Of a stretch of 60,489 nt of DNA, positions 1 through 60,489 are shown in pieces. The notes beneath the pieces were generated by a model that saw only the letters and a list, made by a program, of their open reading frames with translations, did no database searches and had not been told where the DNA came from. Both the position numbers and the translations under genes were made by a program. Source of the DNA: a virus; the IMG/VR virus record IMGVR_UViG_3300037336_000242, positions 1-60,489 of that record; one strand, given 5' to 3'. Position 1 is the first letter of the stretch; each line of letters opens with the position of its first letter.

Positions 1-1
1 A

Positions 2-490
2 GCACAGCGCACCTATCGAAAATACGAACAAAAACTAGGCATTGCCCAGCGTGCCAAACAAAAACAACGGGTTAAATCCATCCATGCGAAAATTAAAAAT
101 ATCAGAAATGACTTTCAGCACAAACTCAGCCGTCAGTTGGTCGATGACCACGCGGCGATATTCGTTGGCAATGTGAACGCGAAAGGTCTGGCAAAAACCA
201 AACTGGCAAAGTCAGTGTTGGATGCAGGCTGGACGAGGTTCCGAACCATGCTCAAGTACAAAAGCCAGCAGGCGGGTGTATGGTTTGAAGAAGTCAACGA
301 AGCGTATACCACCCAGACGTGTTCGTGTTGTGGCTCACGCCAAAACAGTCCGAAAGGTAGAGCAGGACTTGGAATAAGAGAATGGACTTGTCAGGGTTGC
401 GGTACAACCCATGATCGCGACGTGAACGCCGCAAAAAACATTCTCGCGGCAGGACATTGCCGTCTAGCTGTAGGAATCCTCGTCCTTTAG
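2..490 (+). CDS. tnpB: IS200/IS605-family TnpB, C-terminal part (5' end outside window)
   Basis: C-terminal portion of a TnpB, the RNA-guided nuclease of IS200/IS605 transposons and ancestor of Cas12. The frame is open from base 2, so the true start lies outside the window. Visible hallmarks are a zinc ribbon made of two CxxC pairs (CSCC and CQGC), followed by DRDVNAAKNI, whose first aspartates include the last RuvC catalytic residue. The stop codon lies inside the right-end hairpin of the element, as is usual. In this family the omega RNA overlaps the 3' end of tnpB and takes its guide from the flank beyond the right end, here from base 508. Whether the unseen half is intact is unknown. Confidence 0.93.
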   Translation, partial: AQRTYRKYEQKLGIAQRAKQKQRVKSIHAKIKNIRNDFQHKLSRQLVDDHAAIFVGNVNAKGLAKTKLAKSVLDAGWTRFRTMLKYKSQQAGVWFEEVNEAYTTQTCSCCGSRQNSPKGRAGLGIREWTCQGCGTTHDRDVNAAKNILAAGHCRLAVGILVL

Positions 491-682
491 GTCGAGGAGG
501 ATGTCAATAGGCTGGAATCCCATAAACTCATAGGCGGGCGCGTTTGAGCCTTCTTTTTGTGGCGTGTTCTTTTGTGAATTTAACGCACGAAAGACAACCA
601 AGCACGCATCAAGCGCGTCGATTGGGTCGCCCTCGATGTCAATTGTGCTCAGCCCTGCAATCGCGCTCTGTAAATCGGACAT
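464..682 (-). pseudogene. Phage gene truncated by the IS605 insertion (DPLGVLD-type module start)
   Basis: The first ~57 codons look like phage sequence; the last ~14 are read out of the IS right end, so the gene lost its natural 3' end when the element inserted. Its N-terminus (AIAGLSTIDIEGDPIDALDACL) matches the starts of the three modules of the 1702-residue protein encoded at 1042-6150 (pattern D-I-x-x-D-P-L-x-x-L-D-x-C-L). It is therefore probably the beginning of another member of that family, cut off by the transposon. A terminator-type hairpin lies directly upstream. Confidence 0.6.
478..507 (+). repeat. IS605-type right end, copy 1 (hairpin)
   Basis: Thirty bases containing CCTCG and CGAGG arms around a short loop, directly after tnpB. 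This is where the subterminal right-end hairpin of an IS200/IS605 element belongs. An identical 30-base copy without tnpB lies at 58411-58440. The sequence after 507 returns to phage coding sequence, so 507 or a few bases on is the probable transposon boundary. Confidence 0.8.
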
Positions 683-693
683 GCCGCACCAAT

Positions 694-721
694 AAAAAAT
701 AGCCCTAGATTAAGGGCTATT
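694..721 (-). terminator. Hairpin plus T-run just before the 682 start codon
   Basis: On the minus strand ATAGCCCTTA pairs with the GGGCTAT arm and is followed by six T. It could terminate transcription of the 1045-761 gene. It lies only about 12 nt before the next start codon, like other leader hairpins in this phage. Confidence 0.65.
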
Positions 722-760
722 GTGTGTGGGCGTTGTGGCTTGGTTTTGGCGGGTTTCGAT

Positions 761-1045
761 CTACCAGCCCGCTTCATGGCGGTGCAGCTCAAGTACAATA
801 TCGAATGGCGGCATGATTTTAATGCCGCTCCATTCTGGTTGGCCGTACCGCACAAATTCTAACGGATCGCACGAATCGACCGACAACATACGGCCATCTT
901 CACCAACAACCTGCGACAATACGTCTTTAATGTGCGCTATACCATGCTGCGCACCCTCTAGGCGCATGCCGCTAGAATCTTCATCAAAGTACACTTCTAC
1001 GCCGCCAAAGGGCGTAAGCACACGGTACACATCATCGTCTATCAC
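761..1045 (-). CDS. Hypothetical protein, 94 aa
   Basis: Small acidic protein of unknown function. Its ATG overlaps the TGA of the giant upstream gene (ATGA at 1042-1045), so the two are translationally coupled and probably act together. No signal peptide, membrane segment or known motif is visible. It ends before the terminator hairpin at 694-721. Confidence 0.7.
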   Translation of the reverse strand: MIDDDVYRVLTPFGGVEVYFDEDSSGMRLEGAQHGIAHIKDVLSQVVGEDGRMLSVDSCDPLEFVRYGQPEWSGIKIMPPFDIVLELHRHEAGW

Positions 1046-4000
1046 TGTATTTTCTCCAGATGTCTAAAAACAAACTCAATGTTGCTTTCATTAGGCTTGC
1101 CCAGTGTGTAAGAGCCTTCCTTAACCACCGTTCTTGCAAGTTCAACGAATGCAGCCTCCGCATTATCAAAACCCGCCCCAGCAATAGCGTAATTAAATTC
1201 ACGACTGTGTACAACCAAAAAGCCCTTACCAACACGCTTGGTTTTTCGATTGCGCACCTTTGCTGAAAACAAACTAACGCCCTTATAGCCACCCATGTAT
1301 GACATATCAGGGTGACGTTTTTGATTGGCAGCCAAGCCCCCACTTGCGGCGGCGGCATCGTCAGTCAACCTCACAACCTCGGTTATTTTTTTCATCATCT
1401 TTGTTAGTCGCCCTATTTCTTCCTTTTTGACTTGCAGCACGTCATCAACTGTTTTTGTCGCCAATGCCTCAATGACGACTGCAAGCGGGTGTTTTGGTGC
1501 GGCAATGCCGCCTTTGATCATAGCAAACATTTGCGGGTCTTGGCCGATACGCTGCGCCAAAACGCTAGGCATGGCAAAAGACTCTAAACCCATACTCCAA
1601 ACCTCGGTTGTTTTGTCAGCGTAATACTTGCCCACATACGGATTAAAGAAATTACCCTTGTAGGCGAGTTCGCTTTTATCGTAACCAGAGTCTAATGAAA
1701 GGTCTTCTAGGCGGTGCAATTTATCTGATTCGCGCTTGGCTTCTAAAAACCCGTTGGACGCAGCCAATGCCGCCTTGTCAGATTCCATATGATGCCCCAT
1801 TTCGTGAAACAGTATCTGTTTGTCAAAGTCAGAACCAAGCTGCAAAGTCTTGCTGCTGACGCGATTTTGCGACTCTGTTGTGTAGGCGCGACGGTTGCCG
1901 CTGACGTAGTCCAGCGCAACGTGCGAAATACGCCCGTTGGTTAGCGCATACAGTTCAGCAAGGTCTTTGCGCACCTGATCAATGGGATACTTTAATTTTT
2001 TAAGATGTTTTGCAGCATCGTCACTAATTGGCTGCTGTTCAGCCCAGCCCTTTGCTGTTGTCGCATCAACCGCTGTAGCCTGCATCAGGCCATCCAAAAA
2101 GACTTGTCCGTGTGTTGCTAACTGCTCTGCCATCCTATCTTTTTCTTTCCGATAATCATCTTCAAGTGGCTGTTTAAACTTCTTCCAAGTAATCTTTTCC
2201 AGTATCTTGTATTCAGCATACAGCTTTTCCGAAAGGGCTATATCCTCTGGCGTTGACGGATTTATAGCTTTGTATTGCCTGACGATCAAATTCACACGCT
2301 CAACGTGCTCACGCCAACCCGCATCTGCCCGGCCTTTTAGTGCTACTGCGGCTTGCTTGATACCCTCCTCATATCTCACTGCATCATCGTACAGCGCGTT
2401 GCCAATCTCATGAGTGTCTTTTCCGCGTTCTTCATAATCAGCATATGTAAGCCCGTTCACCTTGGTTTCATCAAGACTGTTGGGGGTCGAAAAATAAGCA
2501 AATTCTTCTAATTCATCCAGTCCTTTGTTGCTGTAGCCTGCCTTTGCCATAAGCGTCAACATTTCCTTGAAATAACCAAGGGTCTGTGCTTTTTGAGCCG
2601 CCGAGCTGCCAGCGGCAACTGTATTAAGTACTTTTTTAGCATAACTCAAGGTTGCAGCGTGGTTAGTCGGATTAATCACGGTCGGTCGGCCAAGTTCCGC
2701 TAGGCATACATCCAGCACGCCCAATGGGTCATTCTGAATGTCTTGATTGGTCATCGTGTCGAGTTCGCTGGCGATAGAATCAAAGCCGTCTAGCGACTTC
2801 ACGACATTTACGGGTATTAAGCCCGTCCCATTGGCTGTCATGCCCAAGATAAACCGCTGCCCATCTTTGATTGTTTTACGGTCCTTGCCTTTACGTTTCC
2901 ATTCATCCATCGTGATCGTCTTATGGTCAGGATTGATAGCTGTTTTTTTTGCAGCTTTGGCGACACCTTCTTTTTTGATCTGAGATGCTTTAGTAGGCAC
3001 ATCAAACCCCTTACTTTTTAGGTGACTTATAAGTCCTTCTACCGTGTATGGCGTTTTGCGGTAGATTGATTCGAGTTTTATCGGGTCCCAGCCGCCGCCA
3101 ATTGTTAAACTAGAAGGTAAGCCATCTCGACTAAACCCGATGCTTTTAACAATATCTCCAGCAAATTTCATCGGCAAAACACCGTCAAGCAAGCCCCATA
3201 ACTGCATGGCTGCTTTGTCCATATCGGCATCCCGTGCGGCTTGGTTGCTATCTGCTTCACGTTGTCGCTGTTCGGGGTTCATTGCAGCCCGCACGGCGTA
3301 ATATATCTGTTCCGTAGCGAAACCAGACATCCATTTGTAGATAGGTGCGGTTGTTTTTTCATATGCGCTATCTCGGCGCTCCACTTGTTTTATATTTAAT
3401 TTAGACCAACCCGCGATATGACCAGAATACACACCGCTCGCCGCCGACATTACGGATTTGATCTTCTGTATATACTCTGCCATCAGTTCTGCTTTGGCTT
3501 GATCAAAAGCGGCTTGTTGCTCTGAGTTCTCAACATGCGGCATTGCTTTGGCTTCGGCAGCTCTAATGGTTTCTATATAATTGGTATGTGCCTGTTTTGC
3601 ATATTGTCCTGTTTGTCGATACATACCCGAAAACGCCTTTGCAAAGTCGCTTTCTGGGAATGGGATTAAATCCTCTGGGGTTTGTAGTTTTTTTTGCACA
3701 ACACTTTGCGCTGGCTCAAAGTCGCCAGTATCCGCTCTAGTGGCATTCACTGCATCAGCAATAATACCTTTCAGCTCGGAATCATTAGATAGAAGCGAAT
3801 AGAAATAATCGGGTTTTTTTGCTTTTTCAGCCTCATTTACAATCACATTTATGACTGAATTATTATTGATCCAGATATCAGCAATCGTATCAATGCCGTT
3901 TCCCCTGTTTGCAGCCTGCTCAAACATATCTTTATTGGCTAGTAACATCTCCTTCAACTTGCCTACAAGATGCGTCCGCTCATTCCCTGCGCTCAACACC

Positions 4001-6150
4001 CCCAAACACGCCTCCAGCACGCCCAATGGGTCATTCTGAATGTCTTGATTGGTGATTGTTTCAAAATCACCAATCATGCTATCAAACATCACTTTCTTGG
4101 TCGCTTTCTGAACCACCGCATCTTCAATTTCAGCCATTAGAACCAGTGGGTCGATTGTCCCCCTGTAAACATTCAGCACGCGCTTAATCACGGGGTCGCT
4201 GTAGCCCTCCACCGTGTGCAAGATGATCGCAGGTAGTGTGTCTTCATCGGCATCTAAAGCCATTTCGTACCGCTTAACGCCTGCAATCAGCAGCAGGTCG
4301 CCTAAGCGATTCTGTTGCAGCAGTAGCGGGGTTTTGGCGGTCGGTTGGCGTTCGCGGCTACCATTGGCGAATGGGTGAATTTTAACGTCATCTAGGTGGA
4401 CGTGCTCAAGTATGCCGTCCGCTAGGAATGAGTCGAATAGCGTACCATTGGCGGCATAGCTTGCAGCACCCCTGCCAAGCCCAAACAACCTCAAAAGTAT
4501 CTGCATTGCATCGTCTGCCGCCGCCTCGCTATTGAAAGAAAGATAAGATTCAACACCCCTAAGATTATCGCTTACTAACATGCCAGAAGGCTCGTCGTAA
4601 TTATCATCACCAAGTGCGTACAGTTGGCTCGACAGGTCGCTAATCTCACCTTCTGACAAGCCGCTCGCAGCGATTAACTCCTCCATCTCCGCATCATTAA
4701 ACCTATCCACCCCGATTACGATTAGACGATCATACCAGCCTATCGGAAATTCCCGCATCGAGTCAGGGTAAGCCTTTTGCAGCTTGCCTGAGCCTTTTTG
4801 CGCAGCAGATACACTATTGATTGGTTCGCTGGACATATCGCCAACACCAGCAGCGCTTTCTCTGCCTTTGCGTTGAGCCGCCAAAGCCGTTAAAAAGCCA
4901 TCATCTTGAGGGGCTTTTTTTGGTGATTTTGTGCTGATTGGCTTAATTAGGCGATTGCGGAACTCAAGCGTAAAATTAGGATCAGACGGCTTCACCGTAT
5001 GCAACACCATATCTAGCTCGTTATAGCAAACCAGACTTCCATCATCAGCCTGATAGACGCGCATGTCCTCATCATCATAAAGATACCCGACACCCATATT
5101 TGCACCACGAAGCGGCATTAACTGCTTCTTTGATATATTATTTATCAGCCAATCGCCTGCTTTGATTTTCGCGGCGGATCGCGCTTTTTTGCTTTCACTC
5201 GAATCATCTGAAGCTGTTGCCGAAAAATCTAAAATAATTCCAACATCGTCTGACTTATCGGATATTTCTGGCAGATCAGTAGGGCTGTAATTTGGGTCGA
5301 TTGCCGTTTTTACATTGTTTTCACGGCCTGCGGGGGTTATTTCAGCAGCCATTTCTTTGGTAGCCGCGTCTGCCATAACGCCTTTAGACCATTGTACAAA
5401 TTCATCTCTAGCAGGCTGCATTTCGACCGCGCCCACAAGGTCATCGCCTGTAGCCTTGCTAGATACATATTTAAACTCAGATCGTCTGCTTGAGACATCA
5501 ATGGCGGCAGATTTAAAAATGTAATGTTCAGTCTCAATATACGGTGCAACAGAAACCAACTTATCGCCATTTTTGCTTAGATAAAACCGACCACTATCAA
5601 TAAGCGACTGCATACCCGCGCTAAGTTCGCGCACAGGCGTAGCATTTGCCTGTTCGGCTTGTCGCTTGGGTTTGTGCATTTTCTGCTTTGCAATATCTGC
5701 AAGTAATTTGTGCGCCAAATTAGACGCATACGCTTGTAATTCAGCAGCAGTGGCATCTTCGATCCCAAATTTTTCGGCATTTGACGGTGACGCCTTTAGC
5801 TTTTCAAACACAAAGCCGCCCGATGATTCAGAAATATACCAGCTTGTACCGCTTAAACCAGTCCTTGATCCGTTTAATAAATCAATGCTTTGTCGCAAGC
5901 TGCTAGATTCGTCTAACAAGCCAACGTCATCTCGCATGTAATATCGACCGTCTTTTTTATCCCAATAGTTAATCAGCCCCAACTCTTTCCATGTGAGTAT
6001 TTCGATCTTCGTGGGCCGCACTGCGCGTAGTTGGTCGGCATCGTCATCAGACGCTATTAAGCTCCGCAACGCCCCCAAGCACACATCCAGCACGCCTAAC
6101 GGATCTCGCTCAATATCGGAATCTGTTACCGCTTGAATTGCCTTATCCAT
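1042..6150 (-). CDS. Giant polyvalent-type protein with metallopeptidase motif, about 1702 aa
   Basis: Very large multidomain protein of the kind phages inject with their DNA ('polyvalent' proteins). Three modules begin with nearly the same sequence, DI(Q/E)xDPLGVLDxCL, near residues 17, 705 and 1140. The second and third starts share a 41-bp identical DNA stretch (2711-2751 and 4013-4053). Near residue 590 is HPFANGSRER, resembling a degenerate Fic core. Near residue 1450 is HEMGHH with a downstream TEVWSMGLE, fitting an HExxH...E zinc peptidase. VMFDSMIGDFE precedes the second module. I chose the ATG at 6150 because it gives the same offset to the module as in the 682 gene; a GTG at 6174 is the alternative. 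Function is inferred from architecture only. Confidence 0.7.
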   Translation of the reverse strand: MDKAIQAVTDSDIERDPLGVLDVCLGALRSLIASDDDADQLRAVRPTKIEILTWKELGLINYWDKKDGRYYMRDDVGLLDESSSLRQSIDLLNGSRTGLSGTSWYISESSGGFVFEKLKASPSNAEKFGIEDATAAELQAYASNLAHKLLADIAKQKMHKPKRQAEQANATPVRELSAGMQSLIDSGRFYLSKNGDKLVSVAPYIETEHYIFKSAAIDVSSRRSEFKYVSSKATGDDLVGAVEMQPARDEFVQWSKGVMADAATKEMAAEITPAGRENNVKTAIDPNYSPTDLPEISDKSDDVGIILDFSATASDDSSESKKARSAAKIKAGDWLINNISKKQLMPLRGANMGVGYLYDDEDMRVYQADDGSLVCYNELDMVLHTVKPSDPNFTLEFRNRLIKPISTKSPKKAPQDDGFLTALAAQRKGRESAAGVGDMSSEPINSVSAAQKGSGKLQKAYPDSMREFPIGWYDRLIVIGVDRFNDAEMEELIAASGLSEGEISDLSSQLYALGDDNYDEPSGMLVSDNLRGVESYLSFNSEAAADDAMQILLRLFGLGRGAASYAANGTLFDSFLADGILEHVHLDDVKIHPFANGSRERQPTAKTPLLLQQNRLGDLLLIAGVKRYEMALDADEDTLPAIILHTVEGYSDPVIKRVLNVYRGTIDPLVLMAEIEDAVVQKATKKVMFDSMIGDFETITNQDIQNDPLGVLEACLGVLSAGNERTHLVGKLKEMLLANKDMFEQAANRGNGIDTIADIWINNNSVINVIVNEAEKAKKPDYFYSLLSNDSELKGIIADAVNATRADTGDFEPAQSVVQKKLQTPEDLIPFPESDFAKAFSGMYRQTGQYAKQAHTNYIETIRAAEAKAMPHVENSEQQAAFDQAKAELMAEYIQKIKSVMSAASGVYSGHIAGWSKLNIKQVERRDSAYEKTTAPIYKWMSGFATEQIYYAVRAAMNPEQRQREADSNQAARDADMDKAAMQLWGLLDGVLPMKFAGDIVKSIGFSRDGLPSSLTIGGGWDPIKLESIYRKTPYTVEGLISHLKSKGFDVPTKASQIKKEGVAKAAKKTAINPDHKTITMDEWKRKGKDRKTIKDGQRFILGMTANGTGLIPVNVVKSLDGFDSIASELDTMTNQDIQNDPLGVLDVCLAELGRPTVINPTNHAATLSYAKKVLNTVAAGSSAAQKAQTLGYFKEMLTLMAKAGYSNKGLDELEEFAYFSTPNSLDETKVNGLTYADYEERGKDTHEIGNALYDDAVRYEEGIKQAAVALKGRADAGWREHVERVNLIVRQYKAINPSTPEDIALSEKLYAEYKILEKITWKKFKQPLEDDYRKEKDRMAEQLATHGQVFLDGLMQATAVDATTAKGWAEQQPISDDAAKHLKKLKYPIDQVRKDLAELYALTNGRISHVALDYVSGNRRAYTTESQNRVSSKTLQLGSDFDKQILFHEMGHHMESDKAALAASNGFLEAKRESDKLHRLEDLSLDSGYDKSELAYKGNFFNPYVGKYYADKTTEVWSMGLESFAMPSVLAQRIGQDPQMFAMIKGGIAAPKHPLAVVIEALATKTVDDVLQVKKEEIGRLTKMMKKITEVVRLTDDAAAASGGLAANQKRHPDMSYMGGYKGVSLFSAKVRNRKTKRVGKGFLVVHSREFNYAIAGAGFDNAEAAFVELARTVVKEGSYTLGKPNESNIEFVFRHLEKIQ
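2711..2751. repeat. 41-bp direct repeat, copy A (module boundary of giant protein)
   Basis: Identical over 41 bases to 4013-4053, 1302 bp away (434 codons, in frame). It encodes the TNQDIQNDPLGVLD start of the third module. A more diverged form lies at 6085-6125. The identity suggests recent duplication or gene conversion. Confidence 0.85.
4013..4053. repeat. 41-bp direct repeat, copy B (module boundary of giant protein)
   Basis: Partner of 2711-2751; encodes the start of the second module of the giant protein. Confidence 0.85.
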
Positions 6151-6155
6151 CACTA

Positions 6156-6190
6156 AAAAACCAAAATAGCCCACGATTGGGGCTATCTTG
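6156..6190 (-). promoter_or_regulatory. Leader hairpin before the giant gene
   Basis: On the minus strand ATAGCCCCAAT pairs with the GTGGGCTAT arm and is followed by T-rich sequence, ending a few bases before the ATG at 6150. Similar hairpins abut the start codons at 18554 and 44335. It may stabilise the 5' end of the mRNA or act as an attenuator. Confidence 0.45.
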
Positions 6191-6217
6191 TTGGATATGG
6201 CGGACTGTTTTTGGTTT

Positions 6218-6226
6218 GGTTCCGTT
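6218..6226 (-). promoter_or_regulatory. Late-operon GGAACC element (AACGGAACC)
   Basis: One of ten intergenic copies of a (A/T)A(T/C)GGAACC-like word, all on the minus strand and all before virion or polyvalent genes. This copy overlaps the stop codon of the 6560-6225 gene and precedes the giant gene. Proposed late promoter or activator site; inference only. Confidence 0.5.
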
Positions 6227-6560
6227 AGGCTGCCATACCCCTCACAGCTTCGACAATCACGCGCACCACTGGCCGCAACTGTGGATGATCAAGGTCTTTT
6301 TGGCCTTCGGCTTTGACCTGCTCAATAAGCTGCTCAGTCACCGGTTCGCCATCGAGTACCGACTGGTATAGCGGGTTGGTCGGGGCTGGTTGTGGCTCAG
6401 TATTGCCACCACTATCGCCACCTAGCAGATCAATCACCTCAAGCATACGATCCACAGCTTTCATTTCATCGCGGCGTGACAGCTCACCACCACTCAGACT
6501 TTCAACAATTGCCACGCCTTCATCGACAAGGCGCATTAGTTCACGACGATTCATGCTCAT
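6225..6560 (-). CDS. Hypothetical acidic protein, 111 aa
   Basis: Small acidic helical protein beginning MSMNRRELMRLVDEG, preceded by a good ribosome binding site (AAGGGGAT). It starts 6 bp after the end of the 959-residue polyvalent gene, so it probably belongs to the same late transcript. No family recognised; it may be a virion or chaperone component for the large proteins on either side. Confidence 0.7.
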   Translation of the reverse strand: MSMNRRELMRLVDEGVAIVESLSGGELSRRDEMKAVDRMLEVIDLLGGDSGGNTEPQPAPTNPLYQSVLDGEPVTEQLIEQVKAEGQKDLDHPQLRPVVRVIVEAVRGMAA

Positions 6561-6566
6561 ATCCCC

Positions 6567-9446
6567 TTATGCCGCTGCTTGCATGGCTTTTTTGGCCGCT
6601 GCTTTAACCAAGTCGAATGCTTGACCGACCAAATCATCTAATTCAGCGTTCGGGTTGGCTTCGAGTTCGGCATCCATGCGCTTCAATTCAGCTTGTACCG
6701 CCTTAATATCCGCTAGGGTTGCCAGTGGCGTTGCACCGCTAATAACGCTGTTTAGGTAGTCGGCATCGGGGCTTGTCGCTGGTACGTCTGGCTCTACCGC
6801 AGCAGGTACGGGCTGTGATAGACCTTTCACATAATCAACACCTGCTTTCGGCAAGTACATCAACCTGTTTGTAGGGGAAACCAAACTATCGACTAATTTG
6901 TAAAAACTAAAACCCAGCGGGGTATTATGCGGGCTTGTTTTTATCAGGGCGCGTAGTTCAATTAGTCGAATAGTGTCGGGGTGTTGCTTGTTACCAATAG
7001 GCGCTGACCGCTGCAACGACTCGTACTCTCTTGTAGTCGCATTGTTTTTGGCTGTATCAGGGCGCGTTAGCTCCTCTAATACCCAACCATCAGCCAATCT
7101 TTGATCAATAAGCTGTTTGTTTGTTGGTGCGCCGTCTTCATCGCTAGACTTGGCGCTTAGGTACTTCGTTTGACGCGCATCTTTTAATACATCCCCCTTT
7201 GAAGGCGCTACCACATCGGAATCATCCCCAATCAAGACCCCACTAGCACTAAACCCGCGATCAAAAAGCCATTTCGCCGCGCCCGATTTAGTTGTGAATT
7301 CTCTAAACTCAGTCGCTGTTGCCGCCATGATTTTACCATTACGCTGCAATGTACCGCTGCTTGTCTCGCCGTTGTAGCCGTCTTGCTGAATCTCCAGAAA
7401 AGGTGCAACTGCTTTTTGTGTATTGCCGCGTGCTTTTTCAGTATCAACCACACCTTGCATCTCTAAAAACTCAGCTTCTGTGCAACCTCGCCACTCAAGA
7501 ATACCGCTGACAATTTCCCGTTTACTTTTTCCAGCAATCTTCGTTGTGCCGGTGTAAGCGTCAAACACTTTACGGCTGATTTTGTTATCCGCGTCGGAAA
7601 AATAAGGCATGTGTTCTACCAATCCAGAATCGGTCTCCTCCATCGCCTTGATTCTTTCAATCATTAGGACCGTGTATCTAAATGATTGATCGTCGTTAGA
7701 GTGATCTAATGAGCTGGCTGATGCGATTGCAACACCCATCGCTTTTTTGAACTTTTCAACATCCATGCCTGCTGGGATTCTATCAATCCAGCTAGTGGTT
7801 TTTGCATCGGGCTGTGGCGCAATGGTTTTATTTGGGGCAATTAAATCACCTGTCATTGGGTTGGTACTCCAACCAGCGTTCAAAAGATCAATCAGTTTCT
7901 CGACCTTCTTTTCGCTCGAAATAACATAGCCACCTTGCACCCGCGACCATCGCCCGTTAATGCCTTTGGCTTCACATAATTGATTAATGCGAGTTCTTCC
8001 ACCGCCTTTACGTCTGTCAGATACGATCAAAACACCCTTAGCGTTGCGTTGCGGCTTGGTAATAACGTAGTTAATCGTTTGTCCATCGTACTCTTTGTAC
8101 TGCCCGTTATACGGCTTTTCATCACCAGCATTCCAGTCGTCAGCTTCGGCTTGTGTAACATCGTCAGACTCAGTCGCGGCGGGTGCGGGTCGGCTGTTTG
8201 CGGCATAGTGCTGCTCCGCTTCTTCACGGGTTGCAAACGACGCAATGCCCTCTGGTCGTACCGACAAAAACGGATATTTACCACCATCCTCAGAATCCCA
8301 CACGCCAGAGTAGCCCATAGGCGGCTTTTTGGATTGAACCACCGGCTTATCCAACTCAGCTTGCAGCACCACCATTTCAGCATCCAATCCCGCAATCGTC
8401 GCGCTGTGCTGTTCGATACGCCCGCTGACCTCGGTCAATTCCTGCGCGTTTTCGGCCTTTTTCGCATTGGTGCGGGTAAAGCGTGCGCTGTTTTGGTTTA
8501 CCAGCTTCATTATGCGAATAGCCAACACTGGCAACTGCACATCTTCACCTTGATTCGGCTGCACCGCCGCCGATACATCGCGGGCATTCAGTAGGATTTT
8601 CCAGCTAATCAGCGTATCGCCCGGCAGTAATTTTGACGGCGTAGAATCGGGATTGTGGAAAACAATAGAAACCGACTGACCATCTGAAACCTCAAAAATC
8701 GCGGCCACCTGCGTGACTTTATTGCGCTTGAAAGGCTCAGACTGGCGGTAGTTGCTGATCGTCAAGCCCCCGCCGGCGGCAGCATCCATAGCCTCAGACA
8801 AGAGTTGCATCAGCTTGTCCAGACGACGGTTTTCTACGATGATCGCATCGTAGCCCATCATTTCAGCACCAAGCCACTCAAGCATCGCGGGCATATCATC
8901 GGCTTTCATCGCATCGAATAGCTGCGAATCATCGTCATGTTTAACCAGATCAAGTAGTAGAGTAGCCGTGCTGCCACCGTGTGACTTTAGATTGATACCG
9001 TCCCACATCGCGGGTTGCATCGTGGTGACATCCTGCAAGGCCAGCAGGTTTTTGCTGTATACCGGCAAGTTATCGCGTGGATTTAGTTTTTCGCTGTTTA
9101 GATAGCGCATCAAACCTTTTCCATTCGACTCAGTAACCGCCTGCACTTCACAGCTATCAAAAAACCGCCCGTATTGGCTCTGTACCCACTCGACCGCCTG
9201 ATCAGCGTCTAACGCGCCAATGACCGCTACAGCGTCGAATAACGCGCCTGTAGCACCCTTAGACTTCAAGTTGACCACTTGCCATAGATCGGCATCGGTA
9301 GCCGTAGGCGATAGCAGGGCGTCGATCATGCGGCATTGGCCGACAATATGCCCAACTGCTAGATTTGAATAGATGTTATCGAAGCCTGGCACGCGGCGGC
9401 TAGTGCGTGGGGCGTGGGCTTGCACAAAAATGCTTGTGTTGGACAC
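6567..9446 (-). CDS. Large polyvalent-type protein, about 959 aa
   Basis: Large multidomain protein. The N-terminal ~300 residues contain LFDA/FFDS/LFDAM segments like the MFDSM motif of other virion proteins here. A conserved-looking segment QPNQGEDVQLPVLAIRIM is followed by a coiled-coil-like stretch (roughly residues 320-370), an arrangement I associate with phage anti-restriction/injected proteins (DarA-like), but I cannot confirm it. The middle has KGVLIVSDRRKGGGRTRI and other small domains not recognised. No ATG start exists; GTG at 9446 has a Shine-Dalgarno-like GGAAAA at suitable distance and is preferred over TTG at 9458. Confidence 0.65.
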   Translation of the reverse strand: MSNTSIFVQAHAPRTSRRVPGFDNIYSNLAVGHIVGQCRMIDALLSPTATDADLWQVVNLKSKGATGALFDAVAVIGALDADQAVEWVQSQYGRFFDSCEVQAVTESNGKGLMRYLNSEKLNPRDNLPVYSKNLLALQDVTTMQPAMWDGINLKSHGGSTATLLLDLVKHDDDSQLFDAMKADDMPAMLEWLGAEMMGYDAIIVENRRLDKLMQLLSEAMDAAAGGGLTISNYRQSEPFKRNKVTQVAAIFEVSDGQSVSIVFHNPDSTPSKLLPGDTLISWKILLNARDVSAAVQPNQGEDVQLPVLAIRIMKLVNQNSARFTRTNAKKAENAQELTEVSGRIEQHSATIAGLDAEMVVLQAELDKPVVQSKKPPMGYSGVWDSEDGGKYPFLSVRPEGIASFATREEAEQHYAANSRPAPAATESDDVTQAEADDWNAGDEKPYNGQYKEYDGQTINYVITKPQRNAKGVLIVSDRRKGGGRTRINQLCEAKGINGRWSRVQGGYVISSEKKVEKLIDLLNAGWSTNPMTGDLIAPNKTIAPQPDAKTTSWIDRIPAGMDVEKFKKAMGVAIASASSLDHSNDDQSFRYTVLMIERIKAMEETDSGLVEHMPYFSDADNKISRKVFDAYTGTTKIAGKSKREIVSGILEWRGCTEAEFLEMQGVVDTEKARGNTQKAVAPFLEIQQDGYNGETSSGTLQRNGKIMAATATEFREFTTKSGAAKWLFDRGFSASGVLIGDDSDVVAPSKGDVLKDARQTKYLSAKSSDEDGAPTNKQLIDQRLADGWVLEELTRPDTAKNNATTREYESLQRSAPIGNKQHPDTIRLIELRALIKTSPHNTPLGFSFYKLVDSLVSPTNRLMYLPKAGVDYVKGLSQPVPAAVEPDVPATSPDADYLNSVISGATPLATLADIKAVQAELKRMDAELEANPNAELDDLVGQAFDLVKAAAKKAMQAAA

Positions 9447-9480
9447 GGTTTTTTCCAAAATGCAATGAATGGCCTATCTT

Positions 9481-9510
9481 GCGTAGGCGTGGGCGTGGGC
9501 GTGGCGTAGG
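9481..9510. repeat. GGGCGT-type short tandem repeat
   Basis: Five imperfect hexamers of the form GGCGT(A/G) in the non-coding gap upstream of the 9446 gene, directly next to a GGAACC element. Possible protein-binding array or slippage product. Confidence 0.5.
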
Positions 9511-9518
9511 GTTCCGTT
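9510..9518 (-). promoter_or_regulatory. Late-operon GGAACC element (AACGGAACC)
   Basis: Copy of the phage-wide GGAACC word, 64 bp before the GTG of the 959-residue gene; see the late-promoter finding. Confidence 0.5.
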
Positions 9519-9551
9519 TGAGAAAGATTGAAAAATAATTGACGAAAGGTG

Positions 9552-9580
9552 TTGACGGTTACGGATAACCGAGTTACATT
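9552..9580 (+). promoter_or_regulatory. Promoter with embedded palindromic operator
   Basis: TTGACG at 9552-9557, 17-bp spacer, TACATT at 9575-9580. The spacer contains the perfect inverted repeat GGTTA-CGGA-TAACC (9557-9570), placed where a repressor would block RNA polymerase. It drives the 9661 gene and possibly read-through towards the CRISPR locus. Confidence 0.7.
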
Positions 9581-9660
9581 AGCTTCAACAGGACGGCAAC
9601 GGACTGTAGGGGATCACCCCGTAGTGACTTGGCACTGACAACCAAGATTAGGAAATCATC

Positions 9661-10467
9661 ATGCCAAAACAAGCAATCGTCACCCCAAAACCTGTTGTCC
9701 TCACCATCGAGCAATTGCAAGCAATGAGCTGGACTTGTGTGTCTCACTCTGTTGACACCGTAGAATGCGATCAAGAAACAGTCATTGTTGGCATCGAATA
9801 TGACGAAGAAGGCAATGAAGTTGACGTTGAGCGCGAGTATTTCAATCGCTACGCATACGGCACTGCAACAATGCGGGCGGGCGAAAATCCAGCGGTTGAA
9901 ATCTCATTTACATGGGAGGCCGGCCATGAGGAAAAACACAGCTATGAAGATAGCTTTGATTTTGACTTGTGCGTTCACGCTGACAGTGAAATCAAGCTGA
10001 CAGGCTGCAATCTGGTCGATGAGGATGGTGATGCAGTAGAGGGCTGGGAACTAGGCCATGCACTGACCGAAATCGCAGCGGGTTGCGAATGGGAGGCCAT
10101 GGTTCGCGCCGACCTGCCAATACCTGAAACCGAAGTGCTGGAAACGGCAACCGAAGGGCAAGACATCACTGTATGGCGCGATAACGCCCCTGAAATCGCA
10201 TTTAAAGGCGCATGTATTGGCGGCGCGTCAAGCCGTAGTCAGTACAACGACAACGGACGCTGGACAGACCTGTATCTGTACCAGACCGTAGGCGGCAAGT
10301 TTGTCTGCTACGAGCGCAATAATTCGCAGTGGCAAGGCGAGCGCACCAAGCACAAAGCCGAAGTCTGCACCAACCACGCCGAAGTCGTTGCATGGTTCGG
10401 TCAAGGCCGTGTAGCCAAAGAACTGTATGCAGACGCTGGCATCAGCAACGTGCAAGTGATCGACTAA
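9661..10467 (+). CDS. Hypothetical acidic protein, 268 aa
   Basis: First gene of the plus-strand accessory cassette. It is acidic and soluble, with no signal peptide. The C-terminal third (WTDLYLYQTVGGKFVCYERN and following) looks like a compact separate domain. It has its own promoter and operator upstream and a terminator downstream, so it is a self-contained unit between the late genes and the cas operon. No family recognised; the position would suit an accessory 'moron' function or a partner of the CRISPR system. Confidence 0.8.
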   Translation: MPKQAIVTPKPVVLTIEQLQAMSWTCVSHSVDTVECDQETVIVGIEYDEEGNEVDVEREYFNRYAYGTATMRAGENPAVEISFTWEAGHEEKHSYEDSFDFDLCVHADSEIKLTGCNLVDEDGDAVEGWELGHALTEIAAGCEWEAMVRADLPIPETEVLETATEGQDITVWRDNAPEIAFKGACIGGASSRSQYNDNGRWTDLYLYQTVGGKFVCYERNNSQWQGERTKHKAEVCTNHAEVVAWFGQGRVAKELYADAGISNVQVID

Positions 10468-10486
10468 TCAGACACACAAAAGCCAA

Positions 10487-10515
10487 AAGCCTAGCCGCGT
10501 GCTGGGCTTTTTTTA
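10487..10515 (+). terminator. Rho-independent terminator
   Basis: AAGCCTAGC and GCTGGGCTT form a nine-pair stem with one G-T pair around CGCGT, followed by seven T. It ends exactly where the first diverged CRISPR repeat begins. Confidence 0.85.
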
Positions 10516-10774
10516 TATCTCGGATTCGGGATTGGTCAAGCCAAACAACAACACCCTAGCTTCAAAGCTTAGTATCCCGTCACGCGGGATTGGTCGGAGC
10601 GTATGCTTTGCCCGTTCAGCAACATGATGGTATCCCGTCACACGCTGGATTATTCGATGATGATCTGGCTGGACTACCACCAAGATTCAGCATCTCGGAT
10701 TCGGGATTGGTCGGAATCACTGCCAAATGATTGGGGCAGCAAGACTGCATCCCGTAACACATGGGATTGGACTA
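10515..10774 (+). CRISPR. Diverged five-repeat CRISPR array upstream of the cas operon
   Basis: Five repeat-like elements begin at 10515, 10572, 10630, 10690 and 10747. Elements are 25-28 nt, but the four intervals (10540-10571, 10598-10629, 10658-10689, 10715-10746) are each exactly 32 nt, the spacer length of the main array. The elements keep ATC(C/T)CG...CGGGAT-type arms with different loops (GATT, CAC) and paired changes such as GT/AT in the last one; the third is the weakest. Most end in GGATTGGTC(G/A), the handle also seen in repeats 6-7 of the main array and in the lone repeat at 56875. There is no AT-rich leader. It ends 19 bp before the first gene of the operon. Confidence 0.8.
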
Positions 10775-10793
10775 GGTTTTACAAGGCACCGAC

Positions 10794-10994
10794 ATGGCAA
10801 TGACCAACAGAGAAAAGCAAGCCGCCTACCGCAAGCGAAACGCGGGGCTGATTGTAAAGGCGGTAATCACGCCACAGGCAAAAGAAGCACTTGATCGATT
10901 GGTTGCGGTTGAACCTACGCAATCACAAGGGCAAGTGATCAGTGAAGCATTGATACAGTTTAAGGACGGGAAAGATGAAAATGACACCGTTTAA
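10794..10994 (+). CDS. Small ribbon-helix-helix-like regulator, 66 aa
   Basis: The C-terminal part, LIVKAVITPQAKEALDRLV followed by a second helix with SEALIQF, has the strand-helix-helix spacing of ribbon-helix-helix DNA-binding proteins; the N-terminus is basic. It is the first gene of the type IV cas operon, overlaps csf3 by 20 nt, and follows the diverged array by 19 bp. It is therefore a good candidate autoregulator of the cas operon. It could be read as an antitoxin, but no toxin gene accompanies it. Confidence 0.65.
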   Translation: MAMTNREKQAAYRKRNAGLIVKAVITPQAKEALDRLVAVEPTQSQGQVISEALIQFKDGKDENDTV

Positions 10995-11619
10995 AGTCAC
11001 CTGCCACGTCGCCACCCCAATGCAGCTAGGCAGCCACCCGCTGCACCTAGACGGCTTGCTGTACTGGTTGGCTATCGAGCATCAAGCTGATGCACAAGAC
11101 GTGCTAGACGTTTGCCTAGACCAACAGGCGGGTATCTATAAAGCAAGCGCCTTGTGCTTTGCCCCACAGCCGCTAGAAATCGTCACCACCCGCGCCGCGT
11201 CGCATCCAACCTGCTGGAAATGGAATGAGTTTAGCCTGCCAACAAGCGCAAAAACCATTGTGCAAAAAGGTGGGCCGTACCGGTCGAGAATGACCAGCTA
11301 CACTGCCTACCAATGCAGCCAAGTCGTGTTTTTTGGCGTAGGCGATATGACCAAGATTCAGGCGTTACTGTCCACATGCAATGGTCTAGGTCGCAACAGC
11401 AACCAAGGTTGGGGCGAAATAACCGCGATTGAAATCGAGCCGATGGATCAGGATTGTTCGTGGTTTATGGATGATCAGATCATGCGGACGCTACCGCTGG
11501 ACTTAATCCCAAGCAACACAGATACAAGCCACGCGCTGCAAGGACTGGCAAGCATTGCACCGCCTTACACCACCACCGCCAAACAAGCCACACAATCCCC
11601 CGTTTTTCTAAAGGTATAA
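10975..11619 (+). CDS. csf3: Type IV CRISPR-Cas Csf3 (Cas5-like)
   Basis: 214-residue RAMP-fold protein of the type IV effector complex; Cas5-like subunits cap the 5' handle of the crRNA. Supporting features are the N-terminal 'MQLGSHPLHLDGLLYW' type opening of Csf3 proteins, a glycine-rich loop GLGRNSNQGWGEI near residue 140, and the position next to csf2. An ATG at 10981 is an alternative start. Expression is coupled to the small regulator by overlap. Subunit assignment rests on motifs and gene order, not on a search. Confidence 0.8.
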   Translation: MKMTPFKVTCHVATPMQLGSHPLHLDGLLYWLAIEHQADAQDVLDVCLDQQAGIYKASALCFAPQPLEIVTTRAASHPTCWKWNEFSLPTSAKTIVQKGGPYRSRMTSYTAYQCSQVVFFGVGDMTKIQALLSTCNGLGRNSNQGWGEITAIEIEPMDQDCSWFMDDQIMRTLPLDLIPSNTDTSHALQGLASIAPPYTTTAKQATQSPVFLKV

Positions 11620-11623
11620 CGCT

Positions 11624-12610
11624 ATGAAAACAATCTTTTTCGCTGGCAAAATCAAAACCGTATCACCGGTTGCCGTGACCGTTCCCGATACCGTCGGCAT
11701 GCCAAAAGATAGCGCCGGTAACGCCTATCTGCCTGCAAATAGCATCCGTGGCAAGTTGCGCCACAGCCTGCATGAAGCAATCGCACGCCATTATGCAGAT
11801 CAAGGCAAGCCGCTTACAGTCGATCAGCATTACATGCTTGGTAGTGGCGTAGACACAGCACGCGCACTGAAAGATACCAGCAGCAACATCGGTGCAAATA
11901 CCGCACGCCGCGCCGCCAATCCAGTATTGTCGGTTTTTGGCAATTGGGGCTTGGCTGGCAAGTTAGGCGTGGGCAGCGGCTACACTGGCACAAAGGCGGT
12001 TATTCACGGCGCGGGCGTTCGTAAGCACGTCGGCAAGGAGTGGCTAGATCAAATAATCGACCTATCGGAAATCGACTACTTAACCGAAATCCTAAGCCAA
12101 GACGGGCAAACCAGCCAAGACTCGCAACCGATCAAAGACCGCCAAAAACTGCTCAAGCGTGAACTGAAAGGCGCGGACGCTACCCGCAAAACCGAAATCA
12201 ATACTGAGCTGGCAGACCTTGATCAGCAGCTACGCGAACTCAAAGACTTGCGCACTGGGGCAAGCGAAAGCATCCAACGCCCGCTAGAAGGTTTTGAGGT
12301 GATCGACCACGGCACAACCATGCCGCACCGCATGATCTTAAAGAACCCAACAGACACCGAGCTACACACGGTGTTACTGAGCATTGCAGCGTGGGCGTAT
12401 GAGCCGATGATTGGTGGGCATCACAATCTTGGGTGCGGCAATATCGACGCAGAATGGGAAATCTACGAACAAGCATTTTTGTCGAATGCGCGTACCAAAA
12501 TTGGCACGGTCGGATTTAATGAAACGGGCTTTTTTGTCGAAGGCATTGTGTTTGATGCAGCGGCAACACTGCAACACATCACCACTGATTTTGACTTGGC
12601 ACAGGTATAA
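11624..12610 (+). CDS. csf2: Type IV CRISPR-Cas Csf2 (Cas7-like backbone)
   Basis: 328-residue Cas7-family protein that would form the helical backbone along the crRNA. It has the RAMP signature YLPANSIRGKLRHSLHEAI near residue 40, then FEVIDHGTTMPHRMIL and the glycine/histidine-rich GGHHNLGCGN near residue 270. A charged helical insertion (about residues 170-210) is probably the peripheral lobe. AAAGG lies before the start codon, and the gene follows csf3 by 4 bp and precedes csf1 by 2 bp. Confidence 0.85.
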   Translation: MKTIFFAGKIKTVSPVAVTVPDTVGMPKDSAGNAYLPANSIRGKLRHSLHEAIARHYADQGKPLTVDQHYMLGSGVDTARALKDTSSNIGANTARRAANPVLSVFGNWGLAGKLGVGSGYTGTKAVIHGAGVRKHVGKEWLDQIIDLSEIDYLTEILSQDGQTSQDSQPIKDRQKLLKRELKGADATRKTEINTELADLDQQLRELKDLRTGASESIQRPLEGFEVIDHGTTMPHRMILKNPTDTELHTVLLSIAAWAYEPMIGGHHNLGCGNIDAEWEIYEQAFLSNARTKIGTVGFNETGFFVEGIVFDAAATLQHITTDFDLAQV

Positions 12611-12612
12611 CC

Positions 12613-13359
12613 ATGAATGCCATCTTAGGCGCACGGCTTCGCGCAACTTTCGCGCCTGAAATGGCGAATGAAGCCCCACAAGATTGTAATTCAGACTGTG
12701 AAAACTGCGGGCGTAAGCCGTCGGAATATGGCGGCGTGGCGTATGTCAGCACGGACAGCTACAAGCGGCAATTGGCACACTGTCCCGATTGCCGACCGAT
12801 CAGCATTCAAGCCCCACAGACGCTAGGGATTGCGATTGAACCCGCTACGGGCTTTACCCTTGCCACATTCAAAGGCGGTTACTTGGTTGTCCCTGCGACT
12901 GACAAGCCATCACTACTTGTATCTGGCAAGTACCCTGCCAAAATCCACCAACACGCGGTTGACGTGGTGCCGCTTGGTGGACACGCTGCTAAAGCATGGT
13001 TATTCAGCAATCACCAAGCCGATAGCTATGTGTTAGAGCTATCGCCACGGCGTGAACGGTTTAGCCGCCATGCCATGCCATGTGACCATAATCACTTGGT
13101 GATTGCCACTACAAGCGGCGCGGCAAAAATCAGCCTATCTGACTGGCAAAATAGCCGTGACGCGCTACGCGGCATCGCCAAATACAAAGACGTGATCAGC
13201 TTGGCGCGTGGACTCACAGAGGGGCGCTTGCACTTGTCCAGCGACAAGGTACAAGCGGCATTAACACCCGAAATCATGGCGGTTTTATCCGCACTACCTA
13301 AAGACCCCATTTCGCGCTGTTTCGTGTTAGACGCGCTCAGTGGCTTGGAGGCTGTATGA
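12613..13359 (+). CDS. csf1: Type IV CRISPR-Cas Csf1 (large-subunit-like, zinc ribbon)
   Basis: 248-residue protein with an N-terminal zinc ribbon, CENC...HCPDC, the hallmark of Csf1, the type IV counterpart of the Cas8 large subunit. Its TGA overlaps the ATG of the next gene (ATGA at 13356). It lacks nuclease motifs, as expected for a type IV complex that acts without a Cas3 nuclease. Confidence 0.8.
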   Translation: MNAILGARLRATFAPEMANEAPQDCNSDCENCGRKPSEYGGVAYVSTDSYKRQLAHCPDCRPISIQAPQTLGIAIEPATGFTLATFKGGYLVVPATDKPSLLVSGKYPAKIHQHAVDVVPLGGHAAKAWLFSNHQADSYVLELSPRRERFSRHAMPCDHNHLVIATTSGAAKISLSDWQNSRDALRGIAKYKDVISLARGLTEGRLHLSSDKVQAALTPEIMAVLSALPKDPISRCFVLDALSGLEAV

Positions 13360-13886
13360 ATCACTTATTTGCACTAAAGCCGCACAATGAAGCGCACAAG
13401 GCGGTTATGGCTGTTTTGCACAAGACAGGGCAAGACTGGAAAACCAAAGGCACGCGCAAAATTCAGTTTGCCAATCTTGGCAGCCTGATCTTGGTTCGCA
13501 CCAATCAGCAGCCAACAGGCATCCCGTGCAAAGCAGATGCGCCGGTATTCAGCACAGGCCAACGCCTAACGCTACAGGTCATCCTACCCGCACAAAAACG
13601 GGCGCGGGACTACCGCACAGCACCCGCAATCCGCACACAGTCAGAAATGAATGATCTTGCATCGGCATTGCTTGCTGAAAATGGCTTGTCTGTGGATAGC
13701 ATCGAGGGCAAGCCAGCACATTCTGCTTTTTTCAAAAAAGACGGTCGGACAACGGTTATTGCTGCAATGCACTTTGTCGCCACCGCCACCGTTACCGACC
13801 CGCAAGCCCTTGCGATTGCCTATACCCAAGGCGTCGGCCGCGAGAAATCGTTAGGGTTTGGCATGCTCATTGTGAAGGAGGTTTGA
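13356..13886 (+). CDS. cas6: Cas6-family crRNA endonuclease of the type IV system
   Basis: 176-residue RAMP protein ending in the Cas6 glycine-rich loop GVGREKSLGFGML. Cas6 enzymes cut at the base of the repeat hairpin to give crRNAs. Several histidines in the first 25 residues could supply the general base. Translation is coupled to csf1. The same enzyme is the obvious reader of the diverged upstream repeats and of the lone repeat at 56875, since all keep a hairpin with ATCCCG/CGGGAT-type arms. Csf5 and Cas6e would be equivalent names; the subfamily is not resolved here. Confidence 0.82.
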   Translation: MNHLFALKPHNEAHKAVMAVLHKTGQDWKTKGTRKIQFANLGSLILVRTNQQPTGIPCKADAPVFSTGQRLTLQVILPAQKRARDYRTAPAIRTQSEMNDLASALLAENGLSVDSIEGKPAHSAFFKKDGRTTVIAAMHFVATATVTDPQALAIAYTQGVGREKSLGFGMLIVKEV

Positions 13887-13888
13887 TT

Positions 13889-15796
13889 ATGTTTGATCTA
13901 GTTAAAAAGGCGTTCGCGCCGACTGGTTTTTTGGTCGAGCAAGGCGGGCGGCATACGCCAGAACAAGGCAACTACGCGCTATCCGTAGCCGTAACCCTGC
14001 TATCACAAGGCAAGATGAATCTAAGCCTGTTAGAAGCTGAAACAGGCGTAGGAAAGTCGCTAGGCTACCTGATTCCTAGCTTGATCTGGTTGGCTCAAAA
14101 TCCCAAAAAACAGATTGTGGTCAGCACGTTTACCCGCGCACTGCAAAAGCAATTGATCGACGAAGATGCACAGAAAGCCTGTCAGTTTTTGGTAGCCAGT
14201 GGCTTGCCCGCTGTTAAGGTCGCCTACAGAATGGGCAAGGCTTCGTTTTTCTCAATTGATCGTGTGGCACTCCTGATTGCTGAAATTCAAACCGAACAAA
14301 ACAAGGCTTTGCTGCATGAGTTTTACCAGTACGCGCTGCATTCAGCATCACATGGTTCTGGCCTGTGGCGTGACTGGATCGACGAACACGGGCAGTTTCC
14401 ATGCGACATTAGCCCCAACAGCATCGGCTTGATTGGCGACCAAACCAGCATCGCTTATGAAGCGCATCTGACCGCGTCCAAAGAAGCCCAACTGCTGATC
14501 ACCAATCACGCCACCATGCTGATTGCAGTTAGCCGCAAAATCCTAGACCTTGATCGGGTTCACGCCATTATTTTTGATGAAGCACACGAACTCGAAGCAG
14601 CGGCCAAAAGTTTCTTAAACACCCGCCTAAACTTTACCGAGCTACTGAGCAAGACGCACGGTATGGATGGACACGCCGCAATCGCTGACTTACTAAAACA
14701 GTGGACAGAGGATCTATCCAGCCACGTCAACAAAAGCCTGATCAATAGCGAACACCCCGCGCTTATGCTACAGCAGCAGGGCAACGCTGAAAAACTGCTT
14801 GACCTGCTAAAAGGCACGCTAGGCAAACTAAGCACCAAGCAACGCAAGGCCGACTCTGGCATCGAGCTTGCCGAACTTGTCGAGCGAGTCGGTTCGTGGT
14901 GCGCCGGTGCGGAAAGCACGCAGCGTAAGGCAATCGCGTTTTCTGACAAAAAGTCTATTCCTAGCCTTGCGATGGTTTCGAGTGCGGCCGCGCCTTTCCT
15001 ACGCAATCTGTTTGAGCAACTGAATAGCAATGTGATTATGACCAGTGCAACACTGGCAGATATGCAGCCGCAAACATCGTTTTTTAACATCAAATTCAGT
15101 GCAGGTTTGCGTGACTTTACAATCTGCCAAGAACGGCGTTATAGCCCTAATCAGTACGGCACAATGACATTCGCAGTCACTGAGTATGAAGGCGGTATCT
15201 TTAGCGGTAAAAGTGACGATGAAGCTGATGAAGTTTGCTACAGCGCGGCATGGCTCAAGCAAACAGCAGAAACAATCATGTCAAGCCGTGGCAAGACGCT
15301 AGTGCTGGTTCCGTCATTTCGTGAGGCCAAGTTATTGGCGGGTTTGTTGCCAAAAGATCAGGTGATTTGTCACCAGCCAAACCAGCCAAACTACCAAGTC
15401 ACACAGACGTTAATCAGTGGCGATAGTCGTATCCTCATTACGCCGTCATGCTGGGAAGGGGTCAATATCCGCAATGCCGACGGTTCGCAGGTTTTAGAGA
15501 CGATTGTGATTAGCCGCATTCCCTACGCGCCGCCTGATTTGGTGCGCCTTACTGCACTGAGCAACTACCTAAAGGACAAGTCAGAGGCAAACAAAATCAT
15601 CCATCTAATGTCACGCCAAGCCGCGTTACGCAAGGTCAAGCAGGGTATTGGGCGCGGCATTCGTAGCCCAAATGATCGGGTGCATGTAGTCTTTTGCGAC
15701 CCGCGCATCAAGGCGGCGCGGCATGCAATCCCTAAGCGGTTTGTGGCGGCGTTTGATCTGGCAGTCAACAAGGGTAAAATCACCAATGTTTTTTAG
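13889..15796 (+). CDS. dinG: Type IV CRISPR-associated DinG-like helicase (Csf4)
   Basis: 635-residue superfamily 2 helicase of the XPD/DinG group, the accessory helicase that defines subtype IV-A-like loci and unwinds targeted DNA. Walker A is ETGVGKS (about residue 48), the DEAH box is IIFDEAHE (about residue 230) and motif VI is QGIGRGIRS near the C-terminus. Only two cysteines lie between motifs I and II, so the four-cysteine iron-sulphur cluster of housekeeping DinG is absent, as is usual for the CRISPR version. The start at 13889 is chosen for the strong GAAGGAGG eight bases upstream. Confidence 0.88.
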   Translation: MFDLVKKAFAPTGFLVEQGGRHTPEQGNYALSVAVTLLSQGKMNLSLLEAETGVGKSLGYLIPSLIWLAQNPKKQIVVSTFTRALQKQLIDEDAQKACQFLVASGLPAVKVAYRMGKASFFSIDRVALLIAEIQTEQNKALLHEFYQYALHSASHGSGLWRDWIDEHGQFPCDISPNSIGLIGDQTSIAYEAHLTASKEAQLLITNHATMLIAVSRKILDLDRVHAIIFDEAHELEAAAKSFLNTRLNFTELLSKTHGMDGHAAIADLLKQWTEDLSSHVNKSLINSEHPALMLQQQGNAEKLLDLLKGTLGKLSTKQRKADSGIELAELVERVGSWCAGAESTQRKAIAFSDKKSIPSLAMVSSAAAPFLRNLFEQLNSNVIMTSATLADMQPQTSFFNIKFSAGLRDFTICQERRYSPNQYGTMTFAVTEYEGGIFSGKSDDEADEVCYSAAWLKQTAETIMSSRGKTLVLVPSFREAKLLAGLLPKDQVICHQPNQPNYQVTQTLISGDSRILITPSCWEGVNIRNADGSQVLETIVISRIPYAPPDLVRLTALSNYLKDKSEANKIIHLMSRQAALRKVKQGIGRGIRSPNDRVHVVFCDPRIKAARHAIPKRFVAAFDLAVNKGKITNVF

Positions 15797-15911
15797 TCGC
15801 CTTTAACGCACTGTTTTTGCTTTGCTTTTTTTGGGTCACTGAAAATTGGGTTAAATGCTGAATTTAGCCGATACTCTTTAAAAATCAGATGGTTTTGGTT
15901 GGATGGTTACA
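15797..15911 (+). promoter_or_regulatory. AT-rich CRISPR leader
   Basis: T-rich, non-coding 115 bp between the dinG stop and the first perfect repeat. The repeats next to it are identical and the distal ones degenerate, which fixes it as the leader side. No convincing -35/-10 pair was found. It contains ATTTAGC, the same word as in the repeat handle. Confidence 0.65.
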
Positions 15912-16299
15912 GTATCCCGTCAGGTGCGGGATTTAGCGGAAAACATACGCCCGCAAACTGGCAAACAAGGCGTATCCCGTCAGGTGCGGGATTTAGCGGA
16001 AAAGTGACTTGATTGTCACTGTTACCCTTTTGTATCCCGTCAGGTGCGGGATTTAGCGGAGTGTTAAGGCGTTACAAGACCAACGACTCTAGTATCCCGT
16101 CAGGTGCGGGATTTAGCGGTTGTCGAAGCATTCAGGTTGCCAGAGTGCAAAGTATCCCGTCAGGTGCGGGATTTAGCGGAACTGGTAGATTTGGTCGGGT
16201 TCGATCGGTTGGTATCCCGTTAGGTACGGGATTGGTCGGTCTTGTCCTTCACCAAGTCGAGCGTAACCCGCGTATCCCGTCGTGTACGGGATTGGTTGC
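15912..16299 (+). CRISPR. Main CRISPR array: seven 28-nt repeats, six 32-nt spacers
   Basis: Repeats start every 60 bp at 15912, 15972, 16032, 16092, 16152, 16212 and 16272. Repeats 1-5 are identical (GTATCCCGT...GCGGGATTTAGCGG) and form an ATCCCGT/GCGGGAT hairpin. Repeats 6 and 7 differ in the loop and carry the handle ATTGGTCGG or ATTGGTTGC. All six spacers are 32 nt. Spacer 2 contains the inverted repeat AGTGAC/GTCACT. The array ends 3 bp before the stop codon of the convergent phage gene. No cas1 or cas2 is present, so acquisition must rely on a host system. Confidence 0.97.
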
Positions 16300-16302
16300 C
16301 GC

Positions 16303-16938
16303 CTACCAGTCGCCCGCGTTGCCTAGCATCATCGGATACATTTTCTGAAAGCCAAGCTGAAGCTGCAAAGGGTCACGGTCGCTGCCAGACAAGTCTAGCG
16401 AACTGCTGGTAAGCGCCACAATCCAGTTAAAATCTGCTGGTTTGGTTTTTTTATTGTTTCGGTCAAATAAATATATCCGCATGTTTAGCAGGTAATCGTA
16501 GGGTAGCCCTTGCGTCCCGTCCCGCTTGAACATCGCCCTCTTAATGGCTTGCACCATCCTGATAATATCGCCATTGGCTGTTTCTAAAAAAGTGACTTGC
16601 ACCTCACTAGAGCTATTGCCCGTAATGTAATTTTGTTGGTGTGCCCCAATTTGCACACTGTCATTTTGCGCATCGAGTAGCCCAAAATTAACCGACGTTG
16701 CAAGCCACGGCAAAGCCCAGCCCAGACCATCAGGCTGCAATGCCAACACAGACCCAAGCACCCCGCCTGCACTGATTGGACTTGGATTTACTGGTGATAG
16801 CTCTACAACATAATGCGCCTTTGATAGCGTACCAAGTGCGTACACCTGCTTATACGCCGCCTTCAATTCCTTAGAATCCAAACCAGACCACGGTGCATTA
16901 CTCGCCTTTTTTGAAATATCTATATCTATTCCGGCCAT
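16303..16938 (-). CDS. Virion protein, 211 aa, possible tail tube
   Basis: Structural-looking protein without a recognised signature. The C-terminal half (MRIYLFDRNNKK, DFNWIVALTSSSLDLSGSDRDPLQL) has the beta-rich texture of tail-tube or baseplate proteins; I cannot choose between them. It starts on the last base of the portal gene (shared TAATG) and is the last gene of the rightmost-to-left late transcript, ending 3 bp from the CRISPR array. Confidence 0.65.
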   Translation of the reverse strand: MAGIDIDISKKASNAPWSGLDSKELKAAYKQVYALGTLSKAHYVVELSPVNPSPISAGGVLGSVLALQPDGLGWALPWLATSVNFGLLDAQNDSVQIGAHQQNYITGNSSSEVQVTFLETANGDIIRMVQAIKRAMFKRDGTQGLPYDYLLNMRIYLFDRNNKKTKPADFNWIVALTSSSLDLSGSDRDPLQLQLGFQKMYPMMLGNAGDW

Positions 16939-18554
16939 TACTCATCCTCCATGCCATCGTCTTGCTCAGTATCTGCATCGTCTGTAGCTGGATCATCGGC
17001 TTGTGGCGGTTGCCCTTGCGGGTCGCCGCCTTCTTCACCTTCAGGCGCGGCTGGCTTCAAGTCTTTGGCTAGTTTTTCGGCTTCCTCAAAAGTCAGCCCT
17101 GCCTGTTTCTCCAGCAGCATCGCCAAGTTTTGCGTGGACAGGCCAACTTCTTTAATGATGCTAAGCGCTTGCCCCGTCATCATTAGGCCATTCATGCGGT
17201 TATTCTGGTTAGTCAGTTGCTCAGTCGCCATAGCCGCTTGATCGCTGTAGAAGTCAAAATCCCACGGCTGATCAGCTTCATCAAACGCCTCACCATACCG
17301 ATAACCCCAATCCAACGCAGCCAAGCGATTCAAGGCTTGACTGAGCGCCTGCCGAACCATTACCGACCGTCTGGCAATACTGGCCGACGTGTGAAACGCC
17401 GCGCCATCGCCTAAGCCGCCCGCCAACATATCAGCCCAACCGACCTGTGACATATCAATGCCGATACCGCCTAGCAGCCGCTGCATATTAAAGCGTAGGT
17501 ACTCGATATTGAGGGGTGCGCCGCGTTGCCCTGCAATGTCACCAACAGGATTTAACACCTGTTTTTCGCCCCACGCTGGCAACACATGCCACTGAGTAGC
17601 CCAAACCGATTCACCGCCCGTTAAGGCTTCACGGACGTAGGATTCATGGCTTTTTACGATCTGCTGCAAACCTTGCTTGTATTTTTTTTGCTGTTCGGGG
17701 GGCATGCCAGACATATCGACCGACAAAAACATCTGCTTCACAGAATCAGCAATTTGTTGGCTATTCAGGCTTGCCAGTGACACATGCACGTTTTGCCACG
17801 GCTCTTCGACCTCAAACAAAAATGAACCGCCCACGGGTGCGGCAATAATCGGCAATTCGCTACGGTTATTCGATTGCAGCATTCTAGCCCTGATAATACC
17901 TTGCACGGGTTCCCACTGTGGCACATGGGTAGTCCGTGGCATCTTCATGCGCACAAGCTGGTTTGTGGTAAGTTTGGTGATTGCCCGTTCCCAATCGCGT
18001 GATTCTAACGCCTGAAAGCCGACGGTGCGTCCGCCTTGCTCAAAGGACTGGATCAGCGGTGGAAAGGTAAATTCATCACAGATAATATCGACCACGCCCA
18101 CCCCTCTCTCGGCATAGTTGCGCACATAGGCGTCACCATAGCGCAGGGCGTCTGAGCAAACCTTGAATACAATCCGGTTAATCAATGGCTCTAAATGCCG
18201 CCGCCGCGACTCTACTTTTTTGCGCATTTCCGCGTTGCGCAACCCCTTGCCACGGTAGCGCACAGCAGGAACCATAAACACCATATCACCACGCGCCGCG
18301 TCGCCACCAAGCGCAGCCGTCACATGCAAGTTCAGTGCTTCCGATAGCGATGGATCAACCGACATTCGCTGCCATTGCGTGTAAATATCCTTTCTGTGTC
18401 GCCGCTTAGTTTCTTTGGTTTCGTAGGTGCCAAGCGTGAAAGGGGCTTGCGCCTCATAAATCGGGTTCACGTCGTTAATGCTTGGCATTTGCTCAGTCTG
18501 AGCTGCTAAGCGGTTCGATATAAGCCGATCTGCTAACCAGTCGCCAAAGCTCAT
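16938..18554 (-). CDS. Portal protein, 538 aa
   Basis: Probable portal, the dodecameric gate for DNA packaging. Size fits, and the middle contains DALRYGDAYVRNYAERG and later EYLRFNMQRLLGGIGID, which resemble the wing/clip and crown regions of myophage portals; the C-terminal tail is long, proline-rich and acidic (PQGQPPQADDPATDDADTEQDDG). It is placed far from the terminase, which is unusual. A terminator-like hairpin directly abuts its start codon and no Shine-Dalgarno is visible. Confidence 0.75.
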   Translation of the reverse strand: MSFGDWLADRLISNRLAAQTEQMPSINDVNPIYEAQAPFTLGTYETKETKRRHRKDIYTQWQRMSVDPSLSEALNLHVTAALGGDAARGDMVFMVPAVRYRGKGLRNAEMRKKVESRRRHLEPLINRIVFKVCSDALRYGDAYVRNYAERGVGVVDIICDEFTFPPLIQSFEQGGRTVGFQALESRDWERAITKLTTNQLVRMKMPRTTHVPQWEPVQGIIRARMLQSNNRSELPIIAAPVGGSFLFEVEEPWQNVHVSLASLNSQQIADSVKQMFLSVDMSGMPPEQQKKYKQGLQQIVKSHESYVREALTGGESVWATQWHVLPAWGEKQVLNPVGDIAGQRGAPLNIEYLRFNMQRLLGGIGIDMSQVGWADMLAGGLGDGAAFHTSASIARRSVMVRQALSQALNRLAALDWGYRYGEAFDEADQPWDFDFYSDQAAMATEQLTNQNNRMNGLMMTGQALSIIKEVGLSTQNLAMLLEKQAGLTFEEAEKLAKDLKPAAPEGEEGGDPQGQPPQADDPATDDADTEQDDGMEDE

Positions 18555-18583
18555 AAAAATGCCAATCTATACGGTAGATTGGC
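18555..18583 (-). promoter_or_regulatory. Terminator-like hairpin abutting the portal start codon
   Basis: On the minus strand TGCCAATCTA pairs with TAGATTGGCA and is followed by T5 and then ATG. It occupies the place of the ribosome binding site. Either an attenuator, a 5'-end stabiliser, or a terminator of the upstream gene with read-through. Confidence 0.6.
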
Positions 18584-18618
18584 ACATTGTGGCCGCGCAT
18601 TGGCTTGTGGTCGCCGCT

Positions 18619-18627
18619 GGTTCCATT
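18619..18627 (-). promoter_or_regulatory. Late-operon GGAACC element (AATGGAACC)
   Basis: Copy of the GGAACC word, about 65 bp before the portal start codon, immediately after the 19045-18629 gene. Confidence 0.5.
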
Positions 18628-18628
18628 G

Positions 18629-19045
18629 CTACGGGGTTTGTAATACTGGCAAGTCTGGCAACACTGGCAACACCGGCGGGGCTGGTAATGCGATAGAACA
18701 CGTCGTAAATGACGCGGCCTTTTGCTGGATAGCATCAATCAGTCTGGCAAATGCTGCTGCATAGGCCACAAGCTGAAGCTGGAAGCCGATTATCGGCTTA
18801 ATAATCGGCTCAATCAGCGTGTCTACCAGCTTTTTCAGGTACTCCAAAACCTTGAGCGGGTCGGTTGGTAATGTCAACAACTCAAGATATGGCGCAAAAA
18901 CCGCCAATTGTGCCGTAATATCATCAATCTGCGACTGAATACCAGCAAGCGCCTGCAATGCCGCCGCCTGCAATGCCGCGCAATCAATAGCGCCTTCGAT
19001 TTCAGCAGTTAAGCCGTTTAAATGATCAAGATTTACTTCAGCCAT
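18629..19045 (-). CDS. Hypothetical helical virion protein, 138 aa
   Basis: Helix-rich protein with a hydrophobic centre (PIIKPIIGFQLQLVAYAAAFARLID) and a proline/leucine-rich C-terminus (PAPPVLPVLPDLPVL). It follows the spike gene in the baseplate cluster. It might be a baseplate or tail-tip component, or a membrane-active protein; no family recognised. Confidence 0.65.
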   Translation of the reverse strand: MAEVNLDHLNGLTAEIEGAIDCAALQAAALQALAGIQSQIDDITAQLAVFAPYLELLTLPTDPLKVLEYLKKLVDTLIEPIIKPIIGFQLQLVAYAAAFARLIDAIQQKAASFTTCSIALPAPPVLPVLPDLPVLQTP

Positions 19046-19056
19046 CGCTCAATACC

Positions 19057-19521
19057 TCAAAAAATGTTAGTCACAATACCTTCGGCAACCGTAACAATCT
19101 GCCCCCTCACACTCACAAACGAACCTGTCGCGCCCGTGCCGACTGCGAGGTTGCCAGTCACTCGCAAAGCACCTATAACTCTTGTTGCTATCGCATCAAT
19201 CAAAGCACTATTTTCAGCAATGACTTGTATGTTCTTTTGACGGATACGCCGCGTGTCGACCACCGCCCCCGCGCCGTGGCTGCGATATGCCCAAATGACA
19301 GGCGAATCAGCCTGACCACCTGCAAAGAACACATACACTTCAGCACCCGCCAACACTTGCAGCTCAGTATCGCGGTCATCGTGGCCGACTGGATAGGCAA
19401 AGGTAGCGGTTAGGCCATCGGTTGCGCCATCGGTTAGGCCGTCGATATGCACCTGAGCCGTGCGCGTTGCCGCGTCATAGCTCAGGATTTTGGCGGGGTA
19501 GTCGCGGTTAGAGTTGCCCAT
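19057..19521 (-). CDS. Baseplate spike protein (gpV/gp5-like), 154 aa
   Basis: Short spike: an N-terminal OB-fold-like part with VLAGAEVYVFFAGGQADSPVIWAY (about residue 55-80), typical of phage gpV/VgrG OB domains, followed by a small repetitive beta part (ALRVTGNLAVGTGATGSFVSV). Such proteins form the trimeric membrane-puncturing tip. Its ATG shares bases with the stop of the 42-residue gene upstream (TAATG). Confidence 0.75.
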   Translation of the reverse strand: MGNSNRDYPAKILSYDAATRTAQVHIDGLTDGATDGLTATFAYPVGHDDRDTELQVLAGAEVYVFFAGGQADSPVIWAYRSHGAGAVVDTRRIRQKNIQVIAENSALIDAIATRVIGALRVTGNLAVGTGATGSFVSVRGQIVTVAEGIVTNIF

Positions 19522-19649
19522 TAGCGCGGCCAGAGTTGCCCGAAAGGCGGCATACTATTTGAGGCTGACGCAAGGTCATCGAACATGCTGTAAGCGTATG
19601 TGTAAGCATACGGGTCAGTATCATATAGATCAGAATAGAAGTAAGTCAT
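19521..19649 (-). CDS. Small protein, 42 aa, with SMFDDL motif
   Basis: Short open frame between two structural genes: starts 5 bp after the stop of the 20514-19654 gene and ends TAATG on the spike start, leaving no other use for the gap. Tyrosine/aspartate-rich N-terminus (MTYFYSDLYDTDPYAY) followed by SMFDDLASAS, which matches the recurrent MFDSM motif of the virion proteins. Confidence 0.6.
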   Translation of the reverse strand: MTYFYSDLYDTDPYAYTYAYSMFDDLASASNSMPPFGQLWPR

Positions 19650-19653
19650 AATC

Positions 19654-20514
19654 TCAATTCCAGCGGATTAACGTAGTTGCAAATGCACCGTTGCGCTGAT
19701 CGCTTTTTTGCGAACCCGCACCCAGCGACAAATACGAGTTGCCATCCAATAAACCCTGAATGACCTCACCTAAGCCTGCATTTTGGCGTGCAGTACCGAG
19801 GATTACCCGTGGTCGCCAAAACACACCCGACGGACTGATACACGCGGCAGGAAAGACAGGACAAGTTGTACCGTTGGCGATACTCCGATCAGTCGAAAGC
19901 GGCATCGGAATGGCAACGATCCCACCCACAATAGCTTCACTTGTCGCGTTGGCATAGTCGATATAGCGAAATTCAGGGGTGCTAGTATTTCTTTCTTGAA
20001 ATCCGACCAATAGAGTATTGCCGTTGGGCGTGCCGTTTGAGGTAAGACTCCGCTCAATCACAAACACACCACCACAGCTATTAATGAGTGTACCCAGTGA
20101 CAGTGCAAACCAAGAAGACCCGTAACTAATGTAGGAGTTTGTGGGAGTTGCAGCCCCGTCAGCGTGGTTACAGACCTTGACAATTGACATCAACACACCA
20201 CCGATGTTGCCCGCACCGTCGGCAGATTTACCTATAGTTGCGGATAAGTGTACCGCGTTGCCCGAAGAACCGAATCCATAGCCTATTTTAATGAAGATCG
20301 GATGAGTGGCTTGTAGTGCATCATTGAACCGATAAACCTCACTACCTACGACCGTTCCTAAAGAATTGCCATTAACAGTCTCCCAGTCAATGTCGCCAGA
20401 TTGAGGCACACGAGTCAGCATTGCGCCAAGCTGAGCCGATAAGGTAGAACCAAACGACCTGAAACCAGGTGTATTTCTACCATCCAAAATCAAACCAAAA
20501 ATTGCAGTAGCCAT
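19654..20514 (-). CDS. Tail fibre/receptor-type protein, 286 aa
   Basis: Glycine/serine/threonine-rich, beta-rich protein with no recognised enzymatic motif. It sits in the baseplate cluster after two small genes, the place where tail tip or fibre-associated proteins are found. Role inferred only. Confidence 0.6.
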   Translation of the reverse strand: MATAIFGLILDGRNTPGFRSFGSTLSAQLGAMLTRVPQSGDIDWETVNGNSLGTVVGSEVYRFNDALQATHPIFIKIGYGFGSSGNAVHLSATIGKSADGAGNIGGVLMSIVKVCNHADGAATPTNSYISYGSSWFALSLGTLINSCGGVFVIERSLTSNGTPNGNTLLVGFQERNTSTPEFRYIDYANATSEAIVGGIVAIPMPLSTDRSIANGTTCPVFPAACISPSGVFWRPRVILGTARQNAGLGEVIQGLLDGNSYLSLGAGSQKSDQRNGAFATTLIRWN

Positions 20515-20518
20515 ATTC

Positions 20519-21004
20519 TTACACCTCAGTCGGTAAATAATCGAAGCTCATGGTCATAGTTGCGTCTGCCAGCGACAGGTTACGCACGCTGTAGTAGCAG
20601 TTGCCATCGGTGCTGTATCCATTAACAGCAGGTGATAGCACAGCAGACAGCAAGCCGTTAACGCTATGAAATTCCAGAAGTTGTGCTGACCCTTGCACAT
20701 AATCCATCCCCAACGGACGCAGTAGATCGGCATCACGGGCCGCTGAGCTTGGATACAGTCGCACGCGCATACTTGCACTTGTCGTGATAGACCGCAGCAA
20801 GTACCCAGCAGTGACAGCAAATGACCCTGTGACGGTCTGATTGTTGGGGATAGTGCCAAGTGCTACGTTGAGTGTAGCGCGTGGTGGCTTAACGTAAGCC
20901 TTGATCTGCCCAACACTAATCGCCTTATCGCCAGCCTCGCCCGTCGGCATCTGGATTGCGTCTGTAACCCCACTGACTAGCAGTGCATCATTGATCTTTG
21001 TCAT
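20519..21004 (-). CDS. Hypothetical virion protein, 161 aa
   Basis: Begins MTKINDALLVSGVTDAIQMP, an opening common in fibre- or attachment-type proteins, then a beta-rich domain. Start codon overlaps the stop of the paralogue upstream (ATGA). Probably a partner of the 286-residue protein. Confidence 0.65.
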   Translation of the reverse strand: MTKINDALLVSGVTDAIQMPTGEAGDKAISVGQIKAYVKPPRATLNVALGTIPNNQTVTGSFAVTAGYLLRSITTSASMRVRLYPSSAARDADLLRPLGMDYVQGSAQLLEFHSVNGLLSAVLSPAVNGYSTDGNCYYSVRNLSLADATMTMSFDYLPTEV

Positions 21005-21363
21005 GCGCTTAACTCCACGTTTGCACTACTTGCCCACTGCACGACATCACCTGATGCCCACTGCCAACCAACACCTGATGCCCACTGCCAACCAACACTT
21101 GTTACCCGCAACACCCAAACACTTGGAATCCCAGTGTCTAGCGCATCTTGTACGGCCTGATAAAAAGGATTGTTTGGCTCAAAGCCTAACCGCCCGCGAA
21201 TGGTTTTTTGATCAATAAGCATTGGTTTGTCGGTGCGCCCACGCATGAACTTGCCGATGATCAGGCCGTTGGTTAATCTGCCGATAACCGCCAAACCAGA
21301 CTTGTTTTCGACTGCCCGCAACTGGATACCGACTGCTTCACCTAGAACCTTAACTGGCTGCAT
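21001..21363 (-). CDS. Duplicated virion protein, copy 1, 120 aa
   Basis: Paralogue of the 92-residue protein at 29122-29400. The stretch from KPMLIDQKTIRGRLGFEPN to IPSVWVLR is nearly identical in protein while the DNA has many silent changes. This copy has an extra C-terminus with VGWQWASG twice, made by a 24-bp tandem repeat (21049-21096). The duplicate next to the sheath gene suggests a tail role. Confidence 0.75.
   Translation of the reverse strand: MQPVKVLGEAVGIQLRAVENKSGLAVIGRLTNGLIIGKFMRGRTDKPMLIDQKTIRGRLGFEPNNPFYQAVQDALDTGIPSVWVLRVTSVGWQWASGVGWQWASGDVVQWASSANVELSA
21049..21096. repeat. 24-bp tandem repeat, two perfect copies
   Basis: Copies at 21049-21072 and 21073-21096 inside the 3' end of the 120-residue gene, a third partial copy following on the 5' side of the strand. 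In frame (8 codons), encoding VGWQWASG, so copy number can change without breaking the gene. Confidence 0.85.
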
Positions 21364-21369
21364 GCACCC

Positions 21370-22263
21370 TCACAGACTCGATAGCCATAGTTTTGTAGCA
21401 GCTACTGAGCTACCGCCTAACGCGCCTGTATCAACCCTGTGCGCCGCTGTAAGCACCACATAAGGCTTGCCACTGACTTGCACCACGCGCCCGCATTGCA
21501 GGTTTAGATCAAGTGGCCGCAAAATCGAACCACGACAGATCAGCACCTTTTCCATGTTTTTAAGTTGCCGCGCATCCAATCTAGGCAAGTAAGAAACAGG
21601 CTTGCCACGGTTTAACGCCTCATTCTCGACCGTCGAACCATCATCCGCGATAGAGTAAAAGGCGGGCGTTTGCAGCATCTGCATCTTGGGGCTTTCAATC
21701 CACGCCACCGCGCTAGGATCAAACTTGCCGACTGGTTCAGACTTGAGCAAAGTATCAATTTTAATGACTGATAGCTTGCCACCCTCAAGATAGACAATAG
21801 CCGCTTCCTGCTGTAGCCGATTGGCTATTTCAGCCGTGGGCATGCCACCGCGCAAACAGACAAACCGCGCCAACGGCAAGTCTTGGCCGATTGCCATTTT
21901 TGCCCCACAAGCACGCAATGCACCCGCAAAACTGCCAGACTCCAAAATCAGCGCCTTGCTAGTCGGCTCAATCAGCGCTTGGCAACCACTGAGCACGCCC
22001 ACACAAGCGATACCGCCAATACGCCGCCCGTCCTTAATCATCTGCGTTTTGATTGGTTGCGCCTTGATCAGCGTGATACTGATTGCAGGTTCCCCGATCA
22101 ACAATTCAGCACCGACCACCAATTCAGCATCTGTATCGACGTTGCTTTGCGCGGTTAGCTCAAGCGTTGCAGGCACTGGCACGCAATCGGTTCTAAGCGT
22201 TACCGATAGCAATTCAGCAGCCGATAACGTCCGACCCGTTGCAGCCACTGCCATCACAATCAT
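21370..22263 (-). CDS. Baseplate/tail hub-like protein, 297 aa
   Basis: Unrecognised protein of beta-strand-rich texture, located between tail genes. Its middle (PTAEIANRLQQEAAIVYLEGGKL) and length would suit a hub or baseplate component, which is an inference from position. ATG overlaps the upstream TGA. Confidence 0.6.
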   Translation of the reverse strand: MIVMAVAATGRTLSAAELLSVTLRTDCVPVPATLELTAQSNVDTDAELVVGAELLIGEPAISITLIKAQPIKTQMIKDGRRIGGIACVGVLSGCQALIEPTSKALILESGSFAGALRACGAKMAIGQDLPLARFVCLRGGMPTAEIANRLQQEAAIVYLEGGKLSVIKIDTLLKSEPVGKFDPSAVAWIESPKMQMLQTPAFYSIADDGSTVENEALNRGKPVSYLPRLDARQLKNMEKVLICRGSILRPLDLNLQCGRVVQVSGKPYVVLTAAHRVDTGALGGSSVAATKLWLSSL

Positions 22264-22697
22264 GGCTTGGCATCTAACGTAAATGGCGGGGCAATAAAGG
22301 CGTTTTTGGGCAATAAATCGCGCTGTTGGTCATAGTTGCCCCGCGCCTCACTGACCGACAATCCAAAGGCTTCAACCCCTAGACTACGGCTTGCCTCGTT
22401 GCGTTGCGCCTGCAACCAGTCGCAATGCGCCAACACCACTGGCTTGATAAACGCCCACTCGTAGGCGTCTATTTTAAGACTGGTATTTAGCGAAATAGTC
22501 AGCGTAGCAAAACGCTGCTCTTCAAAAGTTGCCCACGCTGCATACAGGCGGGCTTCTTCAATCATTGCATCTTGCACGTCATCCACCAGCAGCGAATAAC
22601 CCGACAACTGCAACTCAGTATGTAATCGCTCAGATATTTCAGCAATCGTACCGACCGTAGCCCGTGGATAATCGCCGCTGTGTGGCTGCAATAGCAT
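22260..22697 (-). CDS. Hypothetical tail/neck protein, 145 aa
   Basis: Mixed helical protein, no motif recognised, translationally coupled to the following gene and 5 bp after the preceding one. Position fits a tail completion or chaperone role. Confidence 0.65.
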   Translation of the reverse strand: MLLQPHSGDYPRATVGTIAEISERLHTELQLSGYSLLVDDVQDAMIEEARLYAAWATFEEQRFATLTISLNTSLKIDAYEWAFIKPVVLAHCDWLQAQRNEASRSLGVEAFGLSVSEARGNYDQQRDLLPKNAFIAPPFTLDAKP

Positions 22698-22702
22698 GGT
22701 AA

Positions 22703-23353
22703 TTACCCCAACAAGCCACGAATGGCATTCACGCCGCCTGCAATCGCACCGACGCCACTAGCGACGCCACTGGCCGCACGCAACACGCCTTGCACCCGAT
22801 CAACCAAGCCTTGAATGCCGCTAACGCCAAGTTGTCCGGGGAACACGGTATTATTTCGACCGATACTGGCATACGCGCCAAAATAGGCATAATCCACGCT
22901 ACCGCTGACATCAAGCACTTGCGACCGACTCGACGCCTCAATGCTTGGCGAATCAAAACGGAATTTACAATCCGTCATTTCATAAGTGCGCGTGAAAGCA
23001 CCTAGCCGACCGACGTAAAAATCACAATCAATAGCTCCGCCACTGGCAACAACAAATTCGGCAAATTGCGACACATGCCCCGCCTCGGTTTCGGTCATAG
23101 TGATTTGGCCTTGATAGTGGTTTTTGGGAATACCGGCAACACCCATCTGAGCACCACCACCCAAGTCAACTTCGGCTGGATCGTGATTGGTAACGATAAG
23201 ATACGGCATGCTTTTAATCAGCAGGCGACCATCTGTGTAGCCACGGGGGACTAACATGCCTTGGCACGCCAACAGTGGCGAACCGATTTGCTTCATTGCC
23301 TCATAATCAGCTTTTAACTGATTCAGTAAGACGGGGTTTACTTGACCGGTCAT
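22703..23353 (-). CDS. Virion protein, 216 aa, possible tail tube
   Basis: Contains NHYQGQITMTETEAGHVSQF and a glycine/alanine-rich C-terminus (ASGVASGVGAIAGGVNAIRG), features that recall tail-tube or baseplate proteins. First gene of a late sub-operon: it is preceded by a terminator, a GGAACC element and an AGAATGG/CCATTCT hairpin right before its start codon. Confidence 0.65.
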   Translation of the reverse strand: MTGQVNPVLLNQLKADYEAMKQIGSPLLACQGMLVPRGYTDGRLLIKSMPYLIVTNHDPAEVDLGGGAQMGVAGIPKNHYQGQITMTETEAGHVSQFAEFVVASGGAIDCDFYVGRLGAFTRTYEMTDCKFRFDSPSIEASSRSQVLDVSGSVDYAYFGAYASIGRNNTVFPGQLGVSGIQGLVDRVQGVLRAASGVASGVGAIAGGVNAIRGLLG

Positions 23354-23388
23354 TAGAATGGACTCGTACTATAGATACGGCCATTCTG
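23354..23388 (-). promoter_or_regulatory. Leader hairpin before the 23353 start
   Basis: AGAATGG and CCATTCT (seven pairs) flank a 19-nt segment with an inner GTA/TAC match, ending next to the start codon. Same arrangement as at 18555 and 44337. Confidence 0.45.
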
Positions 23389-23416
23389 TTGACGCTATGC
23401 GGGGTAGGCTTTGCGG

Positions 23417-23425
23417 GGTTCCATT
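23417..23425 (-). promoter_or_regulatory. Late-operon GGAACC element (AATGGAACC)
   Basis: Copy of the GGAACC word between the terminator at 23440 and the 23353 start codon. Confidence 0.5.
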
Positions 23426-23439
23426 TTCAGTTACATGAA

Positions 23440-23467
23440 AAAGCCAATGAAATCAATGGCTGTTTTT
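23440..23467 (-). terminator. Terminator after the 24081-23470 gene
   Basis: GCCATTG and CATTGGC arms (one mismatch) followed by T5 on the minus strand; also T-rich on the other side, so possibly bidirectional. Confidence 0.65.
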
Positions 23468-23469
23468 AA

Positions 23470-24081
23470 TTAGAAAGGAGAGTAATCATTTACCGTGTAA
23501 GACTGCATCACCACAGCAACGCCCAAACCAAAATCTTCAGCGACTTCTGAGTCAATCACGACTTGGGGGACAATGTTTGCAGGCACCAAGCGACGCAACA
23601 CCGGTGCAAGCTCTGACAGCTCTGAGCGCTCCACAGCAGCATCTAGGCGAATACGGATACGACTTGTTAAAAACCGATCAACCGACTGTAATTCATTCAA
23701 AAAACGCGGGTATTCACTGGCATATAAAACAGAGTGCCACATACGCACAATTTGCCATTGATCAGGCCACAGCATCTGTAAAACGAACTGTAAAAAGCCT
23801 AGTCCGCGTTCACTGGCAAGGCTTGACCAATTGGCATAAATCACGCGCATCAAAATATCAGCGGTAACAGGCCGCCGTAGCACTGCCAAGCCGTCTAATT
23901 TGGTGAAGCGTTCGACCACGGTACGCCCGCCCAAATGGGGTGCGCCATAATCCACCAAGTCTTGTAAGCCAGCCTGCAAGTCATTAGCCATAACTTGCAC
24001 CACAGCACGCGCTAAGGCCGTTTCTAGGCCGTCGTGGGCGTGTTGGGCTGCAATCGGTAGCGTGAAGCCTAAAGCGTCCAT
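23470..24081 (-). CDS. Baseplate/tail protein I-like, 203 aa
   Basis: Follows the baseplate J gene with a 13-bp overlap, the usual place of the tail protein I / wedge component. The N-terminus MDALGFTLPIAAQHAHDGLETALARA is compatible with that family's opening, but no decisive motif is visible. Confidence 0.6.
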   Translation of the reverse strand: MDALGFTLPIAAQHAHDGLETALARAVVQVMANDLQAGLQDLVDYGAPHLGGRTVVERFTKLDGLAVLRRPVTADILMRVIYANWSSLASERGLGFLQFVLQMLWPDQWQIVRMWHSVLYASEYPRFLNELQSVDRFLTSRIRIRLDAAVERSELSELAPVLRRLVPANIVPQVVIDSEVAEDFGLGVAVVMQSYTVNDYSPF

Positions 24082-25529
24082 AACGACCCGCCTGTGTCCG
24101 CCGTGCGGCTTAGTGTCACCGTGATACTGGCATCAGTCAGATACAGCCATTCGTGGGGCTTGATTGTATTTGCGCCCAAGTTTTCACTACCGACTACAAA
24201 GTCACTGATTCGATCTTGAAACGCCGTGATATTGCCGCGCATCAGCCTACTAATTTCTTGCAAGTTAATGCCGTCTGGCATCCATCGGCTTGCTGCGATG
24301 GTGCCCTTTCCGTACTTGGCAGTCAGTAGGCCGCGTATTTGCGCCGCAACCGTGTCTAAGTCATGCACCGCAGCCAATCGACCGGTAATCAGCAATTGGT
24401 AGGGGCGCTCGACCACAGCACGCACTTTCACGCGCCCGTCATACAGCGAATCGCTACGCCCAATTAGTTGCTGAATGTCACTCACAACCGTGGCCTGCTC
24501 AAGCGGGTTTTTGGCAACCGTGGCAATGTTCAAATGGTTAATATCGGAAAGCTCCACGACCCCGTAGGCGCGTTCCTGAATCGTTTCATTCCACACCGCC
24601 AAGTAATCGACCCGCGCCATAAATTTCTTACGCGCCAAAAAGTCGAAGCTACCCAAAAACACCGCGTTTTCATCGTACAAGGCGGGATAACTTGCCAGTA
24701 GGCGCAATTGACCAATCGACAGCGGATCAGCCCCCGCACGCACCAAACCGCCTACCTTAAAGCGCACCCGTACCTTTTGTTCAGCAGTGGTTAGCACATC
24801 ACTGAGCGCGGCATCTTTTAGCGTAGCGGTATCCACCGACCCGTAGGATTCAATGATCTGAAAAACGAACTGTTGCGCCGTGGCAACGGTACGCCCCGCC
24901 CGTAAATCATCGCCAAACTCGACCAACACGCGCCGCAAACTATCAGTCGTAATCGTGACTGCGTATTCCAGCGGGCTAACATTCATCCAACGTGGTGCAT
25001 GGCGGTAAGTATTCGGGATAACGTCGGTATCCAAAATAGTCAAGCCTGCCAGTAGCAAACCCGCTTGCAAGGTGACAGGGACGCGATGGAAAGGCTCAGA
25101 CAGTGGCACGCTGTAGGTGACTTGTCGCAATTCGCTTTGTTCTGCCAGTACGTCGCCTGTAGCACCACCAGCCACCGTTACCGACGCAAGCAAACGCCAC
25201 GGACGCCCGTTGCTATCTTCGATCAAGCGCCCCTGCGATAGCGTGACAGTCGCTGCGCCACTATTGGATACTGTTAGCGTGTGTTGGCACGCCGTGGCAA
25301 CCGGCAAAATCCCCTTGTTTGTCGCATCTGCCAGAATCGACCGGTCACGGGTTTTGATAAAAGGTTCAATCGTTGCTACGTCAATTTCACGCGCCAACAG
25401 TGCCAAATATGCCGCGTTAGCGCGTACCTGTTGCACCACAAGCGGATCGCCCGCTTGGTAGCGTTCAGCAATGGCGGCATCGTCTAATGACGCAACCAGC
25501 CGCGTTTCAAAATCAGCCAGCGTCAACAT
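24069..25529 (-). CDS. Baseplate assembly protein J-like, 486 aa
   Basis: Long baseplate wedge protein. Supporting features: N-terminal helical part with YLALLAREIDVATIEPFI, then RDRSILADATNKGILPVA, beta-rich middle, and LTAKYGKGTIAASRWMPDGINLQEISRLM near the C-terminus, in the layout of phage baseplate J proteins. Start at 25529 has GGGAG upstream. It overlaps the gp25-like gene before it, the classic W-J order. Confidence 0.75.
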   Translation of the reverse strand: MLTLADFETRLVASLDDAAIAERYQAGDPLVVQQVRANAAYLALLAREIDVATIEPFIKTRDRSILADATNKGILPVATACQHTLTVSNSGAATVTLSQGRLIEDSNGRPWRLLASVTVAGGATGDVLAEQSELRQVTYSVPLSEPFHRVPVTLQAGLLLAGLTILDTDVIPNTYRHAPRWMNVSPLEYAVTITTDSLRRVLVEFGDDLRAGRTVATAQQFVFQIIESYGSVDTATLKDAALSDVLTTAEQKVRVRFKVGGLVRAGADPLSIGQLRLLASYPALYDENAVFLGSFDFLARKKFMARVDYLAVWNETIQERAYGVVELSDINHLNIATVAKNPLEQATVVSDIQQLIGRSDSLYDGRVKVRAVVERPYQLLITGRLAAVHDLDTVAAQIRGLLTAKYGKGTIAASRWMPDGINLQEISRLMRGNITAFQDRISDFVVGSENLGANTIKPHEWLYLTDASITVTLSRTADTGGSLWTL

Positions 25530-25845
25530 CGAATGTTTCTCCCGCTGCAATCTGCTCGGATACCTTGTTCAGATTGATCAAAGCCCTACCAATTTGCAGA
25601 TAAATTATTTTGCGCTCAAAGCCCACGGTTTCCGACTGTAGCGATAGTTGGTTGCTATCTAACTGAGCAACGATTGGCACGTCACGCCGCAACTTGTCCA
25701 AAAACTCATCTGCAATCGGTGCGGATAGGGGCCGTAGCAACAACGACGCTAAATCAGCCCCATAGCCTGAGCCAAAGTAGCCGTTTACAGGCGTACTGAG
25801 CCAGTGGGCAATCATGGCCTGAATATCAGCGGCTTGAATGGTCAT
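25513..25845 (-). CDS. gp25/W-like baseplate wedge protein, 110 aa
   Basis: Contains GSGYGADLASLLLRPLS followed by the conserved pattern of two helices and a final strand, matching gp25-like proteins, and lies immediately before the J-like gene. Length (about 110 residues) is typical. Confidence 0.75.
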   Translation of the reverse strand: MTIQAADIQAMIAHWLSTPVNGYFGSGYGADLASLLLRPLSAPIADEFLDKLRRDVPIVAQLDSNQLSLQSETVGFERKIIYLQIGRALINLNKVSEQIAAGETFDVDAG

Positions 25846-26204
25846 TGCTGCATACCGATCTTGATACCAATGGCTTTAATTTCCACCATTAGCAGCGACA
25901 AAAACAGGCAATACCCTGCAATCATGCCAATCAGCGACGTCAAAATCACCGCCCCCACGCCCCACGCCCCCAAGTCACCTAGCAGCATGTAAAACCGCCA
26001 CAGCAGCACGCCATACACTGAGCCAAAAAACAGCAGATAAGGCGAAACCTGAAACAGTGCTTTATCAGCAATCTTAGGCTCGGCAATGATGAATTTTTCG
26101 GATAACAGGCGTGCATGATTCAGGCGCGTAACCTGCCAAAACACATGCGCAAACAGCAACATAGACAAGACAAAATCAATTGCGCTCGACGGGGTTAGGT
26201 TCAC
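25842..26204 (-). CDS. Small membrane protein, 120 aa
   Basis: Three hydrophobic stretches (about residues 10-26, 50-75 and 80-107) predict an integral inner-membrane protein. It is coupled to the gp25-like gene by ATGA. A membrane protein inside a baseplate operon is unusual; it could be a holin-like or superinfection-exclusion protein, but no lysin neighbour confirms this. Confidence 0.7.
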   Translation of the reverse strand: MNLTPSSAIDFVLSMLLFAHVFWQVTRLNHARLLSEKFIIAEPKIADKALFQVSPYLLFFGSVYGVLLWRFYMLLGDLGAWGVGAVILTSLIGMIAGYCLFLSLLMVEIKAIGIKIGMQQ

Positions 26205-26214
26205 AGTTAGCCCC

Positions 26215-26859
26215 TTACGCCGCCTGTGCGCGTTTTTGCTCGACCCGTGTTTTTAGGTCATCGCGTTGCTGTGTCTTGGTTGCAATGGTTGCCAGTAATT
26301 CCGTTTCGGCTTCTTTTGCAACCTTGAGCTGCTGTGCGGTGTTTTTGGGGGTCGCTTTGTTTGGGTCTTTCGGAATAACAACCTTTTGCCTGCCTAGCTT
26401 TTTCTCAAACGCCAATTGACCGCTACGGATTGCATCGCCGATCTGCTTAAATACGCTGCCAGCACCTTTCTGTTCGACCAACCCCGCGCCACCTTGGCGG
26501 ATTTTGGTTGCATCCTGCTTTCTGGAATCAGGGCTAAGGGCGGGTGTTTTTGTCTTATCGGCAGTAAGATTGGTATATGCGCCGCCATCTTTACCGATAT
26601 TTAAATCACCGTTAATGGGCATATCCTTTCCGTTAATTTGCACCCGATACACATCACCGCCTTGGCGGATCAGAAACGTCACGATCTGATTGCCGCCTAG
26701 AACAAACTCGACAGGACGCACGCTAACGCCTGCCGTGCGCTTGGTCTTCAAGACGTTAATCAGTGCGACGGCTTGGCCTGTAGCCTTTGCCAGCGCGTCC
26801 TTCATCTTGCCTTTTAGCTCAATAGACTGGTCGGATAGACTGTTAATATCTAATGCCAT
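26215..26859 (-). CDS. Hypothetical virion protein, 214 aa
   Basis: Starts MALDINSLSDQSIELK (the ATG at 26859 is preferred over an upstream alternative). N-terminal part looks globular (FVLGGNQIVTFLIRQGGDVYRVQING), C-terminal part is basic and coiled-coil-like. First gene of the baseplate sub-operon, behind a GGAACC element. Function not recognised. Confidence 0.65.
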   Translation of the reverse strand: MALDINSLSDQSIELKGKMKDALAKATGQAVALINVLKTKRTAGVSVRPVEFVLGGNQIVTFLIRQGGDVYRVQINGKDMPINGDLNIGKDGGAYTNLTADKTKTPALSPDSRKQDATKIRQGGAGLVEQKGAGSVFKQIGDAIRSGQLAFEKKLGRQKVVIPKDPNKATPKNTAQQLKVAKEAETELLATIATKTQQRDDLKTRVEQKRAQAA

Positions 26860-26922
26860 GACGGTACATACCCATAATTCAATATGGCAATTTTGTGTTA
26901 CGCACGCCACGACACGCTGCAA

Positions 26923-26931
26923 GGTTCCATT
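26923..26931 (-). promoter_or_regulatory. Late-operon GGAACC element (AATGGAACC)
   Basis: Copy of the GGAACC word, directly after the terminator at 26935-26961 and 64 bp before the 26859 start codon. Confidence 0.5.
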
Positions 26932-26934
26932 GTC

Positions 26935-26961
26935 AAAAAACCCGCTGTATTAGCGGGTTAT
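26935..26961 (-). terminator. Terminator after the 27795-26989 gene
   Basis: AACCCGCTAATACAGCGGGTT followed by T4 on the minus strand. Confidence 0.8.
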
Positions 26962-26988
26962 TTGGTAGTCAGTAGTCAGTAGCTGGAC

Positions 26989-27795
26989 TTAGTACAAACC
27001 AGCCTTTTTGCCCTTGCCCATAGAGCGTTGCGCTTTTTTCATAGACGCAAAGGTTCTAGGTTTAGCATGCAGCTTTTTCATCGCGCCGCGCTGTGCAGCC
27101 GATAGCTTGACTGTTTGACCAGCCACGCGCTTGTTTACAACCGTCGCCTTGCCATTGCGCATCACTTTCACGCCCTTGTAGCGAATTTTTTTACCATTCA
27201 CTGACTTGACCATGTTTGAGCCGACCCGTGCTTTTTTGCGCGGCATTTTCGCAGAATCGAAGCCTTTTTCATCTTCATCATCAGAAAAAACCTGCTCAGA
27301 ATCGAAGCCATACATAAACTGTTTGGCGAACTCATCCATCGCATCGCCTAAGTCTGGCAAGTTAGAAATGACCGTTTCAGCAGCAGATTCTAGGGCTGCA
27401 TCTGCCGCCTCTGTATCATCCCCCATGATGTCAGAAATAACCGCATCATCGACACCAAGCGAACTAAACGCATCTGCCATATGTGCCGACAAATGCTGGT
27501 TAATCAATGGGTCAACCTTGCCATCACCATCGCTATCTAGCCCCGTGACCATCAAGCCATCAAAGAACTCAGACGGTAGCATATCCTCTGGGATAGCATC
27601 CTCTTGCACGCCATCGGCAACCAACAGCACCACCTGCAACGCTAGGCCACGCATAGACTGAATATCAGCCAATGCCGCCCGCTCATCGACTGGATCAAAC
27701 AACGCGCCAACTTGAGCGGCTGCATCACCCGCAGCAGAATCAAACATCGCACCGCATGCCTTTTTGCTGAACATTTCCCGCACTTGATCAAACAT
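26989..27795 (-). CDS. MFD-motif protein with EF-hand-like loop and basic tail, 268 aa
   Basis: N-terminus carries three FD motifs (MFDQVREMF, GAMFDSAAGD, ALFDPVDE). Near residue 90 is DSDGDGKVD, a calcium-binding EF-hand/dockerin-type loop. The middle is acidic; the last ~85 residues are strongly basic (KKIRYKGVKVMRNGK, MKKLHAKPRTF) and could bind DNA. It lies between the sheath gene and a terminator. A head-internal, scaffold-like or DNA-condensing role is plausible because the MFD motif is shared with the capsid protein. No named family. Confidence 0.65.
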   Translation of the reverse strand: MFDQVREMFSKKACGAMFDSAAGDAAAQVGALFDPVDERAALADIQSMRGLALQVVLLVADGVQEDAIPEDMLPSEFFDGLMVTGLDSDGDGKVDPLINQHLSAHMADAFSSLGVDDAVISDIMGDDTEAADAALESAAETVISNLPDLGDAMDEFAKQFMYGFDSEQVFSDDEDEKGFDSAKMPRKKARVGSNMVKSVNGKKIRYKGVKVMRNGKATVVNKRVAGQTVKLSAAQRGAMKKLHAKPRTFASMKKAQRSMGKGKKAGLY

Positions 27796-27805
27796 AAATT
27801 TCCCC

Positions 27806-29116
27806 TTATTTCACGACAACATCTTCAGCAAAATCGACCGACCGCACCGCGCCTTCAGGGCGTCGTTGCATCTCCAAGCGCACCCGCTCAAACGGGAACT
27901 GTTCGTCTGGTACTAGGCTAAACGTGTACGGCTGACCGCCCAAATCTTCAGCGGGTTGTAACAAGCCTGACTGTGCATCTGAGCAAGCCGACAAAAACCG
28001 ATCAATGTCACGGCTTGCATCTGTCAGATAGCCGGTCATCCGCTTGAGCATATGACGGCGCAAAATCGACAGCACGACGTTGGTTGTGTAGCAGATGATT
28101 TCGGCTGCATTGGTTAGGCGCAAAGCACTGTTTGCACTGGCATACTGCGTCAACACGTCGGACACCACGAACCGCGCCCCCGTGTCGTAATTGATCTGCC
28201 GCACCACGTTGATTTTGGCGACTGCCAGTTTCTCAAGATTGCCAGCGCTCATTACCACGCCTTGTGCCTGCTCCATCGCAGTGAATGGCACTTGAAAGCG
28301 TTCACCGGCCACTGGATCGGCAATTGGTGGAATCCCAATCGCATTAACCCGCGCATTGCGTAGCAGCTTGGTGCCAAGTAACCAGCCCAATACGCGACGC
28401 GGCTTTTTAGCCCCACGCAACGACACGGCATCACGCGGGCGTGACACGTTTGGATTCCAGTACAAGGCCACCCGATGATCGTTAGCACCCAAACCACCGG
28501 CCAACGACACGGCTTGATCGACGGTTAAGGTCGGATCAATTTCAGCATCGAGGGGGATATTGAGGGCATCCATCGCACGCATGCTAAGATTCCACAGCGG
28601 CACATCATCGGTAGCGGGTAGCACGATATAGCTAGGCACAGGCTGCATTAGCGTGACTGCATCGAAGGCTTGTTCAGCATCGAAAACAGGCGGTTGGTCG
28701 CCCGGCAAAATCACACTACCGACGTTACGCGCAAGCGTGTTTGGCGGGTTGTAGCCTTCAAAATCAGCAGCGGCAACGGCAAAACCAGTTGAAAGGGTTG
28801 TCACGTCAAATGACCGAAACGCCTGTGTCGCTTGGGCGCGGTTGGCTAGTGAAATGCTGTTTTCTTCATCTAAACCGACAACGCCGTCAACTTGATAAAT
28901 CAGATCACCAGTCACGTCATCGCGCCAAGTCAGGCTAACAACGGTATTGGATGGACTCGGTACGGATTCGCCAAGCGTCAAAGATAATTTGACATCGACG
29001 GCAACATCAGCACCCAAATAGTCATGTAAATCATATTCGATATTGAATACATCACCAGCGGCGGGGGTTAGCGATAAAGCACCCGCACTGCTAAGCACAA
29101 CATTCTGTACTGTCAT
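27806..29116 (-). CDS. Tail sheath protein, 436 aa
   Basis: Contractile sheath subunit. The C-terminal half has FVVSDVLTQYASANSALRLTNAAE, then RRHMLKRMTGYLTDASRDID and the ending region with PFERVRLEMQRRPEGAVRSVD, in the order seen at the conserved C-terminus of myophage sheaths; the middle has DHRVALYWNPNVSRP. It makes the particle a myovirus. Confidence 0.75.
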   Translation of the reverse strand: MTVQNVVLSSAGALSLTPAAGDVFNIEYDLHDYLGADVAVDVKLSLTLGESVPSPSNTVVSLTWRDDVTGDLIYQVDGVVGLDEENSISLANRAQATQAFRSFDVTTLSTGFAVAAADFEGYNPPNTLARNVGSVILPGDQPPVFDAEQAFDAVTLMQPVPSYIVLPATDDVPLWNLSMRAMDALNIPLDAEIDPTLTVDQAVSLAGGLGANDHRVALYWNPNVSRPRDAVSLRGAKKPRRVLGWLLGTKLLRNARVNAIGIPPIADPVAGERFQVPFTAMEQAQGVVMSAGNLEKLAVAKINVVRQINYDTGARFVVSDVLTQYASANSALRLTNAAEIICYTTNVVLSILRRHMLKRMTGYLTDASRDIDRFLSACSDAQSGLLQPAEDLGGQPYTFSLVPDEQFPFERVRLEMQRRPEGAVRSVDFAEDVVVK

Positions 29117-29121
29117 TGCGA

Positions 29122-29400
29122 TTACTCCAATTCACTACTAGCACGCAACACCCAGACACTAGGAATACCAGTGTCTAGCGCGTCTTGCACCGCTTGATAA
29201 AACGGATTGTTAGGCTCAAAGCCTAGCCGCCCACGGATAGTTTTTTGATCAATAAGCATCGGCTTATCGACGCGACCACGCTTAAATCGACCAATAATCA
29301 GGCCATTGATTAAGCGATTTACTGTAGGTGAACCCGACCGATCAATGACCCCTCGCCACTGAATGCCGACCGCTTCACCTAGAATTTTGACTGTTTGCAT
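29122..29400 (-). CDS. Duplicated virion protein, copy 2, 92 aa
   Basis: Paralogue of the 120-residue protein at 21001-21363 without its C-terminal repeats. Directly precedes the sheath gene (5 bp). Conserved core KPMLIDQKTIRGRLGFEPN. Two ancient copies kept in different structural clusters suggest related but distinct roles, for instance adaptor or completion proteins. Confidence 0.75.
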   Translation of the reverse strand: MQTVKILGEAVGIQWRGVIDRSGSPTVNRLINGLIIGRFKRGRVDKPMLIDQKTIRGRLGFEPNNPFYQAVQDALDTGIPSVWVLRASSELE

Positions 29401-29464
29401 TTCACTGCCTTAGAGTCCCCTGTTGTTGGCAGTCTGTTGCAGCGGCCTTATTTGCTTTTCTGCT

Positions 29465-29473
29465 GGTTCCGTT
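29465..29473 (-). promoter_or_regulatory. Late-operon GGAACC element (AACGGAACC)
   Basis: Copy of the GGAACC word, after the terminator at 29487 and 65 bp before the 29400 start codon. A CTGCC/GGCAG hairpin lies just before that start codon. Confidence 0.5.
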
Positions 29474-29486
29474 TGCAGCGGACATT

Positions 29487-29516
29487 AAAAAGCCCCTGCA
29501 AGTGAGGGGCTTTTTT
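29487..29516 (-). terminator. Strong bidirectional terminator
   Basis: AGCCCCT and AGGGGCT arms with T5-T6 on both strands. Confidence 0.85.
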
Positions 29517-29533
29517 GAATAGAAGGTTACAGA

Positions 29534-29791
29534 TTAGGGCGCGACCACCGACGCCAAGCCAATCACTTCAAGACCTGCCAAACTGTTAATTTGGTTGATA
29601 TTTGCTACGATTGTTGAATACGCCAAGTCACCTGTAACACGGACTACGATAGTGTCACCAGCGGGCAATGCCGTATTGGTTAGTGGCTCAATACGCATGA
29701 TTCGTGATTGATTTTCCATTGTTACATCTCGCACCGTTGCCAGATCACCGAGAATATCGGTAATAGGGTTTGTCCCATTATAATCAGGCAT
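29534..29791 (-). CDS. Hypothetical virion protein, 85 aa
   Basis: Small beta-rich protein, coupled by an 8-bp overlap to the gene before it and followed by the terminator at 29487. It follows the capsid gene, so it may be a capsid-decorating or head-completion protein; inference only. Confidence 0.65.
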   Translation of the reverse strand: MPDYNGTNPITDILGDLATVRDVTMENQSRIMRIEPLTNTALPAGDTIVVRVTGDLAYSTIVANINQINSLAGLEVIGLASVVAP

Positions 29792-30122
29792 GGATCACCT
29801 CAAGATTCTGATTTAGGCTTGCCATTTGGCGCAAATTGATCAGCGCTTGATTGCGCTGCATGACCGAAATACAGATGATTTCGACCGTTGCACCCGCTTT
29901 GATGCTAGTCAGCGTAGACGGCTCAAAAACAGCATGCCGCCCGCTATTGACCACCTTAATCGCAAGGGGGTTTGCTGGTTCTGGCTCTACCGAAACAGGC
30001 GTAATATCAACTTGAGCGGCTGTTTCTGGTACGTCCGCTTGCTTATCCTGCACCTGTTCAGGCAACTTGACCAAAACAGGCGCAGCAGCGGCTTTTGACC
30101 GCGTGCCACGCTTGGTTGTCAT
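29784..30122 (-). CDS. Hypothetical virion protein, 112 aa
   Basis: Proline/alanine/valine-rich N-terminus (about 50 residues) then a compact domain (NSGRHAVFEPSTLTSIKAGA). Starts 3 bp after the capsid gene. No family recognised; head decoration is possible. Confidence 0.65.
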   Translation of the reverse strand: MTTKRGTRSKAAAAPVLVKLPEQVQDKQADVPETAAQVDITPVSVEPEPANPLAIKVVNSGRHAVFEPSTLTSIKAGATVEIICISVMQRNQALINLRQMASLNQNLEVIHA

Positions 30123-30125
30123 AGA

Positions 30126-31886
30126 TTAGCCCACCACTGGCAAGTTAATCATATTGATCACTGCAATCTGATCTGCAAAGCGACTGAGCGGATTAAACTT
30201 GGCGGCGAACCGACCAAAGATGCCCACGTTCTCATTAAACGCGCTTGGATTGGCGGTGCGAACCATTGGCGGAACTGGCATATGACCAACAAACGTAGCT
30301 TTAGCAGCTTCACCGCCACGCGCCACGATCATGATCTGAGAGCTGGTATCGGTTTCAGTCAATACCCGCGCACTGTCTGGCACATAATAGACGTTTGTGC
30401 CCTCTGACAAGCGACCCATACGCACGATCTGCGTATGAATGCCGATCTGTGCGCCAGTCTGAACAAACATATCGCCAGACATGGTGCAAAACAGATGCGC
30501 GGCGCGGTCAGTCACGAATAGATCGAACTCAGTAGCCGACGCGCCCACGGTTTTGTTAATGTCAGTTTTGGCTTTTTTGATTACTTTCAAGACTTCAGCA
30601 ATCAGATCGCCAGTCTTGTTGTAAGCGGCTGCCAAGTTGCCAGTAACGCCACGCGACGCATCAAACGTCAAGATACGGCCATTCTGAATGGCGCGACGCT
30701 TGCCTTTTGCCAGTAACCGCTGATTCTGGCCGATATAGAACATTTGCTGAATCATCGCCAACTGACCACCGATAACGCCGACCCCCATTTCGTTAGCAAG
30801 CTGAGTAACCACGTCAATCGTCGCGGTAAGCGAAGAACGCCAAGGCGCGGCGAAGACGCGGGCATACTCAGCGTGCATATCCACGCCAGGCGGGCGAATC
30901 ACCGGATTGCCGCTGCCATCTACGCGCTCATAATCCAGCACGAATTCGACGGTCACCTGATCGTTTACGCCAAGCGCAACACTGAATGTCACGGCTACAG
31001 CATGCGTATCTAAGTTTACTGTCCCCGATACCGTACCGCCATTTGGCAGAACCACGCCGCTGACCATCGTCAGCGAATGCGTACCGCTTTGGCGTGAATT
31101 TGAACGTGCATAGTCGTCGGCAACTTCGACGCCGTTTACCGACACAACCACTTGACCACCAAGGAATGGAGCAGCGGCTACGTCTGGGGTCATTGCATCA
31201 TAGTCGAGATAAGACGCGCTACAAGTGACGGTATAGGCCAACTGGTTAGCCGTAGCCATCACAAACTCAAGACGGTTTTCAACATACGGCAGCATGGATT
31301 TTTCGCCATCCAAAAAATCACCAGCGCTTAACGCGCCGTGTTTTTTGTTGGCGGTATGCCGCAAGTAAACCAATGGCACGACATTTGAGCCAATAGGATT
31401 AGAGAGCATGGCGACCATTGGCAGACTGTTTGCAATCGCAGTTGCGATAGTGACAACGGTCATTGCAGGGACAATCGACGTTGCTTCATGCCCACCGTTG
31501 GTCACGTCATCGAATCCAGCAATGCCGTTAAAATTATCGGCTGAATGCTTTTGAAACAACGATGCAGCCGCACCAAGCGCAAAGCCCACAGCAGACGCGG
31601 TGGGCTTTTCGCCGTGGTGTTTTTCGTACTGCTGAATGCCTAGCGATACGCCTTGTGCGATTGCGTCTTTTGCTTCGACGTCACCCATGCTGTCAAACAT
31701 GGCATGTAGCACGCCGTTTGAGCTGATATGATCAGCAAAGCCCAAGCTATCATCTTCGCCGATAATGCCGTCAAACATCGCGCCTTGATCAGCCTTGCCT
31801 GCAACTAGAATCTGAGCGGCCAATGCCGTCAATTTCTTAGAATGCGCGTGCGCGGTCTGTAAGTCTTTGTCCATTTCTACACTCAT
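30126..31886 (-). CDS. Probable major capsid protein, 586 aa
   Basis: Best capsid candidate by position and texture. The N-terminal ~110 residues hold two FD motifs (GAMFDGIIGEDDS and HAMFDSMGDVEAKD) and may be a delta/scaffold domain. A central insertion (QVVVSVNGVEV to FVLDYERV) looks Ig- or beta-sandwich-like. The C-terminal part (DLFVTDRAAHLFCTMSGD, VYYVPDSARV) has the pattern of HK97-fold capsid proteins. Start at 31886 is preceded by AAAGGTG. A GGAACC element lies upstream. Confidence 0.7.
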   Translation of the reverse strand: MSVEMDKDLQTAHAHSKKLTALAAQILVAGKADQGAMFDGIIGEDDSLGFADHISSNGVLHAMFDSMGDVEAKDAIAQGVSLGIQQYEKHHGEKPTASAVGFALGAAASLFQKHSADNFNGIAGFDDVTNGGHEATSIVPAMTVVTIATAIANSLPMVAMLSNPIGSNVVPLVYLRHTANKKHGALSAGDFLDGEKSMLPYVENRLEFVMATANQLAYTVTCSASYLDYDAMTPDVAAAPFLGGQVVVSVNGVEVADDYARSNSRQSGTHSLTMVSGVVLPNGGTVSGTVNLDTHAVAVTFSVALGVNDQVTVEFVLDYERVDGSGNPVIRPPGVDMHAEYARVFAAPWRSSLTATIDVVTQLANEMGVGVIGGQLAMIQQMFYIGQNQRLLAKGKRRAIQNGRILTFDASRGVTGNLAAAYNKTGDLIAEVLKVIKKAKTDINKTVGASATEFDLFVTDRAAHLFCTMSGDMFVQTGAQIGIHTQIVRMGRLSEGTNVYYVPDSARVLTETDTSSQIMIVARGGEAAKATFVGHMPVPPMVRTANPSAFNENVGIFGRFAAKFNPLSRFADQIAVINMINLPVVG

Positions 31887-31961
31887 GGGTTGCACCTTTG
31901 CCGTTGATTGGCTGTTTCGATGCAACAAGGGTGTGATAGGACTGCTTACTAGGCTTTTATA

Positions 31962-31970
31962 GGTTCCAAT
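31962..31970 (-). promoter_or_regulatory. Late-operon GGAACC element (ATTGGAACC)
   Basis: Copy of the GGAACC word before the capsid gene, directly after the terminator at 31973-31993; followed by TATAAAAGCC. Confidence 0.5.
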
Positions 31971-31972
31971 CG

Positions 31973-31993
31973 CAAAAACCGCCCGTAGGCGGC
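31973..31993 (-). terminator. Terminator upstream of the capsid operon
   Basis: GCCGCC-TAC-GGGCGG followed by T5 on the minus strand. Confidence 0.75.
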
Positions 31994-32042
31994 TTGGATC
32001 GCGCTGGTTGCCAGATATTGCGGCATTAAAAACTCCAAAATG

Positions 32043-32651
32043 TTAAGCAAAGATTGCATGCACTGAATACGGGCTAAGTGTACCTCCCTCTAGTTTTATT
32101 TCTTTAATCTCAACGGTTTGACCGATTAGGTTAACACCTGCATGATCGCCCTGCACATACCTTAATCCAAGCAAGCTTTGATTTGGTGTTACTGTGTCCG
32201 TACCTGCTGGGAAAAAACTATAGGTGTAAAAGTTCCACTCATTGGGGATATAATCAACTATTATATTAGTTAAATTTTTACCCTCAGAAGTCCCAGAAAA
32301 GCCAACATGTACAAAAAGGCGCATACGGGCTAAAGACGGTTTAATCCAAAAGCTAACAGTATGCAGCTTGCTTGTGTCATAAGCAGCAAGGCTTGATAAC
32401 GGACAACACCGCTGAAAAAGCCTGCTCCATATTTCTGATGCACCCAGACTCGTGACTGTAAATTTGTAAGCCTGCGGCTTAAATAAGCTGCCTAGGACTA
32501 CGACGTCCGATGTGCCGTGGCCATTAGCACCTGCATCATCAAATGCCCACAAGTTTTTGCCGTAAACTTTCACATCCCGCGCTCGAATCGAATCAACCGC
32601 TTGATTGTTGTACCGCACAAAATTGCGCAACCCGCTATCTGCTATACGCAT
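32043..32651 (-). CDS. Tail fibre-associated protein, 202 aa (carbohydrate-binding-like)
   Basis: Beta-rich protein with KLHTVSFWIKPSLARMRLFV and NEWNFYTYSFFPAG, the texture of jelly-roll carbohydrate-binding domains found in fibres. The ATG at 32651 with GGGGTGAT upstream is chosen over a TTG at 32666. It follows the repeat-containing fibre gene and is likely its receptor-binding or chaperone partner. Confidence 0.6.
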   Translation of the reverse strand: MRIADSGLRNFVRYNNQAVDSIRARDVKVYGKNLWAFDDAGANGHGTSDVVVLGSLFKPQAYKFTVTSLGASEIWSRLFQRCCPLSSLAAYDTSKLHTVSFWIKPSLARMRLFVHVGFSGTSEGKNLTNIIVDYIPNEWNFYTYSFFPAGTDTVTPNQSLLGLRYVQGDHAGVNLIGQTVEIKEIKLEGGTLSPYSVHAIFA

Positions 32652-32655
32652 ATCA

Positions 32656-33495
32656 TCACCCCACAATCACATAGAGTTTCGTTGTAGAAGCCTTTTCAGG
32701 TGCGGACAGTGCGTCATAAGCAGCCTTGGTAAGCTGTACGATTTCGGCCTTAAGGGCGATAGCCGTGGCATTTGCAGAGGTTTGACCTTGTAGCTTACCT
32801 GTAGCGATCAAGACTGTATCTGCTGCTGTGATAGGCGTAGCTGTTGCTGTAGACAAACCCGTTAGTGCTGTGCCACGCACTGTAGCGGCTGCCGCTGTTG
32901 TCTCTAGTTTTGCGTCAAGTGCGCCTTGTAGCCCTGTCACATCAGCAATGAGGTGTGTGTGTGTGCTGCTTGCCTTGCCTGAGATTGCTGCGGCATTTGC
33001 AGTTGCCTGAGCCTGCAACTTACCCGCTGCTGTCCGCACCGTATCTGCGGCTGTGATAGGCGTAGCGGTAGCAGTAGACAGCCCTGTCAGCGGTGTGTCG
33101 CGTACTTTTGCATCTGTGTAATAAAGGTTAGATGACCCTTGCGGTAGCGCGTCAGTGTTGGCAATTACGCTGCTACCGACAGCCGACCATTTCGCGTCCG
33201 ACACGTCCCAAGCATAGACAATCACATCTGAGCCTATACCCATGTCAACTTGTGCATAGTCGCCCGCTATAGATGTCGGGTACGCAGCAATCAAGTCAAA
33301 AGACGATGAATACAGACCTAAAAATCGCTGATTGTAATCAGCGGCATCTAGCTTCAAGTCGAGTGCAGCCTGCGCCGACGTACTGACAGGCTTTGCTAAA
33401 TCGCTTGTATTGTCAGCATTGCCCAGTCCAACATCGGCTTTTGTTGGCGGCAAAACAGGCGGTTCACCAGCCGCGCCAAATACAGTAACAGCCAT
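32656..33495 (-). CDS. Tail fibre protein with internal repeats, 279 aa
   Basis: Contains TGLSTATATPITAADTV twice and HTHLIADVTGLQGALDAKLE, a repeat type common in phage tail fibre shafts. An N-terminal PPTKADVGLGNADNTSDLAKP is the widespread fibre repeat. Shares its first base with the stop of the preceding gene. Confidence 0.78.
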   Translation of the reverse strand: MAVTVFGAAGEPPVLPPTKADVGLGNADNTSDLAKPVSTSAQAALDLKLDAADYNQRFLGLYSSSFDLIAAYPTSIAGDYAQVDMGIGSDVIVYAWDVSDAKWSAVGSSVIANTDALPQGSSNLYYTDAKVRDTPLTGLSTATATPITAADTVRTAAGKLQAQATANAAAISGKASSTHTHLIADVTGLQGALDAKLETTAAAATVRGTALTGLSTATATPITAADTVLIATGKLQGQTSANATAIALKAEIVQLTKAAYDALSAPEKASTTKLYVIVG

Positions 33496-33806
33496 TAGCC
33501 TGCCACCCCTGTGCTCACCATAATATCGACTGGCCCTTGCAACACTTCATACATGATCGTGTCGTAGGAGTGGCCTGTGGTATGCCCCAATTCCTGATCA
33601 TCGGCGGTTAGTTTTTCAATCTCACAAATCTTGACCCAATGCGCGGGATTGTTAATATCGGGATTTTGGCGATTGGTTGCCGAAAACCGCACCTTTGCAC
33701 CCGTCGCACCCTGAATCTGATAACCAAAAATCGCAGAAATACACTGAATCCGCATATCTTTGTCGCCGGTCGGGGCACCTTCTTTATAAAACAAACGGTA
33801 AGACAT
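33495..33806 (-). CDS. Hypothetical virion protein, 103 aa
   Basis: Starts MSYRLFYKEGAPTGDKDM at 33806; a GGCGCAA/TTGCGCC pairing lies before the start. Beta-rich with ATNRQNPDINNPAHWVKI, resembling small fibre-connecting proteins. Coupled to the fibre gene that follows. Confidence 0.6.
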   Translation of the reverse strand: MSYRLFYKEGAPTGDKDMRIQCISAIFGYQIQGATGAKVRFSATNRQNPDINNPAHWVKICEIEKLTADDQELGHTTGHSYDTIMYEVLQGPVDIMVSTGVAG

Positions 33807-33865
33807 GGCGCAAAGCCCAAAAAACACATTGGACTAAGGGTAGTTGCGCCTGATATTGTGGTTTT

Positions 33866-34426
33866 TTACGGTTCCAATCTATCCTCTAGCTCAGTCTTGA
33901 ATGGCTCTAACGACGTTAGATCATCGCGCTTATTCAGCACATACTTTTTGCCAAAATCCGACACCATAGACGCACCCATAATATCGACCACCTCAAGCCA
34001 CAGCACGATTTCAGGCATGATCAGCAAAGCAAGCACATCGCCTTGTTTTGGCAGCCATGCGGGTACTTGCATCACCTGTTGCCGCTTGCTTGCCACAGCT
34101 TCATCGTATGGCTCTATTTGCGCCATAATCGCCACGTCTGCACCGTCTACCATGCTGTTATTGCGTAGCACGTTCGCGCCTGTAAAGCGGTCTAGCAGCG
34201 TGTAGGCGTAGCCAATCGGGTCATACTCATAATCGGGTTCGTCTTGCTCAGATAGTGATATGGCGCTCCAGCTCAAGCCTGTTTGCGTAGGTGTGGCTGG
34301 ATCGTTATAGATGACCCGCTTGCGCCATACTTGGCACGGAATCGTACCAAGCGTATTCATTACCAGTTGACGTGCGGCAAGGCGGCGACCATCGGCCACC
34401 TGTGACACTACGGGGCTGATTGTCAT
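33866..34426 (-). CDS. Hypothetical tail-completion-like protein, 186 aa
   Basis: No family recognised. Position in the string of small structural genes between terminase and capsid, and a mixed alpha/beta texture, fit a neck or tail completion role. ATGA overlap with the SWIM-finger gene. Confidence 0.6.
   Translation of the reverse strand: MTISPVVSQVADGRRLAARQLVMNTLGTIPCQVWRKRVIYNDPATPTQTGLSWSAISLSEQDEPDYEYDPIGYAYTLLDRFTGANVLRNNSMVDGADVAIMAQIEPYDEAVASKRQQVMQVPAWLPKQGDVLALLIMPEIVLWLEVVDIMGASMVSDFGKKYVLNKRDDLTSLEPFKTELEDRLEP
33870..33878 (-). promoter_or_regulatory. Late-operon GGAACC element (ATTGGAACC)
   Basis: Copy of the GGAACC word at the stop codon of the 34426-33866 gene, 64 bp before the 33806 start. 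Confidence 0.5.
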
Positions 34427-35523
34427 GCTGTCACCTTACTCAGTAAGTCAAAATCTTGTTGGGTAATCAGTCCCGCATTCAAGGCGGCCTGCAATCGCCC
34501 CACCCGTTCACGCCGTGCTGTTTCTTGCGTCTGTTTTACCGCCTGTTCCTTTGCCGCTTTGATTGCCGCATTCTGCATTTTGCGCTTGTGCCCCGCCCGC
34601 TCAGTGGTCGGTGTGATCTGTTGCCGCTTGCCGTCGGCCTGCTTCAATTGGCGGTCTAATTCAGCCTGTAGCTCTGACTTTTTAGGCGTGCGATTGGCTG
34701 GCAGTGTGTCGGCTTTGGCACGGTCTTTTTGCGCTTGGCGTAGGACGTAATCCAAACCCAAAGGCGACGTAATCACCTGCATCACTCGCAGCACATGCTT
34801 ACAAGCCACGCCGCCCAAGCTAGGATTGCGAATAAATGGGAATCGGGCTTCACGTTGACCTAGATGATAGTTACCTAAGCCCGCGATATAGTTATAATAA
34901 TATCTATGGCGGCCACAGTCGCAAGTGAAGCGAATCTTACCGGCTGCAATGTATTTTCTGACTGTTGCGACGTTCTTATCCCGCGCCCCTGTCAGCAGCC
35001 CGCTATAGCCCAAAAACTGCACCGTGACGTAGTGGCGCGTATCCTTACTGTCTGGCCCCGCATTGGTCACATAGCGGAAAGTTTCCTCCTTGTGCGAGAA
35101 TGGCGCGGCCAAAAATATCTGCTTGTTTGAGCGTTCACGGTCAATATCCCGCGATAAGTCGATAACCTGCTGTGGCGTGATACCGCCTGCGAATCGTTCC
35201 TGTGCGGCGGCTGCATTGCGTGCAAATAGGCGTATATCTTCAGGGGTTAGGGTTTCGGATAGCTTGCCTTTGTCATTCCCAAAAGTCAGATCAAGCAAGC
35301 CCTTAGTGTCGGTGCCTTGCGGTACGTCGTACTTGGTAACGGCATTGCCTAATGACTCTTTAATCTGCTTGTCGCGTTCGCGTAGCAGGGTATTTTGCGT
35401 ACTGGCATGATTGGTAGCCCCGCGCAAGTTTTCCCGCGCTTGTTTGCGGAAAGACTCACGGGCTTGGCGTTCGCGCTTTTCTTTTAAAAGGCGTTCACGC
35501 TCAATTTCAGGCTGAAAGGCCAT
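34423..35523 (-). CDS. SWIM-type zinc finger virion protein, 366 aa
   Basis: Long basic helical N- and C-termini flank a central CDC...CKH cluster (about residues 200-242), which fits the CxCx(n)CxH pattern of SWIM zinc fingers, domains that bind nucleic acid or protein. It lies among head/neck genes, so a DNA-contacting neck, head-internal or packaging role is suggested. Coupled to neighbours on both sides. Confidence 0.65.
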   Translation of the reverse strand: MAFQPEIERERLLKEKRERQARESFRKQARENLRGATNHASTQNTLLRERDKQIKESLGNAVTKYDVPQGTDTKGLLDLTFGNDKGKLSETLTPEDIRLFARNAAAAQERFAGGITPQQVIDLSRDIDRERSNKQIFLAAPFSHKEETFRYVTNAGPDSKDTRHYVTVQFLGYSGLLTGARDKNVATVRKYIAAGKIRFTCDCGRHRYYYNYIAGLGNYHLGQREARFPFIRNPSLGGVACKHVLRVMQVITSPLGLDYVLRQAQKDRAKADTLPANRTPKKSELQAELDRQLKQADGKRQQITPTTERAGHKRKMQNAAIKAAKEQAVKQTQETARRERVGRLQAALNAGLITQQDFDLLSKVTA

Positions 35524-35801
35524 TAAGGCAGGCCATATTGGCGGCGCAACTGTTGCACCTGTAGCAGCTTAGGCATGACGATAATGATAGGCGGCAGTGG
35601 CTCCCAAATGCCAGACACGCCACATGCGACCATCACCACGTCAGCATGTTCACGGCTACCGTAGGCGCGTAGGCTAACCAGCGTAGGATCGTTCACTTCA
35701 TCCTCGCCAATCTGCCAAGCAATCATCTGACTAGACGTGCCACGCGCTTTGATCAGCTCGATCAAGTCGCGTATGGCATTGCGATAGGCGTTATGGTTCA
35801 T
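35523..35801 (-). CDS. Hypothetical protein, 92 aa
   Basis: Short protein with helical N-terminus (RNAIRDLIELIKARG) and beta-rich remainder; no motif. Shares its last base with the start of the SWIM-finger gene. Perhaps a head-tail joining protein. Confidence 0.6.
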   Translation of the reverse strand: MNHNAYRNAIRDLIELIKARGTSSQMIAWQIGEDEVNDPTLVSLRAYGSREHADVVMVACGVSGIWEPLPPIIIVMPKLLQVQQLRRQYGLP

Positions 35802-35805
35802 GGCA

Positions 35806-37425
35806 CTACGACCGATTCACATAGATCAAATGTTCACCATTCAAGCTACCACTCGGCACGGTGAGTTCGCTGTCCAGGACTGCACTGCTGTAATAGGCCA
35901 GCGTGTAGACCAGTGTTTCGTTGTCGGGAGTGGCGATGGTGCGCATCGAGACGGGGATCTGGACGATGGTCACACCAGCCGCATCTGCCCCAGCGCGTAG
36001 CACTTGGGTATCGACGGCGGCATAGTCTTCAGCGACGGTTTGCAGGCCGACTTGCACCCAGACCCACAGGTCGTCGTTGGCATTTGGCAGTAAGACGTTG
36101 CGATGGAAGTGCGGTTCTTTTGACTCAGGCAGCGCGAGAGTGCTGACTGCGCTGAGTTGCAAATAGGTCTGCGAGGCGGTGTCGAAATAGAACCACTCGT
36201 AGGCTGGGAAGACTGAGTAGTCGCTGGCTTCGGTGGTCGAGCCGGTGCTGTTGGTGTTGGCGGCATTGACGTTGGATGTATAGCCCACAGGCGTGAAGCG
36301 CTTCACTCGATCATTGACATAAATCGATCCATCGAACGAGCCGTAATGCTTGTTCCAGACGTACATGCTGTAATGGATTTCGGCATAGCCATTGGCTGGT
36401 AATTCAAAAACGTAATCAATCGCGGGTTCGTAGACGTTATAGGCGGCGCGGCTGATATTCATCAGTACAGTTAAGGATAGCTCTACACCGTTTTGATCGA
36501 AGGTTTTAATCTCTAAATAACCATCACCTTGTGGCTGGAAATTGCAGTGCAGCAGGAATTGGCCATAGCTGCGGAACGGCTGAAAGCGGATGGTTTCGGC
36601 GTGCCGATTCCACCAGCGGATACTACGAATGGGAAAATCGGTGTCGCCATTTTCGCCATTCCAGCCGAAGACGCGGTTGGCGGCATCCAGTGGGGTACTC
36701 ACCGTGGCGGTCATCAGCAAGTTCACGCCAAAGGTACTTGCCAGTAAATACTGTGGATGTGGGTTGCTGGCTTGCCGATGTTGCAGCAAGGCGGCGGATA
36801 GGCTGGCGACTGCTTGATCGAGTGAGATCCCAGACTGAACAATCGCGGCGCTAATCAGGGTGAGCAAATTGTTGTGCTCTATTGTATTTTGCTCTACATG
36901 CTCCTCGTACTCCGTAACATGCCCATCAAATGCACCCTTCATCGCATACTGTGGATGCGGGTTCGCAGCCGCGACGTGCTGCGTCATCAGCGCAAGGGCA
37001 AGTGGCGCATTTGGATCAGTGGTAACTGTCAAAGACCCCGCTGGAATCTGCGACACCACCATGCCAAATGACTGAATCACTGTGACATTAGCAGACAACA
37101 GAAACAACGGGACAGACCCTGTAACACTGGCAACCGCAAACAATACGCCGCCCGCCGTATACAGGCCAATCTCGAAAATCTCCACCGTCGCCACCGACTC
37201 GATAGCGGCAGAAAACCGCAGCGTACCGCTATTTGGCTCAATATCGCCACCTGATAGCGGGGATCGCATGGTTTCGCTGGTTAGGGCTGTTATCGCGGCT
37301 GTGGGCGTGTATTTGCCTGTACCCACGCCAACCTCAATCAGCGATAGCGTTACGCCATTGGCAACGGCATCTAAAGCAGCGGCTAGGCCAACGTCGGTTA
37401 GGGTAAATGTGATCGGGGTAGGCAT
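35806..37425 (-). CDS. Tail-collar fibre protein, 539 aa
   Basis: The N-terminal ~150 residues match the pattern of phage tail-collar fibre proteins (TFTLTDVGLAAALDAVANG, then GSVPLFLLSANVTV). NPHPQY occurs twice (about residues 155 and 223), a signature of phage fibres. The C-terminal part, rich in aromatic residues, is the likely receptor-binding region. Confidence 0.82.
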   Translation of the reverse strand: MPTPITFTLTDVGLAAALDAVANGVTLSLIEVGVGTGKYTPTAAITALTSETMRSPLSGGDIEPNSGTLRFSAAIESVATVEIFEIGLYTAGGVLFAVASVTGSVPLFLLSANVTVIQSFGMVVSQIPAGSLTVTTDPNAPLALALMTQHVAAANPHPQYAMKGAFDGHVTEYEEHVEQNTIEHNNLLTLISAAIVQSGISLDQAVASLSAALLQHRQASNPHPQYLLASTFGVNLLMTATVSTPLDAANRVFGWNGENGDTDFPIRSIRWWNRHAETIRFQPFRSYGQFLLHCNFQPQGDGYLEIKTFDQNGVELSLTVLMNISRAAYNVYEPAIDYVFELPANGYAEIHYSMYVWNKHYGSFDGSIYVNDRVKRFTPVGYTSNVNAANTNSTGSTTEASDYSVFPAYEWFYFDTASQTYLQLSAVSTLALPESKEPHFHRNVLLPNANDDLWVWVQVGLQTVAEDYAAVDTQVLRAGADAAGVTIVQIPVSMRTIATPDNETLVYTLAYYSSAVLDSELTVPSGSLNGEHLIYVNRS

Positions 37426-37485
37426 AGCAACCTCAAGACTTGCAATCGGGTCATTTTGGCGGCTGCATGCTTGTAAGTCGCCATC

Positions 37486-37494
37486 GGTTCCAAT
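37486..37494 (-). promoter_or_regulatory. Late-operon GGAACC element (ATTGGAACC)
   Basis: Copy of the GGAACC word directly after the terminase stop codon and 61 bp before the fibre gene. Confidence 0.5.
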
Positions 37495-37496
37495 GC

Positions 37497-40061
37497 CTAA
37501 AGGTCTTTAGCCGCCGCCTCCAATTGCGCCCACATATCATCACTGACATCACCGCCCGCCGCGTCTGCCAACACCTCATTGGCCTGCGTGAATACCACGC
37601 CTTCTAGGAAAATATAGGCGAACGTATCGACAATATCGGGGGATCGAATACCCTGTTTCTGCAATTCCTCCTTGCTCAGAATCTTGTAGCGACTATTGTC
37701 ATCAAAAGCGTATTTGGTGCGCGTGATCTGCTCCTTGACCTTCACGCTGTGCTTGTTGGTTAGCATCTTAAAGCGACCCTGTGCCACCGCCCGCGATAAG
37801 CACACATAGGCCATAGACCGCTTGTTGAAATAATCGCGCTGGTTGGCACGGTTAAAGCATGGGCCGCCCCACTTGGCCGACTTGTAGTAGATACCCTTTG
37901 CTTTTAAGTGTTGACCCAAGCCAATACCCGCCCCGTTATCATCAACAACCAGCGACGCATTCGAGTAGCGGACTAGACACTCATTGATAATGCCCGCCAA
38001 TTCATGCAGGTTGTCCGTGTTTTTGCACAGCGGTATATCAATCACTTCAGCGCGTCTTGCACCTTCCCCGTGTTGTCGGCTACCCCATACCTTACTCACA
38101 GCAATAACCGAATCATCGCGCCCCATGCCGCCGCCCACGTCAACAGTGATCAGATAGCCATAGTCATCATGTGCACCCTCAAACAGACACGCGCCTGTAT
38201 ACATATCATCGGCTTGTGTGCGGGTTATCAGGAACTCATTAGACAAGTCTGGAAACAAACCACGAACCCGAATCATGTAGCCGGGGTCATCCCTGCTTGT
38301 GTACTTTTGCAGCATTTCGCGTAGCACGGCTTCACTGACTAATGGCGACTGTTCACCATTAAAAGTCAGGGCTGTCCATACGCCGCCCGCCTTATGGCTC
38401 AGTCTGTGGTGCGTGTCAAAAAAGAACCCTGTGGGGCGTGTTGGCTGACTGGTTAGCACGCAACGGTTGTCCTTGTGCGTCAGTGCCCCTAACGCCACCT
38501 CCATCACCTTATCGTCAATGCCTGAGCCTTCATCGCCCCATAGCATGTAGTTGTCGCCATGTTGGCCTGCAATCGTTGTTGGATTGCTTTTACTGGCAGT
38601 CTTGGCGATAACATGCCAGTCCTTGTCGTGGCCTTTGATATAGATTTTTTCGGCAAACAGTGCGACGTAATCGGCTAACCAAGCAAACACGCCTTTTTTG
38701 AGCGCGGCTAGGCACATAGATACTTCTTTCCAAACGATATTGCGTAGCTGTGTAATCGACGGCGCGGTAAACATCATCACTGAGTTTTCAAAAAACAATA
38801 AGTGCCACAGGGCAACTACGCCGGCGCTTCGACTTTTGCCGGTATTATGCAGCACGGTAAAATCCGCACCCAAAAACTGGTTGTTGCCATCGAGTACAAA
38901 GCCATAGTAATCACCCTCACCTAGTGGCTCGACGTGCTTAATGCCGAAATGCAAATTGCGCCGTTGGTGATTCAGATCAGGGCGTTTTTTTCTGGCAATT
39001 CTGACAGGGATTAAGTCGCAATTCCTGCCAATGGTCACTCGAAAGTAATTACCCACAACGCCGTTATTTACACACTTTTTAGTTACAGGCTTAATTGTTG
39101 CGTGACAACCGATAGACCTAGCCAACCACCACACCTGACGCGCTATAACTTCCTTTTTCTGCACAAAGTCGTAGCCGCAACCATCCAATGACCCATCGGT
39201 ATCAATCAGCCCAGCAAGTAACTGCTTCCTGTCCTCTAACGAAGCTGAAAGGTACATCTGTGGCACATGCTTGTTTTGTATGACACCAAGGTCTTTTAGT
39301 GCATGATAGAATTCATTTCTGACATTGTTGCTATTGCTGGTTTTGGATAGCGCATAGGTTTTTGCATTTCCCTTGTCCCCACTGAGTCGGTGTACAAACC
39401 TGCAATTAACCACTAGCGCGTAGTCCTTCCACGCCTGCATAATTTCATGGTCTTCAGTGACAATATCTGTCCATCGGCTGCTACCATCGCCTAACCAAGT
39501 GCCTAGTATATAAGGGTCAACAGGTAGCTCTGAGCGGTCAACTGCAAAGGATTCGACCCCGCTACGATAGATAGCATGGCATCGCTTTTTATCTGCCCCC
39601 CACGTTAGCCAATCGCGCACTGTGACCGTTGTTCTTTCCCCTGACTTCCTATTCCCTTTTGAATTTGTCGCAACCAAGCATAGGATATGCGACTCATTAA
39701 AAACGTGGCTTGTGCCATCCATATAAGTGAACCGATACATATTTTCACGTCCGCGCTTTAGCTCTAGCACGTTGCGAATACTGCACCCGTCATCACCCAT
39801 TAGGCGGTCGCCAACGCGCACGTCTTGAACGGCAACATCTAAGCCATCGGATAGCATGACCATCGTATCTAGGCCAAAACAGCCATGACCAGACGCAACT
39901 GTGGTGCGGCTGCCGGGGAATGCAACCGACCGAAACAGCATATCTTGCTGCCACGTCACATCCATTCCCAAGCACTCCATCGCAAACAGCGTAGGGCTGG
40001 ATTGATAGCGCAGGCATAGATCGTGCCACTCTGGCAATGATGCTAAATCAGGAAGTGCCAT
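37497..40061 (-). CDS. Terminase large subunit interrupted by an intein, 854 aa precursor
   Basis: DNA-packaging ATPase/nuclease. An intein (residues 61-406) sits inside the Walker A loop: N-extein ends SGHG, C-extein begins TGKS, giving SGHGTGKS after splicing. Mature length would be 508 residues, normal for the family. Later motifs include a DEG-type Walker B (MLWGDEGSGIDD) and a nuclease-like ITVDVGGGMGRDDS. Without splicing the ATPase is inactive, so packaging depends on the intein. Confidence 0.88.
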   Translation of the reverse strand: MALPDLASLPEWHDLCLRYQSSPTLFAMECLGMDVTWQQDMLFRSVAFPGSRTTVASGHGCFGLDTMVMLSDGLDVAVQDVRVGDRLMGDDGCSIRNVLELKRGRENMYRFTYMDGTSHVFNESHILCLVATNSKGNRKSGERTTVTVRDWLTWGADKKRCHAIYRSGVESFAVDRSELPVDPYILGTWLGDGSSRWTDIVTEDHEIMQAWKDYALVVNCRFVHRLSGDKGNAKTYALSKTSNSNNVRNEFYHALKDLGVIQNKHVPQMYLSASLEDRKQLLAGLIDTDGSLDGCGYDFVQKKEVIARQVWWLARSIGCHATIKPVTKKCVNNGVVGNYFRVTIGRNCDLIPVRIARKKRPDLNHQRRNLHFGIKHVEPLGEGDYYGFVLDGNNQFLGADFTVLHNTGKSRSAGVVALWHLLFFENSVMMFTAPSITQLRNIVWKEVSMCLAALKKGVFAWLADYVALFAEKIYIKGHDKDWHVIAKTASKSNPTTIAGQHGDNYMLWGDEGSGIDDKVMEVALGALTHKDNRCVLTSQPTRPTGFFFDTHHRLSHKAGGVWTALTFNGEQSPLVSEAVLREMLQKYTSRDDPGYMIRVRGLFPDLSNEFLITRTQADDMYTGACLFEGAHDDYGYLITVDVGGGMGRDDSVIAVSKVWGSRQHGEGARRAEVIDIPLCKNTDNLHELAGIINECLVRYSNASLVVDDNGAGIGLGQHLKAKGIYYKSAKWGGPCFNRANQRDYFNKRSMAYVCLSRAVAQGRFKMLTNKHSVKVKEQITRTKYAFDDNSRYKILSKEELQKQGIRSPDIVDTFAYIFLEGVVFTQANEVLADAAGGDVSDDMWAQLEAAAKDL
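38844..39881 (-). other. Intein with LAGLIDADG homing endonuclease (346 aa)
   Basis: Begins with Cys1 (CFGLDTMVMLSDG), ends VLHN, followed by Thr+1, the residues needed for splicing. Block pattern includes GWLGDG-like LGTWLGDGSS and LLAGLIDTDGSLDG, the two LAGLIDADG helices, so it carries a homing endonuclease. Insertion in the P-loop of a packaging ATPase is a favoured site, because loss of the intein must be exact. Confidence 0.9.
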
Positions 40062-40064
40062 ATC

Positions 40065-40625
40065 TTAACCTCGCAAACTAAACGGCGTCATCGGGTCATC
40101 TTGGTCGGCATCGGTACTGTCATCACCTACCTGTAGCGCCAACAAATGCCCCATATTTGCCCGCACACTTGCCCACACGGCCAACAGCACCGCCATGTGT
40201 CCGTTATTCAGCGCTGAACTGTCGAAGTCATAATCCGCACCCATTTTGTCCACCTTGCGAATCTGTAACACCTGTTCAGGATCATGCTTGGCTAGGCTGG
40301 TTTCTAACTTTAAAAAACCGCCCTTTTTCTTCTGAAAGTAAGCACGGATTGCATCCTGCATATCCTTTTTTTCATCAAAACAGAGTTGCCAGTTTGGAAA
40401 ATGACTAGGCGAATCAGTGACTAGCACGGTTCGATTTACCCGCTCTAAATCCTGATCGTAGCTATCCTGATCAGCAAAATCTAGGCGGTCTTTCTTTAGC
40501 CTTTCTTTATAATTGGCTTCTTTCTGCAACAATACCGCGCCCGTGTCTGGCATACAGACGGCCAATAGGCGCACAGGTTCGCCAAGGTATCCACTTACAC
40601 GCGCATCTATCGTGACAAGGTTCAT
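40065..40625 (-). CDS. Hypothetical protein upstream of terminase, 186 aa
   Basis: Start chosen at 40625, where ATGA overlaps the C5-methyltransferase stop. Charged helical centre (YKERLKKDRLDFADQDSYDQDLERV) and an acidic C-terminus. Position directly before the large terminase suggests the small terminase subunit, but no HTH or small-terminase signature is visible. Confidence 0.55.
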   Translation of the reverse strand: MNLVTIDARVSGYLGEPVRLLAVCMPDTGAVLLQKEANYKERLKKDRLDFADQDSYDQDLERVNRTVLVTDSPSHFPNWQLCFDEKKDMQDAIRAYFQKKKGGFLKLETSLAKHDPEQVLQIRKVDKMGADYDFDSSALNNGHMAVLLAVWASVRANMGHLLALQVGDDSTDADQDDPMTPFSLRG

Positions 40626-41863
40626 GCTGCGACCTGCGATAGATAACCCGCAATACGCCCGCCAATCCACGCCATGCAAGGCACGGCCATAGAATTACCT
40701 AATGCCTTGTATCGCTGCGTGTCGGGGCATTGATCAGCGTCTTTGTTGCGGTACGGTATGCGGCTATAGCTATCAGGAAAGCCCTGTAAGCGTTCGCACT
40801 CAGTAGGGGTTAGGCGGCGCACTGTCGCAGCGTAAGCCACCCCGTGCTTATCCGTGCCAGTCAAGCATGGGGCTACATCGTGCATCGGCTCTGTCGCATT
40901 GCCGCCATTCTCAGGCTTGCGGCCTATCCAGTTGCCAGGTATACCGTAGACAACAGGTTTGGTGAGCATCTCAGTCGGAAAGGCGACAACCAAGTCGGTT
41001 GCGCTTTTATAGTCACTTGCCAGACAAGCGCTTGCAACATTGTCAGCGGAATACTGACCACGCCGCTGCTGATTAAATGGCCTAACAACCAACGTTTCAC
41101 GACCGCCACCCTGCGCACGAATAGTGCCTACGCCTGCGCTGTATTGCCCAAAACTTGATGCTGCAAAGCCGCTTCCAGCATTGCTGGCAGCTTCTTTCCA
41201 CGTTTTTCTGCACGGCGCAACATCCCTGCGCACGCCGTCGAACTCAAAAAGTATTTCTGCGGGATCGAACCCGTTTCTAGCACTTGCGACAACAAACACA
41301 CGGCGGCGTCGTTGGGCCACTCCGAAAAATTGAGCATCAAGGACGCGCCAAGCGATTTTTCTCTGTGGTCCATACACACAACCAGCGTTTGACCACTTCC
41401 CCCCTGCTGGCTGCAATGCAACCCCTTCACCTGCAAGTGCTGCCAAAAAGCAGCCGAAGGCGTTGTCTTTGGTGTTAAGCACGCCGGGTACATTTTCCCA
41501 GACGCATATTGCGGGTTGTTGTCCACTGGCTGATCTTGCTGCATCAATCGCATTTGCCAATCTCACATATTCAAGGGTCAATTGACCACGGTCATCGTCT
41601 AAAGAATTGCGCAAACCCGCGACGGAAAACGCCTGACAAGGTGTACCGCCCACCAGCACATCGGGCGCGATTACGTCGCCACTAGCCACCCGTGGCTTGA
41701 TTGTGGTCATATCGCCAAGGTTAGGCACATCGGGGTAATGGTGCGCCAATACAGCACTAGGGAACGGCTCAATTTCAGCAAGCCACGCCGCACGCCAACC
41801 TAGCGAATGCCACGCCACACTAGCCGCCTCTATGCCGCTGCAAACACTGCCAAAAGTCATCAT
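40622..41863 (-). CDS. DNA (cytosine-5)-methyltransferase, 413 aa
   Basis: Motif I FGSVCSGIEAASVAWHSLGW, motif IV GGTPCQAFSVAGLR with catalytic cysteine, motif VI ENVPG and C-terminal RRLTPTECERLQGFPDSY identify a C5-methyltransferase. No partner endonuclease is present, so it probably protects phage DNA from host restriction. Coupled to the adenine/cytosine-N4 methyltransferase before it (ATGA). Confidence 0.93.
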   Translation of the reverse strand: MMTFGSVCSGIEAASVAWHSLGWRAAWLAEIEPFPSAVLAHHYPDVPNLGDMTTIKPRVASGDVIAPDVLVGGTPCQAFSVAGLRNSLDDDRGQLTLEYVRLANAIDAARSASGQQPAICVWENVPGVLNTKDNAFGCFLAALAGEGVALQPAGGKWSNAGCVYGPQRKIAWRVLDAQFFGVAQRRRRVFVVASARNGFDPAEILFEFDGVRRDVAPCRKTWKEAASNAGSGFAASSFGQYSAGVGTIRAQGGGRETLVVRPFNQQRRGQYSADNVASACLASDYKSATDLVVAFPTEMLTKPVVYGIPGNWIGRKPENGGNATEPMHDVAPCLTGTDKHGVAYAATVRRLTPTECERLQGFPDSYSRIPYRNKDADQCPDTQRYKALGNSMAVPCMAWIGGRIAGYLSQVAA

Positions 41864-42597
41864 GGCGCAATCACCTCTTGACTGGCTTTCACGGCCTTTT
41901 GAATACGTTCCTGCGCTATCGCAAAATAGCCCGCATCTTGCTCAATACCGATAAACTTTCGACCTGTGGTGACACAAGCGACCCCTGTTGTGCCACTGCC
42001 CATACAATTGTCCAGCACCGTTTCGCCTTCGTTGGTGTAGGTGCGGATCAGGTATTCCATCAGCGCGACAGGTTTTTGGGTGGGGTGTAGTGTGTCGCGT
42101 TCAACAACAGGAAAGGCTTGGACTTGTTTAGGGTATCTTGGCCCGCTGCTTTTATTGCCCGTGCGCTTGTCAGCGCCATAACCGTCAAAGCTAGTTTTGC
42201 CAGACTTCGCATTGTAGGGCTTGCCAGCAGTCATTTGCGGATTGTAAGTACATTGCGCTGCATAGAAGACCAGCACATCTTCTTTGTCGCGCATCGGCAT
42301 TTTCTTGGCGTTCAAGTGTCCCGTGCCTTTTGGCTTTTGCCAAGTCCAGTCATACTTAAACATCTTCACATTCGACATCACCAACGCCGACGTAAAAGGC
42401 TGCGAACCTGTAAGCACAATCGCCGCATTTGGTTTTGCTATGCGCTTATATTCAGCCCACAACGGCGCAAACGGAATCACTGAGTCCCAATGACACCTTG
42501 TCGTGCCGTACGGCAAATCACACAAGATCATATCCACTGACCCGTCGGGTATTTCTCTCATGCGCTCTAAGCAATCGCCCAACATTAGATTCATCAT
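41860..42597 (-). CDS. DNA N-methyltransferase (beta class), 245 aa
   Basis: Motif IV DLPYGTT near residue 28 precedes motif I LDNCMGSGTTGVAC near residue 200, the order of beta-class amino-methyltransferases. Contains HPTQKPVALMEYLI, the usual segment before motif I. Substrate N6-adenine or N4-cytosine cannot be told from sequence. Orphan, anti-restriction role likely. Confidence 0.92.
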   Translation of the reverse strand: MMNLMLGDCLERMREIPDGSVDMILCDLPYGTTRCHWDSVIPFAPLWAEYKRIAKPNAAIVLTGSQPFTSALVMSNVKMFKYDWTWQKPKGTGHLNAKKMPMRDKEDVLVFYAAQCTYNPQMTAGKPYNAKSGKTSFDGYGADKRTGNKSSGPRYPKQVQAFPVVERDTLHPTQKPVALMEYLIRTYTNEGETVLDNCMGSGTTGVACVTTGRKFIGIEQDAGYFAIAQERIQKAVKASQEVIAP

Positions 42598-43421
42598 GGC
42601 GCAATCACCCCTGTGGCCGTGTCACCTGTTAGCGGGTCGGCCACGATACGGACGGCATCATCTAGCTGCGACTGCGTCACCAGATCACCAAGGTTCTGGT
42701 CTTGACCGCCATTGCTGCCGCCCATTGCACCTGTTGCCGCATCCCACCCATTGTCAGTTGTCGCATCCCATTCAGCAGTCAAGCCCACCACCTGCGGCAC
42801 AAGCCCTAGCATGGTCACAGTGACGGTAATAATGTGCATGTTTTTGGCTTCACTGCTTACCAAATCAGGAAACAGATTGTTTTCAAAAACAACCATCTGC
42901 CACTGATCAGTAACGCCATCGCCTAGATCATAAGTAACCAGAATCCGTCGCTTATTTTCGTCAGTCATGTACGCGCAAAACTGATCGGCAATCGACGCGG
43001 CATCATGCGGGTTTGTGCAAAAGTAGGCAATCTGAGCGCGTACTGCTTTGGGTACGGTACGCATTTGGACAATGCGGCCTTGCGGGTCGTTTGGTAGCGT
43101 TGTTTCAATCCAGTACGGGATACCGCGCACTTGGTCAAGTTCAGGCGGGGCTTCAATCGCGGCGACGCTGGTAAGCATCACAGGGATAAATGCCGTTGTG
43201 CCACCCGTCACATTGGCACTTTCCGACTTACGCCACTCGGTCAACATGCCCTCTGCATCGTCGATCAGTTGGGCTTTACAGGCGGCCACCGCTTGCCTAA
43301 ACGGGCGTTCTTTCCACGCGGCGGCAAACTTAGTCTCAGGCTTGCACCACGCTCGAAAGTCGGCCAAAACAGCCACCCATGCGTCTTGAATGCACTCTAG
43401 TGGTGATAACGGACGCGCCAT
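42594..43421 (-). CDS. Hypothetical virion protein, 275 aa
   Basis: Unrecognised protein with VTYDLGDGVTDQWQMVVFENN and MHIITVTVTMLGLVP, beta-rich. ATGA overlap with the methyltransferase. Tail or neck completion is a guess from position. Confidence 0.6.
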   Translation of the reverse strand: MARPLSPLECIQDAWVAVLADFRAWCKPETKFAAAWKERPFRQAVAACKAQLIDDAEGMLTEWRKSESANVTGGTTAFIPVMLTSVAAIEAPPELDQVRGIPYWIETTLPNDPQGRIVQMRTVPKAVRAQIAYFCTNPHDAASIADQFCAYMTDENKRRILVTYDLGDGVTDQWQMVVFENNLFPDLVSSEAKNMHIITVTVTMLGLVPQVVGLTAEWDATTDNGWDAATGAMGGSNGGQDQNLGDLVTQSQLDDAVRIVADPLTGDTATGVIAP

Positions 43422-43423
43422 GA

Positions 43424-44335
43424 TTAACGCCCCAACCAGTTACCACGGCCAACATCGGCCAATGATTCACCAATGGCTTTTTTGCGGTCGATAACGTCCT
43501 TAGTGAGAAATGATTCAGCATCGCGTAGCACGTCATCAAATGATCGGGTCACGCCTGCAATATCGTCATAACCAGCGGCTTCACGCTTGCGGCGGGTTTC
43601 GGCATACCGCGCTTGTTTATCAATCAGGCGTTGGTTTTCCTGTAGCAATTCGCCAATCTGGTCATAGGCTTGGGCGTTTTGTTGCGACATTTGCACACAA
43701 GCATGGATGCTGTCATACATGCTCAAAACTTGCTGATCAAGCGCTTGGGCAAGCATGATCTGTGCTAAATCCATGCCCTCAAAATCGGTCATGCTGTCAA
43801 ACATTGGCACGCCGTCGATAGGCTCGCACGGTAGCAGCAAGCCGTCGAATAATTGGCCGTCGCCTACGTTGGTTGCATAGTTAGGCTGCATCACATAGTC
43901 GAAGCCGTAAAAGCCTGTTACCGCTAGTTTATTGCCCACGGCGCGGTAGTGCTGTGCTGTGCTGAATCCGCCCGTTTTGGATAGGTATTGGCGGCGTGCA
44001 AACTCGCCTGAATCGTTGTCGAGAAATTCCTCGACGTGATCGACTGTTCCGTCTGACTTGGCTGATATTTCGAGTGTGCGGATAGCAGGTTCTAGCTTAA
44101 TCGCCTTACCATCAATAAAAGCGGTTTCAGGCGGTTGCATGCCGAACCGTTGGCGCACTTGGTGCCCGTAGTAACCCAACAGGCTACCCGTGCTGACCAT
44201 TTCTTGAGTTGCCGCGCCGTTAATTTGCGCCACCATCGACCCAATATCTACATTTGAGCGGTCTTGCCCTGTGGCTTTGCGGCCACGGTCGGACAGGTTG
44301 TAGGTTAGCTTTTTGGTTTTGCGTGATTGGCTCAT
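43424..44335 (-). CDS. MFD-motif protein, 303 aa
   Basis: Contains GVPMFDSMTDFEGMDLAQIML near residue 180, the clearest match to the MFDSMIGDFE segment of the giant protein. Also GQLFDGLLLP just before. N-terminus basic; C-terminus helical (RYAETRRKREAAGYDD). First gene of the packaging/modification operon, behind a terminator, a GGAACC element and a terminator-like hairpin. Possible head-internal or assembly protein. Confidence 0.65.
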   Translation of the reverse strand: MSQSRKTKKLTYNLSDRGRKATGQDRSNVDIGSMVAQINGAATQEMVSTGSLLGYYGHQVRQRFGMQPPETAFIDGKAIKLEPAIRTLEISAKSDGTVDHVEEFLDNDSGEFARRQYLSKTGGFSTAQHYRAVGNKLAVTGFYGFDYVMQPNYATNVGDGQLFDGLLLPCEPIDGVPMFDSMTDFEGMDLAQIMLAQALDQQVLSMYDSIHACVQMSQQNAQAYDQIGELLQENQRLIDKQARYAETRRKREAAGYDDIAGVTRSFDDVLRDAESFLTKDVIDRKKAIGESLADVGRGNWLGR

Positions 44336-44336
44336 G

Positions 44337-44366
44337 CAAAAAATCCCTAGATTAAACGTCTAGGGA
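44337..44366 (-). promoter_or_regulatory. Terminator-like hairpin abutting the 44335 start
   Basis: ATCCCTAGACG and CTAGGGAT arms followed by T6, then GC-ATG. Third example of a leader hairpin sitting at the start codon of a late operon. Confidence 0.6.
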
Positions 44367-44401
44367 TAGTGTGTGTTGCGGGTCATTAAAGGCGCTTGAT
44401 T

Positions 44402-44410
44402 GGTTCCAAT
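44402..44410 (-). promoter_or_regulatory. Late-operon GGAACC element (ATTGGAACC)
   Basis: Copy of the GGAACC word, directly after the terminator at 44411 and 67 bp before the 44335 start. Confidence 0.55.
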
Positions 44411-44439
44411 GAAAAGCCCCGCTAAATAGCAGGGCTTTC
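44411..44439 (-). terminator. Terminator of the antirepressor gene
   Basis: AAAGCCCTGCTATTTAGCGGGGCTTTT, six or more pairs with T4 on the minus strand. Confidence 0.8.
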
Positions 44440-44457
44440 ATACCATACCATACGGTA

Positions 44458-45303
44458 TTACTTGCTGTTCACCAGCCAATAGCGGTTGCGCGTTTCGACC
44501 GACTCATGCCACGGGTAGGCGTAGATCATTGCGGCGTTGCCAGACCGCCCAATCTGCCGTAACAGCATATTGGCCTCTGTGCCTCCGAATACGAAGCGAT
44601 CATGCACGGCAGCGGCGATATTGGGGTTTAGGCCGCTAATCGCGCTGCCATATCGCTGCCACCATGAATAGACCCATAGCATGTTATTGCAAAGGGCGTA
44701 TACGTCGTGAACCATTGGAGCGGGGTTTTGTGGGGCAGGTTCTGGTTTAGCTTTGATTTGCATATCGGCCAGATAGGCTTTGGCATCATCGAAATGCACA
44801 GCCAGCAGTTGGTCATACTTGCCGATTTTAAAATGGCGGTTGTGACGCGCCCACATTTCAGCATACGCCTTGCGGCAACCCTGCGCACGTTGGCGCACAA
44901 CTTCCTGTAGGGCAGATTGCTGTTCGGGGCTAATGACGTGACGGGCGTTAATGGCTTGTCCCTTTGTCCAGTAGTCCCACAGCACGTCGTCACACTCACT
45001 CTGGTACATGATGACCTTGGCGCGTGTGTCGAGGTTCGGGATTTTGTTTGGGCTGATCGAGTAAAGCCATGCTGCGAGTTTGCGAATAGGCAAGCAAGTC
45101 ATTAGGCGTTCTTTGCCGTCATTTGCAACCATCACGATTTCCGTGATAGTTGAGCTAAACCGTTGTTTTAGCTTCTCATGCTGACTTTGCCAAGTTAAAC
45201 CCATGCCTTCAGCGATAGGTTTCATTGGTGTGTATGGCTGGCCGTTGTGTTCAACGACGAATAATTCTGTGCCGTGAAATGGCACAACGATCTTGCTAGA
45301 CAT
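44458..45303 (-). CDS. ant: Phage antirepressor with P22_AR-type N-terminal domain, 281 aa
   Basis: N-terminus FHGTELFVVEHNGQPYTPMKPI followed by EGMGLTWQSQHEKLK and PIRKLAAWLYSISPNKI is the P22_AR/antirepressor signature. Such proteins inactivate the phage CI repressor and promote induction. A long leader with a c4-like RNA controls it, as in phages P1 and P7. Terminator downstream. The C-terminal half has no recognised motif. Confidence 0.88.
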   Translation of the reverse strand: MSSKIVVPFHGTELFVVEHNGQPYTPMKPIAEGMGLTWQSQHEKLKQRFSSTITEIVMVANDGKERLMTCLPIRKLAAWLYSISPNKIPNLDTRAKVIMYQSECDDVLWDYWTKGQAINARHVISPEQQSALQEVVRQRAQGCRKAYAEMWARHNRHFKIGKYDQLLAVHFDDAKAYLADMQIKAKPEPAPQNPAPMVHDVYALCNNMLWVYSWWQRYGSAISGLNPNIAAAVHDRFVFGGTEANMLLRQIGRSGNAAMIYAYPWHESVETRNRYWLVNSK

Positions 45304-45324
45304 GACTGTCTCCTAGTGTAGGAT

Positions 45325-45460
45325 TTCAGCCACCCAATAAATGCGAACAAATGGGGTGGCGAGTTAAGTGGAATTCGCATTATCAGTCACTAGGCTACTG
45401 ACGCATCCGAGGATGCTTCCACCTAACCCGCCAAAACGGGTATGAAACCATTTTCAGCAC
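45325..45460 (-). promoter_or_regulatory. Antirepressor leader with targets for the c4-like RNA
   Basis: Between the c4-like RNA and ant. It holds GCCTAGTGACT (minus 45395-45385) and GGATGCG (minus 45408-45402), complementary to two c4 segments, plus a GCATCC/GGATGC hairpin and a GCCACCC/GGGTGGC pairing close to the ribosome binding site. A short 18-codon frame starts near 45446. Confidence 0.7.
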
Positions 45461-45488
45461 ACACGCTAAAAAATGACTCAAGATAGGC

Positions 45489-45566
45489 AATAAAAAACCG
45501 CTTACGCGGCCTTTCGGCCTAGTGACTTTGCAGGATGCGAAACCTGACACCCGATTTTGCGGGTGC
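45489..45566 (-). ncRNA. c4: c4-like antisense RNA controlling the antirepressor
   Basis: Starts at the promoter below, folds a CACCCG/CGGGTG hairpin, shows CGCATCC (45539-45533) and AGTCACTAGGC (45527-45517) in open segments, and ends at a terminator (CCGC-GTAA-GCGG and T6). Both open segments are perfectly complementary (7 and 11 nt) to the leader of ant downstream, in the same order, the way c4 of P1/P7 silences its antirepressor transcript. Confidence 0.82.
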
Positions 45567-45572
45567 ATGGAT

Positions 45573-45601
45573 AGATTAGGGGCGTTTCAAGAAATTGTCA
45601 A
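45573..45601 (-). promoter_or_regulatory. Promoter of the c4-ant transcript
   Basis: Minus strand TTGACA (45601-45596), 17-bp spacer, TAATCT (45578-45573): a strong constitutive-type promoter. It lies at the very end of the transglycosylase gene. Confidence 0.8.
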
Positions 45602-45603
45602 TA

Positions 45604-47898
45604 TCAAGCAAACACATCACGCCCACCCATACCAAGCCCACCGGTCACAGCATGCGCGATAGCTCGATCTGCGACGTTTTGGCCTATGGCGTCTGGTGAT
45701 TGCGCGATAGTCACCACTTGTGGCGTGCTACGGGTTAGCTGTTCACGCACAGGCGGCATAGCAGGGAATTTAGGCGCGTTAGGGGCTTGCCGATTGCTAA
45801 ACGCTGCCATAGGCGACGTTGGCACCAATGACGCGGCGGCGGGTAGACTAGGAATGCTAGGTATCGCCATGCTGGTTGTGTTTGGCGCAGCGGGGGCGGG
45901 TAGTGTTTCGGCTCGTTCAGCTAGGGCTGCGGGCGTTGCTGGTAATACGGTTTTTTCGGTTGCGGCGGGTTGCGGGGTTGCGGGTTGCTGTGGGGTTGCA
46001 ACAGGTGCGCCTGTTGCCGCTGTTTCTGATAATGGCGCATCAGGAAAGAAGTTTATGCTTCTATGCCTGCGAAAAACCGCATTATTAACCGCCTCGCCTT
46101 TATCAATAACCCCATCTTTATTGACATCAAGCGCGGCGTTTTTGTTGTAGGCACTTGGATGTTTGGTCTTTGTGTAGCCGCCATTAGGCACACCAAGTAC
46201 AGCGTTATACATATCAGCAATGCTTGTTTTATTGCCGCCGATTTTTGAGTCCTTCATGTATCGCTCGACATACTGCATCTGAGCTTCAAACGATAGTCCG
46301 CCAAATTCATCACGGCTCATTCCGTAATACTTGCCACGAGTCCCGCCCGATCCTTCGATGAATTGCAGCAATCCAGTGGCCGAAGTAGGCGTTTGTCCCT
46401 TGGCGGCCTTGTTTCTTATAGATGGATCGAAAGTCCCGCCCGTCTCAAAAGATATGATTGCAGCCAAGTCATTTGGATTAACCCCTAATCGCTGTGCAGA
46501 CGCTTTTATGGCAGCAGCCTTGTCTGGCGTGAATGTTCGCGATGGCCGCGCACTTCTACCCACAGCAGCAGTTTCACCCTCACCACTTGCCACGCCTTGA
46601 CTACCGATCTGCGTTTCCTCTAAACGCAACCTATCCCCACCTCTAAACTTAGAAGTAACCGCGTTGATACCACCAATAACCCCATTCACTAGGCCAATAG
46701 CTTTGCGATTAACTGCGCCTACAAAGCCTGTATTACTCGACCCGTCCGAATTAAGCGAACCTTGTTGACCCTCTGGTCTTGCAGCATCCATCTCTGAAGA
46801 TTTTTCATCGACCCAATCAGTCACCTTGTCCACAGCAGCTTTTGCAAGATAAGCCGTAACCGCCGCAACTACCGCTGGAATCATCACCGGCAACATTCGC
46901 AGCATCGCGCCGCCGCTCATACCAGCACTTTGCGCCCTAACGGTATCGACCAGCCGCCCCCAAAACTTCCGTTCCTCGCGGTTGTGGTCTTCCTGTGCGG
47001 CTGGCAGTGGTTCAGCCTTTTTGTTGCGCTTCCACAGCATCGAAATGGGCTTTAGTGCAAAGCTGGCAGCCTTGCCCACAGGCGACAACAAACCGCCCAA
47101 CTCATTCAGCGCGTCAACAGTAGGGTCAACACCCTGCGCATTGGGCATACCAGCGGTTACGCCACCCGTGACCGCATTTTTAAACTTATCGAACCAAGAC
47201 CTATCCCCCGCCCCCTCAAATTGACCATTAGCCCCACGGCGGCGGCCATTGTTCACGCGCCCGTCTGTGTTTTCAGGCGTTGCAGCGTCATCGGCCACAC
47301 TATCAGCACCCCCCGCCTGATTCCGTGGCACAAAACGCCCCCTAGCATCGCGCACAGCAGGCGCTGGAGCGTTAGGCGCTACGCTGGTAGCATCTGCATC
47401 ACTTGGCGCGTTAGAAGGCGAAATAGGCGCTACAGCAGGGCTTGCGGTATCAACCACCGCGTCAGTAGGCAGTAACGGTTGCGGGGTAACTACAGGCGGC
47501 GTAGCAGTTGCGGTATCCATCACAGCGTCTGGCAGTGGCAATGCAGACACAAAACGCCCTCTAGCGTCACGCATCGCGGCGGGTCGATTGGTTGCATCGC
47601 GCTGGATAGAATCCTGTTCACGCGGCGCACGACTGCGACGGACACCCCCTTGCTCATTACGCACCACGTCAACAGTCGCACGCGCTTGCACAGTGGCAAT
47701 AGCCGCCGCCAATGCGCCCAATTGGTTAGCAGGCGGGTTTGCCTCGCGTTGCTCTAACATGCCTTTGAGCAGGCGCACAATTTCCTGCGTGTCATCGCTA
47801 ACCGACCGCACCACGCGCTCAAGCCGTTTTTGACCGACCAAAAAACCTAAACTATCGGATAGCAGGCCATGATCCCGCTGGTTAAAATCATCCATCAC
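45604..47898 (-). CDS. Tail tape-measure-like virion protein with lytic transglycosylase domain, 764 aa
   Basis: Proline/alanine-rich N-terminal half with RDARGRFV twice and a related NGRRRGANGQFEG, repeats typical of phage tape-measure or virion transglycosylases. A hydrophobic stretch (MLRMLPVMIPAVVAAVTAYL, about residue 325) follows. Around residues 460-580 AAIISFETGGTFDPS with catalytic Glu, and TGLLQFIEGSGG, mark a lytic transglycosylase domain that opens peptidoglycan at infection. DVNKDGVIDKGE is an EF-hand-like loop. C-terminus low complexity. Confidence 0.8.
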   Translation of the reverse strand: MMDDFNQRDHGLLSDSLGFLVGQKRLERVVRSVSDDTQEIVRLLKGMLEQREANPPANQLGALAAAIATVQARATVDVVRNEQGGVRRSRAPREQDSIQRDATNRPAAMRDARGRFVSALPLPDAVMDTATATPPVVTPQPLLPTDAVVDTASPAVAPISPSNAPSDADATSVAPNAPAPAVRDARGRFVPRNQAGGADSVADDAATPENTDGRVNNGRRRGANGQFEGAGDRSWFDKFKNAVTGGVTAGMPNAQGVDPTVDALNELGGLLSPVGKAASFALKPISMLWKRNKKAEPLPAAQEDHNREERKFWGRLVDTVRAQSAGMSGGAMLRMLPVMIPAVVAAVTAYLAKAAVDKVTDWVDEKSSEMDAARPEGQQGSLNSDGSSNTGFVGAVNRKAIGLVNGVIGGINAVTSKFRGGDRLRLEETQIGSQGVASGEGETAAVGRSARPSRTFTPDKAAAIKASAQRLGVNPNDLAAIISFETGGTFDPSIRNKAAKGQTPTSATGLLQFIEGSGGTRGKYYGMSRDEFGGLSFEAQMQYVERYMKDSKIGGNKTSIADMYNAVLGVPNGGYTKTKHPSAYNKNAALDVNKDGVIDKGEAVNNAVFRRHRSINFFPDAPLSETAATGAPVATPQQPATPQPAATEKTVLPATPAALAERAETLPAPAAPNTTSMAIPSIPSLPAAASLVPTSPMAAFSNRQAPNAPKFPAMPPVREQLTRSTPQVVTIAQSPDAIGQNVADRAIAHAVTGGLGMGGRDVFA

Positions 47899-48769
47899 GC
47901 TCGCCTATTTCTTCAAAACCATCATAGTTGTCAGTATCGACTATAACCTCTTCATCACCTGTGACTGGTTCATCTGCATCCATCGCGGCCACATCGCGGT
48001 ATCTAAACTGCTGATAGCCTTGCGCCATTCGATCCATCTTTTCCTTAGTCTTGGCCTTCAATTCCTCAATCTTCATCGACGTGGCCTCAGCCCGTGCCTG
48101 CTTGTCCTTGAAGTCATCAGGGTCTAGGCCATGCAAGGCGACTAGGTTTTGATTGCTGATCAGGTTCGACTTGGTAAGGATTGCCAGAATCTGCGAACTA
48201 CCCGATATAGCCGCCATCTGAGCGGTTGCCAGCTCGACTGCTTCGACGCTTTTACAGGCGTCAATTGTTTCTAGGTATTTAAGCAGACGTTGGGCAATCA
48301 TCACCTCTGAACCGAAAATAGTAACAGTGTGCGCCCGCATGGTTCGCACCAATTTTCGAGAATCGCTAAGGCGCTCAAGTAGCTGTTTTGGCGGTTCTGG
48401 CAGTCGTTCTAAAACGGCAAACCCAGATTCGCTATCACTAACAACAGTGACTGTTAAATCATCGGTTGTTTCAGTGCTTAAAACAACATCGCAATCATTT
48501 GTTTCTGCTGTGCTTTCATCGCTAAACTCACTAACAATTTCAGCTAGTTTTTTAGCAGTGGTTTTAACCCCTTTTTTGACGATTTTTTTGTTAGCCTTGC
48601 GCCACTTTTCACGCGCCTGTTTGCGGGTCACGGTCGGAATGCTAGGAACCTCAACACTCAGATGATCAGCCACTTGCTCAAGTATGGTTTTCCAGCTTGT
48701 CGATAGTGGGGCGACCTCCCAAAACTCACGGATGCACTGCCACACTTTAGGGTTATAGGACGTCGCCAC
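47888..48769 (-). CDS. Hypothetical helical protein, 293 aa, possible small terminase
   Basis: N-terminal ~90 residues look like a DNA-binding region with a basic helix (KQAREKWRKANKKIVKKGVKTTAKK). The middle is acidic, the C-terminal half helical (KTKEKMDRMAQGYQQF). Overlaps the start of the transglycosylase gene by 11 bp. The layout resembles small terminases of Mu-like phages, but this is a weak inference. Confidence 0.6.
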   Translation of the reverse strand: MATSYNPKVWQCIREFWEVAPLSTSWKTILEQVADHLSVEVPSIPTVTRKQAREKWRKANKKIVKKGVKTTAKKLAEIVSEFSDESTAETNDCDVVLSTETTDDLTVTVVSDSESGFAVLERLPEPPKQLLERLSDSRKLVRTMRAHTVTIFGSEVMIAQRLLKYLETIDACKSVEAVELATAQMAAISGSSQILAILTKSNLISNQNLVALHGLDPDDFKDKQARAEATSMKIEELKAKTKEKMDRMAQGYQQFRYRDVAAMDADEPVTGDEEVIVDTDNYDGFEEIGERDG

Positions 48770-48772
48770 AGA

Positions 48773-49537
48773 TCAGCCCTCACATTCTGTGTCGATCACC
48801 TCTGACACCCGCGCCCACGACAACGGCAATTGTCGAATGCTTTTTCGACCTCGCTTGTTACGCGGTTTTTGGTTTGCCAGTGGTAGCGACGTGCAAGGGT
48901 AGCGCTTTAATCGCGGTATAGCGTCCGACCCCAAATGATGACGCGGGTCATCGCTTTGGCGTTCTAGCACTGCATCCAATGCCATGTTATATCCAGTCAG
49001 ATTAACCGCTTGCGCCTTGTCAAATTCCTGCACAACCTTAAACATCATAAAAATGGCATGGCCCAGCAGGGGGTGCGCTTGCTTAATCTGATCATGTTCT
49101 TTTTTGGTGTATTCACGCCATACCAGCTTGGCCGCCTCCATCAAGGCCAGTGCATGCGGCTTAGGCATCGCTGCGATATAGTTAGCCGATAGCCGTGATA
49201 AGCCCTCGACCATCTGTTGTACTGAGCTGGCAGCAATTTCTGACAGCCCGTTATAAATCAGGCCAACACGCCCCGCTGTTTGGTCGATTTCAGGTTCAGC
49301 ACTGATTCCGCAGATATAGTCCGCACTAACCCCGTATAGCAGGCACAACTCACTAAGCAGCTCAGCATCTGGTAACGATTTTCCCGATTCCATCTCACTG
49401 ATACGGTTTTTCTGATTGGTTGTTTCATGCCAGACAATGTGCATCACGTCTGACTGCGAGTAACCCGCCAAGCGCCGTGCACTTGCTAGGTTTGCACCGA
49501 TTAACGCCCGTTTTTGTAGATCATGCCGCTTTGCCAC
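48773..49537 (-). CDS. XRE-family HTH regulator, 254 aa
   Basis: Residues 10-75 form an XRE helix-turn-helix (ANLASARRLAGYSQSDV then NRISEMESGKSLPDAELLSEL). The rest is helical with a basic C-terminus (QKPRNKRGRKSIRQLP). It ends 3 bp before the 48769 start codon, in an operon that leads to late genes, so it may control the early-late change. Confidence 0.78.
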   Translation of the reverse strand: MAKRHDLQKRALIGANLASARRLAGYSQSDVMHIVWHETTNQKNRISEMESGKSLPDAELLSELCLLYGVSADYICGISAEPEIDQTAGRVGLIYNGLSEIAASSVQQMVEGLSRLSANYIAAMPKPHALALMEAAKLVWREYTKKEHDQIKQAHPLLGHAIFMMFKVVQEFDKAQAVNLTGYNMALDAVLERQSDDPRHHLGSDAIPRLKRYPCTSLPLANQKPRNKRGRKSIRQLPLSWARVSEVIDTECEG

Positions 49538-49588
49538 AAAACACCCCTTTTGGCTTCATCATCGGTGCCTAGCCACCACGCTAGACAG

Positions 49589-49613
49589 ATGCCCCACGGT
49601 AATTATGGGGCAT
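49589..49613. terminator. Hairpin after the HU gene
   Basis: ATGCCCCA and TGGGGCAT arms around a nine-base loop. Only a short T-run follows on either strand, so termination is uncertain. Confidence 0.4.
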
Positions 49614-49622
49614 TTCGATTGA

Positions 49623-49895
49623 TCAAATGGACTTTTTCAGGTTAGGACTTGCCTTAAAAACCACTTTGCGACCAGCGGGAATGACCAGCACCTCGCCTGT
49701 TTGTGGATTGCGACCCGCACGCTCGGCTGTTTCTTTCAAGCACCACTCACCAAAGCCTGAAACCTTTACGCAACCACCGGCAATCAATTCAGCCGAAATA
49801 ACCTCTACCGCCGCCGCCAACATTCGCGCCGTTTGTGCCTTGCTTAAACCTGCATGTGCTGCAACGGCAGCCACCAATTCAGACTTAATCATCAC
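49623..49895 (-). CDS. HU/IHF-family DNA-bending protein, 90 aa
   Basis: Standard 90-residue HU fold: KSELVAAVAAHAGLSKAQT at the N-terminus and GRNPQTGE with the following VIPAGRKVVFKAS of the DNA-binding arm. A phage-carried HU/IHF may assist replication or packaging. Starts 6 bp after the kinase gene. Confidence 0.92.
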   Translation of the reverse strand: MMIKSELVAAVAAHAGLSKAQTARMLAAAVEVISAELIAGGCVKVSGFGEWCLKETAERAGRNPQTGEVLVIPAGRKVVFKASPNLKKSI

Positions 49896-49901
49896 TTGCT
49901 C

Positions 49902-50513
49902 CTATACCTGAACCACAGGCTTGCTAAAAAAACTGGGCTGCAACATTGCTAAAATCTTGTCGATGATTATATCGCGCACTTTGTCGACAGGGTCATCTGC
50001 GACCACCAGCATCGGCACACCGTGCGCCCGTAAAAACTCTGGTATTGGCTTGCTGTAAATCTGCTGCAACTTGATCGCTTCAGCGTGCGTTTCATGCTCT
50101 CCAACCACGCCACGACTAGCAATTCGCTGCAAAGCGGTATCAGCACTACTGCTTAGCTTAAAGACTAAATCGGGCTTGTACAGACCTTGCGCTTGCAAGG
50201 CGACAGATATGGCCGCATGCACGTCATCACACCCCGCCAAACAGCCCTGATAAGCCAACGTGCTAACCCACGACCGGTCCATCAGCACATAATCGTAATT
50301 TTCCTTGACCAAAAAACCACGCTCCAAGACATACCAGTCCCGCATCCGTCGCACATACCACATCGCACGCGCTGCCGGGTCACGCTGGATACCGTCATAC
50401 AGCCAACAAACTGTTTTGACCTTAAAGCCAAGGTCAGTCAGCTCAGTAGCCACCGCCTGCACCGTGGTTGTCTTGCCGCATCCGTCCGCACCCTCAAAAG
50501 CGAAGATTTTCAT
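49902..50513 (-). CDS. tmk: Thymidylate (deoxynucleoside monophosphate) kinase, 203 aa
   Basis: P-loop FEGADGCGKTT at residue 5, DRSWVSTLAYQG near residue 75 (DR motif of dTMP kinases) and an arginine-rich lid (RIASRG). Makes dTDP for phage DNA synthesis. Start at 50513 is fixed by the ATGA overlap with the 32-residue gene and GGGGTGA upstream. Confidence 0.85.
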   Translation of the reverse strand: MKIFAFEGADGCGKTTTVQAVATELTDLGFKVKTVCWLYDGIQRDPAARAMWYVRRMRDWYVLERGFLVKENYDYVLMDRSWVSTLAYQGCLAGCDDVHAAISVALQAQGLYKPDLVFKLSSSADTALQRIASRGVVGEHETHAEAIKLQQIYSKPIPEFLRAHGVPMLVVADDPVDKVRDIIIDKILAMLQPSFFSKPVVQV

Positions 50514-50608
50514 GCGGTCACCCCAATTGCATTCGTTTTTAATTCCCTCGAATTCGGGGGGATTAGATTTCCGTCGATCCAATCGCCTGCAATATCAATC
50601 TTTTTCAT
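50510..50608 (-). CDS. Small protein, 32 aa, between deaminase and kinase genes
   Basis: Starts MKKIDIAGDWIDGNLIPPNS; its ATG overlaps the deaminase stop (TGATG) and its TGA overlaps the kinase start (ATGA). It therefore fills the gap exactly, which favours real translation. No family known; it could be a leader peptide for coupling or a small subunit. Confidence 0.6.
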   Translation of the reverse strand: MKKIDIAGDWIDGNLIPPNSRELKTNAIGVTA

Positions 50609-51177
50609 CACGGTACATGCTCCATAGAATTAAAAAAATCATCCGAGTAGCGATAGTGGATCTCGCCTGACGCATCTTTATAGACTTGGACGGGCGGTCT
50701 ACCGTCATCACGCGCGATGCCGGCAGGCTTTGCTGTCCCGATCAACTCATTTCGATCTGCCCAATCTTGAGCAACTTGCCCTGTGATCCAACTACTGTCT
50801 ACAGTAACATGTTCGGAATACAACATTCTTAGTCCTGCATCTTTGTCATCAGCATCGCGATAAAACACCGACCCGATACCCGCTTTAACGATCAACTCAG
50901 CACACTTGATGCAGGGCTGGCGCGTGACGTACAGTGTCCCGCCCACAGTGTCCTCGAGTGACCCAAAAACCGCATTGATCGCCATAGCCTCAGCATGCAC
51001 TACTGTTGCAAGCGTGCGACCGTCTGCGCCCTCGCAGCACTCTAGCTTGTCGTCATTGCGATTGTATCCAGTGTATTTTTCACTCAAAACACTGACCACC
51101 GCCCCGACCTGCGCACGCTTGCAGACAGACTTGAGCGCGATAGACTCAGCGAGTCGCATCATTTCGATATGATTCAT
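50608..51177 (-). CDS. dCMP/cytidine deaminase-family protein, 189 aa
   Basis: Zinc motifs HAEAMAIN and PCIKCAELIVKAGI identify the deoxycytidylate deaminase family, which makes dUMP for thymidylate synthesis; with the kinase next door it forms a dTTP-supply pair. Start at 51177 is set by ATGA overlap with the upstream gene. The C-terminal ~70 residues are an extension beyond the core. Confidence 0.87.
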   Translation of the reverse strand: MNHIEMMRLAESIALKSVCKRAQVGAVVSVLSEKYTGYNRNDDKLECCEGADGRTLATVVHAEAMAINAVFGSLEDTVGGTLYVTRQPCIKCAELIVKAGIGSVFYRDADDKDAGLRMLYSEHVTVDSSWITGQVAQDWADRNELIGTAKPAGIARDDGRPPVQVYKDASGEIHYRYSDDFFNSMEHVP

Positions 51178-52037
51178 GTAGTCGCACCTCGAACCATTCC
51201 GCAATCCCCCATACACTCAAACGACGGCTCAGAATCGGGCAGGTCAAATAGACTGACTTGTCCAGCACTTGCCTTTAATGCTGATTTTTTTGCATTCGCC
51301 CAAAAACGACCGCTAGGAATGTGTTCAGTAGCCGGAACGCCAGCGGCTTGCATAGCAGAAAACACGCCCTCTTTATCTTCAAAAAAACCATCTGCGTGTA
51401 CGCTGTATCCAATCTCAGCTTCTGCCCACTTGGCTTTTTGCCAAATTTCGGGAAATTCGCAAAAAATGATATACCAGTGCTGCCAGCCAGCTTTTAGACA
51501 GCCTATGCAGTTAGCATGTGCAAACTTGCTGTATTGCTGCGGACGCGCAATCCCCACCTGCATCGTGCTTGTGATCGTCCGATTTTTCCACGTCAGCAGC
51601 GGAAAGTCGGTTTCATAGCCAGACTTGCCCATCATCGCCGCACGTCGAACAATTCGGGTCGGCTCGTTGGCATCCATGCCGTAGTAGTAAATATCGCCGT
51701 CCTGATGATTCTCAGAAATCCAGTTGTAAAAAGGCTGTGTTTTTAGTCGGTGCGTACACAAGATTGTGCGATTGGCTGGATTAACAAACGACTTAGCATC
51801 AACGCACACATCAAACTGATCTTTTGTGTCCCAGTGCGAGTGATTGGCATATGTGATCGGCAGGCCAAGATACTCAGATACCTCACGCTTAAAGCGCTTC
51901 ACGTCTGCGTCTTCGCTAGTTACGATAATGTCGTGATTCAGCAAAATCACATTTTCAGCGCCAAATTTACGCACAACCTCAATCGCTACAATTGCGCTTG
52001 AGTGTCCACCGCTAAAACAAACAATATGCTTACTCAT
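51174..52037 (-). CDS. PAPS reductase-like PP-loop protein, 287 aa
   Basis: N-terminal SGGHSSA PP-loop for ATP, then RTILCTHRLKTQPFYNWI and a C-terminal cysteine set (NCIGCLKAG; CMGDCG) that could hold a metal cluster. Family members activate substrates by adenylation in sulphate assimilation, thiolation or DNA modification. In phages the substrate is generally unknown; the neighbouring deaminase suggests nucleotide or DNA modification. Confidence 0.8.
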   Translation of the reverse strand: MSKHIVCFSGGHSSAIVAIEVVRKFGAENVILLNHDIIVTSEDADVKRFKREVSEYLGLPITYANHSHWDTKDQFDVCVDAKSFVNPANRTILCTHRLKTQPFYNWISENHQDGDIYYYGMDANEPTRIVRRAAMMGKSGYETDFPLLTWKNRTITSTMQVGIARPQQYSKFAHANCIGCLKAGWQHWYIIFCEFPEIWQKAKWAEAEIGYSVHADGFFEDKEGVFSAMQAAGVPATEHIPSGRFWANAKKSALKASAGQVSLFDLPDSEPSFECMGDCGMVRGATT

Positions 52038-52041
52038 TTAC

Positions 52042-52260
52042 TCAAGCCCGCCATATCATGTGTGGATTGTTTAATGGGTAGTCGATACCCGCCCGCTGAT
52101 GCCGCCCGTCACTCTCAAAGTACAGCCCGCATTTAGATAGCACTGGCTTTGCAGCCCAAAACGACAAGTCCCCCCAATTGTTTACCGTCGCATACCGCAC
52201 CCAATCAGGCGCGTTTTGAAACACCGAATGATCAAACACTCTAACCACGATAGCCCCCAC
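52042..52260 (-). CDS. Hypothetical protein, 72 aa
   Basis: Small tryptophan-rich protein (NNWGDLSFWAAKPVL) of unknown function. It overlaps the zinc-finger gene by 20 bp; a GTG at 52248 is an alternative start. Early-operon member. Confidence 0.6.
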   Translation of the reverse strand: MGAIVVRVFDHSVFQNAPDWVRYATVNNWGDLSFWAAKPVLSKCGLYFESDGRHQRAGIDYPLNNPHMIWRA

Positions 52261-52459
52261 GCTTACGCTCTAAAACCTCTTGGCAGCCGATACACAGCGT
52301 GCAACCCCTAACTGCCTTTTGACGCACCAGCGGTATGTCACTCCCGCATTGTTCACACTCAGACAGCGATTCACCGACCACCTCTAACGCCTTAAACCGC
52401 GCTCGAACGTCTGCTAGTAGCTCCTGCTCTATCTGTGCCTGATCTGCAAAATCCGCCAT
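52241..52459 (-). CDS. TraR/DksA-type zinc finger protein, 72 aa
   Basis: Coiled N-terminal helix, then CEQCG and CTLCIGC, the C4 zinc finger of TraR/DksA proteins. Short phage/plasmid TraR homologues bind RNA polymerase through the secondary channel and redirect transcription. Shares a base with the nuclease stop codon. Confidence 0.82.
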   Translation of the reverse strand: MADFADQAQIEQELLADVRARFKALEVVGESLSECEQCGSDIPLVRQKAVRGCTLCIGCQEVLERKRGGYRG

Positions 52460-52986
52460 TAAATCAACTCCTGTTTGGGCACTATCGTCAGCGGAAAGGC
52501 CATGTATTTTTTAATCAGATCAATGGTTTCAATCGACCCATAACAAACTTCTGCCATGTAACCGATTGCCACCATTCGCTTGTGTGTTGAACGCTGTTCT
52601 GTTGCAACCGACCCGCCGCGCACCTTCATTTCAATAAACAACCCGCAATAACCCCCACGCGGCATATATAAAAACAGATCGGGAAAGCCCTTTTGTGTCC
52701 CCATCTTTTTGAGCCTTGCGCCTTCGGGACAGTAGGTCTGGCCGTTGGCGTTGGTCTTGGTTTCCCGTTTGCCACCGTTTGGACTGTGGTGCATGTAGCA
52801 GCTCAGCGGTTCGCCATTAAAAAACACGAATTTACTTGCCCACTCAATGACCGCCGCCTGTTCGTCATCCTCCATCGGACGTGTTGTTTTCCGAACATCG
52901 CGCACCAGTGGCGACCCCGCGCCAAACGGGTTTTTTGGCTTGGTTTTTGTGCCGTTAAAAGCATTTGTCCACGCGCTTCTGGTCAT
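52459..52986 (-). CDS. VRR-NUC-type nuclease, 175 aa
   Basis: Contains MKKMGTQKGFPDLFLY followed by GLFIEMKVRGG: the GxPDL...E-x-K arrangement of VRR-NUC/PD-(D/E)XK nucleases, thought to process branched DNA in replication or recombination. Start at 52986 is set by ATGA overlap. Confidence 0.85.
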   Translation of the reverse strand: MTRSAWTNAFNGTKTKPKNPFGAGSPLVRDVRKTTRPMEDDEQAAVIEWASKFVFFNGEPLSCYMHHSPNGGKRETKTNANGQTYCPEGARLKKMGTQKGFPDLFLYMPRGGYCGLFIEMKVRGGSVATEQRSTHKRMVAIGYMAEVCYGSIETIDLIKKYMAFPLTIVPKQELI

Positions 52987-53225
52987 TTCGCACCATCCCA
53001 TTCCATCAATTCCGACCAAGATTCATCTTTGCGAACCGACCCGCTTACATTCCAGCGACAAGGGCCAGTGCATCCAAACCCGCGACTGTCTGGTTCCCAT
53101 GACCACCCAAACAGGGTTTTTTCCCGCGTGACAAAATCAGTGCTGATCTTTAGTGCTGTGACAAGATAACCAGTCACTGTCTGAGCCTTGCCCAATGCCA
53201 CAGCACGCCCCGCTGAAAAGCTCAT
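52983..53225 (-). CDS. Hypothetical protein, 80 aa
   Basis: Tryptophan- and cysteine-containing small protein (FGWSWEPDSRGFGCTGPCRW). Both ends overlap neighbours by ATGA, so it is a true operon member. Function unknown. Confidence 0.65.
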   Translation of the reverse strand: MSFSAGRAVALGKAQTVTGYLVTALKISTDFVTREKTLFGWSWEPDSRGFGCTGPCRWNVSGSVRKDESWSELMEWDGAK

Positions 53226-53650
53226 TTGGAATCCCCTACTGCTTTGTAGTAGCGCCGCCCGTCACTGCCCGTCTTGCTACTCAATTGTTTATCTGCAATC
53301 AAGCGCCGCGTATCCATGACCACTTGCCGATAGTCCATCCCCATACCAACCAAATTAACGACTTCATCGACCGATACAGACCGCTCCAGCATCCTAACCA
53401 CACTTAAAACTGCTTGATGTCGCAAGGACTTGTGAACCAAAACACGCTTGGGTGCGTCGGCTTCATCATCGTCTTGCTCAAGAACCACCGCATGCCTGAT
53501 TGCAGCAACCACATAATCAGGCGTATCACCTGCCAAATACCGCGCATACAGGCCATCCAGCCGCGCCTTGGTGTATTCGCCTTGCATACGCATGCAGCGG
53601 TTAAATTCCATCGGTGCAACGGCTCTTTTTGGCCGAAAATTCACGCCCAT
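53222..53650 (-). CDS. HTH-like early protein, 142 aa
   Basis: Helical protein with a putative winged-helix end (SVDEVVNLVGMGMDYRQVVMDTRRL, then SDGRRYYKAV). It may be a DNA-binding regulator. Start codon abuts the preceding stop codon. Confidence 0.6.
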   Translation of the reverse strand: MGVNFRPKRAVAPMEFNRCMRMQGEYTKARLDGLYARYLAGDTPDYVVAAIRHAVVLEQDDDEADAPKRVLVHKSLRHQAVLSVVRMLERSVSVDEVVNLVGMGMDYRQVVMDTRRLIADKQLSSKTGSDGRRYYKAVGDSK

Positions 53651-54025
53651 TCATTGATACTCCGATTTAGGCTTAAACTTGGCTGCTGTTGCCATCGCGT
53701 CGACTTTTGGATACTCAATATCCGCACACTCATCAAAAACATGCGAATCAAAATAAGCAGATACCGCCTCCATCAACTGAGCCAAAGATAGTTTTTCAGG
53801 CGGTCGATAGTTATAAGAACGCTTGACTGCCATTTTTTCAGGATGATCTGTCAGTGCGCCGCCTACCTTGATTGTGATTGACCACCACCGCGCAGGGGCT
53901 TCTTTGCAGCGCAACCGTAGCGCCGTGCCTGTAATCAGGCTTAGAAACGGTTCGCCGGCCATCTGGCGTGTGATAGACCACTGCATTGTCAGTGGCTTGT
54001 CTGCATTTGTTTTTTTAGCAGTCAT
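53651..54025 (-). CDS. Hypothetical early protein, 124 aa
   Basis: Start at 54025 set by ATGA overlap. Basic N-terminal part (TMQWSITRQMAGEPFLSL), tryptophan pair in the middle. It recalls small phage crossover/replication accessory proteins but no motif confirms this. Confidence 0.55.
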   Translation of the reverse strand: MTAKKTNADKPLTMQWSITRQMAGEPFLSLITGTALRLRCKEAPARWWSITIKVGGALTDHPEKMAVKRSYNYRPPEKLSLAQLMEAVSAYFDSHVFDECADIEYPKVDAMATAAKFKPKSEYQ

Positions 54026-54225
54026 TGCCCAATCGCTCCCACCAGTTTCACGACAACGCGCTGACAAGCGCGTCCGCAGTGCATGCCAGGCACACCGACA
54101 ACAACCTCTAAAACCATGCCCTCGATTTCAAAGCGCTCTAACGGCCGGTACGATTCGCCGTAGTTAGGTAAAACAATCGTGTCGTTTGCGTGTAGTTTTT
54201 CGCGCTGTTGCTCAGAAATAATCAT
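54022..54225 (-). CDS. Hypothetical protein, 67 aa
   Basis: Starts MIISEQQREKLHANDTIVLP. Ends with a CGRACQRVVVKLVG strand region. ATGA overlaps on both sides. Function unknown. Confidence 0.65.
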   Translation of the reverse strand: MIISEQQREKLHANDTIVLPNYGESYRPLERFEIEGMVLEVVVGVPGMHCGRACQRVVVKLVGAIGQ

Positions 54226-55070
54226 GCTGCACCCCTTGCCATTCCTGCAATCCAAGCAGGTACAGCACGACCCGCCGCCGCCATCGCGTCGCAATACTCA
54301 GTCGGATTTAAAAAGGGATCAGGCCATTCCATGGTTACCGCTTCACGCTGCACCAATGACTCAATTTGCCGCTGTTTGCGCTCTGCCAGCTCAGCATTCA
54401 GCCGTGCTTGTTTTTCCGGTAGTGACTCGGCGCCCATCGAAAACATCGCTTTCATCGCTGCAATTTGTGCCGCCGCCGCGCCCGCAATCGGGGCAGATTC
54501 AGATTTGATCTGTCCGATCATGGCCACGACTTGTTTTTGCTCGATTGCAGTCATCGGTTGTGTCTGTTCGATCTGTTGCATACGCTCTGCACGGATTGCA
54601 GCGGGTTCGTGCCCAAGCGACATAAACCACTCTGGTTTTTTGCCAGACATTTCGGCACGGGTCACAATCTGCGAGTAAGCCTCTTTAAAACCTTTTGAGT
54701 GGTCGAAAGAATGCTTACCGTCGTTAAGCGCTCTCACAGCGTCCCACGCCTGCCCAATCTCTGGGATGGTACGAACGGTCACGGACTCGTCTTGCGCGGC
54801 CATAGCGAGGCTTAGAGCGCGTTCTGGGCTAGGGTATCCAGTGCCGCTAACGTCCTTTGCAACTTCGATCAGTTCGCCCATCGCAATTCGCCGCCCTTGC
54901 ACAGCTACTTGCTCGATTGAGCGACGCGCTACGTCGTAACCGTAAGGGGTTAGTAATCGACCAATCATTTTTAAAGTGGTCGGCTCAAGCGATTGGCCGT
55001 TCAGCATTTGCCACGCGCCTGTCAACAGGTCGGCAATTTCGCGTTTTTGGTCTATCGTCATTTCGATCAT
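54222..55070 (-). CDS. Phage replication-associated protein (helicase-loader-like), 282 aa
   Basis: Follows the origin-binding-type gene directly. The segment YPSPERALSLAMAAQDESVTV and later GKHSFDHSKGFKEAYSQIV resembles a conserved family of phage replication accessory proteins, which includes possible helicase loaders (lambda P position). Highly helical, glutamine-rich C-terminus. Start at 55070, overlapping the upstream TGA. Confidence 0.65.
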   Translation of the reverse strand: MIEMTIDQKREIADLLTGAWQMLNGQSLEPTTLKMIGRLLTPYGYDVARRSIEQVAVQGRRIAMGELIEVAKDVSGTGYPSPERALSLAMAAQDESVTVRTIPEIGQAWDAVRALNDGKHSFDHSKGFKEAYSQIVTRAEMSGKKPEWFMSLGHEPAAIRAERMQQIEQTQPMTAIEQKQVVAMIGQIKSESAPIAGAAAAQIAAMKAMFSMGAESLPEKQARLNAELAERKQRQIESLVQREAVTMEWPDPFLNPTEYCDAMAAAGRAVPAWIAGMARGAA

Positions 55071-56047
55071 CACCAAGGCTCTCCATTCGGGTTTTGAGCA
55101 CATAGCTCATCAATCGCATTGCGTGAGGTGCGGGATTGCTCGACCCGCTTGATATCTTGGCGGGTGATCTGGCGGCCAGTGAGGTACTGGGTGCGGATTG
55201 CTTGGGCATCGGTAATCATCAAACCGACTGGGTGAGTTTTTTGCAGATAGAACGGGGTGTCGAGATTGATATAAAAACGCGCTAGGACAGGTGCAAGCTC
55301 GATACCAACCACATCAACAAACTTACTGATCTGGGTATTGATCTGAGCGTTACGCAGTGGCTCGATGCCGTAGCGGTTGAAATACGCATTTGCATAGGCA
55401 TTCCATGTATCCGCATTGCCCTGCTGTTTTTCGGTTTTGACAGCCACAGCTTTTGACCGTTTTGGTTTCTCGGTGACTTCGATTGGTTCTGGTTTTGACA
55501 GCTCCAACACTTGCGCCTTGAGCGCTTCGATCTGACCTTTCAAAGACTGATTTTCTGTCTCTAAAATTTCATTCGATTTTTTTAATTCAGCGATAGCGAT
55601 AGCGTCATCGCAATGTTTGTTTTGTTGGTTGGTTAGTTGTAATAAGGAAGGAAATGATGCTTTTGACACCTGACCCCTATGCTTTTGACACCTAAGGTCA
55701 TCGCTTTTGACACCTAAGGTCGCCATCTTCAGGGGTCGATTTGACACCTGACTACGGGTCATATTGACACCTAAGGTTGCACCGACATTCAGGGTAATTT
55801 CATCAGCAACCCGCACCCCATTTTTGTATGCTGATCGGGTACTGATCATGCCGTTTTGACGCAGCCATTTGACGTTACGCTTGACCGTGCTGATACTCTG
55901 ATCAATCGACTCTGCAATCGTTTCTTGCGCACGAAAACAAGTGTTAGTGTCTTTGCGGGTAAACCGTGCCAAATGCACCAGTAGCGGCTTAACGCCTGTT
56001 GGCAGTGTCGGCAATGCCTCTGCCCAATCCGTAGCTTGTTTGCTCAT
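55070..56047 (-). CDS. Replication initiator (lambda O-like position), 325 aa
   Basis: N-terminal winged-helix (QETIAESIDQSISTVKRNVKWL, residues 42-65), a low-complexity linker encoded by iteron-like DNA repeats, a leucine-rich coiled coil (SNEILETENQSLKGQIEALK, about 155-185) and a C-terminal domain. This is the layout of phage initiators that bind repeats inside their own gene and hand over to a helicase loader. Confidence 0.75.
   Translation of the reverse strand: MSKQATDWAEALPTLPTGVKPLLVHLARFTRKDTNTCFRAQETIAESIDQSISTVKRNVKWLRQNGMISTRSAYKNGVRVADEITLNVGATLGVNMTRSQVSNRPLKMATLGVKSDDLRCQKHRGQVSKASFPSLLQLTNQQNKHCDDAIAIAELKKSNEILETENQSLKGQIEALKAQVLELSKPEPIEVTEKPKRSKAVAVKTEKQQGNADTWNAYANAYFNRYGIEPLRNAQINTQISKFVDVVGIELAPVLARFYINLDTPFYLQKTHPVGLMITDAQAIRTQYLTGRQITRQDIKRVEQSRTSRNAIDELCAQNPNGEPW
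55659..55780 (+). repeat. Iteron-like repeats, probable replication origin
   Basis: Five copies of TTGACACCT(A/G)A begin at 55663, 55685, 55707, 55741 and 55764; the first three are spaced exactly 22 bp. Three copies extend to TTGACACCTAAGGT. They lie in the linker of the initiator gene next to an A/T-rich stretch, as in lambda ori. Confidence 0.78.
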
Positions 56048-56472
56048 TGCTTGACCCCATAGAATCTAACGCGGCCATCTGGCTCGCTGCAAAAAATGCG
56101 ACCGATTTGGCACATATCCCGCAAGTGTTTTTTAATCGTGTTTTTGTTGATCAGCAGCGCTTCAGCGATAACGTCACTGCTGACCAAGCCATTAGAATTT
56201 TTAATAAAATCGGCTATGGCGTTGCGCTTATCTATCACGCCTTGTCGCTGTGACTCATTGTGCGCCGCGATGCCTGTTGAGCTTAGCGCCGTGGGGTTAA
56301 AAGGGATTGCCACGCCGCTGTGGTTCGCCGGTGTAACCGCTTGCCCACCGTTCGCCAAAAACGCATTGACTTGCGCTTGCAAAAATGCAGACTGCAATTG
56401 CTTTTGTGACAGCGTATTGACTAGGCTACTTGCCCGCTTTACGTCTAGTAATTCAGCGTTGCTTAGATTCAC
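56044..56472 (-). CDS. HTH regulator, 142 aa
   Basis: C-terminal winged helix (SSDVIAEALLINKNTIKKHL followed by GRIFCSEPDGRVRFYG). GTG at 56472 is preferred as start because it overlaps the upstream TGA (GTGA) and has GGGGG upstream; ATG at 56517 would overlap by 49 bp. Early leftward operon. Confidence 0.65.
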   Translation of the reverse strand: MNLSNAELLDVKRASSLVNTLSQKQLQSAFLQAQVNAFLANGGQAVTPANHSGVAIPFNPTALSSTGIAAHNESQRQGVIDKRNAIADFIKNSNGLVSSDVIAEALLINKNTIKKHLRDMCQIGRIFCSEPDGRVRFYGVKQ

Positions 56473-56774
56473 GATTGCACCCCCAACAATTCCTTTCCCG
56501 CGTCGGTTAGACGCCATCCCTGTGGCAGTTCGCCATCGCCTTTAACCAGCCCCATCAGTGCAAAACCGTTTAGATACCGCTGCACACTACGAAGTGTGTA
56601 CTGATTCCCACTTTTTGTTAGTGAGTCGCGTAGGTCTACCGTGCTCATACGCGACGGATGACCCGCTTTAAGCAAAACCAGCATTGCAACCAGTCGCGCT
56701 GTAATCGCAGTTGTTGAACAATCGCGGGTGGTTGTCGCTAAGCGACTTGGTATTGCTTTAATGACTGCATTCAT
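56469..56774 (-). CDS. Winged-helix protein, 101 aa
   Basis: Residues 30-85 read as a winged helix (LVAMLVLLKAGHPSRMSTV, then SVQRYLNGFALMGLV). Probably an early regulator or initiator accessory. First complete leftward gene after the lone CRISPR repeat. Confidence 0.65.
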   Translation of the reverse strand: MNAVIKAIPSRLATTTRDCSTTAITARLVAMLVLLKAGHPSRMSTVDLRDSLTKSGNQYTLRSVQRYLNGFALMGLVKGDGELPQGWRLTDAGKELLGVQS

Positions 56775-56837
56775 TGCATAATCACCTTGCGTTGTTGCTG
56801 TTGTTCGGCAAACGGTTACACCCGCTTGCCACCTAAG

Positions 56838-56866
56838 CCCCGCTCATTCACTTGAGCGGGGTTTTT
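56838..56866 (+). terminator. Terminator on the plus strand next to the lone repeat
   Basis: CCCCGCTC and GAGCGGGG arms with T5. It is oriented against the leftward early transcript and would stop antisense transcription reaching the repeat; on the minus strand it is only a hairpin 3' of the repeat. Confidence 0.75.
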
Positions 56867-56874
56867 GCTGTTTT

Positions 56875-56900
56875 GACCAATCCCGCAAAGCGCGGGATAC
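56875..56900 (-). CRISPR. Solitary CRISPR repeat in the early leftward transcript
   Basis: Minus strand GTATCCCGC...GCGGGATTGGTC, a 26-nt unit with a perfect seven-pair stem (ATCCCGC/GCGGGAT) and loop GCTTT. It is the same family as the repeats at 10515-10774 and 15912-16299 and carries their older handle GGATTGGTC. No second repeat occurs 60 bp to either side. Confidence 0.85.
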
Positions 56901-56923
56901 CTGCAATCCGTCCGTGAATTCGA

Positions 56924-57046
56924 TCAGGCTACGGTGCAATCACGACTGGACTTGTTTTGGTTCGAGAAAACCGCAACAAGTAAGGAGGTAGTCGCTTGCA
57001 CTGCATCCGTTTTGCTGAACCTGCGGCACGGTTTGCTTATCCGCAT
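56924..57046 (-). CDS. Possible small protein, 40 aa
   Basis: Open frame starting MRISKPCRRFSKTDAVQATT with AAGG five bases before the ATG, 35 bp downstream of the Cro-like gene. It ends 24 bp before the lone repeat. Basic and serine-rich. Coding nature uncertain; the rest of 56775-57081 is non-coding apart from the terminator and the repeat. Confidence 0.35.
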   Translation of the reverse strand: MRISKPCRRFSKTDAVQATTSLLVAVFSNQNKSSRDCTVA

Positions 57047-57081
57047 CCAGCCTTAAGCCGCTGGCAGCCCACAACAAAGGG

Positions 57082-57309
57082 TTAATTGGAAAAAAAGAAA
57101 TCTACAAGCCCGTCATAAGTCAGCAAGCCGTCACTAGCATCTGCCAGTTTTCGGATGGTTTCCTTGCGCGGCTGTTTTCTTCGATAGACCAGATGAGTGT
57201 TTATGTACTTGCTGGACACGCCCGCACTATCTGCAAAATTTTGGCGATCTGGCTCATTCAATGCCCGCCAAAAAGCGTGCAAGTTCGACTGATTTTTCTG
57301 AGGCTGCAT
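57082..57309 (-). CDS. Cro-like repressor, 75 aa
   Basis: Small HTH protein (LNEPDRQNFADSAGVSSKYIN, then RRKQPRKETIRKLADAS) of the YdaS/Cro type, divergent from the CI-like gene across an operator region. It would be the first gene of the leftward early transcript. Confidence 0.8.
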   Translation of the reverse strand: MQPQKNQSNLHAFWRALNEPDRQNFADSAGVSSKYINTHLVYRRKQPRKETIRKLADASDGLLTYDGLVDFFFSN

Positions 57310-57342
57310 AACCTACCCTATGAGTACAGACTAGCTATCAAA

Positions 57343-57396
57343 TATACCTAAAAAGTAAGTATAAATCAACCAATTTAGTATTTTACCTTTTGGGTA
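57343..57396. promoter_or_regulatory. CI/Cro operator region
   Basis: Between the divergent repressor genes. Two palindromic sites: TATAC-N11-GTATA (57343-57363) and TACC-N5-GGTA (57384-57396). Related half-sites (TATACC, GGTATA) recur at 58631-58666 and around the promoter at 58686, so both early promoters probably share repressors. Confidence 0.65.
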
Positions 57397-57408
57397 TTTA
57401 AGTGCAGT

Positions 57409-58155
57409 ATGAGTAGTCGGCTTTTGTCGGTTGCTGCGAGTGAGATCATGCTTGACGATATCTATGAGGTACGCAGAAAAAACGTACTGTCCCTACAGAA
57501 ACAGTTCGGACTAGATCGGAAAGATTTAGCGGAAAAAATAGGCTTGTCTTATGCGCTAATGAGTCACTACATTGGGAAAACACCAACCAAGCGAATTGGT
57601 GACAGTGTTGCACGCAGGACAGAAGTCGCATTTAACAAACCTGAAGGCTACTTAGATCAAAACATGAGTGCATCCGTGAATCACTCGCTAACATTCCAAT
57701 CAGATATTGCGAGATATGGGCAACAGTCCCTGCTGATCGAAGGCGTGCAACCGACCCGCTTAGTGCCAGTTTTAAGCTGGGTGCAAGCTGGCAACTGGAC
57801 ACCCGCTATTGCAGCCACTGAAGCGGACGCGACCGAATGGCTGCCGTGGTATCCGACTTGTGGCAAAAATGGCTTTGCGCTGATCGTATCCGGCGAATCT
57901 ATGCTGCCAGACTTTCAGCCAGACGACCGAATTTATGTAAATCCCGATTGCGAAGTGGATAGTTTGCGCACCGGTGATCTTGTCGTGGTGTTTTGCGATG
58001 AAGACGGCACAGCCACGTTTAAGCGTCTGGTAGTCGAACCCAACAATATGCACCTAGAGCCACTGAATCCGAAGTACAAGGACGACAAGAAAATGAGCCT
58101 CAAGTATGGTTGCCGGCTTATCGGTAAAGTTGTTGGAATGCACCGTTATATTTGA
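57409..58155 (+). CDS. CI-like repressor with S24 peptidase domain, 248 aa
   Basis: N-terminal HTH (LDRKDLAEKIGLSYALMSHYIG, residues 35-56) and C-terminal LexA/S24 domain with catalytic serine in SGESMLPDFQPDD and lysine in ATFKRLV. RecA-stimulated self-cleavage would trigger induction; the antirepressor at 44458 offers a second route. Confidence 0.92.
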   Translation: MSSRLLSVAASEIMLDDIYEVRRKNVLSLQKQFGLDRKDLAEKIGLSYALMSHYIGKTPTKRIGDSVARRTEVAFNKPEGYLDQNMSASVNHSLTFQSDIARYGQQSLLIEGVQPTRLVPVLSWVQAGNWTPAIAATEADATEWLPWYPTCGKNGFALIVSGESMLPDFQPDDRIYVNPDCEVDSLRTGDLVVVFCDEDGTATFKRLVVEPNNMHLEPLNPKYKDDKKMSLKYGCRLIGKVVGMHRYI

Positions 58156-58171
58156 AGCGATAGAGGCTCAC

Positions 58172-58408
58172 ATGGATACACACGCCTTGATGGGGCAAAT
58201 AGACGCGCTAGAAATGATTCTGGTGCCACTGGCAAACAATCAGCCAAAACTCGTATTTGAGGTGATACAGCTACTTCGCAGCAATATGCCAGAGCTGTTA
58301 AGCGTGATAGAAAGTCGATCAAAACAACCGCTTCAACACAAGGCTGGTTTCTACGCAGAAATATCAAAAATCGAAAAAATCTGCACCGACTTATCAGTTT
58401 CGCCGTAA
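58172..58408 (+). CDS. Hypothetical helical protein, 78 aa
   Basis: Starts MDTHALMGQIDALEMILVPL with AGAGG upstream, 16 bp after the repressor gene, so it is expressed in lysogens. Entirely helical; function unknown. Stops 2 bp before the solo IS right end. Confidence 0.65.
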   Translation: MDTHALMGQIDALEMILVPLANNQPKLVFEVIQLLRSNMPELLSVIESRSKQPLQHKAGFYAEISKIEKICTDLSVSP

Positions 58409-58410
58409 AA

Positions 58411-58440
58411 CCTCGTCCTTTAGGTCGAGGAGGATGTCAA
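58411..58440 (+). repeat. Solo IS605-type right end, copy 2
   Basis: Identical over 30 bp to 478-507 but with no tnpB, left end or other IS sequence beside it. It supplies the stop codon of the small minus-strand gene that follows. It may be the scar of a deleted copy or a stand-alone guide-RNA end. Confidence 0.85.
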
Positions 58441-58577
58441 TGCTGGCAATGGAGTCCAGCACACCGTCTTAGCTTTAACTGAGCAGCCATTTTTTTAATA
58501 ACAGCCTTAATTTCAGGAAGATGGATCAAGCCCTGATAGGTTTGATTGTCCGAATTTTCATTTTTCACGTCTGACAC
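58437..58577 (-). pseudogene. Small minus-strand gene truncated by the IS right end, 46 aa
   Basis: Starts at a GTG with GGGGGA seven bases upstream and reads SDVKNENSDNQTYQGLIHLP and a basic helix. The stop codon comes from the IS end, so the original protein was probably longer. A terminator hairpin lies upstream. Confidence 0.5.
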
Positions 58578-58593
58578 GTCGCATCCCCCACAA

Positions 58594-58619
58594 AACCCGC
58601 CCACAGTGGCGGGTTTTTT
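58594..58619 (+). terminator. Terminator, possibly bidirectional
   Basis: CCCGCC and GGCGGG arms with T6 on the plus strand and T4 on the minus strand; separates the repressor unit from the rightward early operon. Confidence 0.8.
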
Positions 58620-58685
58620 ATTGCCCTTAATATACCAGGGAAGTACACAAAAAAAGGCTAGGTATAAAAATAAACCTAAAAATCG

Positions 58686-58714
58686 TTTACCTTTTTACAC
58701 CTATGGGGTATATT
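58686..58714 (+). promoter_or_regulatory. Rightward early promoter
   Basis: TTTACC (58686-58691), 17-bp spacer, TATATT (58709-58714). TACC/GGTA half-sites inside and upstream suggest repression by CI or Cro. Confidence 0.7.
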
Positions 58715-58740
58715 AAATCAGGCGCACACACGCAAAAAAA

Positions 58741-58771
58741 GGCCGCTCAGTTGTTTCAGCAACTAGCGGCC
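58741..58771 (+). promoter_or_regulatory. Large hairpin in the rightward leader
   Basis: GGCCGCT...AGCGGCC with an inner GTTG/CAAC stem. No T-run follows, so it is more likely a mRNA stabiliser or regulator site than a terminator. Confidence 0.6.
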
Positions 58772-58806
58772 ATGACCCCGAGTAGTACCCACGGAGCAAG
58801 CAGATT

Positions 58807-59097
58807 ATGACGGATAGACCCCCAGTGGTGCAAGTGGTCGAAGTGACCGCAAACGGCATCTACGCCATGATTCGAGGCGAAGAACTCGCGTGGAACAAGT
58901 CGAAAGACGTGTTCTTCATTCGAGTCGGCGGAAAGTGGACTAAAACAGTCCCAAGCAAGTTTCAGCAGTCAGTGCTGAAAGACCGCCACGCAAGCCACGT
59001 CTACAAAGCGGCACGGATCGCCAACGCCGGTAACTTTCGCAAGACACAAAACTGGTTAGATAACCAAGACTTCCTATCGCGGGAGCGCAACGCATGA
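58807..59097 (+). CDS. Hypothetical early protein, 96 aa
   Basis: First gene of the rightward early operon. N-terminal strand-rich part (VVQVVEVTANGIYAMIRGEEL), basic C-terminus. ATGA overlap with the next gene. Function unknown. Confidence 0.7.
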   Translation: MTDRPPVVQVVEVTANGIYAMIRGEELAWNKSKDVFFIRVGGKWTKTVPSKFQQSVLKDRHASHVYKAARIANAGNFRKTQNWLDNQDFLSRERNA

Positions 59098-59405
59098 ACG
59101 AATTCATCAAAAAAGCAATCTTATTGGGCGACACACTCGACACACTCGACGCGCTGCTGACCGCAAACGAATTCGATCAAGCCGTCCGCATGATCGAAAC
59201 CGCGCTAGACAATGGCGACATGAGCCAAACCGCCTATAGCTGCTGGCACGCGCTAATCGCATCGGGTCGCCAGATTCACCGCGATACGCTTTTTGGGCGC
59301 ACGCTCAAATCAATCGGCAACAACTACACCCCCGCAGAACTCGACGCACTTTGCACCGAGTGGCACGACACACAGGCCAGTCTTGAAGCGAGCGTGCGGC
59401 TATGA
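59094..59405 (+). CDS. Hypothetical early protein, 103 aa
   Basis: Helical protein, acidic (LGDTLDTLDALLTANEFDQAV). Coupled to both neighbours by ATGA. Function unknown. Confidence 0.7.
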   Translation: MNEFIKKAILLGDTLDTLDALLTANEFDQAVRMIETALDNGDMSQTAYSCWHALIASGRQIHRDTLFGRTLKSIGNNYTPAELDALCTEWHDTQASLEASVRL

Positions 59406-59509
59406 AAACCCTTGCGCTTGAATGTGCGTTTGCGCTTTTTGCGCTGTTGTGTGGCGCGGCTACATATGCCGCAAGTCTTGAAATCTACCTGATGGCGTGT
59501 GGGGTTTAA
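59402..59509 (+). CDS. Small membrane/secreted-type protein, 35 aa
   Basis: Starts on the stop codon of the previous gene (ATGA). Almost entirely hydrophobic (ALFALLCGAATYAASLEIYL), one membrane segment. Too small for a class by sequence; early phage membrane peptides often affect the host envelope or exclusion. Confidence 0.6.
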   Translation: MKTLALECAFALFALLCGAATYAASLEIYLMACGV

Positions 59510-59542
59510 CCCACCCGCTTAACCCGAATAAGGAAATTGATT

Positions 59543-60100
59543 ATGATCATTTCAGATCAAGCAACTCACGAACAACCACCTTTTGATACGCACCCCGCTG
59601 TATGCGTATCTGTGATCGACATCGGTACACAACGCCGTGAGTACAAGGGCGTGGTCAAGATGCTACGCCGCGTCCGTATCGGCTTTCAGTTGCCAGATTG
59701 CCTGCGCACCATTGGCGAACATGCAGGCAAACCATTCCTAATGACCGAGTTTTATACCACGTCATTGTCGGAAAAGGCCACCTTATGCACGATTCTCGAA
59801 TCATGGCGTGGGCGCAAATTTACCGAGGAGGAAAAACGCGGTTTTGACCTAAAAAACTTGCTTGGTGCGCCTTGTATGCTGCAAGTCATCGAGGGTAATA
59901 CTGGCAAGGCTCACATCGGGGGCGTTACCAAAATGTACAAAGGCTTGCCCACCCCGCAAATGGTCGGCGGCACGCAATATCTAAGCCTAGATAATTTTGA
60001 TCGAGCTGTTTTTGAAGGCTTGAGCGACGGTATTAAGGCGATGATTGAAGCAAGCCCTGAATATCAGCGACTCGACGACGTAGAACAAGCTTTCGGCTAA
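59543..60100 (+). CDS. Conserved phage recombination/ssDNA-binding-type protein, 185 aa
   Basis: Contains SLSEKATLCTILESWRGRKF, then GFDLKNLLGAPCMLQVI, the pattern of a widespread phage family coded next to recombination nucleases and thought to bind single-stranded DNA. Start at 59543 with AGGA upstream. Terminator downstream. Confidence 0.7.
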   Translation: MIISDQATHEQPPFDTHPAVCVSVIDIGTQRREYKGVVKMLRRVRIGFQLPDCLRTIGEHAGKPFLMTEFYTTSLSEKATLCTILESWRGRKFTEEEKRGFDLKNLLGAPCMLQVIEGNTGKAHIGGVTKMYKGLPTPQMVGGTQYLSLDNFDRAVFEGLSDGIKAMIEASPEYQRLDDVEQAFG

Positions 60101-60113
60101 CCCAACCAACCCG

Positions 60114-60134
60114 CCCCTAGAAATAGGGGTTTTT
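60114..60134 (+). terminator. Rho-independent terminator
   Basis: CCCCTA-GAAA-TAGGGG with T5, tetraloop hairpin. Confidence 0.85.
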
Positions 60135-60149
60135 CAAAGGAATTTTAAA

Positions 60150-60470
60150 ATGAGTCAAAGACCCTTAGCGAGTGATGTTGCTGGAGAAATCAGCGACTTT
60201 CTGGAGAAGCACAGCATGACGGCTTATCAGCTATCCATACTTGCAGGAATGAGCCATACCTGTGTACCTCAAATTCTGCTACGCCAAAACACCGGCGGGC
60301 GCGTCGAGCTGAAAACGCTAAAAGCGATACGGGCCGCGATGGATAACCACTTACAACCAGTGGCAGTGGCAGTGGCAGAAACCAGCGGACAGTCGCGGCT
60401 TCTTAGCGAACTGCTAAAACTGGCGACAAAACAGCAACTAGAGGCTTTAGTCTTGCAACTGAGCAAGTGA
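60150..60470 (+). CDS. HTH protein, 106 aa
   Basis: XRE-like helix-turn-helix in the first half (SMTAYQLSILAGMSHTCVPQ, then LKTLKAIRAAM); leucine-rich C-terminal helix. AGGAATTTT lies before the start codon. Probable regulator of the rightward operon. Confidence 0.65.
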   Translation: MSQRPLASDVAGEISDFLEKHSMTAYQLSILAGMSHTCVPQILLRQNTGGRVELKTLKAIRAAMDNHLQPVAVAVAETSGQSRLLSELLKLATKQQLEALVLQLSK

Positions 60471-60489
60471 AGCAAACCAACAAAGGATG

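Follow-up and report, generated by a model that had tools for sequence, protein, structure and literature searches.

The phage genome and its CRISPR operon

The window analyzed here, 60,489 bases, corresponds to a whole virus record. The presence of portal, sheath, and baseplate families together with a DarA-like protein identifies it as a P1-like myophage. Its portal was nearest to those of Acinetobacter phage-plasmids and phage ABMM1 (42-49% identity), so its host probably lies in or near Acinetobacter. An Acinetobacter oleivorans phage-plasmid has other cargo beside the portal-adjacent gene, with no CRISPR operon annotated there. Phages related at the CRISPR locus were sought in the viral_contigs collection using Cas7, DinG, Cas5, a Cas7 alignment, and the repeat pattern, and none was found. 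Elsewhere in the window, all on the minus strand, we found Rfam matches to isrK and the C4 antisense RNA (45352-45566) that precede a gene for an anti-repressor, a type II hammerhead ribozyme that exceeds the gathering score (49548-49620), and a phosphoadenosine phosphosulfate reductase-like gene (phrog_424; 51174-52037).

The CRISPR locus comprises, besides the secondary array detailed below, the following features.

9552-9580, plus strand: best sigma70-like promoter candidate (TTGACG-17-TACATT) upstream of the secondary array, preceding the 268-aa gene
9661-10467, plus strand: predicted 268-aa gene upstream of the secondary array
10485-10511, plus strand: terminator-like hairpin with T-run, 3 nt before the first repeat
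10794-10994, plus strand: 66-aa ORF, first of the operon, putatively ribbon-helix-helix-like
10975-11619, plus strand: csf3 (Cas5 of type IV)
11624-12610, plus strand: csf2 (Cas7 of type IV)
12613-13359, plus strand: csf1 (Cas8 of type IV-A)
13356-13886, plus strand: Cas6 (Cas6e/Csf5-like), with invariant His14 and a G-rich loop
13883-15796, plus strand: Csf4 (CasDinG helicase)
15912-16299, plus strand: main array, seven 28-nt repeats (M1 to M7) with 32-nt spacers; M6 and partly M7 with the handle type of the secondary array

The operon is type IV-A, with csf1, csf2, csf3, cas6, and dinG all found. Its gene order, csf3-csf2-csf1-cas6-dinG (10975-15796), was absent among 18 type IV loci examined for comparison (labeled by L numbers; csf2 was located in 17 of them, all except L069). 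All 11 relatives in which the five cas genes were located (L002 to L012) have the order csf1-cas6-dinG-csf3-csf2, and thus the phage operon is permuted. Two further loci, L024 and L071, likewise begin with csf3-csf2-dinG, and csf1 was located in neither. A second csf3-csf2 pair lies by tetratricopeptide-repeat genes, with small arrays nearby, on a plasmid of Acinetobacter TGL-Y2 (L023; NZ_CP015111.1, 9413-11106), and a similar csf3-csf2-tetratricopeptide arrangement was seen in L026. In the phage Cas6, His14 and the glycine-rich C-terminus are invariant across all seven aligned Cas6 proteins; by analogy with Cas6e, we take this histidine to be the catalytic residue, and the encoded enzyme looks intact at the sequence level. 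The 66-aa ORF that opens the operon has strand-helix-helix spacing, a subthreshold RepA match (E value of 0.0056), and a low-confidence structure model; a PDB sequence search and a fold search with that model found no match. We tentatively read it as ribbon-helix-helix-like.

A secondary array precedes the operon

Between the terminator-like hairpin and the 66-aa ORF, positions 10515-10774 of the plus strand hold five repeat-like hairpins (R1 to R5) separated by four spacers (S1 to S4).

10515-10539, plus strand: repeat R1, 25 nt, loop of 4 nt, stem with a C-to-T wobble
10540-10571, plus strand: spacer S1, 32 nt
10572-10597, plus strand: repeat R2, 26 nt, stem unchanged
10598-10629, plus strand: spacer S2, 32 nt
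10630-10657, plus strand: repeat R3, 28 nt, stem with a single C x U mismatch, diverged handle
10658-10689, plus strand: spacer S3, 32 nt
10690-10714, plus strand: repeat R4, 25 nt, core same as R1
10715-10746, plus strand: spacer S4, 32 nt
10747-10774, plus strand: repeat R5, 28 nt, G.U wobble, ending 19 nt before the ATG at 10794

The initial annotation, made from the sequence alone, had described four spacers of exactly 32 nt and an end 19 bp before the first operon gene, and both statements hold; the geometry is that of the main array, with an arm-to-arm distance between hairpins of 41 nt in all four gaps of the secondary array and all six of the main one. When the whole window was scanned with the repeat consensus, a score of at least 17 was reached only by R1 to R4, M1 to M7, and one minus-strand element at 56900. 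The chance expectation, from 60 Markov-shuffled windows, was 0.13 sites per window at score 17, with none higher, and R1 to R4 are therefore individually beyond chance. R5 scored 16, a level at which ca. 1.2 sites per window are expected and which two more off-array sites reach, and the case for it therefore rests on its exact position. An Rfam run on the window returned no CRISPR family at the gathering score, and CRISPR-DR4 was without a match.

The elements share with accepted arrays a single repeat family, regular spacing, and unique spacers. Their repeats are not near-identical, which is also partly the case for accepted type IV-A arrays such as that of L012. A 5' leader is absent: R1 begins 3 nt past the predicted terminator, which leaves no room for one. 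The initial annotation had the array following a terminator without a leader; the second part stands, while the hairpin itself is only suggestive of a terminator, as such structures occur at chance frequency here (two in the region versus 1.8 in shuffles). A leader is needed for spacer gain, not for guide use.

Repeat drift and constraint on the stems

As had been claimed, the five repeats differ strongly, by a mean of 8.4 edits between pairs versus 3.3 in the main array, although R1 and R4 have a common core and the five are thus not five independent lineages. Across the six core stem pairs, R2 is unchanged; R1, R4, and R5 have a one-sided change to a wobble; and one pair is broken in R3. The idea that the hairpins were kept through paired changes was not borne out, with zero two-sided changes in these six pairs of R1 to R5. 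The sole two-sided variation in the repeat family concerns the seventh, loop-closing pair, which is U-A in M6, M7, and R5 versus C-G in the solitary element described below.

The stems are nevertheless under constraint. Taking R1 to R5, M6, and M7, with the consensus standing for the ancestor and R1 and R4 related rather than independent, 4 of 84 stem positions were changed versus 13 of 63 other non-loop positions, i.e., pre-stem and handle (Fisher P = 0.004). Stems came out misplaced when the repeats were aligned with MAFFT, and that alignment did not enter these counts. Changes in length are confined to loops, with none in the 128 spacer positions. On folding, four of the five repeats (R1, R2, R4, and R5) formed an uninterrupted stem of six to seven pairs, a hairpin suited to Cas6e-type cutting, and R3 did so only with its mismatch; its fold is weakened (-3.2 kcal/mol), and 112 of 200 shuffles were at least as good. 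The argument that random decay would not preserve spacer length to the base is sound in direction, with the qualification that this pattern is not peculiar to the locus (see below).

The handles give some indication of relative age. R2 and R4 carry TTGGTCGG, which is the handle of M6 and nearly that of M7, whereas M1 to M5 carry TTTAGCGG. M6 is leader-distal and therefore an older repeat of the main array, and the shared handle suggests that the secondary array predates the newer half of the main one. The trailer repeats M6 and M7 are drifted as well. A search with the main-array spacers against plasmids found no match.

A solitary repeat in the early region

The minus-strand element recovered by the whole-window scan belongs to the same family.

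56900-56873, minus strand: solitary repeat R6, GTATCCCG-7-CGGGATTGGTCAA

Its hairpin (-11.7 kcal/mol) was the strongest among those folded. R6 lies upstream of a replication-initiation gene or operon, between a 75-aa ORF (57309-57082), cro-like by position and in our own reading, and an ORF starting at 56774. A Cas6-type site would thus be present in the early transcript of the phage. We considered R6 as a guide source and discarded the idea: a second strong hairpin, terminator-like on the plus strand, follows ca. 11 nt after the handle, so a 32-nt guide is unlikely. The partial matches of R6 elsewhere are unremarkable by eye. Hairpins of the form ATCCCG-CGGGATT were sought in four related records and gave a single match, in one of them (W01).

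Transcription and spacer targets

The promoter candidate at 9552-9580 lies within the top 0.02% of window positions when scored with a sigma70 matrix. The best candidate inside the array, spanning S2 and R3, is equaled by 0.2% of window positions and is not convincing. Since the strongest promoter-like site stands before the 268-aa gene and the array-internal one is weak, we would favor read-through from the former into the array and operon. The 268-aa gene has distant relatives on three plasmids, with no CRISPR annotated in the three plasmid stretches covered.

Comparison of S1 to S4 with phage and plasmid sequences and with the putative promoter region of the operon itself, as suggested in the initial annotation, gave nothing of note. 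No protospacer worth mentioning was found in phage sequences, none was matched in plasmids, and gapped-seed patterns of S2, S3, and S4 had zero matches in viral_contigs. A resemblance of S4 to Vibrio phage primase genes (26 nt at 92%) had an E value of 0.8 and was taken as chance. Within the window, the best full self-targets of the four spacers reached 19 to 20 of 32 positions, equal to shuffled spacers. Against 9400-10830, the longest seed runs were 5 to 7, while shuffled spacers reached 8 to 9, and seed complementarity to the main leader was likewise not above chance. Allowing a free sixth base, only S2 gave a 9-of-10 site, a single one at 10406 on the minus strand that falls within the 268-aa gene, and the main-array spacers M1, M3, and M6 also gave 9-of-10 sites in the operon region.

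A long fold hinted that S1 might sequester the ribosome site, which we rejected, since 67% of random 32-mers bind as well. In the uncut leader of the mRNA, the ribosome site was 0.39 unpaired versus 0.43 ± 0.13 in shuffled leaders. Thus, regulatory readings based on guides or on occlusion gain no positive support from the seed and occlusion tests made here.

Arrays of related type IV systems

Drifted repeats, variable loops, and near-constant 32-nt spacers are common in related type IV-A arrays. Among the nine arrays chosen as input for the gap-length tally (L002, L004 to L010, and L012), gaps of exactly 32 nt made up 17 of 17 in L006, 12 of 12 in L007, 7 of 7 in L002, 11 of 12 in L004, 10 of 12 in L009, 9 of 12 in L008, 15 of 20 in L012, 4 of 6 in L005, and 1 of 5 in L010. 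The last 16 repeats of L012 differ by a mean of 7.0 edits, near the 8.4 of the secondary array. The L012 array as a whole (7873-9190), type IV-A with at least 21 strongly diverged repeats, has variant hairpins that recur non-adjacently and some compensatory stem changes.

A leaderless array within or before the operon is rare but not unique. Only 1 of the 18 type IV loci, L025, had an array that stands immediately 5' to a cas gene and runs in the same direction. That array (8999-9317) begins 17 nt past cas6 and ends in a diverged element whose first base is at 9289; the start of csf2 is at 9340, and the phage layout therefore has a precedent. Profiles confirmed cas6, csf2, dinG, and csf3 at this locus, and its last ORF, of 341 aa, was without a profile match. 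L025 has two arrays on the same strand, the leaderless one between cas6 and csf2 and another (14235-15054) after the last operon ORF. An array also lies upstream of csf1 in L004, with repeats that we read as oppositely oriented, and no array was detected in L011, L026, or L071.

Interpretation

The reading that we hold with moderate confidence is that the type IV-A system of the phage has here a genuine secondary array, leaderless, co-transcribed, frozen, and predicted to be still fit for Cas6 processing. It builds on the anatomy, the exact spacing, the stem constraint, the presence of Cas6 and effector genes, and the precedents among relatives. The array lies 5' of the cas operon on the same strand, and the simplest assumption is joint transcription: either transcripts begun at the promoter of the 268-aa gene would pass through the terminator, or a weak promoter within the array would be used. 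Cas6 would cleave every hairpin at its base to give four guide RNAs that each carry a spacer of 32 nt and a handle of 8 nt; by analogy with the family, these guides would load into the Csf complex for DinG-dependent silencing of targets. Most type IV systems are without adaptation genes. Having no leader, the secondary array can no longer gain spacers; the repeats would drift because nothing copies them any more, while processing and loading would hold stems and spacer length. Divergence of the repeats would also shield the guides from loss by recombination between them. Cutting of the cas mRNA near its 5' end would be a probable side effect, and negative feedback by Cas6 is conceivable. Of the two possibilities that the initial annotation had left side by side, an old array on which Cas6 still acts accords best with the stem constraint, the exact spacing, the intact-looking Cas6, and the arrays in relatives, whereas the tests of a crRNA-like regulator (seed, self-target, and occlusion) were negative.

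The main rival, unlikely in our judgment yet the one to be taken most seriously, is a plain relic: an array tail cut off from its leader, neither transcribed nor used, and still tidy since decay of phage DNA is mainly by substitution. The missing leader, the lack of a convincing promoter, the terminator in front, the broken stem of R3, and the absence of protospacers for S1 to S4 all fit with it, as does the drift of M6 and M7 at the trailer end of the main array. It accounts poorly for stem positions changing less than flanking ones and for length changes being found in loops and not in spacers, and a compact phage genome might be expected to shed 260 bases that serve no purpose ahead of an operon. 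Regulatory guides seem improbable. With CreR as the model, one or more partly complementary spacers could bring the type IV complex to the promoter of the cas operon and so repress it, and CreR and CreA loci do look like degenerate repeats beside a cas operon, according to the available parts of the reports (PMC12737573, PMC8501985). Type IV-A is described in the accessible part of another source as silencing without cutting, so self-targeting might be tolerated (PMC11519345). Against this, the seed runs of S1 to S4 fall below those of shuffled spacers, the single S2 site has counterparts among main-array spacers, four guides would be many, and the text available (PMC12737573) describes CreR from types I and V-A.

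An action at the level of the mRNA, in which Cas6 binds and cuts the 5' region of its own operon and so limits Cas synthesis while the spacers remain passive, strikes us as no better a candidate. The 19 nt between R5 and the first ORF, the similar layout shortly before csf2 in L025, and the lone Cas6-type hairpin in the early region would suit it, but nothing in it calls for four spacers of exactly 32 nt, and the exposure of the ribosome site is ordinary compared with shuffled leaders. Still less credible, to the point of being very improbable, is that the palindromes are DNA operators for the protein of the first ORF. Inverted repeats do stand upstream of a putative DNA-binding protein gene, but the asymmetric handle is common to the main array, their spacing is the array period, and neither PDB sequence nor fold searches support the ribbon-helix-helix assignment. 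A broader proposal, likewise a long shot, is that Cas6-type repeats form a phage regulon in which the five elements and R6 are cut or bound by Cas6, linking Csf levels to the lytic/lysogenic switch, with the four spacers as fixed, recombination-proof guides.

What is new in this locus is the combination, in one phage, of a leaderless 5' position, strong repeat drift, and a lone second element. If the frozen, co-transcribed array is what we have here, a leaderless array joined to the operon at its 5' end, with drifted repeats and intact geometry, would amount to a fixed set of guides safe from recombination, and Cas6 cutting and Cas expression would be physically joined on one RNA. Through R6 in the early region, CRISPR processing might also be tied to the life cycle of the phage. 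Being small and self-contained, the locus is open to direct testing.

Comparison with known systems

In the titles and abstract openings of the literature covered, a leaderless array 5' of a type IV operon was not described; the main type IV survey lies outside this scope, and we do not claim absence. The closest counterparts are the arrays of type IV-A plasmids (IV-A3 of Klebsiella and relatives; L006, L008, L009, and L012), which share Cas6e-type hairpins, 32-nt spacers, and drifted repeats with loop-length variants. They differ in that theirs lie after csf2, whereas the phage's second, leaderless array precedes the operon, and in gene order (csf1-cas6-dinG-csf3-csf2, not the csf3-first order of the phage). 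The array of L025, from the type IV locus of genome G265, is the nearest in layout, being leaderless and placed immediately before a cas gene in the same orientation, with its last element diverged; unlike that of the phage, it stands between cas6 and csf2, its repeats are only mildly drifted, and its last gap is short (ca. 18 nt).

Arrays of type VII without adaptation genes often have many repeat substitutions, according to the available text (PMC12669027), and resemble the secondary array in both respects; they serve another effector, and a 5' position within the operon is not mentioned in that portion of the source. Degeneration of repeats is stated in the accessible part of another report to protect against recombination between them (PMC9458426). 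CreA and CreR RNAs are known to contain degenerate repeats that lie outside arrays, as far as the available parts of the sources go (PMC8501985, PMC9458426, PMC12737573). With these mini-CRISPRs, which in published cases can be processed by Cas6, the phage array shares degenerate repeats that flank spacers away from the main array and beside the cas operon. They have only one repeat or two and are partly complementary to a promoter nearby, while the phage has five repeats and complementarity at chance over 9400-10830, the putative promoter region.

For R6, the obvious parallel is with solitary viral repeat units, which are able to act as RNA anti-CRISPRs (Racr) in the account available (PMC10651486) and are likewise single repeats in a phage genome. 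R6 departs from them in that the sole promoter-like site called near it on its strand is upstream of the cro-like ORF, and in that this phage itself encodes the matching CRISPR system.

Follow-up and report, generated by a model that had tools for sequence, protein, structure and literature searches.

A solitary type IV-A-like CRISPR repeat in the early gene region of a phage-plasmid with its own csf genes: a possible Racr-like RNA decoy

The window analysed here, the whole stretch of 60,489 bp, contains baseplate, portal, tail sheath, capsid and DarA-like genes, and on the evidence of these genes its phage belongs with the Acinetobacter phage-plasmids around vB_AbaM_ABMM1. The family also includes Acinetobacter plasmids of 62–83 kb and the IMG/VR contigs L154–L159. 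In three of these contigs (L154, L156 and L158), the tail gene found at 16306–16941 of the window is followed by the DarA-like gene found at 6570–9473, with 82–216 bp between the matches, and the same two genes are also near each other in ABMM1 and in plasmids CP110255, CP029389 and CP016898. In the window, a csf module (9474–16305) lies between them. This module was therefore either inserted in the lineage of the window or lost in all of these relatives, and the tail/DarA-like junction appears to be a clean cargo site. A search for csf2 gave no match in eight related records, and only the Acinetobacter TGL-Y2 plasmid, the positive control, was positive among the nine records searched; csf2 was likewise not found in INPHARED. 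Two sequences reminiscent of mobile elements were also observed in the record: a fragment with a TnpB/Cas12f-like TNB domain (137–508), and a 34-nt sequence (97% identical) present near both record ends, with one copy at 58408–58441, which resembles an IS200/IS605-type right end.

The csf module encodes, all on the plus strand, csf3 (Cas5; 10975–11619; TIGR03116, E 3.5e-19), csf2 (Cas7; 11624–12610), csf1 (Cas8-like; 12613–13359), a full-length cas6 (CasE/Cse3-like; 13356–13886) and a dinG (csf4) helicase gene (13883–15796), and downstream of these genes is a main CRISPR array (15912–16299, plus strand) with seven repeats of 28 nt and 32-nt spacers. With csf1 called from the gene that opens the type IV locus of the Acinetobacter TGL-Y2 plasmid (25.7% identity, E 7e-15), the type IV-A set is complete, in agreement with an earlier note on this DNA, which had attributed a type IV system to the same phage. 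The gene content and array resemble those of the type IV-A systems of Klebsiella IV-A3 plasmids and the TGL-Y2 plasmid. The gene order differs, being csf3–csf2–csf1–cas6–dinG here and csf1–cas6–dinG–csf3–csf2 in the systems compared, and the window is further distinguished from them by its phage-plasmid carrier, an extra degenerate array and a lone repeat. No relatives of Cas6 or Csf2 were found in IMG/VR.

The extra array (10515–10775, plus strand), which consists of five repeats upstream of csf3, had been missed in the earlier note, which gave some 40 kb between the lone repeat and 'the array'. The two arrays differ in their tags. Main repeats 1–5, which are leader-proximal, are identical and carry the 7-nt tag TTAGCGG, close to the TTATCGG of Klebsiella plasmid IV-A3 repeats, which have the same layout. 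At the trailer end, the tag is TGGTCGG in repeat 6 and TGGTTGC in repeat 7, and the switch looks as if the active repeat of the array was replaced. In the degenerate array, tags are mostly of the TGGTC type and loops are shortened or stems damaged; two of its repeats have in common the 21-nt stretch ATCTCGGATTCGGGATTGGTC. The spacers of the degenerate array show no match above background within the window. The first 12 nt of main-array spacer 2 match a tail gene of the phage itself (16588–16619, plus strand; 20/32 overall), and this self-match is probably due to chance, with approximately 0.1 expected over all spacers.

Far from both arrays, within a leftward run of early genes, a lone repeat unit, GTATCCCGCGCTTTGCGGGATTGGTC, occupies positions 56900–56875 of the minus strand. 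On re-reading, the sequence, strand and coordinates first given for this 26-nt unit were all correct, as was the perfect seven-pair stem claimed for it (ATCCCGC/GCGGGAT), which encloses a 5-nt loop and has a folding energy of −11.7 kcal/mol. If the unit is extended by 2 nt, its tag reads UGGUCAA. The local repeats have the form GTATCCCG-N7-CGGGATT followed by the tag, and the lone unit and the array repeats have 19 fixed bases in common at the exact 7-nt array spacing (GTATCCCG-N7-CGGGATTGGTC). Approximately 4e-7 matches to this 19-base pattern would be expected in the 60,489-bp window, or 2e-5 with one mismatch allowed. Identity, computed against the local repeats only, is 71–77% to the nearest of them (20/28 to main repeat 6, or 20/26 over the unit as first delimited). 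No further full or partial repeat lies within 100 bp, and comparison of the flanks with both arrays revealed no spacer, leader or other array sequence; a duplicated piece of array was rejected on this lack of similarity. By these sequence features the unit is a genuine solitary CRISPR repeat.

The unit is intergenic. It lies in a 307-nt gap, containing only short unsupported ORFs of up to 45 aa, between a gene for a Cro-like regulator (57082–57309, minus strand; phrog_35, E 1.8e-5) and the first early ORF downstream (56469–56774, minus strand), and thus where it had originally been placed. A CI/S24-like repressor is encoded on the plus strand at 57409–58155. The leftward genes around the unit, which include that of an O-like replication-initiation protein (55070–56047, minus strand), have ends that overlap or nearly overlap. 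This gene order fits the earlier assignment of the unit to an early lytic transcript, but the promoter evidence does not add to it: a sigma-70-like search gave no promoter-like site within 250 bp upstream, and the nearest such site (57369–57341, minus strand), located upstream of cro and 441 nt from the unit, is at chance level. Transcription across the unit is thus predicted from gene order alone. In five annotated relatives, as read from their annotation tables, at most about 46 nt separate the regulator beside the repressor from the gene after it; the long leader is therefore a feature of the window's lineage.

The folding of the 307-nt gap is more stable than that of shuffled sequence (z = −3.8), and the 180 nt upstream of the unit are strongly structured. 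The 5′ part of the cro-distal leader (56999–57070, minus strand) gave a sub-threshold match to the Proteo-phage-1 RNA (18.4 bits against a gathering score of 42), and Rfam matches to the lone hairpin itself were weak and sub-threshold only. A terminator-like hairpin of 12 pairs with a T-rich tail adjoins the unit at a distance of 10 nt (56835–56864, plus strand); the minus strand also forms a strong hairpin there and has no U tract. The lambda nut site sits just after cro. Both the position and the adjoining hairpin could therefore be taken to indicate an ordinary hairpin, such as a terminator or nut-like site, that resembles a repeat by chance. However, a chance hairpin was rejected on the 19-base match at fixed spacing (4e-7 expected), a terminator has no need of the ATTGGTC tag, and the minus strand lacks a U tract, so that this explanation is scarcely credible.

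Other RNA elements were observed elsewhere in the window. A type II hammerhead ribozyme is predicted in the early gene region (49548–49620, minus strand; 55.2 bits against a gathering score of 37), and isrK and C4 antisense RNAs are predicted upstream of an antirepressor-like gene (45352–45566, minus strand), as in P1/N15-type phages. C4 is also present in the related plasmids L163 and L166, and isrK in L166.

Comparison of the lone unit with the other repeats reveals both conservation and divergence. All of the repeats fold into a stem of 6 or 7 bp (one with an internal mismatch) and a loop of 3–5 nt, and at −11.7 kcal/mol the lone hairpin exceeds the other 12 (−3.2 to −9.9) in stability. Its closing pair is C–G, versus U–G or U–A in the array repeats, and relative to the U–A form has changed on both sides. 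Four of the five loop bases have diverged from the array repeats, and the remaining stem bases, the 5′ GT and the TGGTC are unchanged. The last two bases of the tag are AA instead of GG (UGGUCAA, not UGGUCGG). The GGATTGGTC handle described in the earlier note is present in the lone unit, and is common to main repeats 6 and 7 (in repeat 7 up to GGATTGGT) and the degenerate array, but it is not the handle of main repeats 1–5, which end in GGATTTAGCGG instead. The lone unit is thus of the TGGTC type, like the older repeats and unlike the five that dominate the main array. Main repeat 7 resembles it in that the hairpin is retained and the tag end lost; the tag of repeat 7 yields no crRNA, because no spacer-repeat unit comes after it.

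Type IV-A complexes, as seen in their structures, have the 3′ hairpin of the crRNA capped by Cas6 and its 5′ tag of 7–8 nt held by Cas5 (PMC11519345). Given these structures, the kept hairpin and lost tag end suggest that the feature conserved in the lone unit, if any, is Cas6 binding, and the pattern is more in line with a Cas6 substrate or sink than with a repeat that makes guides. Selection is not provable from one copy, and the unit was noticed through those very matches.

The same comparison bears on the possibility that the unit is a neutral relic, now functionless, of an older array from which one repeat was copied or left behind by recombination. The genome does contain a decaying array, the lone unit has the older TGGTC tag, and it is not conserved in any relative found, all of which would be in keeping with such an origin. 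However, its stem is intact and has gained strength through the two-sided change, in contrast to the wobbles or breaks in the stems of most degenerate-array repeats, and leader, spacer and other array sequence are absent from its flanks. We consider a relic unlikely.

The repeat is private to the window's phage within the databases searched (IMG/VR, INPHARED, PLSDB and GTDB). An IMG/VR scan with the pattern ATCCCGN{3,9}CGGGATTGGTC matched some 80 other stretches, once each and mostly in one near-identical context, and these matches look like coding-sequence coincidences. A second IMG/VR scan, with variants of the 3′ tag, gave one single match, apparently coding, in an unrelated phage. No array of the repeat was found in 84,980 GTDB genomes, in which the strict pattern gave five single matches (about the chance expectation), and BLAST of the arrays against INPHARED phages and PLSDB plasmids found nothing. 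Apart from such chance or coding coincidences, therefore, none of these collections holds an array of a host or other element that could be the source of the repeat, and the outside arrays with closer repeats that the earlier note had envisaged did not come to light in any of the four. Near relatives of the early region that would allow a conservation test were not found, the relatives of the repressor being only distant.

Ectopic repeats can form guide RNAs in the style of CreA (PMC9458426), and the lone unit might similarly give rise to a crRNA-like guide (CreA or scaRNA style), with the bases 3′ of the repeat acting as spacer and a Csf complex aimed at a promoter. In common with CreA, the repeat lies outside an array, has diverged from the array repeats, and has Cas genes in the same genome; in addition, an 8-nt seed match is present just upstream of the next gene (site at 56771). 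It differs from CreA and other ectopic-repeat guides in that there is one repeat only, the hairpin is kept and the tag end has changed from CGG to CAA, and no target was found and no toxin gene recognized; such guides have a functional 5′ tag and, as a rule, a second repeat. A 9-bp hairpin takes up most of the would-be spacer. Matches of a spacer-like segment to the nearby promoter, a feature of CreA, are at background only, as are seed matches (12–38 sites in the window) and the best full-length matches. With no target above background in the window, this candidate was rejected, and such a guide is very improbable.

A closer parallel may be provided by the RNA anti-CRISPRs (Racrs) of phages. 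The survey of Camara-Wilpert et al. (2023) predicts solitary repeat units for all CRISPR types except VI (PMC10651486); a type IV solitary unit is therefore not new as a kind. In that study, SRUFinder searches required at least 90% identity to a known CRISPR repeat, candidates were chosen with a promoter within 250 bp upstream, and Racr tests covered I-C, I-E, I-F and V-A. Like the Racrs, the unit in the window is a single repeat-like hairpin, cognate-like as RNA, which is intergenic in a phage, lies more than 100 bp from any other repeat and would mimic the Cas6 hairpin. Unlike them, it has its cognate Cas system encoded in the same genome, is placed downstream of cro in an early operon, with no obvious promoter in front of it, and is 71–77% identical to the nearest local repeat versus at least 90%. 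Neither 90% identity, as measured against the local repeats, nor a promoter within 250 bp upstream was found. By sequence, then, the unit is Racr-like but not a filed Racr, and what is unusual in this phage is the combination of a cognate system in the same genome and a unit placed in the early operon.

The reading that we prefer, over a relic or a cut site acting in cis, is a trans-acting, Racr-like RNA decoy, although we hold it tentatively and put it at a little less than an even chance. On transcription of the leftward operon, the Cas6 of a matching type IV-A system, which may belong to the phage itself or to a related resident element, would bind the hairpin and probably cleave it. Cas6, and perhaps Csf2, would then be tied up on an RNA lacking a proper 5′ tag, leaving fewer working Csf complexes and hence a net inhibition. 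Cas6f binds and processes RacrIF1, which has a filament of Cas7f on it and neither Cas5f nor Cas8f, because the processed RNA has no 5′ handle (PMC10651486). A similar course with Cas6 and Csf2 could be followed in the window's phage. The decoy RNA would come first after entry or induction, and would therefore most likely help the phage to escape the type IV-A system of a resident relative, or to damp its own system during lytic growth, two targets that the data do not separate. The earlier note, which had suggested that the RNA could shut off the phage's own Csf complex in lytic growth or act against a type IV system of a host or competitor, is thus partly supported.

Several features count in favour of a decoy: the match beyond chance, its absence elsewhere, the strongest hairpin, the closing pair changed on both sides and the lost tag end, together with the lack of a second repeat, of a credible target and of array similarity in the flanks, and the I-F-like repeat of a sister phage-plasmid described below. 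Counting against it are the promoter-like site 441 nt away at chance level, an identity of just 71–77%, and the presence of the cognate system in the same genome, so that a benefit has to be assumed. There is also no relative with the same leader, which makes a conservation test impossible, and the structured 180 nt upstream may hinder a Csf2 filament.

Alternatively, the unit may act in cis. Cas6 would cleave the early mRNA downstream of cro and ahead of the replication genes, and type IV-A expression, in a lysogen or from a resident relative, would tune the early operon; the cro message would keep a Cas6-capped 3′ hairpin and the downstream message would gain a new 5′ end. The unit's place in the operon, with the regulator on one side and the first early gene on the other, is consistent with this, as are the full-length Cas6 gene, the retention of the hairpin with loss of the guide-making tag end, and the other structured RNA in the leader; however, the same features would suit a trans-acting decoy equally. 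We know of no well-documented natural precedent for a cis-acting Cas6 cut site in an early mRNA, and think such a role improbable.

The preferred reading, a decoy acting in trans, gains some support from a second lone repeat in the family. The phage-plasmid NZ_CP029389.2 (L167) of A. defluvii contains one type I-F-like repeat at 10049–10076, solitary and intergenic, which matches Rfam CRISPR-DR4 at the gathering score of 35 bits and has four mismatches to what we take to be the I-F consensus. A terminator lies after it on the same strand. On these sequence features it is a candidate I-F RNA anti-CRISPR. It resembles the unit in the window in being a lone intergenic repeat in a related phage-plasmid, and differs in its I-F-like type, its position, the same-strand terminator and the lack of a csf2 match. 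Lone repeats are thus met twice among these related phages, each time for a different CRISPR type, which supports, but does not prove, a use for them.

It is possible, if doubtful, that a phage with a type IV-A system switches it off through a matching repeat RNA in its early operon, or has its early mRNA cut by Cas6, and in this way ties CRISPR to the lysis–lysogeny decision. Should the unit work as proposed, one phage would naturally combine a CRISPR system with an RNA that inhibits it, the latter coupled to the early lytic genes. The pair would offer a simple test of the control of phage-borne type IV-A systems, and of whether the role of lone repeats extends from attacking host CRISPR to self-control. 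On the same condition, and once functionally tested, the unit would be a type IV Racr, extending the I-C, I-E, I-F and V-A examples of PMC10651486.
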